Positions 1 to 47,963 of a DNA stretch of 47,963 nt are shown here, in pieces (position 1 is the first letter of the stretch; the number at the start of each line of letters is the position of its first letter). Source of the stretch: Roseibacillus ishigakijimensis (GTDB taxonomy: Bacteria; Verrucomicrobiota; Verrucomicrobiia; Verrucomicrobiales; Akkermansiaceae). Location of the stretch: NCBI RefSeq assembly GCF_016595415.1, contig NZ_JAENIO010000032.1:1-47963 (forward strand), written 5' to 3'. Made by a program: the position numbers and the translations under genes. The notes under the pieces are model-generated. The model did not search any database, had not been told where the DNA came from, and was given only the letters and a program-made list of their open reading frames with translations.

Positions 1-120
1 CTGTGTCGAAACCTCAACCACCTAGTCACAGAGACACTGAGACCCAGAGTTCCACAGAGCCTTTTCCCTAAAAAACAACTCCGCGAACCTTTGCGACTCC
101 GCGCCTCTGCGTCGAAAAAA
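1..120. repeat. Intergenic dispersed-type repeat (CACAGAGACACTGAG family)
   Basis: This non-coding stretch carries purine/pyrimidine-rich segments such as CACAGAGACACTGAGA and, in the other orientation, GACGCAGAGGCGCGGAGTCG. This style of sequence is known to me as an intergenic repeat scattered through genomes of Verrucomicrobiota, Planctomycetota and relatives. It lies just downstream of the dehydrogenase gene that ends at 142. No second copy is visible in this window, so repeat status rests on recognition of the type and not on copies seen here. Confidence 0.45.
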
Positions 121-141
121 AGCAAAGCCTTCAGCTAGAAC

Positions 142-1020
142 CTACCCCCGACCCTTGAAGGTCAGTTCGGCGATTCCGCTTTTATCAAGATCGCCCAAGC
201 CCTTGGCCACCATGGCATCATATTGCGCCCGGGTGGCATTGTTGACCGGCAAATTGAGCCCGGCCGCCACCGCCAGATCCGCCGCGATACCGGAATCCTT
301 GGCCGCGTGTTCAGCCGAGAACCAGCAATCGTGGTCGCGAGCCACCATGTCTTCGGAGTCGGTTTCCAAGACCCGGGAATTCGCTCCCGTCTGGGAAAAG
401 ACCTCCCGCACCATGTCCAAATCCAAGCCAAGAGCATCGGCGAGGCCGAGTCCCTCCGCGAGACCCGCGGTGTTGATGTTCATCACCATATTGACGAGGG
501 CCTTGACTTGGGCGGCGCGACCGATCTCGCCACAATAGCGAAGATTGACCGAAAGGTCTTCGAGCAGCTTCTTGTTAGCCTCGAAGGCGGACTCCTCGCC
601 TCCGATCATGAGATAGAGTTTGCCCTCGCGCGCTTGGGAAATGCTGGAGGCCATGGCCGCTTCGAGCACCTCGGCACCCGCCGCTTTGCCCGCTTCGTAA
701 ACTTCCTGATGCACGCCAGGCGAGAGGGTCGCGCAGTTGATGAAGGTCTTCCCCTCCGCACCGGTGAGCAGGTTGTCCTCGCCTTTAAAAATGCCGCGCA
801 TGGCCTCGTCATTGGTGACCACGGTGAAGATGATGTCCGCCGCCGCCGTGACTTCCGCCAGCGAGCCCGCGACTTGGGCATTCAACTCTTCGGCCAGGGA
901 CTGCGCGGCCTCTTGATTGACATCGGAAACCGCCGTGACCTCGTAGCCACAATCCAACTGGAGGTGCCGTGCCATGTTCGCGCCCATGCGCCCCACTCCT
1001 ACAAATGCTATTTTTTTCAT
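142..1020 (-). CDS. NAD(P)-dependent beta-hydroxyacid dehydrogenase (3-hydroxyisobutyrate dehydrogenase family)
   Basis: A 292-residue protein of the usual family length. It would oxidise a short beta-hydroxyacid, or reduce the matching semialdehyde or glyoxylate, in the cytoplasm with NAD(P). The Rossmann dinucleotide motif GVGRMG lies at residues 8-13, and the family catalytic lysine is probably K173 in QVKALVN. The usual substrate-site motif DxPVSGG is replaced here by EAAMASS (about 120-126), so the substrate may differ from 3-hydroxyisobutyrate. It is the last gene of a minus-strand run: the preceding small membrane-protein gene ends 21 bases upstream, and a metallo-hydrolase gene comes before that. 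The ATG at 1018-1020 begins directly with the conserved beta strand KKIAFVGVG. Family certain, substrate unknown. Confidence 0.9.
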   Translation of the reverse strand: MKKIAFVGVGRMGANMARHLQLDCGYEVTAVSDVNQEAAQSLAEELNAQVAGSLAEVTAAADIIFTVVTNDEAMRGIFKGEDNLLTGAEGKTFINCATLSPGVHQEVYEAGKAAGAEVLEAAMASSISQAREGKLYLMIGGEESAFEANKKLLEDLSVNLRYCGEIGRAAQVKALVNMVMNINTAGLAEGLGLADALGLDLDMVREVFSQTGANSRVLETDSEDMVARDHDCWFSAEHAAKDSGIAADLAVAAGLNLPVNNATRAQYDAMVAKGLGDLDKSGIAELTFKGRG

Positions 1021-1041
1021 ATCTTTTTCTGTAAATGTTTC

Positions 1042-1500
1042 TCAACCCCGCAAATCCGGGTCCCACTTTTCGGGTTTGGGTTTGCTTGCCCTAGTGACTG
1101 TCCAATACCGCCAGTAGGCAAAAAACAAGATGAACGCTAAAGAACAGACCCAAATAAACTTAGACTCCCAAAAACCCAGATCCCGAGGCTCCAATTCCAC
1201 CTTAAAAGTCGTCGGAAGGCTAGCCGCCACCTCTTCGTCCACTAACAAACCCTCCTCCAATCGGGGACTCTCCACGCTCACCTCAATCTCAAGGTCCTTA
1301 GGAGCATATTCATACACTTGCACTCTTTCTTCCTCGTGAAAATACTGAAAAAAGAACACATCTGGATGCTCTGGAGCCCCTAATTCACTCTCGAAGACGC
1401 TCGTCACAGACAGCGCCATTATCACGGCAAAAGCGAGTCCAGAGAATTTCTCCCTTCCACTCAGCTTGCGCAACTTCGGGGGCTGGTCGTCAGCGCTCAC
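1042..1500 (-). CDS. Small two-helix membrane protein, unknown function
   Basis: A 152-residue protein I do not recognise. It starts with GTG at 1498-1500, inside the stop codon of the metallo-hydrolase gene (GTGA overlap, stop 1497-1499), which suggests translational coupling. One hydrophobic segment near the N terminus (SGLAFAVIMALSVTSVF) and one near the C terminus (FIWVCSLAFILFFAYW) flank an acidic loop of about 90 residues, so the loop is probably extracytoplasmic, with both ends short and cytoplasmic. A basic tail ends the protein. Its DNA is AT-richer (about 43% GC in sampled lines) than its neighbours. A longer reading with an upstream start at 1746 is possible but would run far into the neighbour in another frame. 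No functional prediction. Confidence 0.65.
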   Translation of the reverse strand: MSADDQPPKLRKLSGREKFSGLAFAVIMALSVTSVFESELGAPEHPDVFFFQYFHEEERVQVYEYAPKDLEIEVSVESPRLEEGLLVDEEVAASLPTTFKVELEPRDLGFWESKFIWVCSLAFILFFAYWRYWTVTRASKPKPEKWDPDLRG

Positions 1501-2318
1501 TTGAATTCCGGATAGAAGGGATTGTGTGCCTTTTCCTCGCCCACCGTGCTCATGGGACCGTGACCGGGGCAGACGATGGTGTTGTCGGACAGGGTGAAAA
1601 TTTCCTTCCGATTCGTCTCCAGGGCCGCTTGATAGGAGACCACGCCACCGCCCATCGATTGAGCGAAAAGGGCATCGCCCACGATAGCCACGGGACGCTC
1701 CAGCCCCTCGACCACATAGGTGATTCCCGCCGGAGAATGTCCCCAAGTCAGCCGGGTGGAGACCTTGAGCCCGCCGATGCGGAACTCCTCCCCGACCTGA
1801 AAGCGCTCCGTCTCCGCGAGAGGCTCGCGATTATGCGAGCGCGCCGTGATGCCGCCCCAGCGCTTGACCTTGGAGGCGGCCAGGATGTGATCGTGGTGGG
1901 TGTGGGTGATAAAGAGCTGCTTCACCTCCAGCCCGAGGGCCTGCACCAGCGAGTAAGCATCTTCCACCGTGGTGCCGGTATCAAAGAGCGCGGCCTCCAT
2001 GGTGTGGGGGTCCCAGATGAGGTAGCAATTGACCGAAAAGTCGCGATAAGGGGTCTCGAACTGACGCAGCCCCTCCATTTCCACCGCAGCCGGCTGCCAG
2101 GCATTTTTTGCCCGTTCCACCAGCGTCTCGCCATCGAGAGCGAGCGGGCAAGCAACCTTGCGCAGAGCGTCCTCGTCGAGCTCGCCATCCTCCAGCTTCT
2201 CGATCACATCCTCCTCCACTCCGCTGAGAAAAGAGAGCACGCCGCGCGACATTCCCGTGCCCCGCATGGCCTTGCCGAGCACGTCCTCAAAGTTGTCTTC
2301 CAGTGGTATCGTTGCCAT
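1497..2318 (-). CDS. HTH-fused metallo-beta-lactamase fold hydrolase (glyoxalase II-like)
   Basis: A 273-residue protein with two parts. Residues 8-72 look like a Cro/C1-type helix-turn-helix (AMRGTGMSRGVLSFLSGV, then LEDGELDEDALRKVA). Residues 85-273 form a metallo-beta-lactamase fold with the metal-binding HTHHDH at 139-144, a later GDALF aspartate and a final CPGHG. The hydrolase resembles glyoxalase II or other thioesterase/lactonase members of the superfamily. The N-terminal domain might recognise DNA, or be a structural remnant. First gene of a three-gene minus-strand operon, overlapping the next gene by GTGA. Start ATG at 2316-2318. Metal-dependent hydrolysis is well supported; the substrate is not identifiable. 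Confidence 0.88.
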   Translation of the reverse strand: MATIPLEDNFEDVLGKAMRGTGMSRGVLSFLSGVEEDVIEKLEDGELDEDALRKVACPLALDGETLVERAKNAWQPAAVEMEGLRQFETPYRDFSVNCYLIWDPHTMEAALFDTGTTVEDAYSLVQALGLEVKQLFITHTHHDHILAASKVKRWGGITARSHNREPLAETERFQVGEEFRIGGLKVSTRLTWGHSPAGITYVVEGLERPVAIVGDALFAQSMGGGVVSYQAALETNRKEIFTLSDNTIVCPGHGPMSTVGEEKAHNPFYPEFK

Positions 2319-2390
2319 ATGCGGCCAAAGGCTAGCGCCCGAGACCGCTTTGTCTAGAGACGGCTTCTCTTTCGCCCGATTTGGCGGGCC

Positions 2391-4286
2391 TCATTCCGCC
2401 TTGGACCGCATGCCGCGCTCAATGGTGATCAGAAAAAGAAGGCCAGCGACAAAAAACACGAGCCCAATACCCGGCACGATCCACGAGCCCCCCCGGACGC
2501 CCCTCTCCAACACTGCCTGTGAGGGCTCCGCCGGGTCGAAGAAGACCTCCACCTGCGCTCCCACCGGATGCCGCCGCACAATGGTATTGGCCCGCTCCCG
2601 ACTACTGGAGGAATAGTCGCCAAAGGTCACCCGATCGCCTTCCAGCTCCAGGTCCTTGACCTGATAGCGGTAGCGAATGTCCGCTCCATAGCTGGTGCCC
2701 TCACTGTCGCTATCGACCTCGATTTCAGAATGAATGATTTCCCCATTCGTGCTCAGCCAATCTACACTTTCGGTCGCGCGAATCACCCCCTTGACCCCGA
2801 AGAAAAGCATTCCCGCCCCAATGACGAGAAACAGACTGAAAAAGGCCCGGATTCCCCAGCGCGCGCCCTTGTGGTCGGCCAAGTCCAACTGATGGGGATA
2901 AATCGGCAGGACATCACGGCGCACCGGACGGGTCTCCTCCTCCCGAGTCAGCTCCCGGGCCGGCATCTCGTAGCCCACCTCGGCGGGAGAGGCACTAGCG
3001 GGCGCTTTCTCCTCCCCCAGCCACCAGTCGAGCCAGCCCGCCAGCTCGTAGGCGACTTTTCCCTCCACCCAGCGAAAGAGTTTCAGCTCTTTTTCCCCGC
3101 GCAAAGTCACCGAATAGCGGGGCTCATTGTTGCTATGCCCATTGGCAAGGACCTTGCTTTCGCGAAAATCCTCACGGGAGAAACTCTCGCGCGCGGTCTC
3201 TCGTCCCCGCCGCATCTTCCGCACCGTGACCTTATCGAAGCCAAATTCGTAACGCTCGCTGGTGCCCCAGCGCCAGAGGACCGTCGCCAGCGAGCCCAAT
3301 CCCGCGAGCACGATCACCACTCCCACCACATTGAAGGGAAAGCCCGCCTCGGTGAAGCCGACACCCGCGAAAACGCTTCCAAAGACCACCGCAAAAAACC
3401 CCATCCCCACCAGCAGGCCCGCCGAGCGCGAACCGGAAACCTCCAGCCGGAAGCCGCGCCCCACCCGATGAAGCGTGATCCCCTTGAAGGCCTTTTTCTC
3501 CGGCGGCGTTTCTTCCCATTCCGGTCCGGCATCGAGGGCGCGACCGGCGAGCCCGTGATTCGCCACCACCACCTCATCGGGAAGGATCTCCAGAATGCGC
3601 CCGCCCAACCAACGCAAGTCCTCCTCCTTCAGCGCGAAACCAATCTTGAGATGCTGCCCCACATGCGAACGCAGCATCAGTCCGTAGACCGGCTTGTCAT
3701 TGGAAGTATGCGACTCATAAAGCCCCACCCCGGCCAGGTCCCCGGCGGCGATCCGTTGCGACTGCTTGCGGCCAAAGAACTTTTTCACCAAAAGCGCCTC
3801 TCCCCCGATGATGCTGAGAAAGTGCTCGGTATAGGCGGACCTCAATCCCGCCCAGAAAACCCCGCCTCCAATCACCACGAACAGGGAAAGAAACGCTACC
3901 GCTCCCAGCCGCCCGAAATCGCCCTCAACGGTCCCGCCAAGAAGAATGAAGACCATCATGAGGAGAGGAAAGCCCCCGAAACCAAGGCCAAATATCAGGA
4001 AAAAGTTGATGCCCTTGCGCGCGGGCATGAGCCACTGGCGGCCACCCGGCACCTCCTTCTCCCCAATGCGGCAGCGCCGGGGCTTCTCGCAGACGACCGC
4101 CTCCTGCGGATGAGGGGTTTGAAAAAACTGCCACGGACCCTCCCAGCCACAGTGTTCGCAAGAAATCCGCTTCGGCATGCGAACGGGCAAGGTCAGCTTT
4201 CGACCACAATCGGGACAAGAAAGCCCCGTCTGACGCGCGAGCTGATAGGCGCTCTCCTTGGCCCACTGGGAAACCTTCGCAAACAT
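2391..4286 (-). CDS. Zinc-ribbon membrane protein with C-terminal DUF3592-like domain
   Basis: I place the start at ATG 4284-4286, giving 631 residues; the open frame continues further upstream but there runs into the neighbouring coding region and has no protein-like composition. The N terminus has a zinc ribbon with CPDC (C24, C27) and CEHC (C43, C46). Several hydrophobic segments follow (about 94-150, then a pair near 300-350), then a soluble part, then a C-terminal region bounded by two more membrane helices. The region between these last helices (GADIRYRYQV, DPAEPSQAVL) has the pattern of DUF3592, a domain of unknown function in membrane proteins. It lies 40 bases after the paralogue pair on the same strand. 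Function unknown. Confidence 0.8.
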   Translation of the reverse strand: MFAKVSQWAKESAYQLARQTGLSCPDCGRKLTLPVRMPKRISCEHCGWEGPWQFFQTPHPQEAVVCEKPRRCRIGEKEVPGGRQWLMPARKGINFFLIFGLGFGGFPLLMMVFILLGGTVEGDFGRLGAVAFLSLFVVIGGGVFWAGLRSAYTEHFLSIIGGEALLVKKFFGRKQSQRIAAGDLAGVGLYESHTSNDKPVYGLMLRSHVGQHLKIGFALKEEDLRWLGGRILEILPDEVVVANHGLAGRALDAGPEWEETPPEKKAFKGITLHRVGRGFRLEVSGSRSAGLLVGMGFFAVVFGSVFAGVGFTEAGFPFNVVGVVIVLAGLGSLATVLWRWGTSERYEFGFDKVTVRKMRRGRETARESFSREDFRESKVLANGHSNNEPRYSVTLRGEKELKLFRWVEGKVAYELAGWLDWWLGEEKAPASASPAEVGYEMPARELTREEETRPVRRDVLPIYPHQLDLADHKGARWGIRAFFSLFLVIGAGMLFFGVKGVIRATESVDWLSTNGEIIHSEIEVDSDSEGTSYGADIRYRYQVKDLELEGDRVTFGDYSSSSRERANTIVRRHPVGAQVEVFFDPAEPSQAVLERGVRGGSWIVPGIGLVFFVAGLLFLITIERGMRSKAE

Positions 4287-4326
4287 GCCGCAAGCTATCC
4301 CGGACGAGGGAACGAGCGCCAGCTTT

Positions 4327-5487
4327 TCATGGCTGCCGACCAGTCTCCGCCGCGCGAGCACGCAACTTCGCCCCCAGCACCTCGCCGTCCTCGTCCTTGA
4401 GACCAATGTGCGCGGCATACTCCCGCCAACGTGTGAAGCGAAACGGGTCGGTATGATCATCCTCGGGGTCGAGCAGGAGAAGATAGTGCAGGCGTTGCTC
4501 CTCGGTCGGCAGGGCATCCAACATCTCCTTCCAACGCCAACTCGCCTCCAGCACGCCCTTCTGATGCTCTTGCGGAATCTGCTCCAGCACTTGGAGGGCG
4601 AGATTCATCGTTTCACTTTGCCCCACCTCCTTCTCGAATTCGTTCAGAACCAAACCCCACCGCATCATCTCTCCCTGAGCCAAGCGGGCCACGACGTGGT
4701 CAAGGGCAGCTTGCGGATCCTGCCGAGCCCAATCCTGCAAAAGATACACATGAAGGTGATGCTCCGCAGAATCGACCCGATCCGCCTCGGGGGCCAAGCG
4801 AAAGAGTTCCTCGAAATCAAAGCCCTCGGGCAAGCGCAAGGTCGCCAAAAGTCCTGCATCCCATCCGTCTTCTTCAAACGAAGGCCTCAGCGGGAGATTA
4901 TTGAGGATCTCCGCCAAATCGGCGGGGCTATCCTCCGCCACTTTTGCCATCGCCTCCTGCCAGTACTCGGCATCGAAACCAGCTAAAGCCGCTAGGGTGA
5001 CTCGGTCGATTTCACAATAAAGGTGAATCGCTCGCAAAGGATCCGATTGTCCCAATTGGTCGATCACGGCGAGCAAGGCGGCTTCCCGCCACTTTTCATC
5101 CTCTTGTCCCCGCGCCCATGCGATGCAGCCCTCCTTATCGCGCTGAATCCATTCCCCCACCACGGTTTGGAATCGCTTCGCTTGCTCGTAGCCCGTCCCG
5201 CCCCACATATCGACCAGCAAGGCCTCCAAGGCGTGGACCAGTTCGTCGTCAGAGAGCTCCTGCGCCACCTCCGCCACCTCTCTGCCATCGAAGCGTGACA
5301 GCCAGCGCTCGGGGTCCGACTGGGCAGTGCTTCGTGCTGCACTTTGGCTCCGCATGTGCTCGCTCTTGCGGGGGGTGACTTCCACCACTTGCTCGCCGTT
5401 TGGCTTCAGAATCCAGCCCAGTCCAAAAGACAAGAGAATCCCAAAAACACTCAGAACATTCCTTTTCATCTCATTCAGTGATTTCAT
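4327..5487 (-). CDS. Membrane-anchored helical protein, copy B of a tandem paralogue pair
   Basis: A 386-residue protein of unknown function. An N-terminal hydrophobic anchor (VLSVFGILLSFGLGW) is followed by an all-helical region with recurring patterns such as WIQRDKEGCIAWARG, LGQSDPLRAIHLY and WARQDPQAAL, resembling the W-x-x-x-DP-x-x-A repeats common in secreted or membrane-attached alpha-solenoid proteins of Verrucomicrobiota. It is clearly related to the gene just upstream: both share SDDELV/TDDELV, LVDMWGG, VVGEW and YRWKE/WRWKE blocks. The ATG at 5485-5487 overlaps the upstream stop by 17 bases; ATG 5467-5469, just after that stop, is an equally possible start. Co-transcription with copy A is likely. 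Confidence 0.78.
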   Translation of the reverse strand: MKSLNEMKRNVLSVFGILLSFGLGWILKPNGEQVVEVTPRKSEHMRSQSAARSTAQSDPERWLSRFDGREVAEVAQELSDDELVHALEALLVDMWGGTGYEQAKRFQTVVGEWIQRDKEGCIAWARGQEDEKWREAALLAVIDQLGQSDPLRAIHLYCEIDRVTLAALAGFDAEYWQEAMAKVAEDSPADLAEILNNLPLRPSFEEDGWDAGLLATLRLPEGFDFEELFRLAPEADRVDSAEHHLHVYLLQDWARQDPQAALDHVVARLAQGEMMRWGLVLNEFEKEVGQSETMNLALQVLEQIPQEHQKGVLEASWRWKEMLDALPTEEQRLHYLLLLDPEDDHTDPFRFTRWREYAAHIGLKDEDGEVLGAKLRARAAETGRQP

Positions 5488-6604
5488 TTTGTCGTGCTTT
5501 CATCTCGGCGGCGAAGGCCTGCACATCCCACCCAGCATGTCGGGCGTATTCAGCCCAAGTGTCGGCAAAAGGATCATTCAACCCAGGAAAATTCGAGCGC
5601 GACAGTTGGCTCAGATAATTCAGCCGCGTTTCCCGATCGGGGACGGCATCAAGGATTTCCTTCCACCGGTAGCTTGCGCTCAGAGCGGCTGAAAGCTTCT
5701 CGGCGGGAAGAGTTGTCAAAAGTTCCGCCGCCTGAGAACTCGTCTGCTCTTTGCCTTGGATTTCCTCCCTTTCCCGCAGCACCGCCCCCCACCTGACCAC
5801 TTTTCCTTCGCTAAAGCTCTCTTCCACAAATTCCCAACTGGCAACGGCATCCCGCTTCGCCCATTCGCGTAATATATCAATTTCCATATGGGTTTGCGGC
5901 CGATCGGCTCGAACAAAATCCACCGCTCGACTCAAAAAAACCTCAAAGTCAAATTCCTCATGAACATCAAAAAACATAACTCCGACACCCTCGAACCCCG
6001 AACGAGCATAAGTCGGGGCCTCCGGGAACCGGAGAAGGAGATCAGCCAGAGCCTCAGGGTCCTCCCTCGCCATTTCCACAATCGTAGACTCCCAGTTCTC
6101 AGCACGAAAATTGTAGAGGTGATTGAGAGTGATCCGCTCGAGTTCGCAATAAAGCTCAATCGCTTTCACCGGATCGGAATCGTGGAGCTGGTCAACCAGA
6201 GCGAGAACTGCCGCTTCCCGCCGCCTTTCATTGCCCTGTCCCAATGCCCAGGAAAGGCAACCCTCCGGATCGCGTTGCAGCCACTCTCCGACAACGCTGC
6301 GAAAGCGGTTGGCATCGTTGAGCCCCATCCCGCCCCACATATCGACCAGCATCGCCTCCAGAGAGGCAACCAACTCGTCGTCGGTCAGTTCGCGCGCGAC
6401 ATCTGACCCTTCCCGTCCCTCAAAGCCGGAAAGCCATTGCTCGGGATCAGCTGGAGAACCGAGCCCCGGGGACTGCGGTAAAAGTCGATCGCGAGTTTGC
6501 GGGGATGCTTCGACCACCCGCTCGCGGGTCGGCTTCAATTCCCAACCCAAGAGAAAAGCGCCTATTGCGGCAAGACCCACCACGACGGGAGAGAGAGCTT
6601 TCAC
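5471..6604 (-). CDS. Membrane-anchored helical protein, copy A of a tandem paralogue pair
   Basis: A 377-residue protein starting with GTG at 6602-6604 (MKALSPVVVGL). It has an N-terminal membrane anchor ending in LLGWELKP, a proline/serine-rich linker, then helical repeats: WLQRDPEGCLSWALGQ, LHDSDPVKAIELY, REWAKRDAVASWEF. It matches copy B over its whole length in the same order, so the two arose by tandem duplication and then diverged strongly. The second half (about 5700-6150) is noticeably AT-richer than the first. The gene diverges from the cysteine desulfurase gene with 95 bases between them. Probable role is a protein-protein interaction scaffold at the membrane; this is inference from fold type only. 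Confidence 0.78.
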   Translation of the reverse strand: MKALSPVVVGLAAIGAFLLGWELKPTRERVVEASPQTRDRLLPQSPGLGSPADPEQWLSGFEGREGSDVARELTDDELVASLEAMLVDMWGGMGLNDANRFRSVVGEWLQRDPEGCLSWALGQGNERRREAAVLALVDQLHDSDPVKAIELYCELERITLNHLYNFRAENWESTIVEMAREDPEALADLLLRFPEAPTYARSGFEGVGVMFFDVHEEFDFEVFLSRAVDFVRADRPQTHMEIDILREWAKRDAVASWEFVEESFSEGKVVRWGAVLREREEIQGKEQTSSQAAELLTTLPAEKLSAALSASYRWKEILDAVPDRETRLNYLSQLSRSNFPGLNDPFADTWAEYARHAGWDVQAFAAEMKARQNEITE

Positions 6605-6699
6605 GCTCTCATTGCTAACAAAACCGCAACGCGAAAAGAAGGTTTTCCTCCTCCCAAAATCAGCGTGGCCCGAGGGCGGGGTTCGGGTTACAGTCGGGC

Positions 6700-7866
6700 A
6701 TGATTTACCTCGATAACAACGCCACCACCCGCGTGCATCCGGAAGTGCTGGAGGCGATGCTGCCCTTTCTCCAAGAGCAGTTCCACAATCCCTCCTCGGG
6801 CTACCGCGCGGCCAAGCCGGTGAAGACGGCCCTCGCCACCGCCCGCGAGCAGGTGGCCGCCCTCATCAATGCCCAGCCAGACGAAATCATCTTCACCTCC
6901 TGCGGCACCGAGTCCAACAACACCGCGCTGAAGTCCCTCGCCCGCCTCATCGGCCGCAAAAACTCCCGCGTGGTGACCTCCGCCATCGAGCACTCGGCGG
7001 TGCTGCGCCCCATCGAAGCCATGGCCGCGGTGGGCTTCGACACCCGCACCATCGGCGTGAAGGAGGATGGACGCTTCGATCTGGATGAGCTGGCCGCCGA
7101 ACTCGCCCCCGAGGTGCCCACCTTTGCCTCCCTGATGTGGGCCAATAATGAAACCGGCGTGACCCAACCCCTGGCGGAAGCTTGCGAACTGGTGAAGGAC
7201 GCGGGCGGCGTGCTCCACAGCGATGCCATCCAGGCCGTGGGAAAGGTCCCGGTCGATGTGCGTGCGGTGCCGGTGGACCTGCTCTCTATCTCCGGCCACA
7301 AGATTCACGCCCCCAAGGGTATCGGCGCTCTCTATCTGCGCAACGGCTTCCGCCTGGAACCCCTCCTGCGCGGCGGTGGTCAGGAAGCCGGCCACCGCTC
7401 GGGCACCGAGAACGTGCCCTACATCGTGGGGTTGGGAAAAGCGGCCGAACTGGCGATGAACTCCGATATTTCTCGTATCACCGAGCTGCGCGATCACCTG
7501 GAAAGCCGCCTCACCAACGAAATCGAGGGCATTCACCTCAATGGCAGCCGCGAGCATCGGGCAGGCAACATTTGCCACGTCTCCTTCAACGGCTGCGAGG
7601 GCGCAGGCCTGCTCATTCTTCTCGACGAAGCCGGAGTGCAAGTTTCCACCGGGTCGGCTTGCATGACCGGCAAGCAACAGCCCAGCCACGTGCAAAAGGC
7701 GATGGGCTTCAGTGATGAACGCGCCAAGTCCTCCCTGCGCATCTCGCTCTCCCGCTTCACCACCCGCGAGGAAATCGACACCGCCGCCGATACTCTCGTG
7801 AAGGCGGTGAAGAAACTCCGCGCCATTCAATCCCCCCTTACCGGGCCGGTGCAGGTCTTCAGTTAG
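6700..7866 (+). CDS. Cysteine desulfurase, NifS/IscS type
   Basis: A 388-residue PLP enzyme that takes sulfur from L-cysteine, leaving alanine, and passes it on as persulfide for Fe-S cluster or thio-nucleoside formation. The start is characteristic (IYLDNNATT). The PLP-binding lysine is K201 in SGHKIHAPKG; the catalytic cysteine is C321 in STGSACMTG, on the longer loop of the NifS/IscS class. Further family blocks are MWANNETG and GHRSGTENVP. No scaffold (IscU/NifU) or regulator gene is next to it, so the pathway partner is not shown. ATG 6700-6702 has no strong ribosome site. The downstream neighbour is an unrelated DUF3500 gene. Confidence 0.95.
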   Translation: MIYLDNNATTRVHPEVLEAMLPFLQEQFHNPSSGYRAAKPVKTALATAREQVAALINAQPDEIIFTSCGTESNNTALKSLARLIGRKNSRVVTSAIEHSAVLRPIEAMAAVGFDTRTIGVKEDGRFDLDELAAELAPEVPTFASLMWANNETGVTQPLAEACELVKDAGGVLHSDAIQAVGKVPVDVRAVPVDLLSISGHKIHAPKGIGALYLRNGFRLEPLLRGGGQEAGHRSGTENVPYIVGLGKAAELAMNSDISRITELRDHLESRLTNEIEGIHLNGSREHRAGNICHVSFNGCEGAGLLILLDEAGVQVSTGSACMTGKQQPSHVQKAMGFSDERAKSSLRISLSRFTTREEIDTAADTLVKAVKKLRAIQSPLTGPVQVFS

Positions 7867-7923
7867 GGATCTGCGGGGCAATTCTCCTTGCCGGAGGCGG
7901 GCTCAATTTGCTTATTTGCGAGA

Positions 7924-8922
7924 ATGACAATCCGCGCATTCGTCGGTCTTTTGATCGCCTCCGTCCTCCCGCTTTTGGCCCATGAAGGGGAACACACTGG
8001 TCCCGAGGAAGTGCAGCACAAGGCCGAGGCTCTTCTCGCCCTGCTCAACGAGGAGCAAAAAGCAGTGGTGTCCTTTGCCCTGAACGATGACGAGCGCGAG
8101 AACTGGCACTACGTTCCCCTCGACCGAGCCGGACTCTTGCTCAAGGCCCTCGACGAAAAGCAAAAGGACGCCGTGCAGGAGCTTCTCGGCAGCTCGCTTT
8201 CCGCCCAAGGGCAGGCCACCGCCCGCGACGTCATCCGCTTGGAAGAGCAACTCTATGAGCGCAGTGGCAACTCCGACTACCGCGATCCCGGCAAATACAG
8301 CGTGGCCATCTTCGGCACCCCCAGCACCGAGCAACCCTGGGGCTGGCGCTTCGAGGGCCACCATCTCTCCCTCAACTTCACCATCGTGGATGAGAAGGTC
8401 GCCCTCACCACTCCTTTCTTCTTCGGCACCAATCCGGCGGAAACCCGTGAGGGCGATTTGAAAGGTCTCCGTCCCTTGGGCAAGATCGAAGATGCTGCCC
8501 GCGAGCTGGCCAATGAGATGCACATGGCCGGCAAGCATGTGCGCTACACCAACGAAGCTCCCCACGAGATCCTCACTGGCCAAGACCGCACGGCCCAACC
8601 CCTGGCAGGAGAAGGCGTGGCCTACGTCGATCTGGAAGAAAAGTTCCAGAAAAGCCTCCTCGCCCTCGTTAAACAAGTGGCTGAAAATCAGCGACCCGAA
8701 TTCCTCTCCGTCAGTGCCGACGACTTGGCCCAAGCGACCTTCGCCTGGGCGGGAGACTTCGGCAAAGGAGAGCCCCACTACTTTCGCGTGCAGACTCCCG
8801 AATTCCTCATCGAATACGCCAACACCCAGAACAACGCCAATCACGCCCACCTCGTCTGGCGCGACTTTGACGGCGACTTTGGCCGCGATGTCCTCGGGGA
8901 GCACCTCAAGAACGATCATTAG
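7924..8922 (+). CDS. Secreted DUF3500 family protein
   Basis: A 332-residue protein from ATG 7924, chosen because it begins a clean signal peptide (TIRAFVGLLIASVLPLLAHE); a TTG at 7888 would add 12 residues in front of it. The body carries the DUF3500 pattern: WGWRFEGHHLSLNF, then FFFGTNPAE, ARELANEMH and a histidine-rich end NNANHAHLVWRDFDGDFG. DUF3500 is a domain of unknown function found in exported proteins, often with many conserved His/Trp residues. The gene converges on the ABC ATPase gene with 41 bases between stops. No enzymatic role can be assigned. Confidence 0.85.
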   Translation: MTIRAFVGLLIASVLPLLAHEGEHTGPEEVQHKAEALLALLNEEQKAVVSFALNDDERENWHYVPLDRAGLLLKALDEKQKDAVQELLGSSLSAQGQATARDVIRLEEQLYERSGNSDYRDPGKYSVAIFGTPSTEQPWGWRFEGHHLSLNFTIVDEKVALTTPFFFGTNPAETREGDLKGLRPLGKIEDAARELANEMHMAGKHVRYTNEAPHEILTGQDRTAQPLAGEGVAYVDLEEKFQKSLLALVKQVAENQRPEFLSVSADDLAQATFAWAGDFGKGEPHYFRVQTPEFLIEYANTQNNANHAHLVWRDFDGDFGRDVLGEHLKNDH

Positions 8923-8963
8923 GAACAATCGCCCGTCTCCACACCACACATTGGTAAACTTAG

Positions 8964-9725
8964 TCACTCCCCCCACTCCGCTGCCCGGCGGCTGCGACCT
9001 GCGATGAAGTCGCTCAGCACGGGATCGGCGCTGGCCTTGAGTTCTGCGGGGGTGCCCTCGAAGTAAACGCGCCCGTCTTGCATGAAGACCACCCGGTCGG
9101 CGATGCGAAAGACACTCCGCATCTCATGGGTGACCACCACATTGGTCATCCCGTGTTTTTTCTGCAAATCCTTGATGAGGTGGTCGATGGAATCCGCGGT
9201 CACCGGGTCCAGGCCCGCATGGGGCTCGTCGTAAAGCACCAGGCAGGGCATCTCCACCACCGCGCGGGCGAGCGCCACCCGCTTGCGCATCCCTCCGGAG
9301 AGGTCAGAGGGCATCTTGTCGGTCTGACCCGGGAGGCGGACGATTTCGAGCGCTTTCTCGACCCGTTCCGCGATGAGGGCTTCATCCCGGACCCCCGCCT
9401 CGCGCAGAGGAAAGGCAATGTTTCCCCCGACCGTCAGGGAGTCAAAGAGCGCTCCGCCCTGGAACATCATGGACACCTTCTTGCGCACACTGGCCATCTC
9501 GCGCTCGCTCTTGCAGGAGATGGTCTCGCCATCGACCTCGACCGTGCCGGAGACCGGGCAAAGCAGTCCGCAGATATGCTTCATCAGCACACTCTTTCCC
9601 CCGCCGGACCCCCCGAGGAGCACGAGGGTTTCGCCCCGGTAGATATCCAAATCGACCCCTCGTAAAATCTCCTGGTCGCCGAATTTTTGCCGCACCTTCC
9701 GCATGGAGACAAAGACCTCGCTCAT
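8964..9725 (-). CDS. ABC transporter ATP-binding protein, MlaF-like (MCE/phospholipid transport type)
   Basis: A 253-residue ATPase. Walker A is GGSGGGKS, the signature is LSGGMRKRVALARA, Walker B is CLVLYDEPHAGLDP and the switch histidine is in VVVTHE. The sequence around LLGGSGGGKSVLMKHI and MMFQGGALFDSLTV is characteristic of MlaF/Ttg2A ATPases, which power inner-membrane lipid transport with an MlaE permease and an MlaD substrate binder. Neither partner lies in this window, so the ATPase is an orphan here. The usual DEPT/DEPF after Walker B is DEPH. I use ATG 9723-9725 (MSEVFVSMRKV), since sequence upstream does not fit the family. It lies downstream of ftsH on the same strand but is separated by a terminator. 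Confidence 0.88.
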   Translation of the reverse strand: MSEVFVSMRKVRQKFGDQEILRGVDLDIYRGETLVLLGGSGGGKSVLMKHICGLLCPVSGTVEVDGETISCKSEREMASVRKKVSMMFQGGALFDSLTVGGNIAFPLREAGVRDEALIAERVEKALEIVRLPGQTDKMPSDLSGGMRKRVALARAVVEMPCLVLYDEPHAGLDPVTADSIDHLIKDLQKKHGMTNVVVTHEMRSVFRIADRVVFMQDGRVYFEGTPAELKASADPVLSDFIAGRSRRAAEWGE

Positions 9726-9811
9726 GCCGCCAGTGTGACCCGGGGAGAAGCCGCCGCAAAGCCAGGAATCAACTGCCGCCCATTCGGCCAAGCCCCGTGT
9801 TCCCACTCCAC

Positions 9812-9836
9812 AAAAAAAAGGGCCCGAAGGCCCTTT
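9812..9836 (-). terminator. Rho-independent terminator of ftsH
   Basis: On the minus strand an AAAGGGCC stem, a UUCG tetraloop and GGCCCUUU are followed by a continuous run of U (A run at 9812-9819 on the plus strand). It lies 32 bases past the ftsH stop and so isolates the MlaF-like gene downstream from ftsH transcription. Confidence 0.88.
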
Positions 9837-9867
9837 CTCAATCAAAGTCAGCTGGCGAGGACCTCCC

Positions 9868-12177
9868 TTAGGCCGGCACTCCCACCACATCTCCCGCCAA
9901 AGGCTCGTCGTCGTCCTCCGAAGACGAATCCGCCGGCTTCTGGCTGGTCTTGCGCTCGCCATCCGGAACTTCGGGCGGCTTGGGAGAACGGGGAGGATTG
10001 CTCATTCCTCCGGTCTTCATCAATTCCTCAATATGAGCTCCGTCGAGAGTCTCATATTCCATGAGAGCTTCCGCAATGACATCAAGGTCCTCGCGGTGTT
10101 TGGTGAGGAGTTCAGTGGCCTTGGCGTAGGCCTCGTCGATGATGCGCTTGATTTCGCTATCGATGGTCTGGGCGGTAGCCTCAGAGTAGTTTTTGGTCTT
10201 GGCCATGTCGCGGGCCAGGAAGACCTCGCCCCCACCGCCATCACCGTATTCGACCATGCCGAGGGCATCGCTCATCCCCCACTCGCAGACCATGCTACGG
10301 GCCAGGTTTGTCGCCATCCGGATGTCGCCGCTGGCTCCACTGGCCACGTCGTCGAGCACGATTTCCTCAGCCACACGGCCCCCCATCAGCACGACCAGCT
10401 CATCGAGCATCTCCAGCTTGTGGTAACTGAACTTGTCCTTTTCGGGCAAAAACATGGTGGAGCCCAGCGAAGGACCGCGGGGAATGATAGTCACCTTGTG
10501 CAAGGGATCGGTGTGGGGCAGGACCACATTGAGAATGGCATGGCCCGCCTCGTGGTAGGCGGTCTTGCGCTTGTCATCCTCGCTCAAGGCGAGCGACCGG
10601 CGTTCGCGTCCCCAGCGCACCTTGTCACGAGCTTCTTCCAGCTCCGCAAGAGTGACCGCTTTCAGGTTTTTACGCGCAGCCAGAAGCGCGGACTCGTTGA
10701 TCAAGTTTGCCAACTCGGCCCCGGAGAAGCCGGGAGTGCCTCGCGCGATGACGTCGAGGTCCACATCAGCCGACAGCTTGATCTTCTTGGAATGAACCCG
10801 CAGGATTTCGGCCCGGCCTTTGACATCGGGCAACGAGACGGTGACCTCCCGGTCGAAGCGGCCCGGCCGCAACAAGGCGGGGTCGAGCACGTCCGGCCGG
10901 TTGGTGGCGGCAATGATGATGATTCCCTCCTGGGTATCGAAGCCATCCATCTCCACCAGCAGCGCATTGAGAGTCTGCTCCCGCTCATCGTGGCCTCCGC
11001 CCATGCCATGGCCACGGTGACGGCCCACGGCATCAATCTCGTCGATGAAGATAAGGCAAGGGGCATTCTTTTTGCCCTGCTCGAACATATCGCGCACCCG
11101 GCTGGCGCCCACCCCGACAAACATTTCCACGAAGTCCGATCCACTGATGGAGAAAAACGGCACATCAGCCTCTCCCGCAATGGCCCGGGCAAGAAGGGTC
11201 TTTCCGGTTCCGGGCGATCCCACCATGAGCACGCCTTTGGGGATGCTGCCCCCGAGCTTCTGAAACTTGCGCGGATCACGCAGATACTCCACGATTTCCT
11301 GGAGTTCTTCCTTGGCTTCCTGGATGCCGGCCACGTCCTTGAAGGTGACCTTGTTCTTGTCCATGGAAAGAAGGCGGGCCTTGCTCTTGCCAAAATTCAT
11401 CGCGCCCCGGCCAGCGGACTTCATCTGATGGCGGAACAGGAAAAAGAGCAAAAGCAGCAGCACAAAGATGGGCAAAAAGCTCAACAGCACGCTCTGCCAG
11501 ACGCCGTTGTCTTTCTTGAGGTCGGCTCCATTGCGAACAAAATACTCCAACTCCTGATACATGTAGTTGGGCACATCGACACGGAAACGAGCCATCGCCG
11601 GGCCCGCTCCCTCCTCAGAGGAAGCTCCCTCGGCCAGCTTCTTGGTTTGCCCCACCAGGGTCGCCTTATCGCTCCCCGGCTTGGTGATGAGCTGGAGGGA
11701 ATCCTCGCCTCCATCCAGAACGATGGCGTTTTGCCAAAGAAGGCCTTTGAATTCCCGAAAAGAAATTTCTTCGCCAGCCTGGGTCACCGTGCCCTCATCA
11801 TAGCGGACAAGGTCACCCACCAGCTGCCGCAAAGTCTCGCGAGTAACCTCTAGCGAAACTGGCACATGGAAGGTCTCGCCCGCTACCCATTTGTCAGCGG
11901 GCGCCTCTTCAAAGTAATAACCGCTAATCTCCGAACCATTGCTGGACTCGATGACTTGCAGGGGGCGCTTCTCGTCATTCATGACCACTTGGTCATTACG
12001 GAGAAGCTCCTGGAATTTGGGCCAGGACAAGTCGTTGACCCGACCATCGTTGCCCATGGTAAAGGCAAGCACAATCAGAGTCACGGCCAGGCCGAGAAGA
12101 AGGAAAACGCGCCAATTGGAATTCGGCTCCGCGCCGGGTTTTTTAGGTTCGCGTGGAGTTTGGGGTTGCTCGGACAT
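9868..12177 (-). CDS. ftsH: ATP-dependent zinc metalloprotease FtsH
   Basis: A 769-residue membrane AAA+ protease that extracts and degrades misfolded membrane proteins and regulated cytoplasmic substrates. Two membrane helices ([15 protein letters not shown] near residue 30; [15 protein letters not shown] near 240) flank an extracytoplasmic domain that is longer than in E. coli FtsH. The AAA domain has Walker A GSPGTGKT (about 319), Walker [13 protein letters not shown], and SRH residues in [13 protein letters not shown]. The zinc motif HEAGH is near residue 541. The tail beyond 725 is proline/acidic and disordered. Start ATG 12175-12177. A GC hairpin lies in its leader and tRNA-Leu is upstream on the same strand. 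Confidence 0.97.
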
Positions 12178-12202
12178 GAGGTTCGTTAGCTATTGAAAGG
12201 AA

Positions 12203-12225
12203 GGGCGGGCTCTCGTTGCCCGCCC
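12203..12225 (-). terminator. GC-rich hairpin between tRNA-Leu and ftsH (weak terminator or leader hairpin)
   Basis: A perfect 8-bp stem (GGGCGGGC / GCCCGCCC) with a 7-base loop. On the minus strand it is followed by TTCCTTTC, a broken U tract, so termination would be weak. It lies between the tRNA-Leu gene and the ftsH start, about 26 bases before the ATG, and could end tRNA transcription or modulate read-through into ftsH. Confidence 0.4.
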
Positions 12226-12482
12226 CGAATGGCCACCATACGCTAGCTTTGGGAAATGGAAAACGCCTTTTTTAGCGGCCCGGCCAGCCGCCGCCTCTAC
12301 CCCACCCGGGCTGGCTTCTTTGAGCTTGGCGACGCTCTCTCCAGACTGGACACACAAGCGACTGCAAACCTGCCCCCAAAGGCTCCGAAGAAAAAACAGT
12401 GGCGAGCTGAAGTCCGTGGTTCGGAGATAAGAAAGAGTCTCTCGCCAGCTCTCGTTGGATTCCCTAATAAGAAAGAGAAAAA
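12226..12482. other. Non-coding stretch between ftsH leader and tRNA-Leu
   Basis: About 257 bases in which I see no convincing gene. Short open frames on both strands run into the tRNA and lack protein-like composition. It presumably holds the ftsH promoter, but I cannot name one with confidence. Confidence 0.4.
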
Positions 12483-12568
12483 TGGTGCGCACGAAAGGAG
12501 TCGAACCTTCACGCCCAAAGGGCACTGCCGCCTGAAGACAGCGCGTCTACCAATTCCGCCACGTGCGC
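12483..12568 (-). tRNA. tRNA-Leu (anticodon CAG)
   Basis: An 86-base class II tRNA read on the minus strand. The acceptor GCGCACG pairs with CGTGCGC before A73, and CCA is encoded. The D arm has GCGGAATTGGTAGACGC. The anticodon stem CTGTC/GGCAG encloses loop TTCAGGC, giving anticodon CAG. A long variable arm, as expected for leucine tRNA, precedes GGTTCGACTCC in the T arm. Confidence 0.95.
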
Positions 12569-12622
12569 ACGTTGCAGGTAGGCGGGGAAAGAATCACGAT
12601 CCGGGACAGGAATCAACCTGAA

Positions 12623-12653
12623 ATGATGCAAAGTTGAGAAGATTTTTTGTCAA
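12623..12653 (-). promoter_or_regulatory. Candidate promoter for tRNA-Leu
   Basis: On the minus strand a perfect TTGACA (12653-12648) lies about 80 bases upstream of the tRNA 5' end. The possible -10 elements at 17-19 bases (TGCATC/CATCAT) are poor matches, so only the -35 is convincing. Confidence 0.3.
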
Positions 12654-12733
12654 ATGGCGGGAAATCTGTCTTTTCCGCTCAGATCACTGAAAAGTTGCGT
12701 GCTCTCCGGACGGGAAGCGATTAAGAAGAGGGC

Positions 12734-15622
12734 ATGAAGAAGTTCCTTCCCTCCCTTCTCGCCGCCCTCGTGCTGGGGCTGTGCGCTCTGGCCGTTTTTT
12801 CCAAGAAAGACAACCCGGCGGCCACCACGGAGAGCCAGGCATTCGCCACGCCCCCCCGGGAGCCTTGGCCCCATGAGACCGGCGATATCCCGGCTAGCGA
12901 GCGGGCGACCTTTGGCAGTTTGCCCAATGGTCTGCGCTACGTCATCATCCCGAATAGCGAGCCTCCCAAGCGGGTGGCCCTGCGCATGCACATCGATGCC
13001 GGCTCCCTCCACGAGGAGGACGATCAGCGCGGAGTGGCCCATTTCCTAGAGCACATGGTCTTCAATGGTTCGAGGAACTTCCCGGACCCCAAGGATCTGA
13101 TTCCCCAGATGGAGCGCCTGGGCATCGCCTTCGGAGCCCACGCCAACGCCTACACCTCTTTTGATGAGACCGTCTACATGCTGGACCTCCCCAATCTAGC
13201 CGAACCCACCCTGCAGCTGGCCTTCACCGTGATGCGGGACTTCGCGGATGGAGCCCTCTTGAAAGAGGAGGAAATCGACAAAGAGCGGGGTGTTATTCTC
13301 TCGGAAAAAAATTCGCGCGACTCAGTGGGGATGCGCCTCATGGAACAGCAATTCGAGTTTCTCATTCCCGACTCCCTCATCACCCACCGCTTTCCCATCG
13401 GCACCGAGGAGGTCATCGAAACAGCGGAGCGGGAGCGCTTCACCTCCTATTATGAGGACTACTACATCCCCAGCAAGATGACCTTCATCGTCGTTGGCGA
13501 CATTGAGGTGCCAGCGATGGAGGAGCGGATTAGGGAGACCTTTTCCTCCTTGCGCAATCCAGAGCAAGCGGGGGAGGAACCGGCCCTGGGCACCGTTCCC
13601 CGCGACACCGGATTCCGGGCCGCCGTCTTTGCGGACAAGGAAGTGCCTTCGGATGATGTTTCCCTCCTGAAGATTGCCGAGGCCGAGGTGAAAAGAGATA
13701 CGGTGGCGACCCGTTTGGAAAAGCAGCCCTTGACCATTGCCCACGCCATTCTCAGCCGTCGCTTTGATATTTTGGCCAAAAAAGAGGACTCTCCGATCCG
13801 CAGTGGCAGCGCCTCCCGGGGCGTCTGGTTCCAGACTCTGGAGTTTGGCTCCCTTGATGTCACCGCCGCCGAGGGACGGTGGCCGGAGGCAGTGACGGTT
13901 CTCGAGCAAGAATATCGCCGGGCCCTGGAGCACGGCTTCACACAGGACGAGTTTGACGAGATCAAAGCCAAGCTGCTCAATGCCTACGAACAGGCCGTGG
14001 AGCAGGACGAAACCCGCCCCTCCCCGGCAGTGGCTATGGAGGTGGTGAGCTCCATCAATGACTTGCGCACCTTCTCCTCTCCGCAGGAAGATTTGCGCAT
14101 CGCCCGACTGGGGTTTGCCGAGCTCACTCCGGCCGACTGCCTGGAGGCCTTCCGGGCATTTTGGGACACCCCCGACCTAACCTTGGTCCTGACCACGGCT
14201 GAAGAGACTGCGACCACGCAAGAGGAATTGCTGGCTGCCTACCGCGACAGCCAGAAGAAGGCGGTCGCGCCCCCGGAAGAGCGGGAACAAGTTGACTTTG
14301 CTTATCAGGACTTTGGCCCAGCCGGAACGGTGCTTTCCGAGGAAAAAGTGGAGGATCTCGACCTCACCCAGCTGGTGCTTTCCAATCAGGTGCGGGTCAA
14401 CTTCAAGCGCACTGATTTTCAGAAGAACTCGGTGAGCCTGTTGGCGCGCTTTGGCACGGGCAAGATGAGCCAGCCCCGCCACTTGCCGGGTCTTGATCAG
14501 CTGGCCGGCATCCTTCTCAATGGCGGCGGTCTGGGAGCTCATTCAGAGGACGAACTCGACCGCATTCTGGCCGGGCGCAATGTCTCGGCGGGATTCGGCA
14601 TTGGCGAGACAGCGCTCATCCTACAGGGCCGGACCACCCCGGAGGATCTCGAGCGGCAGCTGCAGCTCATGTGCGCTTACCTCACTGACCCGGGCTTCCG
14701 CGCCGAAGCTCTCCGCCAATATCGCAAGGCCCTGCCCGACCTCTACAACCAGTTGCGCCACGACTTGAGCGGCGCGCAGGCCCAGATGTCGCAATGGCTT
14801 CATGGCGACGACCCGCGCTACGTCCTTCCCGAGCTGGAGCAGGCCCTTTCCTACACCATCGCCGATGTGCAGCAGTGGCTTCGCCCGCAACTGGAGAATT
14901 CCTATCTGGAGTTGAGCATTGTGGGAGACTTTGAACCCGAGGAATTACGCGCTGCCCTGCTGAAAACCTTTGCTGCCCTGCCCCCGCGCCCGGAGACCCC
15001 GGAGACTGACCCCTCGGCCCTCCAAATCGCCTTCCCCGCCACTCCGGCAGAGAAGACCTTCACTTATCAATCGAAGATTCCCAAAGCCGCCGCCATGGTC
15101 TTGTGGGAAACCCAGGGCATGGGAGAAAATGTCTCCCTGACGCGACGCCTCAACATCCTGGCCGACATCCTCGGCAATCGCATGCGGGAAAAGATTCGCG
15201 AGGAATTGGGGGCCACCTATTCTCCCCAAGCCTCCTCGAATCCTTCCGAAAGTTATCCCGACTTCGGTTATCTTTTCGGCTTTTCCATCGCCAAGCCCGA
15301 AGATCTGGAAACAATCAACTCGATCAAGCTTTCCTTGGGCGAGACTCTGGCCAAAGAGGGCGCAACCGCAGACGAGCTGGCCCGGGCCCTCAATCCCGTC
15401 CTCTCCCAACTGGAACAGATCGAGCGAGACAACGGCTATTGGCTCCAGACCGTGCTCGCCCAAAGCCAGCGCGACCCCTTCCGCCTCAACTGGGCCCGCG
15501 AACGCAATGACGACTACAAGAGCATCACTCTAGAAGAGATCAACAAACTGGCGGCTCGCTACCTCCTGCCAGAGCGCGCGGTGCGGGTGCGACTGGAACC
15601 CGAGCCAGACTCGGCAGAGTAG
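12734..15622 (+). CDS. Secreted/periplasmic M16 family zinc peptidase (two-module)
   Basis: A 962-residue pitrilysin-family protease. An N-terminal export signal (FLPSLLAALVLGLCALAVF) precedes the first M16 domain, whose inverted zinc motif HFLEH (about residues 104-108, in GVAHFLEHMVFNG) and downstream glutamates are intact. The following modules of about 220 residues each match the M16 C-terminal repeat (YYIPSKMTFIVVGD, RRFDILAKK), and the second half lacks the zinc motif, as in PqqL-like periplasmic M16 enzymes of about 930 residues. It would cleave peptides of limited size in the periplasm. A good ribosome site (GAAGAGGG) precedes ATG 12734. It converges on the sirtuin gene. Confidence 0.93.
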   Translation: MKKFLPSLLAALVLGLCALAVFSKKDNPAATTESQAFATPPREPWPHETGDIPASERATFGSLPNGLRYVIIPNSEPPKRVALRMHIDAGSLHEEDDQRGVAHFLEHMVFNGSRNFPDPKDLIPQMERLGIAFGAHANAYTSFDETVYMLDLPNLAEPTLQLAFTVMRDFADGALLKEEEIDKERGVILSEKNSRDSVGMRLMEQQFEFLIPDSLITHRFPIGTEEVIETAERERFTSYYEDYYIPSKMTFIVVGDIEVPAMEERIRETFSSLRNPEQAGEEPALGTVPRDTGFRAAVFADKEVPSDDVSLLKIAEAEVKRDTVATRLEKQPLTIAHAILSRRFDILAKKEDSPIRSGSASRGVWFQTLEFGSLDVTAAEGRWPEAVTVLEQEYRRALEHGFTQDEFDEIKAKLLNAYEQAVEQDETRPSPAVAMEVVSSINDLRTFSSPQEDLRIARLGFAELTPADCLEAFRAFWDTPDLTLVLTTAEETATTQEELLAAYRDSQKKAVAPPEEREQVDFAYQDFGPAGTVLSEEKVEDLDLTQLVLSNQVRVNFKRTDFQKNSVSLLARFGTGKMSQPRHLPGLDQLAGILLNGGGLGAHSEDELDRILAGRNVSAGFGIGETALILQGRTTPEDLERQLQLMCAYLTDPGFRAEALRQYRKALPDLYNQLRHDLSGAQAQMSQWLHGDDPRYVLPELEQALSYTIADVQQWLRPQLENSYLELSIVGDFEPEELRAALLKTFAALPPRPETPETDPSALQIAFPATPAEKTFTYQSKIPKAAAMVLWETQGMGENVSLTRRLNILADILGNRMREKIREELGATYSPQASSNPSESYPDFGYLFGFSIAKPEDLETINSIKLSLGETLAKEGATADELARALNPVLSQLEQIERDNGYWLQTVLAQSQRDPFRLNWARERNDDYKSITLEEINKLAARYLLPERAVRVRLEPEPDSAE

Positions 15623-15639
15623 GAGGCCCCCGCAGCTCG

Positions 15640-16332
15640 CTAGCCAAGAAGCTCCGCCACCCAGGCACTCACCACCTGGGTGGCAGGCCCTAGGCGCACC
15701 TCGCTGAAGCGGGCCGAATTCTCGCTGCGAGCAAGATTCAGCTCCAGGGTGCGAGCACCCTCGTAACTGGCGAGATTGACGAAATTCCCCGCCGGATAAA
15801 CTGCGCCGGAGGTTCCGATCGCTACGAAGAGCTCGCACTGGGCCAAGTGGTGGGCGATCTCGTCCAGGTAATAGGGAACTTCCCCAAACCAGACGATATC
15901 TGGTCGCAATCCTCCCGCCTCCCCGCATTGGCAGCAAGAGGAGCGGGAAGTGAGTTCGCCGGGGCACGGGCCCATGTAATCACAAAAGACGCAACGCAAC
16001 CGGCCGAGCTGGCCATGCATGTGCCACACCCGGCGGCCCCCGGCACGCTCGTGCAGGTCATCCACATTTTGCGTCACCAACAAAAGATCCTCCCCCAAGG
16101 CATTTTCCAGCCGGGCCAAAGCCAGATGGGCCTCATTGGGGCACGCCGCTTTGACATCCTGCCGACGCTGATTATAAAAGCGGTGCACAATCTCGGGCTG
16201 CCGCATAAAGGCCTCCGGGGTAGCGACCTCCTCCACCGCATGGCCCTCCCAGAGACCATCGTGATCGCGAAAGGTCCGCAAGCCCGACTCCGCCGAGACG
16301 CCAGCTCCCGTCAAAACCACGATTTTTGCCAT
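15640..16332 (-). CDS. cobB: NAD-dependent protein deacylase (sirtuin, CobB/SIRT5 type)
   Basis: A 230-residue sirtuin that removes acyl groups from lysines using NAD, giving nicotinamide and O-acyl-ADP-ribose. NAD-binding motifs are GAGVSAESGLRTFRD (9-23) and TQNVDDLHERAG; the catalytic histidine is H106 in HMHG; the zinc cysteines are C114/C117 and a pair in CCQC (133-136). Y53 and R56 in RFYNQRR match the YxxR pair that class III sirtuins (E. coli CobB, SIRT5) use to bind succinyl/malonyl lysine, so desuccinylase activity is likely. Start ATG 16330-16332; longer readings upstream lie outside the family. It diverges from prfB with 112 bases between starts. Confidence 0.94.
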   Translation of the reverse strand: MAKIVVLTGAGVSAESGLRTFRDHDGLWEGHAVEEVATPEAFMRQPEIVHRFYNQRRQDVKAACPNEAHLALARLENALGEDLLLVTQNVDDLHERAGGRRVWHMHGQLGRLRCVFCDYMGPCPGELTSRSSCCQCGEAGGLRPDIVWFGEVPYYLDEIAHHLAQCELFVAIGTSGAVYPAGNFVNLASYEGARTLELNLARSENSARFSEVRLGPATQVVSAWVAELLG

Positions 16333-16444
16333 TCTCCGGAGATAGCAATTTTCCATAGAAAAACAAGGTCCCACAGAATTCTTGCCCCTTTTCGTTTCGA
16401 CCTTGAAAGACCCCCCGCCCTCCCCTACCAACGGCCTCCACATT

Positions 16445-17558
16445 ATGTCTGACAACCCATCCATCGCTGACCTCCTGGCGATCGACACCCAGTCCCTCAC
16501 GGACCGGCTGTCGGAACTCAGGAGGTATCTTTGACATCCCCGCCCTGCAGGACAAACTGGCCCAACTGGACGAAAAGATGACCGACCCCTCCTTCTGGAA
16601 CAATCAGGAGGAAGCCCAAAAGGTGATCGCGGAGAAGAACGCCACCGCCTCCAAAGTGGAGCCTTTTAAAAAGATTGAAAAGCGCCTCGAAGACCTGGCC
16701 GCCTCCATCGAGCTGGCCAAGGAATTCGACGATCTCGACTCGGCAAAAGAAGCCGCCGCCGAGTTCACCGCCATCGGCAAGGAACTCGACTCCTTCGAGC
16801 TCATCACCCTCCTCGACCAACCGGCCGACCCCAACAATGCCTACCTGAATATCCAGGCCGGGGCGGGAGGCACAGAAGCCTGCGACTGGGCCTCCATGCT
16901 CCTGCGCATGTATACCCGCTGGGCGGAGGCGAAGGGCTTCAAGGTCACCACCCTCGACTATCAGGAAGGAGAAGGCGCCGGCATCTCAGGAGTCTCTCTC
17001 CACATTGAGGGCCAGTATGCCTATGGCTATCTCAAGCAGGAGCGCGGCGTGCACCGCTTGGTGCGCATCTCTCCCTTCGATGCGGCGGGCAAACGCCACA
17101 CCTCCTTCGCCGCCGTCGACGTGACCCCTGAAGTGGCTACCGAAATCGAAATCGAAGTTCCCGACTCCGAGGTCGAAATCACCACCACCCGCTCGGGCGG
17201 AAAAGGGGGCCAGAACGTCAACAAGGTGGAAACCGCGGTCATTCTGAAGCACTTGCCCACCGGCATCATCATCCGCTCCACCCAGGAACGATCCCAGCTC
17301 CGCAACCGAGAGTTGGCTTGGCAAATCCTGAAGGCCAAACTTTACCAAATCGAAGAAGAAAAGCAGATGGCGGAGGCCGATCGCACCTACTCCGAGAAGG
17401 GGGAAATCGGCTGGGGCAGCCAGATCCGCTCCTATGTCTTCCAACCCTACCAGATGGTCAAAGACCTGCGCACCAGCCACGAGACGGGCAACATTCAAGC
17501 CGTCATGGACGGAGAGATTGACGGCTTTATTGAAACCATGCTGCGTCACCAGGGGTGA
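16445..17558 (+). CDS. prfB: Peptide chain release factor 2, with programmed +1 frameshift
   Basis: RF2 recognises UGA and UAA and triggers peptide release. Translation begins at ATG 16445; 29 codons on, an in-frame TGA (16532-16534) must be bypassed by skipping T16532, joining 16445-16531 to 16533-17558 for 370 residues. Frame and spacing of the shift site match the classic autoregulated signal. After the shift the sequence continues [16 protein letters not shown]. Diagnostic motifs are the SPF anticodon tripeptide ([12 protein letters not shown]) and the catalytic GGQ ([14 protein letters not shown]). It is probably transcribed from the intergenic region shared with the sirtuin gene; bioB follows 57 bases downstream. 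Confidence 0.97.
16520..16535 (+). promoter_or_regulatory. prfB programmed +1 frameshift site
   Basis: AGGAGG (16520-16525) acts as an internal Shine-Dalgarno, then TAT, then the slippery CTT, the TGA stop and a following C. Spacing is identical to the known E. coli prfB signal. Low RF2 lets ribosomes pause on the weak TGAC stop and shift from CTT to TTT, restoring RF2 synthesis. Confidence 0.97.
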
Positions 17559-17615
17559 TGACAGTTTCCTACTCCCCGCCCACTTCATTTTCGCTTATTG
17601 TCCCTTCCACCAGCC

Positions 17616-18620
17616 ATGACCTACGACGAGCTCCACGCCCTTTACCAACTTCCCCTCTTTGATTTGTTGAAGAAATCGCGGGAAGTTCACGAAGCCCACT
17701 GGCCCGAGAACGAAGTGCAACTCTGCACCCTGCTCTCCATCAAGACCGGCGGCTGCTCGGAGGACTGCTCCTACTGCGCCCAATCCGCCCGCTACAAATC
17801 CGGAGTGGAAGCCGACCGCCTGATGGAGTGCGACGACGTGCTGGCCCGCGCCCGCGCGGCCCGTGAGAATGGCTCCACCCGCTTCTGCATGGGCGCGGCC
17901 TGGCGCGGCGTGCGCAGCGGCACCAAGCGCTTCGAACAAGTGCTCGACATCGTGCGCGAAGTCTCCGATCTGGGCATGGAAGTCTGCGTGACCCTCGGTC
18001 AACTGGGCCCGGAGGAAGCCGCAGCCCTGAAGGAAGCGGGCGTCACCGCTTACAATCACAATATCGACACCTCGCGGGAGCACTACCCCGAGATCGTCAC
18101 CACCCACACCTTCGACGACCGCCTGCAGACCATCCGCAACGTGCAGGACGCCGGCATGTCGGTCTGCTGCGGCGGCATCCTCGGACTGGGGGAAACCACG
18201 GAAGATCGCCTGAAGATGATCGAAGTCATCTCCAGCTTCAATCCCCCCCCGGAATCCATTCCCATCAACAAGCTCATGCCCATGCCGGGCACCCCCATGG
18301 CCGAGAACCAGGGAGTGGACACCTTCGAGCTGGTGCGCATCATCGCCGTCACCCGGCTGGCCGTGCCCGGAGCCAAGGTGCGCCTCTCCGCAGGCCGCAC
18401 CCACCTCTCCGAGGAGGCCCAGGCCCTCTGCTTCTTTGCAGGTGCCAACTCCATTTTCTACGGCGACAAGCTTCTCACCGCGGCCAATCCTGCGGTGGAA
18501 AAAGACCTGAATCTCATCGCCAGATTGGGGCTCTCCACCCAACAGCCCAACCGCGAGCTCCCCGCCCCGCCCGCCCGTGAGGACCAGCCCCTCCAGCCGG
18601 CTCTCCCCGAGGCCAACTAA
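17616..18620 (+). CDS. bioB: Biotin synthase
   Basis: A 334-residue radical-SAM enzyme that inserts sulfur into dethiobiotin in the last step of biotin synthesis. The SAM cluster cysteines are C47, C51 and C54 in CSEDCSYC; further BioB blocks are GAAWRG, TLGQL, YNHNIDTS, GGILGLGE and LSAGRTHLSEE, including the arginine and cysteines that hold the second [2Fe-2S] cluster. ATG 17616 fits the family start; a TTG at 17598 would add six residues. The last 25 residues are a proline-rich tail beyond the core. No other bio gene is nearby, so biotin genes are dispersed. Confidence 0.97.
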   Translation: MTYDELHALYQLPLFDLLKKSREVHEAHWPENEVQLCTLLSIKTGGCSEDCSYCAQSARYKSGVEADRLMECDDVLARARAARENGSTRFCMGAAWRGVRSGTKRFEQVLDIVREVSDLGMEVCVTLGQLGPEEAAALKEAGVTAYNHNIDTSREHYPEIVTTHTFDDRLQTIRNVQDAGMSVCCGGILGLGETTEDRLKMIEVISSFNPPPESIPINKLMPMPGTPMAENQGVDTFELVRIIAVTRLAVPGAKVRLSAGRTHLSEEAQALCFFAGANSIFYGDKLLTAANPAVEKDLNLIARLGLSTQQPNRELPAPPAREDQPLQPALPEAN

Positions 18621-18650
18621 AGCAACCCTCCCCCACCCGCTCTGGCCCGC

Positions 18651-19112
18651 ATGAATCACGTTCTCGTCTCGGTGCCAGAGCAACGCCTTCTCGTGCTCAG
18701 CCAGGGCACTCCCCTGGCGCATTACCCCATCTCCACCTCCAAATTCGGCCTCGGTAGCGAGGAGGGCTCCAACCGCACCCCCCTGGGCCTTTTCCGCATT
18801 TGCGAAAAATACGGCTCCCGCGCGCCGCTGGGCACTATCTTCAAGGGACGCCGCCCCACCGGCCGCTGGCAGCCCGGTGAGCCTGCCGGTGACGACCTCG
18901 TGCTCACCCGCATTCTCCGCCTCGAAGGCCTGCAGCCGGGCTTGGAGAATACCTATGGGCGCTACATCTATCTTCACGGCACCGGAGAGGAAGAGCTCAT
19001 TGGACAACCGGCCTCCCACGGCTGCCTCCGCCTGCGCAATGAGGACATCGCTGAGCTCTATCCCCTCCTCCCGGTCGGCTCCACCCTCGAGATTTTCAAC
19101 CGGCCGCTTTGA
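18651..19112 (+). CDS. L,D-transpeptidase (YkuD domain), no signal peptide
   Basis: A 153-residue YkuD-domain protein. The catalytic region HGTGEEELIGQPASHGCLRL holds the conserved His and the SHGC active-site cysteine. Family members form 3-3 cross-links in peptidoglycan or attach proteins to it. This one consists of the domain only: the sequence starts directly with MNHVLVSVPEQRLLVL and no export signal is visible, as in some small cytosolic-looking homologues whose role is unclear. It lies 30 bases after bioB and 10 bases before serB, so these three are likely co-transcribed. Catalytic fold certain; location and substrate uncertain. Confidence 0.9.
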   Translation: MNHVLVSVPEQRLLVLSQGTPLAHYPISTSKFGLGSEEGSNRTPLGLFRICEKYGSRAPLGTIFKGRRPTGRWQPGEPAGDDLVLTRILRLEGLQPGLENTYGRYIYLHGTGEEELIGQPASHGCLRLRNEDIAELYPLLPVGSTLEIFNRPL

Positions 19113-19122
19113 CCCTCTACTC

Positions 19123-19776
19123 ATGAAAAAACTACTCTTCCTCGACTGTGATTCCACCCTCTGCGCCATTGAGGGCGTCGACGAACTGGCCGCCCTGCGC
19201 GGACCGGAAGTGGAATCCCAGGTCATCGACCTGACCAACGAAGCCATGGATGGCACCGTGCCCATCGACGAAGTCTTCGGACGCCGCCTCGACCTCATAA
19301 AGCCCAGCCGCGAGATGTGCGTCAAAGTGGGCGAGATGTATATTCAACGTCTTTCTCCCGGAGTAGACGAGACCTTGCTGGAACTACGGGCTAAGGGCTG
19401 GGAGCCCATTATCATTTCGGGAGGCTTCACCCAAGTGATCGAGCCTGTCGCTCATCATTTGAACATTGAACAGATATTTGCTGTCGATCTCATCTTCAAC
19501 CCCGATGGCTCTTATCAAAACTTTGATAAAGAATCCCCTACTGCTCGCAACGGAGGGAAACCCGACATTATAAAAAGTATTCTTTGCAAAGAGAAAAAAA
19601 CTAGTGCCGTCATGGTCGGAGACGGCATTTCAGACTTGGAAACCAAAGGTGTCGTTGACTTATTTGTGGGCTTTGGTGGGGTAGTAAAACGAAAAACTGT
19701 TCAAATGCAATCACAAGCCTTCGTTACTCACTTCGCCGAACTTCCCAAGGTGATTACGGACTATCTATCGAAGTAG
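19123..19776 (+). CDS. serB: Phosphoserine phosphatase (HAD superfamily)
   Basis: A 217-residue HAD phosphatase; SerB makes L-serine from phosphoserine. Motif I is FLDCDSTLC (D8 nucleophile, D10), motif II IIISGGFT, and motif III/IV a lysine followed by GDGISDLET. The length and cap region (VDELAALRG, IDEVFGRRLDLIKPS) fit SerB-like enzymes. ATG 19123 begins exactly at motif I, 10 bases after the L,D-transpeptidase stop; readings further upstream overlap that gene in another frame. Base composition falls from about 60% GC before about 19420 to about 40% after it, within one intact gene, suggesting a mosaic. Related HAD enzymes could share these motifs. Confidence 0.85.
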   Translation: MKKLLFLDCDSTLCAIEGVDELAALRGPEVESQVIDLTNEAMDGTVPIDEVFGRRLDLIKPSREMCVKVGEMYIQRLSPGVDETLLELRAKGWEPIIISGGFTQVIEPVAHHLNIEQIFAVDLIFNPDGSYQNFDKESPTARNGGKPDIIKSILCKEKKTSAVMVGDGISDLETKGVVDLFVGFGGVVKRKTVQMQSQAFVTHFAELPKVITDYLSK

Positions 19777-19844
19777 AAAAAGTTCTCTGTTGCTATACTT
19801 TCTCCTTGCCGTCTGAGAATTTCGGTAGTTAGTTGTCCCCCCAC

Positions 19845-20198
19845 ATGTCCAAAAGTAAAGCAACAAAAGGAAAACGTTACACCGCTGCTGAGAAGCAGGA
19901 GGTGCTTGATTATGTCGCAGCAGTCGATGCAGACAAGGGTCGTGGAGGCGTCGCAGCCGCCGCCCGGCACTTCGGCATCACCCCGCTGACCATTACTGCG
20001 TGGAAAAAGCGTGCCGCCGCTGGTGGCGCTCCCGGCATCCCTGCCGCTGCAACACCTACCAAGGGTGGCTCCAAGGGCGCTACCGCCCAATCCCGCACCC
20101 TCCACCGCCTCGCCGAAATCCTCGACGAAATTGAAGGAGCCAAAGCGAAAATTGCCAGCCTGGAAAAGGAGTACGCAAAGCTCAAAAAGAAGGTGTAA
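19845..20198 (+). CDS. Small helix-turn-helix protein with C-terminal coiled coil
   Basis: A 117-residue basic protein. Residues 10-50 form a transposase-type helix-turn-helix (YTAAEKQEVLDYV, then GVAAAARHFGITPLTITAWKKR), like the DNA-binding half of IS3-family OrfA and related regulators. An alanine/glycine linker leads to a predicted coiled coil (LAEILDEIEGAKAKIASLEK). No catalytic integrase gene follows and no terminal inverted repeats are seen, so it looks like a free-standing, possibly domesticated, DNA-binding protein. ATG 19845 is chosen; TTG 19833 is possible. It is followed closely by a strong terminator. Target unknown. Confidence 0.8.
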   Translation: MSKSKATKGKRYTAAEKQEVLDYVAAVDADKGRGGVAAAARHFGITPLTITAWKKRAAAGGAPGIPAAATPTKGGSKGATAQSRTLHRLAEILDEIEGAKAKIASLEKEYAKLKKKV

Positions 20199-20228
20199 CG
20201 GTTGGGGGAACAACTTCACACTTTCCAT

Positions 20229-20262
20229 AAAAACAGGCAGTCTCCGGATTGCCTGTTTTTTT
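20229..20262 (+). terminator. Rho-independent terminator after the HTH gene
   Basis: An 11-bp stem (AAAAACAGGCA / TGCCTGTTTTT) around a 10-base loop, followed by more T. It lies 30 bases beyond the stop at 20198. Confidence 0.9.
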
Positions 20263-20540
20263 GTCCCCTTACGTCGCGTTTTACCTATTTCCCTGTCTCC
20301 TTATTCATAGTCTTTCCTTATTCATAAGCCTGCCGACGGGACGACGGCACCGTTCTCCCTATTGTTGACTATCTTTCTTTTCCTCCCCCGTGAGTCACTT
20401 CAGAGCCCAGAGGACCATACCAACTCGGGATTCTCTCCACTCAGATCAAGCTGCCTCGTTTTACTGAAGAAGAGCCCTGCGCGGCGAGGCTGAATGATTG
20501 GAGTCCAAGCAGAAAAAGCCCTTGGGATGAAGGATTCAGC
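20263..20540. other. Non-coding gap between two converging terminators
   Basis: About 280 bases with no supported gene or RNA. A small direct repeat CCTTATTCATA occurs twice near 20300-20330, and GCTGAAT (about 20490) has its complement ATTCAGC near 20533. Nothing identifiable. Confidence 0.4.
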
Positions 20541-20543
20541 CAT

Positions 20544-20575
20544 AAAAAAGCCGAACCACGCGAATGGTCCGGCTT
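20544..20575 (-). terminator. Rho-independent terminator of rpoA-rplQ
   Basis: On the minus strand AAGCCGGACCA pairs fully (one G-U) with UGGUUCGGCUU around a UUCGCG loop and is followed by further U residues. It lies 27 bases past the rplQ stop. Confidence 0.9.
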
Positions 20576-20602
20576 GGAAAAAGAGCTTAAGAAATAGCCG
20601 AC

Positions 20603-20998
20603 TTACTCAGCATCATCTTCCTCGACTTCACCTACGGTGATGTCGAGATCGACAAACTCGATGAAGGCCATAGGAGCGGCGTCGCTCGAGCGCGGCCCGA
20701 GCTTGGTAATGCGGCAGTAGCCACCTTGGCGATCGGCTGCGGCCTCGGCAATCTCGCCGAAGAGCTTGCTGACAACATCCTTCTGACGCAGATAGGCGAT
20801 GGCCTGGCGGCGGGCGTGCAGGTCACCCCGCTTGCCAAGAGTCACCAACTTCTCCGCCACGGGACGGAGGGCTTTGGCCTTGGCCAGAGTCGTGCGGATG
20901 CGGCCATTCTTGATCAAAGAGGCTGCTTGGTTGGACAACAGGGCCTTGCGTTGGGCCGCGTTGCGCTTCAGTTTGGGAGTTTTTCTACGGTGTTTCAT
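20603..20998 (-). CDS. rplQ: 50S ribosomal protein L17
   Basis: A 131-residue L17 of the large ribosomal subunit, lying near the peptide exit tunnel. The start [13 protein letters not shown] and the blocks [26 protein letters not shown] and [15 protein letters not shown] are typical. The acidic C terminus ([10 protein letters not shown]) is an addition to the core. It lies 14 bases after rpoA, the conserved rpoA-rplQ order, and ends the operon before a strong terminator. Confidence 0.97.
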
Positions 20999-21012
20999 GA
21001 ACGCGTTTTCAA

Positions 21013-22134
21013 TCAGTCGTCAATATTTTGGGCGATGAGGTCAGCCAGTCCGACCGGGGCCTCTTCATCGGCTCCCAGACGGGGAGCCTGAATTTGGGTT
21101 ACAGGTCCGGACAGCAGCGCGGGATCGATGCTCATCCCCAACCCTAATCCGAGTTCAGTGAGTTTGTCCTTAATTTCATTCAAGGACTTCTTACCAAAGT
21201 TACGATACTTGAGCATCTCGGCCTCGCTCTTCATCGCGAGCTGACCCACGGTGGTGATGTTGGCGTTGTTCAAGCAGTTGGCGGCGCGCACAGAGAGCTC
21301 AATCTCGTTCACGCTCATGTTGAGAAGTTTCTTCAGCGCGGCATTCTCCTCACTCTGCTCGGCAGGAGCTTCTTCGAACTCGATGGCGTTGTCATCATAG
21401 TTGACGAAGACATCGAGGTGGTGGCGAAGGATGCCGGAAGCCTGCAAAAGAGCGTCATGGGGCTCAATGCGGCCATCGGTATGGATATCGAGAATGAGCT
21501 TGTCGTAGTCCGTAATCTGACCCACCCGCGTGTTTTCCACCGAGTATTTCACCCGGGTGACAGGGCTGAAGATCGAATCAATGGCGATGACGCCGATGGG
21601 TGCATCGGGACGCTTGTTCTCATCCGCAATGCGGAAGCCACGACCGACAGAAACTTCGAATTCGCACTCAAACTTCACCTTGCGGTCGAGGGTGCAAATG
21701 ACGTGATCCTTGTTAATCACCGAATAGATGTTGTCGTCCTCGATGTCACCAGCGGTGACCGCGCCTTCTTTGTTCACGTTGATGGAAAGAACGCGGGATT
21801 CCTTGCCATGGTGCTTGAAACGAACTTTCTTCAGATTGAGAATGATATCGGTGACATCTTCCACCACTCCGGCAAGGGTGGAGAACTCGTGCTGGACTCC
21901 GGAGATACGAACGGAGGTGATGGCCGCACCTTCCAACGAGGAAAGCAAAACCCGGCGCAGGGAGTTCCCGACCGTGTGGCCGAAACCGCGCTCAAAAGGT
22001 TCGGCAACAAACTGGCCGAAAAATTCGGTGGCCGTGTCTTCGTTTTTTACCAATCGGTTCGGCACTTCGAACCGGTCCAACTTGACGGGACCGTCATTTG
22101 CTTCATTCTGGTCCTCTAAGACTTCTTCAGACAT
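21013..22134 (-). CDS. rpoA: DNA-directed RNA polymerase subunit alpha
   Basis: A 373-residue alpha subunit, longer than the usual 310-330. The N-terminal dimerisation domain shows [26 protein letters not shown]; the C-terminal DNA-binding domain (about 265-335) shows [21 protein letters not shown] and [13 protein letters not shown]. Extra length comes from an acidic linker ([16 protein letters not shown]) and a tail of about 40 residues after the C-terminal domain ([16 protein letters not shown]). The gene upstream points the other way, so rpoA-rplQ is its own transcription unit here rather than the end of the long ribosomal-protein operon. Start ATG 22132-22134. Confidence 0.97.
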
Positions 22135-22352
22135 AGTAGTTTAGATTAGCCGGGTTCCCCTTCAGACGAGCTTCGTCCAAACTTTTGAACGATGAAGGAC
22201 CAACGGCGGTTTTGCACTCGCGGGCGGGAAGCAACAGCACAGAAAGACATTTTGCAACTTTTTTTTGTCTCTTCCGCAAGCTTCCTGCTTTCAACCTTCT
22301 GAGAATTCACGTAAGTTACTCTTATTCCCTCAAAAAATTATTTCCCTATGTC

Positions 22353-22613
22353 ATGAAATCGAAACCCAACCTCACCCGGTTTACCTACGAGACCGCCGCC
22401 TTCGAAGGCTGGCGCCTCTGTATCAGCCGGGGCGGGAAGACCTTTACGAAATACTATTCGGACAAACAATTTGGCGGTCCGCGCCAATCGCTGGCCGCCG
22501 CAGAGAGCAAATTGGCCGCGCTCAAAGACCTTTTGGAAAATTCGCGCAAGATGAATGGGAAACTGACACAGACGACCATTCGGAAAGCTGAAAAATTGCT
22601 GAAAGAGGGTTAA
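22353..22613 (+). CDS. Small basic protein, possible AP2-like DNA-binding domain
   Basis: An 86-residue protein from ATG 22353. The region FEGWRLCISRGGKTFTKYYS followed by FGGPRQSLAAAESKLAAL has the order seen in AP2-like domains of bacterial DNA-binding proteins (three strands, then a helix): a W-x-V/C-x-I strand, a GGK turn, a Y/F strand, FGG, then an alanine-rich helix. The similarity is judged by eye and is modest. It diverges from rpoA with 218 bases between and lies 8 bases before the photolyase gene, so the two are probably co-transcribed. Function unknown; nucleic-acid binding is a guess. Confidence 0.6.
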   Translation: MKSKPNLTRFTYETAAFEGWRLCISRGGKTFTKYYSDKQFGGPRQSLAAAESKLAALKDLLENSRKMNGKLTQTTIRKAEKLLKEG

Positions 22614-22621
22614 TTCCTCCG

Positions 22622-24055
22622 ATGCCCGATCCTGCTCCCGCCCACATTCACTGGTTCCGTCGCGACCTTCGTCTCAGCGACAATCCCGCCCTCCTGGCCG
22701 CCAGTCATTCCGGCGCTCCTCTCATCCCGCTCTACATTCTGAGCGATTGGCGCGAATCCCATCCTTGGACTGGCCCCGGACGCCAACAATTTCTTTGCGA
22801 CTGTCTGGCTTCTCTGGACGAGGATTTGCGCGCGCTCGGCAGTCGGCTCATTCTTCGTCAGGGCTCCCCGCTGGAGGTCCTGGCCCGACTCGGCGAGGAA
22901 TACCCCGTCCGGGCCATTCACTTCCACCACGACCCCGATCCCTACGGAAAAAAGGTCGAAGCGCAGCTGCAGGAATTCTGCCAAGAGCAAGGCTGGGCTT
23001 GTGAGGGGCATGACGGCGTCGCCCTGCACCGCTTTGCGGAAACCTGCAAGGATGACGGCACCGCCTACCGCGTCTACACCCCTTACAGCAAGCGGTGGCT
23101 CGCTCTTGAAAAGCCCGCGCCAGACCGGAAGCCCGCTTCCCTGTCCACCCCGGGGGCTCTCTCCTCCCTCCCTCTGCCCGCTCTGGAAAGCTGGCAGCTG
23201 AGCCTCCCCGCGCAGGCCGAACTCCTCCCCGGCGGAGAAGCCGCCGCCCGTCAACGCTTGCGCCAGGCCCTCGCCGATCGCCTCCCCGCCTATGCGGAAA
23301 AGCGCGACCATCCGGCCGTGGCGGCGACTTCCCGCCTGTCCCAAGACCTGCGCTGGGGCACCTTGTCCATTCGGGAGGTCTTTGCCCATGCCCAGCAAGC
23401 GCAAGAGGCAGCCAGCTCTCCCTCCGAGGGAGAGAGTTTTAACAAATTCATCAAAGAACTGGCCTGGCGAGACTTTTATTTCCACCTCCTGGAGGCCTTC
23501 CCCGACGTTTTGCAGCACGAGTTCAATCCCGCCTACCGCGGTCTGCCCTGGGCCGAACCCGGGGAACAGTTCGCGGCCTGGAAGGAAGGCCGCACCGGCT
23601 TCCCGATTGTCGATGCCGGCATGCGCGAGCTCCAAGCGACCGGTTTCATGCACAACCGCGTGCGCATGATAACCGCCATGTTTCTCACCAAGGATCTCCA
23701 TCTCGACTGGCGCCTCGGGGAGCAGCACTTTGCCCAACACCTCCTCGACGGTGAAATCGCTTCCAACAACGGCGGCTGGCAATGGTCAGCGGGAACGGGC
23801 GCGGATGCCGCCCCTTACTTCCGCATCCAGAACCCTTGGACCCAATCCAAGCGCTTCGACGCTGAAGGGGACTACATCAAAAAATGGGTCCCTGAACTTG
23901 CCGCAGTCGCGCCCAAGGAGCTCCACCAGGCCCCCGACCTCGTCAGTGGCCACGGTCGGGACTACCTGGCCCCCATCGTCGATCATGCCGCCGAACGTGA
24001 GAAGACCCTCACTCTTTTCAAAAACCATCTGGCGGCCAAACGGGGCGAGGCCTAG
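22622..24055 (+). CDS. phr: Deoxyribodipyrimidine photolyase (cryptochrome/photolyase family)
   Basis: A 477-residue flavoprotein that repairs UV-induced cyclobutane pyrimidine dimers using blue light. The N-terminal alpha/beta antenna domain begins HIHWFRRDLRLSDNPAL. The FAD domain has FIKELAWRDFYFHLL, GRTGFPIVDAGMRELQATG, MHNRVRM, and NNGGWQWSAGTGADAAPYF followed by RIQNPWTQSKRFD, the class I CPD photolyase signature with the electron-transfer tryptophans. Length matches E. coli PhrB (472). It sits 8 bases after the small basic protein gene. Its stop (24053-24055) directly abuts the stop of the converging SRPBCC gene, with no base between. Confidence 0.95.
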   Translation: MPDPAPAHIHWFRRDLRLSDNPALLAASHSGAPLIPLYILSDWRESHPWTGPGRQQFLCDCLASLDEDLRALGSRLILRQGSPLEVLARLGEEYPVRAIHFHHDPDPYGKKVEAQLQEFCQEQGWACEGHDGVALHRFAETCKDDGTAYRVYTPYSKRWLALEKPAPDRKPASLSTPGALSSLPLPALESWQLSLPAQAELLPGGEAAARQRLRQALADRLPAYAEKRDHPAVAATSRLSQDLRWGTLSIREVFAHAQQAQEAASSPSEGESFNKFIKELAWRDFYFHLLEAFPDVLQHEFNPAYRGLPWAEPGEQFAAWKEGRTGFPIVDAGMRELQATGFMHNRVRMITAMFLTKDLHLDWRLGEQHFAQHLLDGEIASNNGGWQWSAGTGADAAPYFRIQNPWTQSKRFDAEGDYIKKWVPELAAVAPKELHQAPDLVSGHGRDYLAPIVDHAAEREKTLTLFKNHLAAKRGEA

Positions 24056-24511
24056 TCAAGGGGAAGCAACGGCGTCCTCGCTTTCAATAAAGTCCTTCAG
24101 CCGCTTCATTTCGGCATCAGCAGCCGCCTGGTTGGCTCGCCGGAAGCACCAGCCGCAGGTGAGAAAGAACCAGCGCAAGAGGCCCTTGCCACGCACGAGG
24201 GACATCTGCCACACCCGGGTGCCACCGGGGATGGCCTCGAAGGTGTAGGCGACCTCAATAGCAAAGCTCTCTCCCTGTAAAACGGAGAGATGCTCGTGGG
24301 GTGGCTTGTTTTTCAGCACCTCGCCCACAAAATCCATCCGGCGGCCATGTTCTTCGGTGACCACCCGGAAGCGCGTGCCGGGCTCGCCCTCTCCCCCCTC
24401 CAGCGGCTCCTCCCGCACCACGACCTCACTCCAATCAGGCACCCGCATCACCGTTAATTCAAAAGCCCGGGCGGGATCCGATTCAATCTCAATGCTTTCT
24501 GTCGTTTTCAT
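24056..24511 (-). CDS. SRPBCC (START/polyketide-cyclase-like) family protein
   Basis: A 151-residue protein of the SRPBCC helix-grip fold, which forms a deep hydrophobic pocket for lipids or other ligands. Visible pattern: N-terminal strand TTESIEIESDPARAFELT, middle strands VGEVLKNKPPHEHLSV and VAYTFEAIPGGTRVWQM, and a long C-terminal helix ending DAEMKRLKDFIE. A short hydrophobic patch (GLLRWFFLTCGWCF) may touch a membrane. Start ATG 24509-24511; it diverges from the DD-carboxypeptidase gene. Ligand unknown. Confidence 0.83.
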   Translation of the reverse strand: MKTTESIEIESDPARAFELTVMRVPDWSEVVVREEPLEGGEGEPGTRFRVVTEEHGRRMDFVGEVLKNKPPHEHLSVLQGESFAIEVAYTFEAIPGGTRVWQMSLVRGKGLLRWFFLTCGWCFRRANQAAADAEMKRLKDFIESEDAVASP

Positions 24512-24657
24512 GAAAAAAATCAGCTCCTGCCAAACGACAAGGCCAATGGTGATGCAAGCACAAGCCTCCTCTCCCGGCGAGGCTGGACTTTCTTTTCCAA
24601 GCGCAAGACCTCCTTTCCGCTTGGCAGGAGGGAGCTTAGGACGGAGATCTTTTTGTC

Positions 24658-26103
24658 ATGAAGGCCGCCCTCTTTCTCACCCTCGGCAGCACCCTGGCCC
24701 TCGGGGCCGCACCCTTGGAGGAGTTTTTGCAAGATCCGGTCTGCAAGACAGCTTCCGTGGGCTTTGCCCTTCTGCCTCTTGCCGGTTTCGCGCCTCTTCC
24801 GGACTCTCCTTCCGGGGCACAAGAAGAGGGCTCTCCCGCGGCCACCTCTCCCCGGGCGCAGCCTCTCTTTCACCAGCCCGATCTCGCCCTCACCCCCGCC
24901 TCGGTGCAAAAGGCCGTCACCACCGCCACGGCTCTGCAGATCCTCGGGCCGGACTACCGCTTCCGCACACGCCTCTTTCGCCAGGGCGAGGACCTCATCA
25001 TTTTGGGGGGAGGAGATCCCCTCCTCGCGGCCAGCGGCATTAATGCCGAGTTCTCCGCTTGGCGGGATGCCCTCCAGACCCACGAGATCGACGCCATCCC
25101 CGGCAAAATCATTGCCGACCCTTCCTTTTTTGAAGACCAGTGCACGCCCAACCAGTGGCTCTGGGGAGACATCGGCAACTACTACGGAGCCGGTGCCTGC
25201 GGACTGAACTTCCACCGCAACAGCTTCACCCTGACCTTTCGCCCCGGCGAAGTCGGGAGTGAGGCCCGCCTTATCTCCGCCTACCCTCGCCCCCCCGGAG
25301 TCACCTTCGAGAACCACATGCGCACCGGTCCCAGCGGCAGCGGCGATCAGGGCTATGCCTACAGCGGCCCCCGCCGCACCCTCATCACCTTGCGTGGCAC
25401 CGTCCCGGCGGGAAACAGTTTTTCCATCCAGGGAGCCCTCCCCAACCCCCCCCTCTCCTGCGCCACCGCCTTCCGCGATTTCCTGGAAAAAAGTGGCCTC
25501 CCGGTAGGAGGGGTCGAGGTCCGCCGCGAGACCAACCCTGCTGCCGAAGACCTCCTCCACACCACCGAAAGCCCTCCCCTCTCCCGCATTCTCCTTCCCG
25601 TGAACATGCGCAGCGTCAATCTCTACGCCGAATGCCTCTACAAAGCCTTGGCCGACGATGGCACCCATAAGTCCGCCCAGCAAAAACTGCGCACCCACTG
25701 GCAGAAGCAAGGCGTGGATATGGACGGCTTCCTTGCCCACGATGGCTCGGGCCTCTCGCCACAAAACACCCTGACCGCGCGCCAGGTGGCCCACATTCTG
25801 GCCCTCACCTTCCACAGCGAGCACGCATCCGTCTTCCGCGCCTCCCTGCCCGCCGCCGGTCGCAGTGGGACTCTTCGCTCCTTCGCCACAGGCACTGCTG
25901 CGGAAGGACGGCTCCTAGCCAAGTCCGGCGCCATGGAACGGGTGCGCACCTGGGCGGGCTATCTGCGCACAATGGCGGGCGAGGGCTACGCCTTTGCGCT
26001 TCTCGTCAATCACTACCATGGCAGCGACCGCGCCGTGACCACCGCCGCCGAAGAACTCCTCAGCAAACTCTGCGCACAGGGAACGCCGGAGCCCGACGAG
26101 TAG
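24658..26103 (+). CDS. dacB: D-alanyl-D-alanine carboxypeptidase/endopeptidase (PBP4, S13 family)
   Basis: A 481-residue periplasmic penicillin-binding protein that trims or opens peptidoglycan cross-links. A signal peptide (AALFLTLGSTLALGA) precedes the catalytic domain. The three active-site motifs are SVQK (SxxK, in LTPASVQKAVTTA), SVN (SxN, in RSVNLYAECLY) and KSG (the KTG equivalent, in LLAKSGAMERVRTWAGYL). The large insertion after the first motif, with ILGGGDPLL, is typical of S13/PBP4 enzymes. ATG 24658 is preceded by GGACGGAG. The next gene starts 92 bases on and is unrelated. Confidence 0.93.
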   Translation: MKAALFLTLGSTLALGAAPLEEFLQDPVCKTASVGFALLPLAGFAPLPDSPSGAQEEGSPAATSPRAQPLFHQPDLALTPASVQKAVTTATALQILGPDYRFRTRLFRQGEDLIILGGGDPLLAASGINAEFSAWRDALQTHEIDAIPGKIIADPSFFEDQCTPNQWLWGDIGNYYGAGACGLNFHRNSFTLTFRPGEVGSEARLISAYPRPPGVTFENHMRTGPSGSGDQGYAYSGPRRTLITLRGTVPAGNSFSIQGALPNPPLSCATAFRDFLEKSGLPVGGVEVRRETNPAAEDLLHTTESPPLSRILLPVNMRSVNLYAECLYKALADDGTHKSAQQKLRTHWQKQGVDMDGFLAHDGSGLSPQNTLTARQVAHILALTFHSEHASVFRASLPAAGRSGTLRSFATGTAAEGRLLAKSGAMERVRTWAGYLRTMAGEGYAFALLVNHYHGSDRAVTTAAEELLSKLCAQGTPEPDE

Positions 26104-26195
26104 GCCACTCACCCGTTCGGGGGAAGCGGTCGCTGCAAGATGGCGCCAGCCAAGCCGTTGTCCTCCGCCCCATCATCAGTTCCCGTTTTTTCGCC

Positions 26196-27701
26196 ATGAC
26201 CCCGCGACCAGTCACTCTCCTCGCCTTTTTCGCCCTCCTCACCAGCGTTCTCCCCGCCAGCGCCTATGACAATGAAGTCTGGAAAGAAGGCGGGCAGTAT
26301 CACTGGAAAATCGACGGAAAAGAAGCCGGGCAATCCCCTGAGCTCCACCTCGCCATCAACCGTTGCCTCGCCCGGGACCGCAGCGTCCACGTCCTCACCG
26401 GGGGAGTCCTCAATGGCCCCATTTCGATTCCTTCCTGGAATGTCAAAATCAACTTTCACGGCCACGTTTTCATCCGCAATCACGGCGGCTATGGCATCGA
26501 CAATGGCTGGGACGGGCTCGTCGTGGCCAACTTCTCCCTCGTCGGCGGCACCCACATGGGCATCCGCTCCAGCCGGGGTAGCAATCTCACCTTCTGGGGC
26601 ATCAAAATCTACGGAGGCAGCATTGGCATGCGCATCGACAGCCACCCCAGCCGCCCCTACCAACGCTGGGTCCACAACTTGTCGATCTCCAATTGCCAAT
26701 TCATCAACTGCGGTGGCCACGGCCTGGAGACCTACGGCATTGACGGCATCGAGCTCCAAGGAATCGTCGCGCGCAATTGCGGGGAGTGCGGCGTGCTGCT
26801 CAATAAAACCAAGAACGGCACCATCGGCACCGTGGACGCCTACAATTGCTCCTATCGCCACGGTTACGCCGGGCTGCGCTTTGCCAACAGCTGTGAAAAC
26901 CTCCTCGCCGACACCCTCTATGCCGAACGTTGCGGACGCGGCTACTTCGTCCTCTCCGGTAGCCGCCATTGCCTGCTGCGCCGGGCCTACATCAAGGACT
27001 GCATCGACCAATGGGGCAAAGGACGCGGCATCTGGATGCAAAATGTGGCCGAGTGCGTGGTGGAGGCAGGCTGCAGCGACAGCGGCGTCTCCGCTTACGG
27101 ACCGGGCACCACAGCCACTGTCACCCAGGGGGCCTGCGAGGGCTCCCGCAGCAGCTACCCCGTCACGGTCCATGAAGAAGCCAGCTTTGGCGGCTGGTCG
27201 GCAGGACTCGCGGTAGGGGGCTACTCGCGCGAAAAGCTGGCCGCCCTCGGAGTGGAGGAGAACACCATCTCCTCCCTGCGGGTCCAACCCGGTTACCAAG
27301 TCACCGTCTACCGCCACAATTCCCCCGCCAGCCCCTCCCAATCATTCTCCACCGATGCCGACAATCTGGCCCAGACCGGCTGGGACGATCGCATCTCGGC
27401 CCTCGGCGTCCACTGGGTCGGCCCGGTGGTCCTCTACCGCGGCAAAAACTACGAGGGCTGGGCAGTGGCCTGCCCCGAAGGCGATTACGACCTCGACCAA
27501 ATGCAAGAAGCCGGCATCCAGAACGACAGCCTCTCTTCCCTTAAAATCAGCCCCGGCTACGAAGTGATCGCCTATCGCGATGAACTCGGCAGCGAGGACC
27601 ACAAGAGCTTCCGGGGCGAAGTCCCGGACCTCGCCAGCGAAGGCTGGGAGGACACCATCTCCTCCTTCCGCATCCGCCGCATCAACAAAAGCTCACCGTA
27701 G
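26196..27701 (+). CDS. Secreted right-handed beta-helix protein with C-terminal beta-gamma-crystallin motifs
   Basis: A 501-residue exported protein. Signal peptide about 1-24 (LLAFFALLTSVLPASA). Residues 45-315 show short N/G-rich rungs (ISNCQFINCGGHGLETYG, NSCENLLADTLYAERCGRG) of a parallel beta helix as in pectate lyase-like and carbohydrate-active proteins. Residues 330-497 carry four Greek-key motifs, each with a beta-gamma-crystallin-type calcium clamp: ENTISS (about 355), DDRISA (396), NDSLSS (442) and EDTISS (485). The combination suggests a calcium-stabilised, polysaccharide-facing surface protein. No catalytic residues can be assigned. ATG 26196 begins the signal peptide. Confidence 0.83.
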   Translation: MTPRPVTLLAFFALLTSVLPASAYDNEVWKEGGQYHWKIDGKEAGQSPELHLAINRCLARDRSVHVLTGGVLNGPISIPSWNVKINFHGHVFIRNHGGYGIDNGWDGLVVANFSLVGGTHMGIRSSRGSNLTFWGIKIYGGSIGMRIDSHPSRPYQRWVHNLSISNCQFINCGGHGLETYGIDGIELQGIVARNCGECGVLLNKTKNGTIGTVDAYNCSYRHGYAGLRFANSCENLLADTLYAERCGRGYFVLSGSRHCLLRRAYIKDCIDQWGKGRGIWMQNVAECVVEAGCSDSGVSAYGPGTTATVTQGACEGSRSSYPVTVHEEASFGGWSAGLAVGGYSREKLAALGVEENTISSLRVQPGYQVTVYRHNSPASPSQSFSTDADNLAQTGWDDRISALGVHWVGPVVLYRGKNYEGWAVACPEGDYDLDQMQEAGIQNDSLSSLKISPGYEVIAYRDELGSEDHKSFRGEVPDLASEGWEDTISSFRIRRINKSSP

Positions 27702-27835
27702 GCATCACGAAAAAAATCTCTCTTCTGCTGTCCGCTTTGGGAAAGGGATTCCGTTTCTTCTGACTGAGGGCGATTTCTTCCCGGCTCCCCTGCCGAGGAA
27801 AAAGGCTGCCCTCCTCTCTCCACAACCCATTATCG

Positions 27836-30325
27836 ATGAGACCCATTATCAGAACTCACCTCTCTCCCTCAACCGCGCCCCTACTGTTTCTCACTTCCAG
27901 CCTCCTCTCGACCACCGTCAGCGCGGAGTCCCTCGCCAGCGACCCCTTTCTCACCGGCGAGTCCCCGTCCACCGGGCAGTATGCCACTGCTCCCCTGACC
28001 GGACAAAACCCGGCCATTTTCGGCTTCAACAATGCCTGGGTGGGCAGTGGCACCGCCCACTCGGACACGGGCCTGAGCTACAGCGACCCCAGCTACGAAG
28101 CGGCCACCGGAGGAGCCGTCACCACCACCGCAGCAGGCCGCATCTCGCGTCAGCTCGACTCCGTGCTCAGCGACAAACTCGACATTCTTGCCGACGAGGT
28201 CGTCTACTTGAGCATTCTGGCAAACTTCTCCGGCGGAGGCGGAGCCTGGAACTACGCCGCTTTCGAACTGGGTGACGATCGCGACGACACGAAGAAAACC
28301 CTAGCCATCGGCATCGACGACGAAGCTCCAGGCGAGTTCATGTATCAGCTCAACAACGGGACGAAAACCTCTCTCGGCGTCCCCGCCGACGATGAGACCC
28401 ACCTCTTTCTCCTCAAGTTTGAGATGAACGGGGACGTCAATGGAGACGCCCTGACCATCTGGGTCGACCCAGTCCTCGGGGGCCCGGGGGATCCTGCGGA
28501 TGGGCTGGTCCTTACCGACCTCGAACTTCTCGATATCGACGACTTTCAAATCGGCTCCGGCGGACCCGGCAACAGCTTTGACGAGCTTCGCTTTGGCACC
28601 ACTCTGGCAGCGGTCACTTTGGATGAGTCCTTGGCCGCTCCCAGCTTTGGCGGCTTGCCCGATGACTACTTCGGGGACTTTGGCGACAACGTCACCCTGA
28701 CCATCCCGGTCAACGGCAAGCCAACCCCCACGCTGCAATGGCAATTTTCCAGCGATGAAGGAGCCGGAGATCCTTGGAGCGATCTCCCCGACCAAAGCCA
28801 CTCCACCCTCACCTTGGCCGATGTCCGCCAGGAAGGCTTCTACCGCTTGGTAGCCAGCAACACCCAGGGCACGGCGGAAAGTGGTTCCATCCTCATCGAC
28901 CTCGCCTATCCCTCGCCGACCGTCACCGTGCCCGCCGCCGTGGCAGGCCTCCTCGGCGAAGAGCTGACCATCCCTGCCAACGCCAGCGGACTAGGCTCCC
29001 TCTCCTATTCCTGGTATCGGCTGGAAGACGGGATCGAAGTGGAACTGGGACAAACGGGCTCTACCCTGACCTTCCCCTCCCTGAGTGCTTCCGACCTCGG
29101 AACCTATTTCGTAAAAGTCACCGACGACGGCAGCGGAGTCACCCCCCACGAATTGCCAGCCGAAACCTACTCGGCGGACATTCTGGTCGTGGAGGGCGGC
29201 CAACCTGCCTACGAGCCCTTCTTGATCGGCGAAGACCCCGATGCAGGCCAATACCTCGTGCAATCTTTCTCGGGACAAGGGCCGGACGTTCTCGGCTTCT
29301 TCGATGTCTGGGGCGGCGGTGGGGCCCTGCCGACCGCAGCGGCAGGCTCTCTCAGCTACTCTGACCCCAACTACGCTTCCCCGGCCGGGGGCTCCCTCCT
29401 CACCGGACAAGGAGGCCGCATTTACCGCCCTCTCTCCCCTTCCCTCTCCGGCCTCATGGGGGCCGGCGCCGAGGGAACCATTTACCTGAGCATTCTTGCC
29501 AACTTCAGCGGTGGACTCGGCACTTGGGGCTACGCGGCCTTCGAGCTGGGCCAAGATGGCTCCGACCCCCAAAAGTCCCTGGCCATCGGCATTGATAGCA
29601 GCATCCCGGACAACTTCATGTATCAAATCAACAATGGCACGAAGATGGATTTGGGGATCGCCGCCGATAGCGCGACCCATCTCTTCCTGCTCAAGCTAGA
29701 CCTTCGGGCGAGCGATCCCGACACCCTCACCGTCTGGGTCGACCCCGTGCTAGGTGGCGGAGGCGATCCCGCCGACGGCATCGTTCTCACTGGCTTCGAC
29801 CTCTTGCCGATCGAAGACTTCCAAGTCGGCTCCGGAGCAGCCGGCAACCAGTTCGATGAAGTCCGCATCGCCCCCACCTTAGCCGAAGTGACCAGCCTCT
29901 ATCTGGGACCGGAGGGAGAGACCTTTGCTTCCTGGATGACTGGCTTCCCCGGCGTGGGCAGCGAGACCGCCTTTTCCGATGATGCCGATCAAGATGGACT
30001 CGCCAATGGACTGGAAGCCTTTCTCGGCACCGATCCCAGCGAGCCCAACGACAGCCTGGAGGCCGTGATGATAACAGAGGCCGGGCTGACCTTCCAGCAC
30101 CCGCGCACAGCCACCGTCCTCCTCGACGTGCAAGCCAGCTACCAATGGTCCTCTGACCTGCAAAACTGGTTTGCCAGCGGGGAGGAAAGCGAGGGCTCCG
30201 CCGTCACCTTCCAAACCCTGGCCAACACTCCCGCAACCGGGACCAGCAGCATAACCGCAGAAGTCACAGGGGTGCCTCTTGACAAGGTTTTTGTCCGCCT
30301 CCAAGTGCAACAAACCGGAAACTAA
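27836..30325 (+). CDS. Secreted modular protein: two copies of a shared module, Ig-like domains, TSP3-like C terminus
   Basis: An 829-residue exported protein (signal peptide ending TTVSAES). A module of about 230 residues occurs at 31-265 (DPFLTGESPSTGQY to FDELRFGT) and again at 460-690 (EPFLIGEDPDAGQY to FDEVRIAPTLAEV), each with Y-L-S-I-L-A-N-F-S-G, FMYQxNNGTK and LTVWVDPVLGG blocks. Two Ig-like domains lie between (W-Q-F and YSWYRLEDG cores). The C terminus has the calcium-loop motif DDADQDGLANGLEAFLGTDP, then an YQWSSDLQNW domain common in Verrucomicrobiota surface proteins. The same module recurs in the 276-aa and 1388-aa proteins downstream. Likely surface or matrix protein; the module looks like a concanavalin-type beta sandwich. 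Confidence 0.82.
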   Translation: MRPIIRTHLSPSTAPLLFLTSSLLSTTVSAESLASDPFLTGESPSTGQYATAPLTGQNPAIFGFNNAWVGSGTAHSDTGLSYSDPSYEAATGGAVTTTAAGRISRQLDSVLSDKLDILADEVVYLSILANFSGGGGAWNYAAFELGDDRDDTKKTLAIGIDDEAPGEFMYQLNNGTKTSLGVPADDETHLFLLKFEMNGDVNGDALTIWVDPVLGGPGDPADGLVLTDLELLDIDDFQIGSGGPGNSFDELRFGTTLAAVTLDESLAAPSFGGLPDDYFGDFGDNVTLTIPVNGKPTPTLQWQFSSDEGAGDPWSDLPDQSHSTLTLADVRQEGFYRLVASNTQGTAESGSILIDLAYPSPTVTVPAAVAGLLGEELTIPANASGLGSLSYSWYRLEDGIEVELGQTGSTLTFPSLSASDLGTYFVKVTDDGSGVTPHELPAETYSADILVVEGGQPAYEPFLIGEDPDAGQYLVQSFSGQGPDVLGFFDVWGGGGALPTAAAGSLSYSDPNYASPAGGSLLTGQGGRIYRPLSPSLSGLMGAGAEGTIYLSILANFSGGLGTWGYAAFELGQDGSDPQKSLAIGIDSSIPDNFMYQINNGTKMDLGIAADSATHLFLLKLDLRASDPDTLTVWVDPVLGGGGDPADGIVLTGFDLLPIEDFQVGSGAAGNQFDEVRIAPTLAEVTSLYLGPEGETFASWMTGFPGVGSETAFSDDADQDGLANGLEAFLGTDPSEPNDSLEAVMITEAGLTFQHPRTATVLLDVQASYQWSSDLQNWFASGEESEGSAVTFQTLANTPATGTSSITAEVTGVPLDKVFVRLQVQQTGN

Positions 30326-30533
30326 TACCACCTCAAGTCTTCATCTGGTAAAATGAGGGGACCTTTTTGCTGAGAAAATGCGCTACGCGGTCGGCCTCAT
30401 CTTTTTGGGTTCAGGATTCCAAATTATTCGTTGCCAATCGGTTGCGACTCCGACATCACGCCATCTTCCCGCCTTAAACTTGGAACCCTGAACCTCGATC
30501 CTTTTACCAGCTAAATCCTTTCATTGGTATAAG
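30322..30533. repeat. Nested imperfect inverted repeat (about 210 bp), candidate MITE-like element
   Basis: Three sets of complementary arms nest inside one another: the ends (CTAATACCA at 30322 against the complement of TTGGTATAAG near 30524-30533), CTGGTAAAA (30345-30353) against TTTTACCAG (30502-30510), and GGTTCAGGATTCCAA (30408-30422) against TTGGAACCCTGAACC (30480-30494, one mismatch). An extra local stem ATGAGG/CCTCAT (30354 and 30395) sits on one side. No protein is encoded. The left end overlaps the stop codon of the upstream gene. Confidence 0.6.
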
Positions 30534-30550
30534 AACAAGCCTTACCCCGG

Positions 30551-30596
30551 AAAAGCGCCTGGAATGTTTGATAGGTTTATCCAGGCGCTTTTTTCC
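30551..30596 (+). terminator. Rho-independent terminator
   Basis: A 13-bp perfect stem (AAAAGCGCCTGGA / TCCAGGCGCTTTT) with a 16-base loop, then more T. A run of A on the left would allow it to act in both directions. With the inverted-repeat element it fills the 335-base gap between the modular protein and the sigma factor gene. Confidence 0.88.
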
Positions 30597-30660
30597 CTTT
30601 TCGTCGCTCTCAACTTATCTCTCGACACTCTCACCCTGTTTTGCCTAGAAAAGGGTTCCC

Positions 30661-31227
30661 TTGAGTAACCTTGATCGACTCCTCTCTCATGCGAGCCAGG
30701 GCGGGGCAGCCCTTTCGGCCGAACTGCTCCCTCTCGTCTACGACGAGTTACGCCATCTTGCCGCCCGCCGCCTCTCTGGCAATCGCGCCGTCACGCTGCA
30801 AGCCACCGAACTGGTGCATGAAGCCTGGGTCAAGCTAAGCAGTGCCGATCTCCCCCTCTGGAACGACCGGGCCCACTTCTTCCGGGCCGCCGCGCTAGCC
30901 ATGCGTCGCATCATCGTCGACCGGGCGCGCGAAAAAGCTGCTCTCAAACGGGGTCAGGGACAAGTCCCCCTCGACCTCAGCACGCTCGACATCGCCGCCG
31001 TCACTCCCGACGAACGCGTTCTCATGGTCGACGACGCCCTCACCCGATTGGAAAAAGAAAGCCCGGAAAGCGCCCGCCTCATCACCCTCAAGTTCTTTGG
31101 CGGCTTGACCAATGAAGAGCTCGCCGACAGCGAGGGGGTCGCCGAGCGCACCATCCGCCGCCGCTGGGACTTCGCCAAAGCCCGCCTCTACCACCTGCTC
31201 AGCGAAACTCCGCCCCCCGCCCCGTGA
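30661..31227 (+). CDS. ECF-type RNA polymerase sigma factor (TIGR02999-like)
   Basis: A 188-residue sigma factor. Region 2 shows LVYDELRHLAARRLSGNRA and ATELVHEAWVKL; then NDRAHFFRAAALAMRRIIVD REKAALKRG; region 4 shows LTNEELADSEGVAERTIRRRW. This pattern is the TIGR02999 group, in which sigma factors are typically encoded beside large Ser/Thr kinases and may be controlled by phosphorylation rather than by a classical anti-sigma factor. TTG 30661 is the start; its stop TGA overlaps the GTG start of the kinase gene (GTGA), so the two are translationally coupled. No anti-sigma gene is visible. Target promoters unknown; neighbouring surface genes are plausible. Confidence 0.92.
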   Translation: MSNLDRLLSHASQGGAALSAELLPLVYDELRHLAARRLSGNRAVTLQATELVHEAWVKLSSADLPLWNDRAHFFRAAALAMRRIIVDRAREKAALKRGQGQVPLDLSTLDIAAVTPDERVLMVDDALTRLEKESPESARLITLKFFGGLTNEELADSEGVAERTIRRRWDFAKARLYHLLSETPPPAP

Positions 31228-33434
31228 GCGACGAGATCGAGATGATTCTCTTTGAGGCGGCTGCGGCCCTGCCTGATGAAACGGACCGCCGCCTCTTCCT
31301 GGCCCACACCTGCCAAGATAATCCCGGGCGCCTGCGCCTCCTCGAAAGCCTGTTGGCCAAAAGAAAGGAAGCCGAAGATTTCTTTTCCTTCCAAGCTTCG
31401 CCCCCATCCCCCACAGCACGGAACGCTGCCCCCCTTGGCGAAGAAACCCTCGCAACCCACATCGGTCGCTACCGCCTCGTCGAGCGTCTTGGCTCCGGCG
31501 GCTACGGCACAGTCTACCTCGCCGAGCAAATCGAACCCCTGCAACGCAAGGTCGCCCTGAAAATCATCCGCTTGGGAATGGATACCGAACGGATGATTGC
31601 CCGCTTCAAGATGGAACGACAGGCCCTCGCCCGCATGGAGCATCCCCACATCGCCCGGGTCTTCGACGCCGGCACGACCCACTCCGGGCGCCCCTATTTC
31701 GTGATGGAATTGGTCGACGGAGAAAAGGTGACCTCCTTCTGCGATCGCGAAAAGCTGACTCTGGGAGAAAGGCTGGAGCTTTTCATCCAAATTTGCCGCG
31801 CCATCCAGCATGCCCACCAAAAGGGAGTCATCCACCGCGACATCAAACCCTCCAATATCTTGGTGCGTCGTCAGCAAGCCGGCACCCTCTTGCCCAAAGT
31901 CATCGACTTCGGTATCGCCAAAGCCGCCCATGGGACCAACGAGCAAACCCTCACTCTGGAGAATCCAGGCCAACTGCTCGGCACGCCCACCTACATGAGC
32001 CCGGAGCAAGCAAGCGGCAGCCGGGATATCGATACCCGGAGCGATATCTATAGCCTCGGAGTTCTCCTCTTCGAAATGCTGGTCGGGCAACCTCCCTTCG
32101 ACTTTTCCTCCCCGGAGAACTGCAATGTGGAAGAGGTGCGCGCCATCCTCCGCAAGAGCGACCCTCCCAAACCCGCCACCCTCCTCGCCGCCCTGCCTTC
32201 GGAACGCCTCGCCGAACTCGCTGCTCTGCGTGGCACGACCGGCCGCCAGCTCATGGCCCGGGTGCAGGGGGACTTGAGCTGGATTCTGCTCAAAGCCTTG
32301 GAAAAAGATCGCAGTCGCCGCTATGAAACCGCCAATGGCCTGGCGAGCGACATCCAACGCCATCTCCAGGGCGAGCCCGTCTCGGCCGGCCCTCCCGGAC
32401 GCCGCTACCGCCTCGGTAAACTCATCCAGCGCAACCGGATGACCTTTCTCTCCGGCGGCCTCCTCCTCTTCGCGCTCCTCGCCGGGCTGGGCACCTCATC
32501 CTGGATGTTTCTCAGCGAGCGCGAAGCTCGGCAGGAACAAAGCCGCCTGCGCAAAATCGCCGAAGAGGCCCGTCGCCTCGCCAGTCAAGCACTCGCCAAC
32601 GAAATGGTTTTGCGCCGTCAGGCCGAGCATCGCGACCTTGTGGCCCAGGCGGCTTTCCAGCTCTCGCTGGGGGAGAGAAGCAAGGCTGAATCCCTTCTCA
32701 GTCGCATCCCCCTGGCGGAAATCCCCCCCTCCCTGGAGGCCGCCAACACCTATCGCACGCTAGGAGAGTGGCACTTCAACGAAGCCCGCTGGAAAGAGGC
32801 TGCCAAATCCTTCGCCGGGCTCGCCCGCACCCTCAGCGACATCAACCCCGCCGACTCCGAACAAATCTCCCGCCACCTTCTACCAGCAGCGGCCGCTCTC
32901 TGCTCAACCGGAGCCGATGCCGAATACGAAGTGTTTCGTGAAATGGCCGTGGCTCGCTTTGGCGATAGCGCCGATGTCCACGTTGCCGAGCAAGTCCTCA
33001 AGGCCACTCTCCTGCGCCCAGCCAACGAAAGACTCCTCGCGGCCATCACTCCCCTGGCGAATCTGGTGGAAAACCACCTGCGCACCGAGGCCCCCTCTCC
33101 CGAAAATTCGGAAATCTATGCCTGGCGCCACCTCTCGCTCTGCTTGCACTCCTACCGTCGGGATCAACCCGCCGATGCCGCCGCCTGGGGCCGGGAAGGA
33201 TTGCGCTTCGCCGGCGAAAAGACCTCGCGCGATGCCAGCCTCCACTTCCTCCTCGCCATGACCGCCAGCCGTTCCGGTCAAAGCGCCGAGGCCCGCTCCC
33301 ACTTTCAGGAAGGACGACGGCTGATTGCGAAGGAATCCACCACCGAAACCATGACCAACAACGCTGACGGCTATTGGTTCGACTGGATCAACGCCAGTCT
33401 TCTTCGGGAAGAAGCTGCCGCCCTCCTCCCCTGA
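31224..33434 (+). CDS. Transmembrane Ser/Thr protein kinase partnered with the ECF sigma factor
   Basis: A 736-residue Hanks-type kinase. Residues 1-60 are the short helical N terminus usual in these sigma-linked kinases. The kinase domain (about 83-375) has GSGGYGTVY, VALKIIRLG, the catalytic loop HRDIKPSN (about 204), DFGIAK (about 228) and GTPTYMSPEQA, so it should be active. A membrane helix (about 410-428, FLSGGLLLFALLAGLGTSS) is followed by an extracytoplasmic or helical repeat region (TPR-like, with LGEWHFNEARWKEAAKSFAG). Coupled by GTGA overlap to the sigma gene. A terminator follows within 20 bases. It likely senses an outside or envelope signal and controls the sigma factor; this is inference. 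Confidence 0.92.
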   Translation: MSDEIEMILFEAAAALPDETDRRLFLAHTCQDNPGRLRLLESLLAKRKEAEDFFSFQASPPSPTARNAAPLGEETLATHIGRYRLVERLGSGGYGTVYLAEQIEPLQRKVALKIIRLGMDTERMIARFKMERQALARMEHPHIARVFDAGTTHSGRPYFVMELVDGEKVTSFCDREKLTLGERLELFIQICRAIQHAHQKGVIHRDIKPSNILVRRQQAGTLLPKVIDFGIAKAAHGTNEQTLTLENPGQLLGTPTYMSPEQASGSRDIDTRSDIYSLGVLLFEMLVGQPPFDFSSPENCNVEEVRAILRKSDPPKPATLLAALPSERLAELAALRGTTGRQLMARVQGDLSWILLKALEKDRSRRYETANGLASDIQRHLQGEPVSAGPPGRRYRLGKLIQRNRMTFLSGGLLLFALLAGLGTSSWMFLSEREARQEQSRLRKIAEEARRLASQALANEMVLRRQAEHRDLVAQAAFQLSLGERSKAESLLSRIPLAEIPPSLEAANTYRTLGEWHFNEARWKEAAKSFAGLARTLSDINPADSEQISRHLLPAAAALCSTGADAEYEVFREMAVARFGDSADVHVAEQVLKATLLRPANERLLAAITPLANLVENHLRTEAPSPENSEIYAWRHLSLCLHSYRRDQPADAAAWGREGLRFAGEKTSRDASLHFLLAMTASRSGQSAEARSHFQEGRRLIAKESTTETMTNNADGYWFDWINASLLREEAAALLP

Positions 33435-33450
33435 ATTCACGCGAGCAAAG

Positions 33451-33495
33451 AAAAAAGGAAAATTCAAGCCCCCTACCAAGGATTTTTCCTTTTTT
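33451..33495 (+). terminator. Terminator after the kinase gene
   Basis: AAAAAAGGAAAA (33451-33462) pairs with TTTTCCTTTTTT (33484-33495) around a 21-base loop. The stem is mostly A-T, so it may be moderate in strength, but its position, 16 bases after the stop, supports the call. Confidence 0.7.
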
Positions 33496-33575
33496 GTCCG
33501 TTTCCGCGCCCCAATTCCGTTTGTTGGGAAGATGGCAAGCTGTTTCACGCTCGCCTCACCTTCAATCAGAAACCT

Positions 33576-34406
33576 ATGAAAAGACAAATCCTTGATCGCA
33601 GCCTTGGCCTCGGAGCGCTCCTGACCCTGCTGGCCCCCTCCGCGCAAGCAGCCCTGCTGGCCAATGACTCCATCCTCACCGGTAGCAACCCCGCCGCTGG
33701 CGAATATGACTCGACCTCTGCCATTGGTGGACAGAATCCAGAGGGCCTCGGCTACAACAGCGCCTGGTCTGGCTCCAGTGGAGCCATCGTCTCCGGCCTG
33801 AGCTACAGCGGAAGCGGCTACTCCGGGGAGGAAGGGAGCGCACTCCAGACCACCAGCGCTACCCGCTTTGGCCGGAATATGGATACCGACCTGGCCAACG
33901 CCTTCGCGGGCACGGGCACCATCTATCTGAGCTTCCTCGCCAGCTTTGACGGCAGTTTCTCTTCCTGGGCTGGTTACGCCGCGTTCGAAGTCGGAGGAAC
34001 CGATTATAACGACCCCAACAAGGCCCTCGCCATCGGCGTGGACGGCGGCGGCTTGGCTGGGAACTTCATGTATCAGGTCAATAACGGCACCAAGACCTCG
34101 ACGGCGATTCCCTCGGACACCAACGTCCACCACTTTCTGGTCCGTTTCGATATGGATGCAGCGGGCACCGACGATTTAACCCTCTGGATCGATCCCGTCC
34201 TCACTGGAGCCAGCGATCCCGCAGGCGGTATTTCGGTAACCGGTGAGGAGCTGTCCATTGACAACATTCGCCTCGGAGCAGGCGGAGCCGGTCTCACCGT
34301 GGATGAGATCCGCTTCGGCACCGACTTGGCCTCCGTGGTGCCCGAACCCTCGACAGCTCTGCTCAGCCTCCTCGGCGTCCTCGGGCTCATCCGCCGCCGT
34401 CGCTAG
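33576..34406 (+). CDS. PEP-CTERM sorted secreted protein made of one shared module
   Basis: A 276-residue exported protein. Signal peptide about 1-25 (LGALLTLLAPSAQAA). Residues 27-250 are one copy of the module found twice in the 829-aa protein: NDSILTGSNPAAGEY, IYLSFLASFDG, FMYQVNNGTKTST, LTLWIDPVLTG, VDEIRFGTDLASV. It ends with the PEP-CTERM signal: VPEPS, a hydrophobic stretch (TALLSLLGVLGLI) and RRRR, which exosortase cuts during export to the surface or exopolysaccharide matrix. The exosortase gene is not in this window. It lies just behind the sigma/kinase pair, with its own terminator. Confidence 0.9.
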   Translation: MKRQILDRSLGLGALLTLLAPSAQAALLANDSILTGSNPAAGEYDSTSAIGGQNPEGLGYNSAWSGSSGAIVSGLSYSGSGYSGEEGSALQTTSATRFGRNMDTDLANAFAGTGTIYLSFLASFDGSFSSWAGYAAFEVGGTDYNDPNKALAIGVDGGGLAGNFMYQVNNGTKTSTAIPSDTNVHHFLVRFDMDAAGTDDLTLWIDPVLTGASDPAGGISVTGEELSIDNIRLGAGGAGLTVDEIRFGTDLASVVPEPSTALLSLLGVLGLIRRRR

Positions 34407-34464
34407 TGCCATCTCTCGTTCTCGTTGACCTCCTTTCCGCAAACACAATCCCATAACCAACCAC

Positions 34465-34499
34465 GCCGGGCGGGCTTTCGCTAGCTCGCCCGGCCTTTT
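34465..34499 (+). terminator. Terminator after the PEP-CTERM gene
   Basis: GCCGGGCG (34465-34472) pairs perfectly with CGCCCGGC (34487-34494) around a 14-base loop and is followed by CTTTT. It ends 5 bases before the next start codon. Confidence 0.85.
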
Positions 34500-34504
34500 G
34501 CCAC

Positions 34505-37500
34505 ATGAGTCTTCACCGCACCCTGCTCGCCGCGCTTCTCATCTTCGTCGGCCCGACCTCGCTCTCCGGTGAGGACTTGACCGAGGGGCTCACCTTCCGC
34601 CTCTACGACATTCGCGAGGAGATGGACCAGCTCTATCCCCTCGTGCCCGGCCAGACCCCCAATGTGGACGAAAAGCGAGACACCATTGATTGGTCCGGAA
34701 GCGGGGACTTTGCCGATTTCTCCACCGAATTCATCGTCACGGCCACCGCCAGGCTCTCCATCCCCACCTCGGGAAGCTACCACTTCCGCCTCACTTCCGA
34801 CGACGGGGCCGAACTCTGGCTCGCGGAGGAACTCGTCATCGACCATGATGGCGTGCATGCCGCCACCTCTAAAATCGCGACCGTGACTTTGCCCGAAGGC
34901 TCCCAACCACTGGAAGTCCGCTACTTTCAGAACGCCGGTGAGATGAGCCTGAAGCTGGAATGGCGCAAGCCGGGCGACGAGACCTTCGCCCTCATCCCTG
35001 CCACCCAATACCTGACCCCTTCCTTCGTCACCCGGGTCGTCGCTCCGGGCAAAAAAGAAATCATCACTCCCGGCGATGGCACCCGCCCGGGGAAGGGCGC
35101 GCCTCTGGCCTCCGTCCATCCCGAGTGGGAGGTCCAGTCCATTCGGCCCGCTTCCTTCCAGCCCCAGGTCGGCGCTCTCGCGGTTCATCCCGATGGCCGC
35201 CTCTTTGTCGCGACCTTCGAGCCCAATCAATTCAATTCCTCCGCCCAACCCAGCTCGCCCAATGGCAGCATCTGGGCCCTGAGCAATACCCTCGGCGACA
35301 ACCCGGAGGCCGTGGAAGTGAACGAGGTCGCCTCCGGGCTCTTCGAACCCGCCGGAATGACTTTCCACAAGGGCGAACTCTACGTCAGCCAACGGCTCGC
35401 TCTCACCCGCCTGCGGGACAACGATGGCGACGGCTTTTACGAGAGCCACGAAACAGTCAGTAGCGGCTGGGACTCGGACAACTATCACCACTTCCACTTC
35501 GGGCTCATCACCAAGGACGACTACGCCTACACCACCCTGTCCACCAGCATTGATTTCAACTCCACCGGGCTCAATGGGCCCAATCCACCCTATCGCGGGA
35601 CCTGGCTGCGCACCAACCTGGTGACCGGAGCCAAGGACTACCTCGCTGGTGGCCTGCGCACCCCCAATGGCCTGGGCTTCGGCCCCGGAGGCGATATCTT
35701 CCAGACCGATAACCAGGGCTCCTGGCTCCCCGCCTCACGCCTCAACCACCTCCGCCCGGGACGATTCTACGGGCACTACAATTCCACTGCGCGGGGTGGC
35801 TCACCCAGCCTCTTTGCCGAGGAAGATCCCTCACCCGCCGCCATTTATTTTCCCCAAAACGAGATCGCCAACTCGCCCACCCAGCCCCTGCTCATCCCGG
35901 AGGGACAGGATTTCGCCGGCGATATGCTTGTGGGCGAACTGACCCTAGGCGGGATCCGCCGAGTCTCTTTGGAAAAAGTCGCGGGCCAGTGGCAAGGGGC
36001 CGTCTACCGATTCACGCAGGGCTTCGAAGGCGGCGTCAACCGGCTCGCCTGGGCCCCTGATGGCTCGCTCTACGTGGGCTGCATGGGGTCCTCCGGCAAT
36101 TGGTCTTGGAACGGCACCACCCATGGCCTCCAACGCCTGCGGCCCCGGGAAGACGCGACAGAGCTCTTCGAGATCGATCGCGTGGAGGCCACTCCGGAAG
36201 GATTTCGTTTGCGATACACCAAACCCGTCCCCACCGCCGTGCTCGCCGACCCGGCAAACTTTGCCGGGCAACACTGGACCTACGCCCCCAGCGCCAGCTA
36301 CGGCGGCGCGAAAGTCAATCAACGCCCCCTTACCATCACCGCAGCCACTCCTGCCGCCGATGGCAAAAGCGTGGTCTTGACCATTCCCGACCGGCAGGCC
36401 GGCTACGTGGTCCACTTGCAATCCGACCTCCTCTCCACGGAAGGGGAAGCCATCTGGTCCAGCGAAGCCTGGTATACCCTCAATCACATCCCCGGCGCCG
36501 ATATCGAGCTCCACTTTGCCAGCGCCAGTCTCTTTGAAAATCAGCCTGCCGGGAGCCTGGCTGGGACCATCGAGGCCCAAGAAAAGGATCTTCATACTCC
36601 CCTCACCCTCTCCCTACCGCCCGGGCAAGCCCACAACGCGGAGTTCACCCTGGAGGGCAACACCCTCCGCACCCGGCGGGCCTTCGACCACGAAGTGAGT
36701 CCCACTCTCTCTGTCGTCATCCGGGCGGCCACCCCCCATGGGGCCTTTGTCGAAGACACCTTTGCCATCACCATTCAGGACCAGCAAGCAGAGCATAGCC
36801 CCCACCGCCTGCTGCTCTCCAATGCCGTCCTGCCACCACAAAACGAGGCCGGCACCCGGGTGGGCCGCCTTCTCTTCGACGACCTCGACGCCGGGGACCT
36901 GACGCCCGGCCCCGGGGTGAACCCGGCCGGAGATGCCCCCGTCTACGAAGGCTTCGCGTCCCCCGCAAACCTGGCTCTCTCCGGACTCAATGGCGGCTCC
37001 GGCTTTGACGGCCCCTGGAGCAGCAGTGGAAACGGAGCCACCCTGTCCTCCGGTTCCCTGAGCTACCGCGACCGCCACGGCTTGTCGCTGGCGACCAGCG
37101 GACAATTTGCCCGGAGCTCAGCCAGCTCCCGGAATCACCGCCCCCTGGCGCGCCGCTGGGGGCAGGAAAACGAGGTGACCTACCTCAGCTTCCTGGCTGC
37201 CCCCGGGAGCAACAGCTTCTTCTGGGGCATCGAACTCTGGGACGGCGCGGCCCAGGACTCCCAGCGCGTTCTCCAAGTCGGCAACGAGAGCGGCTTCGGC
37301 GTGCGGGTGCGCAATGGCACCAACAAACTCTTTCCGACCAACGACAACGAGAGCCACTTCTATGTCATCCGCATCGACCACCTCCCAGGCAATGACGAGG
37401 TCTCGGTCTGGCTCGATCCCCCTTTGCCTGCCGAACCAGCCAGCCCGGACCTCTTCTTCAACGGCTCCGAAACCGGGGGCAACCTCTCTTTCAACCGACT

Positions 37501-38671
37501 GGGATTCAGCGACTACCTCGCGAACTCCTTGCCCGCTGTCGACGAACTGCGCATCGGTCTGGATTGGACCACGGTGACCCCCACCTCTTCTCGCGGGCCC
37601 CTCTTTGAACGAGTCTCCGGCGAAGGAGACGCGGACAACGAATCCTTTGAAATCATTGCCGACCAACTTTACACCACCCAGCCCCTTCCCGAAGGCTTGC
37701 ACCGCCTGCGGGTGCGCCTCACCGACAGTGCGGGAAACAGCTACCAGCAACCCCTAGTCGTCTGGGTTGGCACAGGCCATCTGGATAGCAACAACGACGG
37801 CATTCGCGATGGCGATGCAGCCCGCCTCGGCAGCCATCCACTCGACGACCTGACCCCGGGGGCCTATTTCGGAGGGAAAGAAGGGGAGCCCGCCCTCTCT
37901 TGGCAAGGCGAGGGGGAGAGCTTCCTCCTCCAGTCCCCTCTCTTGCCCGGCCATCACTACTGGCTCGAGTGGTCACCCAATCTGGAGCACTGGCAGCCAC
38001 TTCCGGAAAGCTTCGCCTCCCCGGAGGACTTTCGGTCCCTCCCCTCCACCTGGCAGATTCGCCCCCCCTCCGAACCGCGTCGCTTCTGGCGCCTGGCCGG
38101 TGGCTGGCCGGAGAACCCCGCCGCCACCCCCCTCGCCCACGGTCTTGCCAACCTCACCTTCGTAGGCGGGGACTCCCAGGGCTGGCACTACGAGGAAGCC
38201 ACCGGCATCCTCAGCCAGAGATCCACGGACCCCAATCCCGCCGAATGGCTGCATTTCGGCGCCACCGTAGACGACTTTCTCCTCAACCTCGAGTTTCGCC
38301 TCACGACCAACACCAATTCCGGAGTCTTTCTCCGCGCGGCCGACAGCGGAGCCCCTTGGGAAACCGGGATTGAAATCCAGCTGACCCACGAGCCGCGCGA
38401 GCCCATCCATGCCACCGGCGCGGCCTACGGGCGCATCCCCGCCAATCCAGCAGTCGACAACAGCGCCGACCGCTGGCACCGGCTCGAGATCCTCCTCCGC
38501 GACCAGCACCTGAAGGTCACCATCGACGGTGTCACCTGCCTCGACGAACCCGACCTCCCCCAGACCTACCCCGATTTCTCTTGGCCCACCTCCGGCTTTA
38601 TCGGTCTTCAAGACAGCCACAACGCCAGCGGAACCATCGAGTTCCGCAACATCCGCCTTCTCTCCTTTTAG
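34505..38671 (+). CDS. Giant secreted protein: PA14, glucose dehydrogenase-like propeller, shared module, DUF1080
   Basis: A 1388-residue exported protein. Order: signal peptide (about 1-22); PA14 domain (25-165; SGSYHFRLTSDDGAELWL); a six-bladed propeller like soluble glucose/sorbosone dehydrogenases (about 215-560; ALAVHPDGRLFVATFE, GLRTPNGLGFGPGG, RLAWAPDGSLYVG); beta-sandwich and cadherin-like stretches (560-800); a divergent copy of the module seen in the two upstream proteins (812-1028; YRDRHGLSLATSGQF, VSVWLDPPLP); a calcium-loop segment LDSNNDGIRDGDAA (about 1092); and a C-terminal DUF1080/3-keto-disaccharide hydrolase-type domain (1209-1388; NTNSGVFLRAADSG, GFIGLQDSHN). Such proteins are typical of polysaccharide-degrading Verrucomicrobiota. 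Exact substrate unknown. Confidence 0.88.
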   Translation: MSLHRTLLAALLIFVGPTSLSGEDLTEGLTFRLYDIREEMDQLYPLVPGQTPNVDEKRDTIDWSGSGDFADFSTEFIVTATARLSIPTSGSYHFRLTSDDGAELWLAEELVIDHDGVHAATSKIATVTLPEGSQPLEVRYFQNAGEMSLKLEWRKPGDETFALIPATQYLTPSFVTRVVAPGKKEIITPGDGTRPGKGAPLASVHPEWEVQSIRPASFQPQVGALAVHPDGRLFVATFEPNQFNSSAQPSSPNGSIWALSNTLGDNPEAVEVNEVASGLFEPAGMTFHKGELYVSQRLALTRLRDNDGDGFYESHETVSSGWDSDNYHHFHFGLITKDDYAYTTLSTSIDFNSTGLNGPNPPYRGTWLRTNLVTGAKDYLAGGLRTPNGLGFGPGGDIFQTDNQGSWLPASRLNHLRPGRFYGHYNSTARGGSPSLFAEEDPSPAAIYFPQNEIANSPTQPLLIPEGQDFAGDMLVGELTLGGIRRVSLEKVAGQWQGAVYRFTQGFEGGVNRLAWAPDGSLYVGCMGSSGNWSWNGTTHGLQRLRPREDATELFEIDRVEATPEGFRLRYTKPVPTAVLADPANFAGQHWTYAPSASYGGAKVNQRPLTITAATPAADGKSVVLTIPDRQAGYVVHLQSDLLSTEGEAIWSSEAWYTLNHIPGADIELHFASASLFENQPAGSLAGTIEAQEKDLHTPLTLSLPPGQAHNAEFTLEGNTLRTRRAFDHEVSPTLSVVIRAATPHGAFVEDTFAITIQDQQAEHSPHRLLLSNAVLPPQNEAGTRVGRLLFDDLDAGDLTPGPGVNPAGDAPVYEGFASPANLALSGLNGGSGFDGPWSSSGNGATLSSGSLSYRDRHGLSLATSGQFARSSASSRNHRPLARRWGQENEVTYLSFLAAPGSNSFFWGIELWDGAAQDSQRVLQVGNESGFGVRVRNGTNKLFPTNDNESHFYVIRIDHLPGNDEVSVWLDPPLPAEPASPDLFFNGSETGGNLSFNRLGFSDYLANSLPAVDELRIGLDWTTVTPTSSRGPLFERVSGEGDADNESFEIIADQLYTTQPLPEGLHRLRVRLTDSAGNSYQQPLVVWVGTGHLDSNNDGIRDGDAARLGSHPLDDLTPGAYFGGKEGEPALSWQGEGESFLLQSPLLPGHHYWLEWSPNLEHWQPLPESFASPEDFRSLPSTWQIRPPSEPRRFWRLAGGWPENPAATPLAHGLANLTFVGGDSQGWHYEEATGILSQRSTDPNPAEWLHFGATVDDFLLNLEFRLTTNTNSGVFLRAADSGAPWETGIEIQLTHEPREPIHATGAAYGRIPANPAVDNSADRWHRLEILLRDQHLKVTIDGVTCLDEPDLPQTYPDFSWPTSGFIGLQDSHNASGTIEFRNIRLLSF

Positions 38672-38691
38672 TTCGCCCCGCTCTCTTCCAG

Positions 38692-38746
38692 GCGGCTGAA
38701 AGGCAGCGGAAAAGATGGCCCGCGCATCCTTCAGCCGCTCTCTTTA
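38692..38746 (+). terminator. Possible terminator after the giant secreted protein gene
   Basis: GCGGCTGAA (38692-38700) pairs with TTCAGCCGC (38730-38738) across a long 29-base loop, then TCTCTTTATT. The loop is large and the U tract broken, so strength is doubtful. Confidence 0.45.
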
Positions 38747-38748
38747 TT

Positions 38749-38809
38749 GCTTTTAGGTGTAAAAAAGACACCATCTTTCTTGACGTGCGTATTTTTTACA
38801 CTTAAAAGC
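38749..38809 (+). promoter_or_regulatory. Inverted-repeat operator upstream of the NrtR-like gene (autoregulation candidate)
   Basis: The 18-base arm GCTTTTAGGTGTAAAAAA (38749-38766) recurs inverted at 38792-38809 with a single mismatch, 25 bases apart. Each arm is itself partly palindromic (TTTTA....TAAAA with a GTGTAAAA core), resembling the GTGTAAA/TTTACAC half-sites of known NrtR operators. Between the arms lies TTGACG (38780-38785), a likely -35; at 17 bases, TAAAAG (38803-38808) could be the -10, inside the right arm. Transcription would then begin about at the ATG (38815), so the mRNA may be leaderless. Confidence 0.7.
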
Positions 38810-38814
38810 TTTCC

Positions 38815-39507
38815 ATGCCGCACACCTACGACTACCCCCGCCCCGCGCTCACCACGGATTGCGTGGTCTTCGGGCTGGATGACGATGATGTCAAAGTCCT
38901 CCTCATCAAACGCGGACTCGCGCCCTTTAAGGACAAATGGGCTTTGCCCGGAGGATTCCTCCGCCCCGAGGAAGACCCCAATGCCTGCGCTCGCCGCGAG
39001 CTCGCCGAGGAGACCGGCCTGAGCGGAATCTATCTCGAGCAACTCTCCACCTTTGGCGACCCCAAGCGCGACCCGCGCGAGCATGTCGTCACCATCGCCT
39101 ACTTCGCCCTCGTCAACCTCCTCGAGCACCCGCCCACTGCCGACACCGACGCCAGCGACGCCGCGTGGTTCCCCTTCGACGAGATCCCTCCCCTCGCCTT
39201 CGACCACGCGGATATTCTCCAGACCGCGCTCCAGCGCCTCCGAGCCAAGATTCGCTACAGCCCCGTTGCCTTCGAGCTGCTCCCCGACCGCTTCACCCTC
39301 CCTGAAGCCCAGCACCTCTTCGAGCGGGTGCTCGATACCACCCTCGACAAGCGCAACTTCCGCAAAAAACTCCTCAAGCTCGGCATCCTCCTCGAGACCG
39401 ATGAAGTCCAACAAGACGCCGCCCGCCGGGCCGCCCGCCTCTATCAATTCGACCGCTCCTCCTATGACGACCTCCTCTCGACCAACCCCGACCTCACATT
39501 GCTATGA
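38815..39507 (+). CDS. NrtR-type Nudix/winged-helix protein (ADP-ribose-responsive regulator or ADP-ribose hydrolase)
   Basis: A 230-residue protein with an N-terminal Nudix domain (about 10-145) and a C-terminal winged helix (about 155-230; FELLPDRFTLPEAQHLFERV, KRNFRKKLLKLGIL), the architecture of NrtR, which represses NAD-metabolism genes and releases DNA on binding ADP-ribose or related nucleotides. The Nudix box is complete (G47-x5-E53-x7-REL61-63-x-EE65-66-TGL), so it may also hydrolyse ADP-ribose; many NrtR proteins have a degenerate box. Its stop overlaps the next start (ATGA, 39504-39507). No NAD-synthesis gene is nearby; instead the neighbours are ADP-ribosylation genes. The operator just upstream suggests autoregulation. 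Confidence 0.88.
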   Translation: MPHTYDYPRPALTTDCVVFGLDDDDVKVLLIKRGLAPFKDKWALPGGFLRPEEDPNACARRELAEETGLSGIYLEQLSTFGDPKRDPREHVVTIAYFALVNLLEHPPTADTDASDAAWFPFDEIPPLAFDHADILQTALQRLRAKIRYSPVAFELLPDRFTLPEAQHLFERVLDTTLDKRNFRKKLLKLGILLETDEVQQDAARRAARLYQFDRSSYDDLLSTNPDLTLL

Positions 39508-39887
39508 ACAAAGTCACAACTCTCTACCGACCGATTGGGGAGCGAGAACATTTATTGCTCAAGAAATGCGGATTTCGAAAGTGGCCACCTCGACTCCCCG
39601 AACAGCCAATCTTCTATCCTGTGACAAACGAAGATTATGCCGTCCAAATAGCCCGAGACTGGAATACGAAAGATTCAACAAATGGAAATGTCGGCTTTGT
39701 GACTAGGTTCGATATCTCTTCCAAATACCTTTCTCGATTTGAAAAGCAAACCGTAGGAGGACGCCTACACGCTGAATATTGGATTCCAGCGGAAGACCTT
39801 GACGAATTTAATGAACACATCGTCGGCCAAATCGAAGTTATCCGAAAATTCACTCCAGAGGGCGAAGTTCCCGCTCCACGGAAATAG
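39504..39887 (+). CDS. Small ADP-ribosyltransferase-like protein (ADP-ribosylation/crystallin J1-annotated family)
   Basis: A 127-residue protein. The sequence LYRPIGEREHLLLKKCGF, then PRLPEQPIFYPVTNEDYA, GFVTRF and HAEYWIPAEDLDEFNEHIVG is a conserved small bacterial family that databases tend to label ADP-ribosylation/crystallin J1, from memory. The layout (LYR near the N terminus, R9; a late E91 before W-I-P; then a beta strand IEVI) resembles compact ADP-ribosyltransferase folds such as DarT or KptA relatives; activity is unproven. It starts inside the stop of the Nudix gene (ATGA), so is co-translated with it. Local GC is about 40-50%, well below its neighbour, suggesting recent acquisition. 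Toxin, modifier or NAD-binding sensor are all possible. Confidence 0.72.
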   Translation: MNKVTTLYRPIGEREHLLLKKCGFRKWPPRLPEQPIFYPVTNEDYAVQIARDWNTKDSTNGNVGFVTRFDISSKYLSRFEKQTVGGRLHAEYWIPAEDLDEFNEHIVGQIEVIRKFTPEGEVPAPRK

Positions 39888-40001
39888 CTCCTAGCCAGAC
39901 CTATCGAACTCATTGTCAACATTTCGATCGACTCCACGACAGTCCTCATCTCAGTGTTCCAACCGGCACTCTCACAAATTTCGCTAGGCTAAAAATCTGC
40001 C

Positions 40002-41105
40002 ATGACCACTGAAGAACATCTTCACGGCCTCCTTCTCGGCACTGCGATTGGGGACTCTGTTGGATTGCCAGCAGAAGGCCTCTCTCCCCGCGCCATCGCC
40101 AAGCTAGGGTGGGACAAGACGTGGAAACAGCGCTTCTTTCTGGGTCGAGGCATGTGGAGCGACGATACGGAGCACACTATCATTCTGACTCAGGCTCTGC
40201 TTGCGTCCGACGCTGATCCCAAGGCATTCCAAAAACGCCTCGCCCGCGACCTCCGTTTTTGGCTAGCCATGCTCCCGGCGGGAGTTGGGCTCGCGACCGC
40301 GCGTTCGATCTTCAAACTCTGGCTTGGAATCTCACCCGACCGTTCAGGAGTTTTCTCTGCAGGCAATGGCCCGATGATGCGTGCCGCACCAATCGGATGC
40401 CTCTTCTCTGGGAGCAACAAAGACCGCCTCATCTATAATCGTCACCAAACCCGCATTACCCATTCCGACCCAAAAGCCGAGCACTGCGCACGAGCCATTG
40501 TCGAATTGACTGCGTTGTTTTGTCAGTCAAATGAAGCCCCCTCTCAAGAGAAGTTGTTCGACACTCTTCTAGCGCCAGAATCATCAGATGAGTTCCGGGA
40601 GTTGATAAACTGCGTTCGCAACAACTTGGCAGCTGGCGAAGACCTTGACGCTTTACTTTCGATGATTGGCGCTCGCCCGAAAAAAGGCGTTTCCGGCTAC
40701 TGCTTCCACACTCTAGCCGCTGTTCTTCACTGTGGTATTCGCCACCAGTGGAAACCCGAGCAGGCTCTCCCCGCCATTTGGTCAGCGGGTGGAGATACTG
40801 ATACCAGCGGAGCCATTCTGGGGGCACTTTGCGGCACTCTCCATGGAGCCTCGTCTTTTCCTGAAAATTGGTTAGCCGCCATTGCGGAATGGCCCCTTAC
40901 ACCTTCAAGTCTCAGCCGCTTGGCTGACTCCGTGGCTGCCCCAGAGCCCCTCACGATTCGCCCTCTCTTCCATCCTGCCCTTCTCTTTCGTAACTTTATT
41001 TTCCTACTCATCGTCCTTAGCCACGGATTCCGCCGCCTCCTTCCAATTCTCGGGAAATCCGAGCTCTCTGCCTCAGCGACGCGAACCCTCCCCTCCCCCG
41101 ATTGA
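40002..41105 (+). CDS. ADP-ribosylglycohydrolase family protein (DraG/ARH type)
   Basis: A 367-residue enzyme that would cut ADP-ribose from modified proteins or small molecules. The binuclear Mg site residues are visible in GTAIGDSVG near the N terminus, MWSDDTEHT (about 46-54) and SAGGDTDTSGAILGALCG (about 262-279), all intact. A hydrophobic segment and basic end (LLFRNFIFLLIVLSHGFRRLLP, split across about 325-347) recalls the C terminus of one bacterial ARH subgroup and may attach the protein to the membrane. Its DNA is AT-richer than the left neighbours. It lies 114 bases after the ART-like gene, with no terminator between, so they could be co-transcribed. The product ADP-ribose is the likely ligand of the Nudix protein. 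Confidence 0.9.
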   Translation: MTTEEHLHGLLLGTAIGDSVGLPAEGLSPRAIAKLGWDKTWKQRFFLGRGMWSDDTEHTIILTQALLASDADPKAFQKRLARDLRFWLAMLPAGVGLATARSIFKLWLGISPDRSGVFSAGNGPMMRAAPIGCLFSGSNKDRLIYNRHQTRITHSDPKAEHCARAIVELTALFCQSNEAPSQEKLFDTLLAPESSDEFRELINCVRNNLAAGEDLDALLSMIGARPKKGVSGYCFHTLAAVLHCGIRHQWKPEQALPAIWSAGGDTDTSGAILGALCGTLHGASSFPENWLAAIAEWPLTPSSLSRLADSVAAPEPLTIRPLFHPALLFRNFIFLLIVLSHGFRRLLPILGKSELSASATRTLPSPD

Positions 41106-41182
41106 GGGATTTGCGCAGGCCAAGAAAGAACGGAAGCGGTTCGTTGCAGCAGCGACTCCTCCCGTTCCTTAGGCTCCTGACG

Positions 41183-44100
41183 ATGAAACTATTCCCTCTT
41201 TTACTGCTCGCCTGCGGGCTCTTGCTGCCCCAGCTGTCCGCCCAAAGGCTGATGGAAGACCTCGACCGGGGCACGGTGGCAGTGGCAAGCGAGGGCGGGG
41301 TCTTTCTTAGCTGGCGCCTCCTGGCCACCGAGCCAGCGGAGACCAGTTATCACGTCTATCGCGATCGCCAACGGGTTACGGAAACCCCCATCAGTGGGGC
41401 GACCAATTGGTTTGATAGCGAGGGAAATACCGCGAGCAGCTACCGCATTGCGGCGGTCATTGAGGGAAAAGAGCAAACCCTCTCCCCACCCGTCACGGTT
41501 TGGAATGGAAACTACTTGGAAGTGCCCTTGGATCGCCCGGCCGGAGGCACCACCCCTGACGGAGATTACGACTATAGCCCCGGTGACCTCAGCGTGGGCG
41601 ACCTCGATGGCGATGGCCAGTATGAGCTGGTGTTGAAGTGGAACCCTTCCAACGCCAAGGACAATTCCCACTCCGGCTACACGGGTCGGGTTTTTCTCGA
41701 TGCCTATGAACTCGATGGCACCCGGCTGTGGCGAATCGACCTCGGGCCCAACATTCGGGCCGGAGAGCATTACACCCAGTTCATGGTCTACGACCTCGAT
41801 AATGACGGCCGGGCGGAGGTGGTTTGCAAGACGGCCGATGGCACCACCGATGGCCGGGGACAAGTGCTCGGCGACAGCGCCGCCGATTGGCGCAACGGCA
41901 GCGGCTACATCCTCTACGGGCCGGAATATCTCAGTGCTTTTGATGGCCAGACCGGGGGCTTCATCGATACCGTAGACTACCTCCCCGCGCGGGGTTCGGT
42001 CTCCAGTTGGGGCGATAGTTACGGCAATCGCGTGGACCGCTTCCTGGCTTGTGTAGCCTACCTCGATGGGCGCAATGCCAGTGTGGTGATGTGCCGGGGC
42101 TACTACACTCGCAGTGTCCTCGCCGCTTGGGATCTGGTCGATGGCGAGCTCCACTTGCGCTGGATCTTCGATAGCAACGATGCCGGCAATTCCAGCTACG
42201 CCGGGCAGGGCAACCACAACCTCAGCGTAGCCGATGTCGATGGCGACGGGCGCGACGAAATCATCTATGGCTCCTGCACCATCGACGATGACGGCACGGG
42301 CCTTTACTCCACCGGGCTCGGTCATGGCGATGCCCTGCATGTCTCCGACATGGACCCAACCCGGCCGGGGCTGGAGGTCTGGATGCCGCACGAGACCTCG
42401 GCCAGCGGCTCCACCTATCGCGATGCGGCCACCGGAGAAATCATCTGGGAGCACGATAACGGTGGCGACGTGGGACGCGGAGTGGCCGCCCACATCGACG
42501 CCCGCTACCCCGGCTACCAATTCTGGTCCTACGCCCAGGGTGGCGTCTACAACACCGCCAACGAGCAGATCAGCGACCGCTCCTCCGGCACCATGATGGC
42601 CTTTGTCGTCTGGTGGACGGACAGCTTGCAGCGGGAATTCCTCGCCTCCGCCGGGGGCTCGGGAGGCAATCCCATCCTCGAACGTTGGACCGGCGACGGC
42701 CCCGCCCGCCTCTGGAGCATTTACAACGAAGGCGGTTCCTACGACACCCGCAGCATCAATGGCACTAAGGCCAATCCCTGCCTCTCGGGTGACATTCTCG
42801 GTGATTGGCGGGAAGAAATGATCTTTCACTCCAGCGACAATCGCAAGCTCCGCATCTTCACCACCACCGCGCTGACCAACCACCGCATCCCCACCCTGAT
42901 GCACGATGCGCAATATCGCTTGGCGATGGCTTGGCAGAATGTGAGCTACAACCAGCCGCCCCACCCCAGCTTCTACCTGGGAGCCGGAATGGAGACCCCG
43001 CCCCATCCCGACATCCGCCCGGCCAATCGCGGCAGCGCGGCCGAGTATCTGGAATCCAACGGCCTTCTCTCCTTGGAAGCGGAAGAGGGCGACCTCGGGG
43101 CCCGCTGGGTGACGGGAGCCTCCCCGGCTGCATCGCGCAAAGCCTTCCTGGAAATTTACCCCGATTTCGACCACGTCGGCTCCACTCCGGCGGGAGAAAC
43201 TTCCCCCTATCTCGCCCGCTATCCCTTCCACCTCTCCACCCCCGGCGCCTACCGCTTCTGGTTTCGTATGCTCTCCACCACCACCGAGGACGACTCCTTT
43301 TTCTGGCGCATCGATGGCGGTCCCTGGAATTTGGAAAACAATCGCCAGAACGGCTGGTTCTCTCGTGAGGTTGCCGAGCTGACTGAGCTGGCCACTGGCT
43401 CCCATGTGCTGGAGATTGCCGGTCGCGAGAATGGCACCCGGCTCGACAAATTCGTCCTTCAGCAAGAGGGCCATCCCGACCCGAGCGGAACCGGACCAGC
43501 GGAGAGCCCCCGCCGCGACGAACGGGCCCCCACCGCTCCCCTCTGGCTGACTGGCAGCCCCTCCGCTCGCTCGGTGCACTTGTCCTGGCTCAACAACCGC
43601 GAGGCCGATTTTGCAAGCTATACGGTCTATCGTTCATTGGCTGCCCACGAGCCCGGCACGGCCATCGCCACCCATCTCACCAGCGAGAGCTTCCACGATG
43701 CCGACCTCCTGCCGGGGCTGACCTACTACTATTCCGTCAAGGCCACCGACACGAGCGGCAATCTCTCCCCCGCCAGCCTCACCATTCCCGTGGCCGTGGT
43801 GGAAGAGCGCCGGGAAGAAAATGGCATTCTCGCGTTGGAGGCGGAAAACGGCGGACTCGGCGCTCACTGGCTCGTGGTCAGTGATCCTATTGCCTCACAA
43901 GGCAGCTACCTTACCATCGACCCCGCCCACAACGCCATGAGCGAGCTCCCGGCAGAGGAAGGCGACGCCTTCCTCGCCCGCTACCCCTTCCAAGTCACCA
44001 GTCCCGGCGACTACCGCTTCTGGTTCCGCATCCTCTCTGACAATGGCAGCGACGACTCCTTCTTCTGGCGCCTCGATGGGGGCGAGTGGGTCTTGGAAAA

Positions 44101-44509
44101 TAACCGCTCCGGTCAGGGAGAATGGTTTGGCACCGACGGTCCCGACCTCGATTCACTGGGAGCCGGTCACCATCTTCTGGAAATCGCTTTCCGCGAGAAT
44201 GGCACCCTTCTGGACAAGTTCGTCCTGCAAATGGACCACCTTCCGACTCCCGTGGGAGAGGGGCCGCCGGAAAGCCCGATCGCCAACTTTCCGCAATTGC
44301 TCATCACCGGACTCACCCCGGAGGGGGGCTTGGAGTTTACCGGAACAGCTCTCAGTCCCAGCCTCCACTACCGCTTGATGAGGAGCACCAGCCTCGCGGA
44401 TTTCACCGAAGAAGTCGATCAGCAAAACAGCAACACGGGCGAGGCCACCTTCATCGACCCCCAGCCCCCGGAGACCCGCGCCTTCTACCGTCTGCAGGCT
44501 GTTGAGTAA
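41183..44509 (+). CDS. Secreted rhamnogalacturonan lyase (PL11) with two carbohydrate-binding modules
   Basis: A 1108-residue exported enzyme. I use ATG 41183, which starts the signal peptide (LFPLLLLACGLLLPQLSAQ). Residues 22-615 match PL11 rhamnogalacturonan lyases (YesW/YesX type): MEDLDRGTVAV, SVGDLDGDGQYELVLKW, QFMVYDLDNDGRAEVVCKT, GQGNHNLSVADVDGDGRDEI and DILGDWREE, an eight-bladed propeller with calcium-binding D-G-D loops. It cleaves the pectin rhamnogalacturonan I backbone by beta-elimination. Two related CBM35/6-like modules (626-770 and 883-1022; FFWRIDGGPW / FFWRLDGGEW; LDKFVLQ in both) flank an Fn3 domain. The C terminus (HYRLMRSTSLADF) is a surface-protein tail. It shows that the host degrades plant pectin. 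Confidence 0.95.
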   Translation: MKLFPLLLLACGLLLPQLSAQRLMEDLDRGTVAVASEGGVFLSWRLLATEPAETSYHVYRDRQRVTETPISGATNWFDSEGNTASSYRIAAVIEGKEQTLSPPVTVWNGNYLEVPLDRPAGGTTPDGDYDYSPGDLSVGDLDGDGQYELVLKWNPSNAKDNSHSGYTGRVFLDAYELDGTRLWRIDLGPNIRAGEHYTQFMVYDLDNDGRAEVVCKTADGTTDGRGQVLGDSAADWRNGSGYILYGPEYLSAFDGQTGGFIDTVDYLPARGSVSSWGDSYGNRVDRFLACVAYLDGRNASVVMCRGYYTRSVLAAWDLVDGELHLRWIFDSNDAGNSSYAGQGNHNLSVADVDGDGRDEIIYGSCTIDDDGTGLYSTGLGHGDALHVSDMDPTRPGLEVWMPHETSASGSTYRDAATGEIIWEHDNGGDVGRGVAAHIDARYPGYQFWSYAQGGVYNTANEQISDRSSGTMMAFVVWWTDSLQREFLASAGGSGGNPILERWTGDGPARLWSIYNEGGSYDTRSINGTKANPCLSGDILGDWREEMIFHSSDNRKLRIFTTTALTNHRIPTLMHDAQYRLAMAWQNVSYNQPPHPSFYLGAGMETPPHPDIRPANRGSAAEYLESNGLLSLEAEEGDLGARWVTGASPAASRKAFLEIYPDFDHVGSTPAGETSPYLARYPFHLSTPGAYRFWFRMLSTTTEDDSFFWRIDGGPWNLENNRQNGWFSREVAELTELATGSHVLEIAGRENGTRLDKFVLQQEGHPDPSGTGPAESPRRDERAPTAPLWLTGSPSARSVHLSWLNNREADFASYTVYRSLAAHEPGTAIATHLTSESFHDADLLPGLTYYYSVKATDTSGNLSPASLTIPVAVVEERREENGILALEAENGGLGAHWLVVSDPIASQGSYLTIDPAHNAMSELPAEEGDAFLARYPFQVTSPGDYRFWFRILSDNGSDDSFFWRLDGGEWVLENNRSGQGEWFGTDGPDLDSLGAGHHLLEIAFRENGTLLDKFVLQMDHLPTPVGEGPPESPIANFPQLLITGLTPEGGLEFTGTALSPSLHYRLMRSTSLADFTEEVDQQNSNTGEATFIDPQPPETRAFYRLQAVE

Positions 44510-44511
44510 GT

Positions 44512-44545
44512 TTTTGCGGAGCAAAATGGCGGACAGTGTGGGATT
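44512..44545 (-). repeat. Second copy of the tRNA-Ser 3' end and its flank
   Basis: 34 bases identical but for one position to 44638-44671, including the last 19 bases of tRNA-Ser (CCA end, acceptor strand, part of the T stem) and 15 bases of downstream flank. The two copies are direct repeats 126 bases apart. Confidence 0.85.
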
Positions 44546-44637
44546 GCCTGCGCTGCGCTCCGGCTGTCTCCAGTCGCTGCGCTCCTTCCGGCTCAAACTG
44601 AAGTTCTCATCCCACTGTCGCCTACGGCGAGAGAGCA

Positions 44638-44671
44638 TTTTGCAGAGCAAAATGGCGGACAGTGTGGGATT
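44638..44671 (-). repeat. tRNA-Ser 3' end copy that belongs to the intact gene
   Basis: Partner of the repeat at 44512-44545. The 92 bases between hold GC-rich segments in which CGCTGCGCTCC occurs twice (about 44549 and 44573). No gene is seen there. Confidence 0.85.
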
Positions 44672-44742
44672 CGAACCCACGGTGACGTTGCCGCCACACC
44701 CGCTTTCCAGGCGAGCCCATTCGACCACTCTGGCAACTGTCC
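44653..44742 (-). tRNA. tRNA-Ser (anticodon GGA)
   Basis: A 90-base class II tRNA on the minus strand: acceptor GGACAGT pairs with ACTGTCC, discriminator G, CCA encoded. The anticodon loop CTGGAAA gives GGA; a long variable arm (GTGTGGCGGCAACGTCAC region) and the T arm GGTTCGAATCC follow. A possible promoter TTGCCA-17-TAGGGT lies about 20-50 bases upstream but is weak. Confidence 0.95.
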
Positions 44743-44854
44743 GTTAAGAGCGGGGCGCGGACCCTACAAACCATTCCCGCAGCTGGCAACCAGAAAGTGT
44801 AAAAGTCTGCAATCCGTATTGTCGAGGTAGATAATCCCACTTAGCGTAGCGTCC

Positions 44855-45478
44855 TTGCCAGTGGAAAAAGACAAACCCAACTGGGTGGGAACCCTTGCCA
44901 GCTCGGCCCTCGTGGGACTGGGCTCGGTGCTGGTGCTCTTCCCCGCCTGGCTACCCAGCACTTCGCCCAGTGGGGTGGATTTGGAGAATTCGGCGGTAGA
45001 GATCCTGCAGCTCGCCCTACTCACCGTCTCGGTGGCCATTCTCTGGGCCGCCTCCGCCCATGCCGGCCGCTTCCGCCCCATCTACCAAGGCCTCGCCCTC
45101 GGCTGTCTCGCCGCCGCTATCGGAGAAGCCCCTTGGCTGGGTGACTTTTTGCCCTTCGACGAGGATTGGCTCCTCGTCCCCACCTTGGGCGGGATGGCTT
45201 GGCTTTTCATGAAAAACACCCGTGAGTCCCTCCGCTTCATCGGTCTCTCTGCCCGGCACCCCGCTTCCGGATTCATCGCGGCCGCCATCATCATCATCTA
45301 CGTCTTCGCCGATTTCTTTGGTTCCAGTGCTTTCTGGGAGGCCAGTTTGGAAAGCGAAGTGCCCCCGGGGCTGCCCAAGATTTGCTCGGCCTATCTCGAG
45401 CTTCTGGCCTGTTACTTCATTTTCGTCGGCGTGGTGGGGTTCACCCTTCCCCTCCGCCGGGGCAAAGACAATCTCTGA
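44855..45478 (+). CDS. Integral membrane protein, unknown function
   Basis: Up to 207 residues with about five hydrophobic segments (LASSALVGLGSVLVLFPAWL, LLTVSVAILWAAS, GFIAAAIIIIYVFADFF, LLACYFIFVGVVGFTL and a weaker middle one). There is no ATG near the front; TTG 44855 or GTG 44861 are possible starts and I give the outer one. I do not recognise the family. It is 3 bases ahead of the LpxL-like gene and so heads the envelope operon that runs to the window edge. A role near lipid A or surface glycan assembly is suggested only by context. Confidence 0.68.
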   Translation: MPVEKDKPNWVGTLASSALVGLGSVLVLFPAWLPSTSPSGVDLENSAVEILQLALLTVSVAILWAASAHAGRFRPIYQGLALGCLAAAIGEAPWLGDFLPFDEDWLLVPTLGGMAWLFMKNTRESLRFIGLSARHPASGFIAAAIIIIYVFADFFGSSAFWEASLESEVPPGLPKICSAYLELLACYFIFVGVVGFTLPLRRGKDNL

Positions 45479-45481
45479 CCC

Positions 45482-46771
45482 ATGCCGCGCCGCTACCCAC
45501 TCTCCAAGCGCCTTTCCTGGCGGATTGAATACGCGGGCTACCGCACCATGGAGGCCCTGCTGCGCCTGGTGACGCTCCCGCTCATCGACCGCGCGGGCAG
45601 CGTGCTGGGAGCCGGACTCTACGCCCTCTCGCCCCACTACCGCCGCCTGGCCATCCGCAATCTGCGCCTCGCTTTCGGCGGGGAAATGACCTTGCCGGAA
45701 ATCCGCACCCTCGCCCGGCGAACCTGCCAGCGCACCATTGCCAACTTCCTGGGCACGCTGAAGACCACCGTGCTACCCACCCGGGCGGTGAGCCGGCAAG
45801 TGAGCTTCTCCGGCTTGGAAAAGCTGGAAGCGGCCCTCGCACAAGGACGCGGGGCCGTGCTGGTGCTGGGCCACATGGGCAATTGGGAAATCCTCAATCG
45901 CTTGCACCACTTTTTGCCCCCGGGCACTCCCGCCGGTGGGATTTACCAACCGCTTAAAAATCCGCTGGTCAATGCTCTCCTCCTGCGCAGACGCGAACAG
46001 GATGGCTCGCGCATGTTTAGCAAAAAAGGCGGCTTCCATGGTCCGGCGGGCTTCGTGAAAAGCGGCGGACTGCTCATCGTGGTGGCCGACCAGAAAACCG
46101 GGCGCGCGGGCACCGCCCTGCCCTTCTTCAATCGCCTCTCCTCCCTCTCCCCCCTCCCCGCCCTCCTCGCCCGCAAAGCCGGAGCTCCGGTGCTGGCGGC
46201 AGGCATCGAGACCACCCGGGCGGGCCACTGGCGGGTCGTTTTCCAACCCTTGCCCGAAAAACCCCGCCCCGAGGAGATCCTTTCGGCCCTGGAGACCCTC
46301 ATCCGCCGCTCCCCCGCCGATTATCTCTGGCTGCACGACCGCTGGCGGCTCAGCAGTCGACGCCCGCTTTCCCTCCGCACCAAGAAGCGCAGCAGCCGCG
46401 CCTTTCCTGACACCCTGCCCCTGCGCGTGCTCCTCCTCGCCCGCGAAGAGCCCGACCACGAGACGCTGGACGATTTCCTGGCCCAGCGGGCAGAAGGTGA
46501 TTTGCCCCTGAGCTTCGAGACCCTCGCAAGTCCCCACCATGCGGATTCCGACGACGACACCTGGGTCTCGGCCACTCCCGAGCAACTGACCGCCCTCATC
46601 AACCGCCTCGATCAGGAAAAAAGCCACCCCCTGGAGGCCGTGCTCGTCCTTTCCGACGACAAGCTTTTGCAACAGGCAGCCCAGGCCAGCCGGGTGCCTG
46701 CCATCCACCGCAATGGCCAGAACCTGCCCTTGCGCGACTTTCTCGCCAAGCTCTCCGCCCCCTCCGACTGA
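45482..46771 (+). CDS. LpxL/HtrB-type lipid A acyltransferase with an extra C-terminal domain
   Basis: A 429-residue protein. Residues 20-300 match the lysophospholipid acyltransferase family that adds secondary acyl chains to lipid A: the catalytic HxxxxE is in LVLGHMGNWEILNR, with GIYQPLKNPLVNALLLRRR, FVKSGGLLIVVADQK and DYLWLHDRWR as later blocks. Residues from about 310 to 429 are an additional domain beginning PLRVLLLAREEPDHETLDDF and containing PLEAVLVLSDDKLL, alternating strand/helix and Rossmann-like, not normally part of LpxL. It is 2 bases before the ELM1-like gene, so the operon probably builds lipid A or an attached glycan. Acyl donor unknown. Confidence 0.87.
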   Translation: MPRRYPLSKRLSWRIEYAGYRTMEALLRLVTLPLIDRAGSVLGAGLYALSPHYRRLAIRNLRLAFGGEMTLPEIRTLARRTCQRTIANFLGTLKTTVLPTRAVSRQVSFSGLEKLEAALAQGRGAVLVLGHMGNWEILNRLHHFLPPGTPAGGIYQPLKNPLVNALLLRRREQDGSRMFSKKGGFHGPAGFVKSGGLLIVVADQKTGRAGTALPFFNRLSSLSPLPALLARKAGAPVLAAGIETTRAGHWRVVFQPLPEKPRPEEILSALETLIRRSPADYLWLHDRWRLSSRRPLSLRTKKRSSRAFPDTLPLRVLLLAREEPDHETLDDFLAQRAEGDLPLSFETLASPHHADSDDDTWVSATPEQLTALINRLDQEKSHPLEAVLVLSDDKLLQQAAQASRVPAIHRNGQNLPLRDFLAKLSAPSD

Positions 46772-46773
46772 CC

Positions 46774-47652
46774 ATGCAGATTCTCATCCTCAGTGATGGC
46801 AAAAAAGGCCACGAAAACCAGTCCCTCGGCCTGGCGGAGGCGCTTTTGCGGCGGCGCGAGGGCCAAATCGAGCTTCTGAATCTCTCCCAAGGGACTGGCT
46901 TGAGCCCCCGGAAAGCCGACCTCGTCATCGCCGCCGGCCACCGCACCCACCCCTTTCTTCTGCAACAGGCCCGTCGCAATCGCTGCCCTTCGGTGGTGAT
47001 CATGAAGCCGACCTTGCCCTCTTTTCTCTTCACCCGCTGCCTCATTCCCGAGCACGACCTCAAGCCCGGCAAAAAGAAGCGGGCCAACCTCATCGCCACC
47101 AAGGGAGCACTCAACCGCATCCCGGAAACTCTTCCCCCCAAGCAGGGAAAAGGCCTCCTCATGCTGGGGGGAGCGAGCAAACACTTTCGCTGGGAGGGCG
47201 AGCCCGTGCTGGACGCAGTGGAATCCGTGGTGCGCGCCCACCCCGAACTCACCTGGACGGTGGGCGACTCCCGCCGCACGCCCCCAGGGCTCCTTGCCCG
47301 CTTGGAAGAACGGAACCTCCCCCTCACCCTCGCCCCCCATCAGACCAGTGGCGGCACCTGGTTGCGGGACGAAATGCTCGCCTCCCGGGTCGCGTGGATC
47401 ACCCCCGACTCCACCAGCATGCTCTTCGAGGCCCTCACCGCCGGTTGCCGGGTAGGCACCCTCCCACTCCCCGCCTGCGGCACCCGTCTTTCCCGCGCCC
47501 ACGACCTCCTCGTCAACCAAGGCTGGGTCACTCCCTTTTCCCCTCACAACAGCAGCATCCCCCTCCCGGAGCCACCCGCCCGACTGCACGAAACCGCCCG
47601 CTGCGCCGAGCTGCTGCTGCCAGAACTTTGTCCTTTGCCCCCACAAAAATGA
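46774..47652 (+). CDS. ELM1/GtrOC1-type putative glycosyltransferase
   Basis: A 292-residue protein of the ELM1 family (mitochondrial fission protein ELM1 in plants; in bacteria a probable glycosyltransferase). Recognisable are LILSDGKKGHENQSLGLAEAL near the start (split at about 4-24), DLVIAAGHRTHPFLL, a MLGGASKHFRW turn and the late VAWITPDSTSMLFEAL, which resembles the nucleotide-sugar half of GT-B enzymes. It follows the acyltransferase by 2 bases and overlaps the next start by ATGA (47649-47652). Context suggests it transfers a sugar to a lipid A or envelope glycan. Confidence 0.85.
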   Translation: MQILILSDGKKGHENQSLGLAEALLRRREGQIELLNLSQGTGLSPRKADLVIAAGHRTHPFLLQQARRNRCPSVVIMKPTLPSFLFTRCLIPEHDLKPGKKKRANLIATKGALNRIPETLPPKQGKGLLMLGGASKHFRWEGEPVLDAVESVVRAHPELTWTVGDSRRTPPGLLARLEERNLPLTLAPHQTSGGTWLRDEMLASRVAWITPDSTSMLFEALTAGCRVGTLPLPACGTRLSRAHDLLVNQGWVTPFSPHNSSIPLPEPPARLHETARCAELLLPELCPLPPQK

Positions 47653-47963
47653 AACTCCGTAAAACCACCCATCCGATCTCCCTGGCGGGACAGTCTCCCT
47701 TTGCTTCAGGGGGCTTTCGCGACATCTATGTTCACCCCGGACATCCCGACCGCTGCATCAAGGTCTGGCGCGAAGGACGTAGCCCCAAAGAACTGAAGGC
47801 CAACAAGCCTCTCCTCCGCCGCTGGCGCAAACTCCGCCGTAGCTACGACGAAAACTACCTCGATTTCTACTGCATGAAGCGCATCGAACGCCTGCAGGAC
47901 GACTCGGTCTGGACCTTTATCCCGCGCTGCCATGGCTATCTCGAGACCGATCGAGGCCGGGGG
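47649..47963 (+). CDS. YrbL-like (PhoP-regulated network) protein kinase-fold protein, partial
   Basis: The first 105 residues only; the gene runs past the window edge. ISLAGQSPFASGGFRDIYVHPGHPDRCIKVW and later CHGYLETDRGRG follow the YrbL pattern (split into under-20-residue blocks: SPFASGGFRDIYVHP; DRCIKVW; RCHGYLETDRG), a family with a kinase-like fold related to WaaP-type LPS kinases, where the lysine in CIKV would bind ATP. ATG 47649 overlaps the stop of the ELM1-like gene. In this operon it may phosphorylate a core or lipid A sugar. The catalytic half is not visible. Confidence 0.85.
   Translation, partial: MKLRKTTHPISLAGQSPFASGGFRDIYVHPGHPDRCIKVWREGRSPKELKANKPLLRRWRKLRRSYDENYLDFYCMKRIERLQDDSVWTFIPRCHGYLETDRGRG

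Follow-up and report, generated by a model that had tools for sequence, protein, structure and literature searches.

Introduction

The described systems closest to the protein module reported here are CBM66 and other CBMs of the concanavalin A (ConA) fold, the lectin domains of sialidases and trans-sialidases, the LamG/Laminin_G domains and, at the level of the whole protein, the surface proteins of the PEP-CTERM/exosortase system. CBM66 is reported to bind the terminal fructoside residue of fructans, and the same report describes DUF1080 and CBM66 predictions overlapping on one domain and proposes DUF1080 proteins as xanthan-degrading enzymes (PMC5673643); DUF1080 proteins have also been proposed to be 3-keto-glycoside hydrolases (PMC9007349). 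Among PEP-CTERM proteins, paralogous expansion within lineages has been described (PMC1569441).

The DNA analyzed here is a stretch of 47,963 nucleotides from Roseibacillus ishigakijimensis of the phylum Verrucomicrobiota (contig NZ_JAENIO010000032.1), referred to as the window. In it, a module of about 220 residues occurs four times across three neighboring secreted proteins (BLASTP): twice in an 829-aa protein, once in a 276-aa PEP-CTERM protein and once, in divergent form, in a 1388-aa protein. The 276-aa protein resembles the PEP-CTERM/exosortase surface proteins in its tail and in having an exosortase in the genome; among the three window proteins, it alone bears the tail. The module is probably a carbohydrate-binding domain not yet catalogued, with a predicted ConA-like jelly roll; it is spread through the phylum and would work as an add-on to other proteins.

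Results

Module copies and the genes that carry them

The features of the locus, with coordinates on the window and the basis of each assignment, are as follows.

27836..30325, + strand: 829-aa secreted protein, a module on either side of two Ig domains, followed by a TSP3-like stretch (by eye) and a C-terminal region (ORF; Pfam Ig_3/I-set/ig; profile match)
27929..28615, + strand: module copy 1, in the 829-aa protein (BLASTP, whole-genome search, profile match)
28640..28885, + strand: first Ig-like domain of the 829-aa protein (best I-set stretch, whole-protein E 2.7e-9)
28946..29137, + strand: second Ig-like domain of the 829-aa protein (best PF00047 stretch, whole-protein E 1.2e-5, alone not significant)
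29201..29890, + strand: module copy 2, in the 829-aa protein (BLASTP, whole-genome search, profile match)
30661..31227, + strand: ECF sigma factor, X6 subfamily (TIGR02999, 178.9 bits, cut-off 126.15)
31224..33434, + strand: serine/threonine protein kinase (Pkinase, E 6.5e-47)
33576..34406, + strand: 276-aa PEP-CTERM protein with one module (ORF; Pfam)
33654..34340, + strand: module copy 3, in the PEP-CTERM protein (BLASTP, whole-genome search, structure model)
34338..34403, + strand: PEP-CTERM sorting signal (PF07589, 21.1 bits, cut-off 20.7, E 3e-4)
34505..38671, + strand: 1388-aa protein with PA14, DUF7133/GSDH-like propeller, cadherin-like 1, cadherin-like 2 split by the module, and DUF1080 (Pfam)
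36797..36898, + strand: cadherin-like 2, first half, ending at a DxDAGD motif (sequence comparison)
36932..37576, + strand: module copy 4, divergent, in the 1388-aa protein (BLASTP, whole-genome search, profile match)
37601..37777, + strand: cadherin-like 2, second half (sequence comparison)
38165..38659, + strand: DUF1080/3-keto-disaccharide hydrolase domain (PF06439, E 1.7e-27)

Each of the four copies is 215–230 residues long. In BLASTP comparisons among the three proteins, the PEP-CTERM copy matches the two 829-aa copies at 45 and 42% identity (E 8e-56 and 3e-47) and the 1388-aa copy at 31% (E 4e-10). As a query against the whole genome (4.14 Mb, 192 contigs), it retrieves the remaining window copies with E-values of 2e-54, 6e-47, and 2e-8, scores that as sequence similarities are far beyond chance, together with one match on contig C109 (E 2e-7). 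These searches bear out the four copies in three proteins reported in the initial annotation. The blocks it listed as common to them (YLSxLAxF, FMYQxNNGTK and W-x-DPVL) are real in the three close copies, as YLS[IF]LA, FMYQ[LIV]NNGT and W[VI]DPVL, and altered in the 1388-aa copy, where the counterparts read YLSFLA, FGVRVRNGT and WLDPPL. Of the alignment positions occupied in 80% or more of 55 copies, eight are near-invariant, with one residue in at least 50 copies (F33, Y44, W64, S119, P207, D243, R246, and V254 in the numbering of the PEP-CTERM protein).

The initial annotation had placed the copies in three anchoring contexts, of which PEP-CTERM and DUF1080 are confirmed by Pfam; for the 829-aa protein, what it called a calcium-loop C terminus corresponds to a D-rich, TSP3-like stretch recognised by eye, on which Pfam calls no TSP3 at E ≤ 0.1. 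It did not mention the Ig domains between the two 829-aa copies, where Ig_3 of Pfam has two significant stretches, or the apparent cadherin-like nesting of the 1388-aa copy, a protein whose cadherin match is below the Pfam cut-off. The tail of the 276-aa protein also matches TIGR02595 (19.4 bits, cut-off 16), and the genome has one exosortase match (PF09721, 107.6 bits, E 9e-31, at G000:C181); the protein thus has both marks of PEP-CTERM sorting, a C-terminal signal (just above cut-off) and an exosortase in the genome.

The sigma factor and kinase genes sit between the module genes. Just upstream of the locus (26196–27701) is a right-handed beta-helix protein with a beta/gamma-crystallin domain, and directly after the 1388-aa gene (38815–39507) is a NUDIX protein with an NrtR/AraR-type winged helix, which could be a sugar- or NAD-related regulator. 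Farther downstream, 2.4 kb beyond the module genes, is a rhamnogalacturonan lyase of family 11 (41102–44509; RGL11_C, E 1e-229), which may hint that pectin is a target. By eye, a similar C-terminal stretch (e.g., KLFARLRV, KVFVRLQV) ends the window 829-aa protein and several module proteins of loci L039–L046; Pfam gives it no name in the three proteins scanned (829-aa, L041, L042).

Family searches and predicted fold

Profiles of the module, whose construction the initial annotation had suggested, were built and searched. Over 25 members, there was no credible match in Pfam (three families, one member each, best E 0.11, chance-like) or in NCBIfam (four families, one member each, best E 0.069, chance-like); PF06439 (DUF1080) gave no Pfam match to the module over the same 25 members, and PDB sequences gave none at E ≤ 1. 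No description of the module was found in the titles and abstract openings of the openly licensed literature searched.

A structure was predicted with AlphaFold2 from the four window copies and one relative from another genome (L048, see below), and the model is a beta sandwich, mostly of strands (pTM 0.70, mean pLDDT 64.4, with residues 1–31 and 51–59 below 50). Of the 32 PDB matches that Foldseek gave at E ≤ 0.001, a sialic-acid-binding domain from a sialidase ranks first (1.5e-5). The best VIA-align 2 match is a lectin-like domain from a trans-sialidase (Z 12.5, 175 residues aligned, 12% identity), with CBM66 at Z 12.4 over 149 residues (11% identity; tied within 1 Z unit with other ConA-fold chains) and peanut lectin at Z 11.8 over 168 residues. 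Among the 50 VIA-align 2 entries listed, Z ranges from 11.3 to 12.5 over 149–182 residues, and since rows within one Z unit are tied, the fold can be named but not the family. These VIA-align and Foldseek neighbors are ConA-like jelly rolls. The module is accordingly predicted, with moderate confidence, to belong to the concanavalin A-like jelly-roll superfamily. The structure prediction that had been proposed together with a ConA/LamG-like guess therefore upholds that guess at the level of predicted fold (AlphaFold2, Foldseek, VIA-align), with no LamG match by sequence.

Compared with the described systems, the module shares with CBM66 and other ConA-fold CBMs the predicted jelly roll and its place as an add-on to polysaccharide-active enzymes, but it is 11% identical to CBM66 and has no sequence-level family match to it. 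The sialidase and trans-sialidase lectin domains give the best structural scores (Z 12.5 in VIA-align, E 1.5e-5 in Foldseek), but identity is 12% and Pfam finds no sialidase domain in the window proteins. LamG/Laminin_G domains are of the same general fold class, and the module has a conserved DE-R-G motif near its C terminus that resembles that of Laminin_G_3, but at E ≤ 1 the LamG and Laminin_G models of Pfam match 0 of the 25 members. The module probably represents an uncatalogued, CBM-like domain family of the ConA fold, its kind known and the family unnamed in the libraries searched.

Distribution in the genome and the phylum

A five-row profile found the module at six places in its own genome, to which a script run on the C109 stretch added a seventh. 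The genome-wide count, also suggested at the outset, rests on a 25-row profile and gives nine copies at E ≤ 1: the four of the window, three on contig C109 and two on contig C33 that are weak (E 1.8e-6 and 0.003). The C109 copies belong to a paralogous set with the module in each protein (802 aa; a 304-aa PEP-CTERM protein; a 1459-aa PA14-DUF7133-cadherin-DUF1080 protein), and another genome of the genus (G001) has the same three-gene set (801, 323, and 1441 aa). Both sets adjoin a LuxR-type response regulator and a HisKA_3 kinase, not a sigma factor and a Ser/Thr kinase.

Among other genomes, the five-row profile matched 15 of 58 at E ≤ 0.001, its own genome counted. The 25-row profile matched 55 of 288 genomes of the phylum at E ≤ 1e-5 (54 of the 251 more complete ones), 4 of the 55 (G000, G001, G009, and G021) having supplied rows to that profile; the richest has at least 11 module matches, and since no more than ten candidates were scored per genome, copy numbers may be low. 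Searched singly against the genome collection, the PEP-CTERM copy found one relative (L048, in a Kiritimatiellae MAG), and plasmid records held no match to it at E ≤ 1e-3. In three same-genus genomes, all draft assemblies, the left flank gene of the locus is present in two and the right flank gene in all three, and in both draft genomes with the pair the two genes are on different contigs; relatives of the window kinase occur in two of the three (best 47% identity).

A locus-specific module, as the initial annotation proposed, is rejected by the 55 matching phylum genomes and by the second three-gene set, on C109 in the same genome. The annotation had also named what would speak against its reading, a well-described family equally common throughout the genome; what was found is a module without a Pfam or NCBIfam name, in nine copies at three places.

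A probable nesting of the module in a cadherin-like domain

In the 1388-aa protein and its two paralogues, the order is cadherin-like 1, the start of cadherin-like 2 as far as a DxDxGD motif, the module, and then the remainder of cadherin-like 2. When the module is cut out and the two parts of each second domain are joined, a profile of the three matches the intact first domains across 83 columns (E 1.3e-8, one comparison); when it is retained, the match is confined to the back half (5e-5, 52 columns). Taken separately, the back half scores 7.9e-7 across 47 columns and the front half only 0.03 across 28, in the expected register; a swapped control scores 2.4e-6 on the 47 columns matched by the back half. 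The back half therefore supplies most of the signal, to which joining adds an in-register front half. The Cadherin model of Pfam spans almost the entire joined domain in two of the three proteins, with weak E-values (0.049 and 0.041), and does not do so in the one swapped control, and the back halves weakly match Ig-like models as well (Big_13, He_PIG). From these sequence comparisons, the module very probably splits a cadherin- or Ig-like domain, at the slot it also occupies in the two paralogues. A structure model of the nested arrangement (436 residues; pLDDT 45.4, pTM 0.41) is uninformative.

The next relatives of the 1388-aa body, from G009 and G027 (1159 and 1152 aa, 43–44% identity), lack both the module and the cadherin-like domains in alignment, and thus offer no control with an uninterrupted slot. 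The G027 relative (L080), which was the one scanned with Pfam, has a CBM6/CBM35 match between propeller and DUF1080. An ECF sigma factor, a Ser/Thr kinase and a relative of the 1388-aa body occur together at L079 (G009) and at L080 (G027), so the association of these three is not confined to the window.

Evolutionary history of the copies

In both trees (25 and 55 modules), the PEP-CTERM copy joins the two 829-aa copies in a clade with support of 100/99, within which the latter two are sisters (100/97), and local duplication of these three is supported by the trees. In the C109 and G001 sets, the large-enzyme modules and those from the 800-aa protein group with modules of G004 (98/98 in the 25-module tree, 100/97 in the 55-module tree), and the PEP-CTERM modules fall elsewhere. 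AU tests reject a single clade of the PEP-CTERM copies from the window, C109 and G001 (p 0.00096) and a grouping of the 829-aa copies with those of the 802- and 801-aa proteins (p 4e-8). The trees and AU tests together indicate that local duplication does not hold for every member of a set. A clade of only the 1459-aa and 802-aa modules of C109 and the 1441-aa and 801-aa modules of G001 is rejected as well (AU p 0.012), the G004 modules (L047) falling inside it.

The local duplication proposed in the initial annotation therefore stands for the two 829-aa copies and the PEP-CTERM copy. The 1388-aa copy is on a long branch with no supported place in the trees; its identity to 17 other members is 24–35%, and its grouping with the remaining copies of the window survives the AU test (p 0.21). 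A single clade of the three modules from the shared slot is weakly rejected (AU p 0.033), a test in which the long branch is involved. Against its C109 paralogue, the 1388-aa protein retains 57% identity in the propeller, 52% in PA14 and 41% in DUF1080, and 25% in the module (28% in a second alignment). Measured against the cadherin-like parts, this drop is large (z 4.8 and 5.4); against DUF1080 it is not significant (z 1.2), so saturation of the sequences is possible, and the comparisons are suggestive only of a replaced slot module as against saturated divergence.

Discussion

What the module does

A carbohydrate-active catalytic domain is found by Pfam in 8 of 23 module proteins, a raw count without a background rate, in a sample where nine proteins were hand-picked (most for their length) and three of the eight enzymes are interrelated. 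DUF1080 occurs in three related module enzymes (window, L037, and L038); other partners are a sulfatase (L089), a polysaccharide lyase with CBM96 (L095), a SASA acetylesterase (L091), a BD-FAE esterase (L093) and GH20, as a partial catalytic match (L102). The remaining scanned proteins have beta-helix, peptidase S15/GDSL, FecR, Ig, PATR, TSP3 or PEP-CTERM regions or nothing known. A PEP tail is present in the last 32 residues of 10 of the 46 module proteins in the fetched loci, with two more by-eye variants, and in the PEP-CTERM proteins (about 270–340 residues) the module is nearly the whole protein. The FecR-type protein at L045 (8516–10066), which has the module at its C terminus, is not an enzyme fusion and is perhaps a sensor version of the domain.

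From the predicted fold, the fused domains, the PEP tails, the CBM6/CBM35 match between propeller and DUF1080 in the module-free L080 protein and the proposals for DUF1080, we infer that a carbohydrate-binding role is favored, and it is the glycan-related side of the earlier adhesive or glycan-binding suggestion that the fused domains support. A PEP-CTERM protein that consists of signal peptide, lone module and tail would be a surface-held lectin, and a module fused to a hydrolase or esterase would keep the enzyme on its polysaccharide. The 829-aa, PEP-CTERM and 1388-aa proteins would bind a related polysaccharide outside the cell, for which the ECF sigma factor and kinase encoded between the module genes would be a likely switch. 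Against this role, the confidence of the model is moderate and no sequence match ties the module to a named ConA-like or CBM family; moreover, the ConA fold also serves protein binding and catalysis, and one fusion is of FecR type (L045).

A more elaborate version, which we hold to be unlikely, treats the modules as exchangeable specificity cassettes: the anchored lectin, the additional module protein and the PA14-propeller-DUF1080 enzyme of each locus would have modules matched to one glycan (or to one another), and when a locus takes up a new target, the cassette at the fixed slot within the cadherin-like domain of the enzyme would be replaced rather than simply diverge.

The module might instead be a domain for protein–protein adhesion, homotypic or scaffolding, through which the copies on the anchored PEP-CTERM protein, the 829-aa protein and the enzyme would attach to one another and keep the three assembled at the surface. 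Indeed, the copies of the PEP-CTERM and 829-aa proteins are closer to one another than to their positional counterparts at the paralogous locus, and the partner domains include Ig, cadherin-like and TSP3-type ones, but local duplication alone explains the similarity. Furthermore, the 1388-aa copy is not specially close to its neighbors (28–29% identity), the C109 PEP-CTERM module has no close kinship with the two modules encoded alongside it, and the enzyme fusions at L089, L093, L094, and L102 have no second module protein in the stretch fetched; adhesion of this kind is accordingly rated as improbable.

A catalytic role for the module itself, as a hydrolase or lyase of the ConA fold such as a divergent DUF1080, is quite improbable. 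ConA-fold enzymes (glucuronan lyase, GH131, alginate lyase) are among its structural neighbors, and the reported overlap of DUF1080 and CBM66 predictions on one domain (PMC5673643) would fit, but hhalign gives the module against DUF1080 probabilities of 0.2 and 0.1%, by which a divergent DUF1080 is rejected (window copies against PEP-CTERM copies of other genera reach 99.9%), and no paired-acid pattern is seen among the eight near-invariant columns. A structural spacer with no ligand would be expected to diverge as fast as these modules do (19–35% identity between most members compared), but where the module is nearly the whole of a PEP-CTERM protein it cannot be only a spacer, which makes this account very unlikely.

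Implications

The carbohydrate-binding domain proposed here is present in about a fifth of the sampled genomes of the phylum, on polysaccharide-active enzymes and PEP-CTERM surface proteins, and is without a Pfam or NCBIfam model. Its likely nesting in a cadherin-like domain makes the large enzymes a test case for the replacement of a domain in a fixed slot. Naming the module would annotate proteins that are now hypothetical and would give a direct route to asking what such surface proteins bind.
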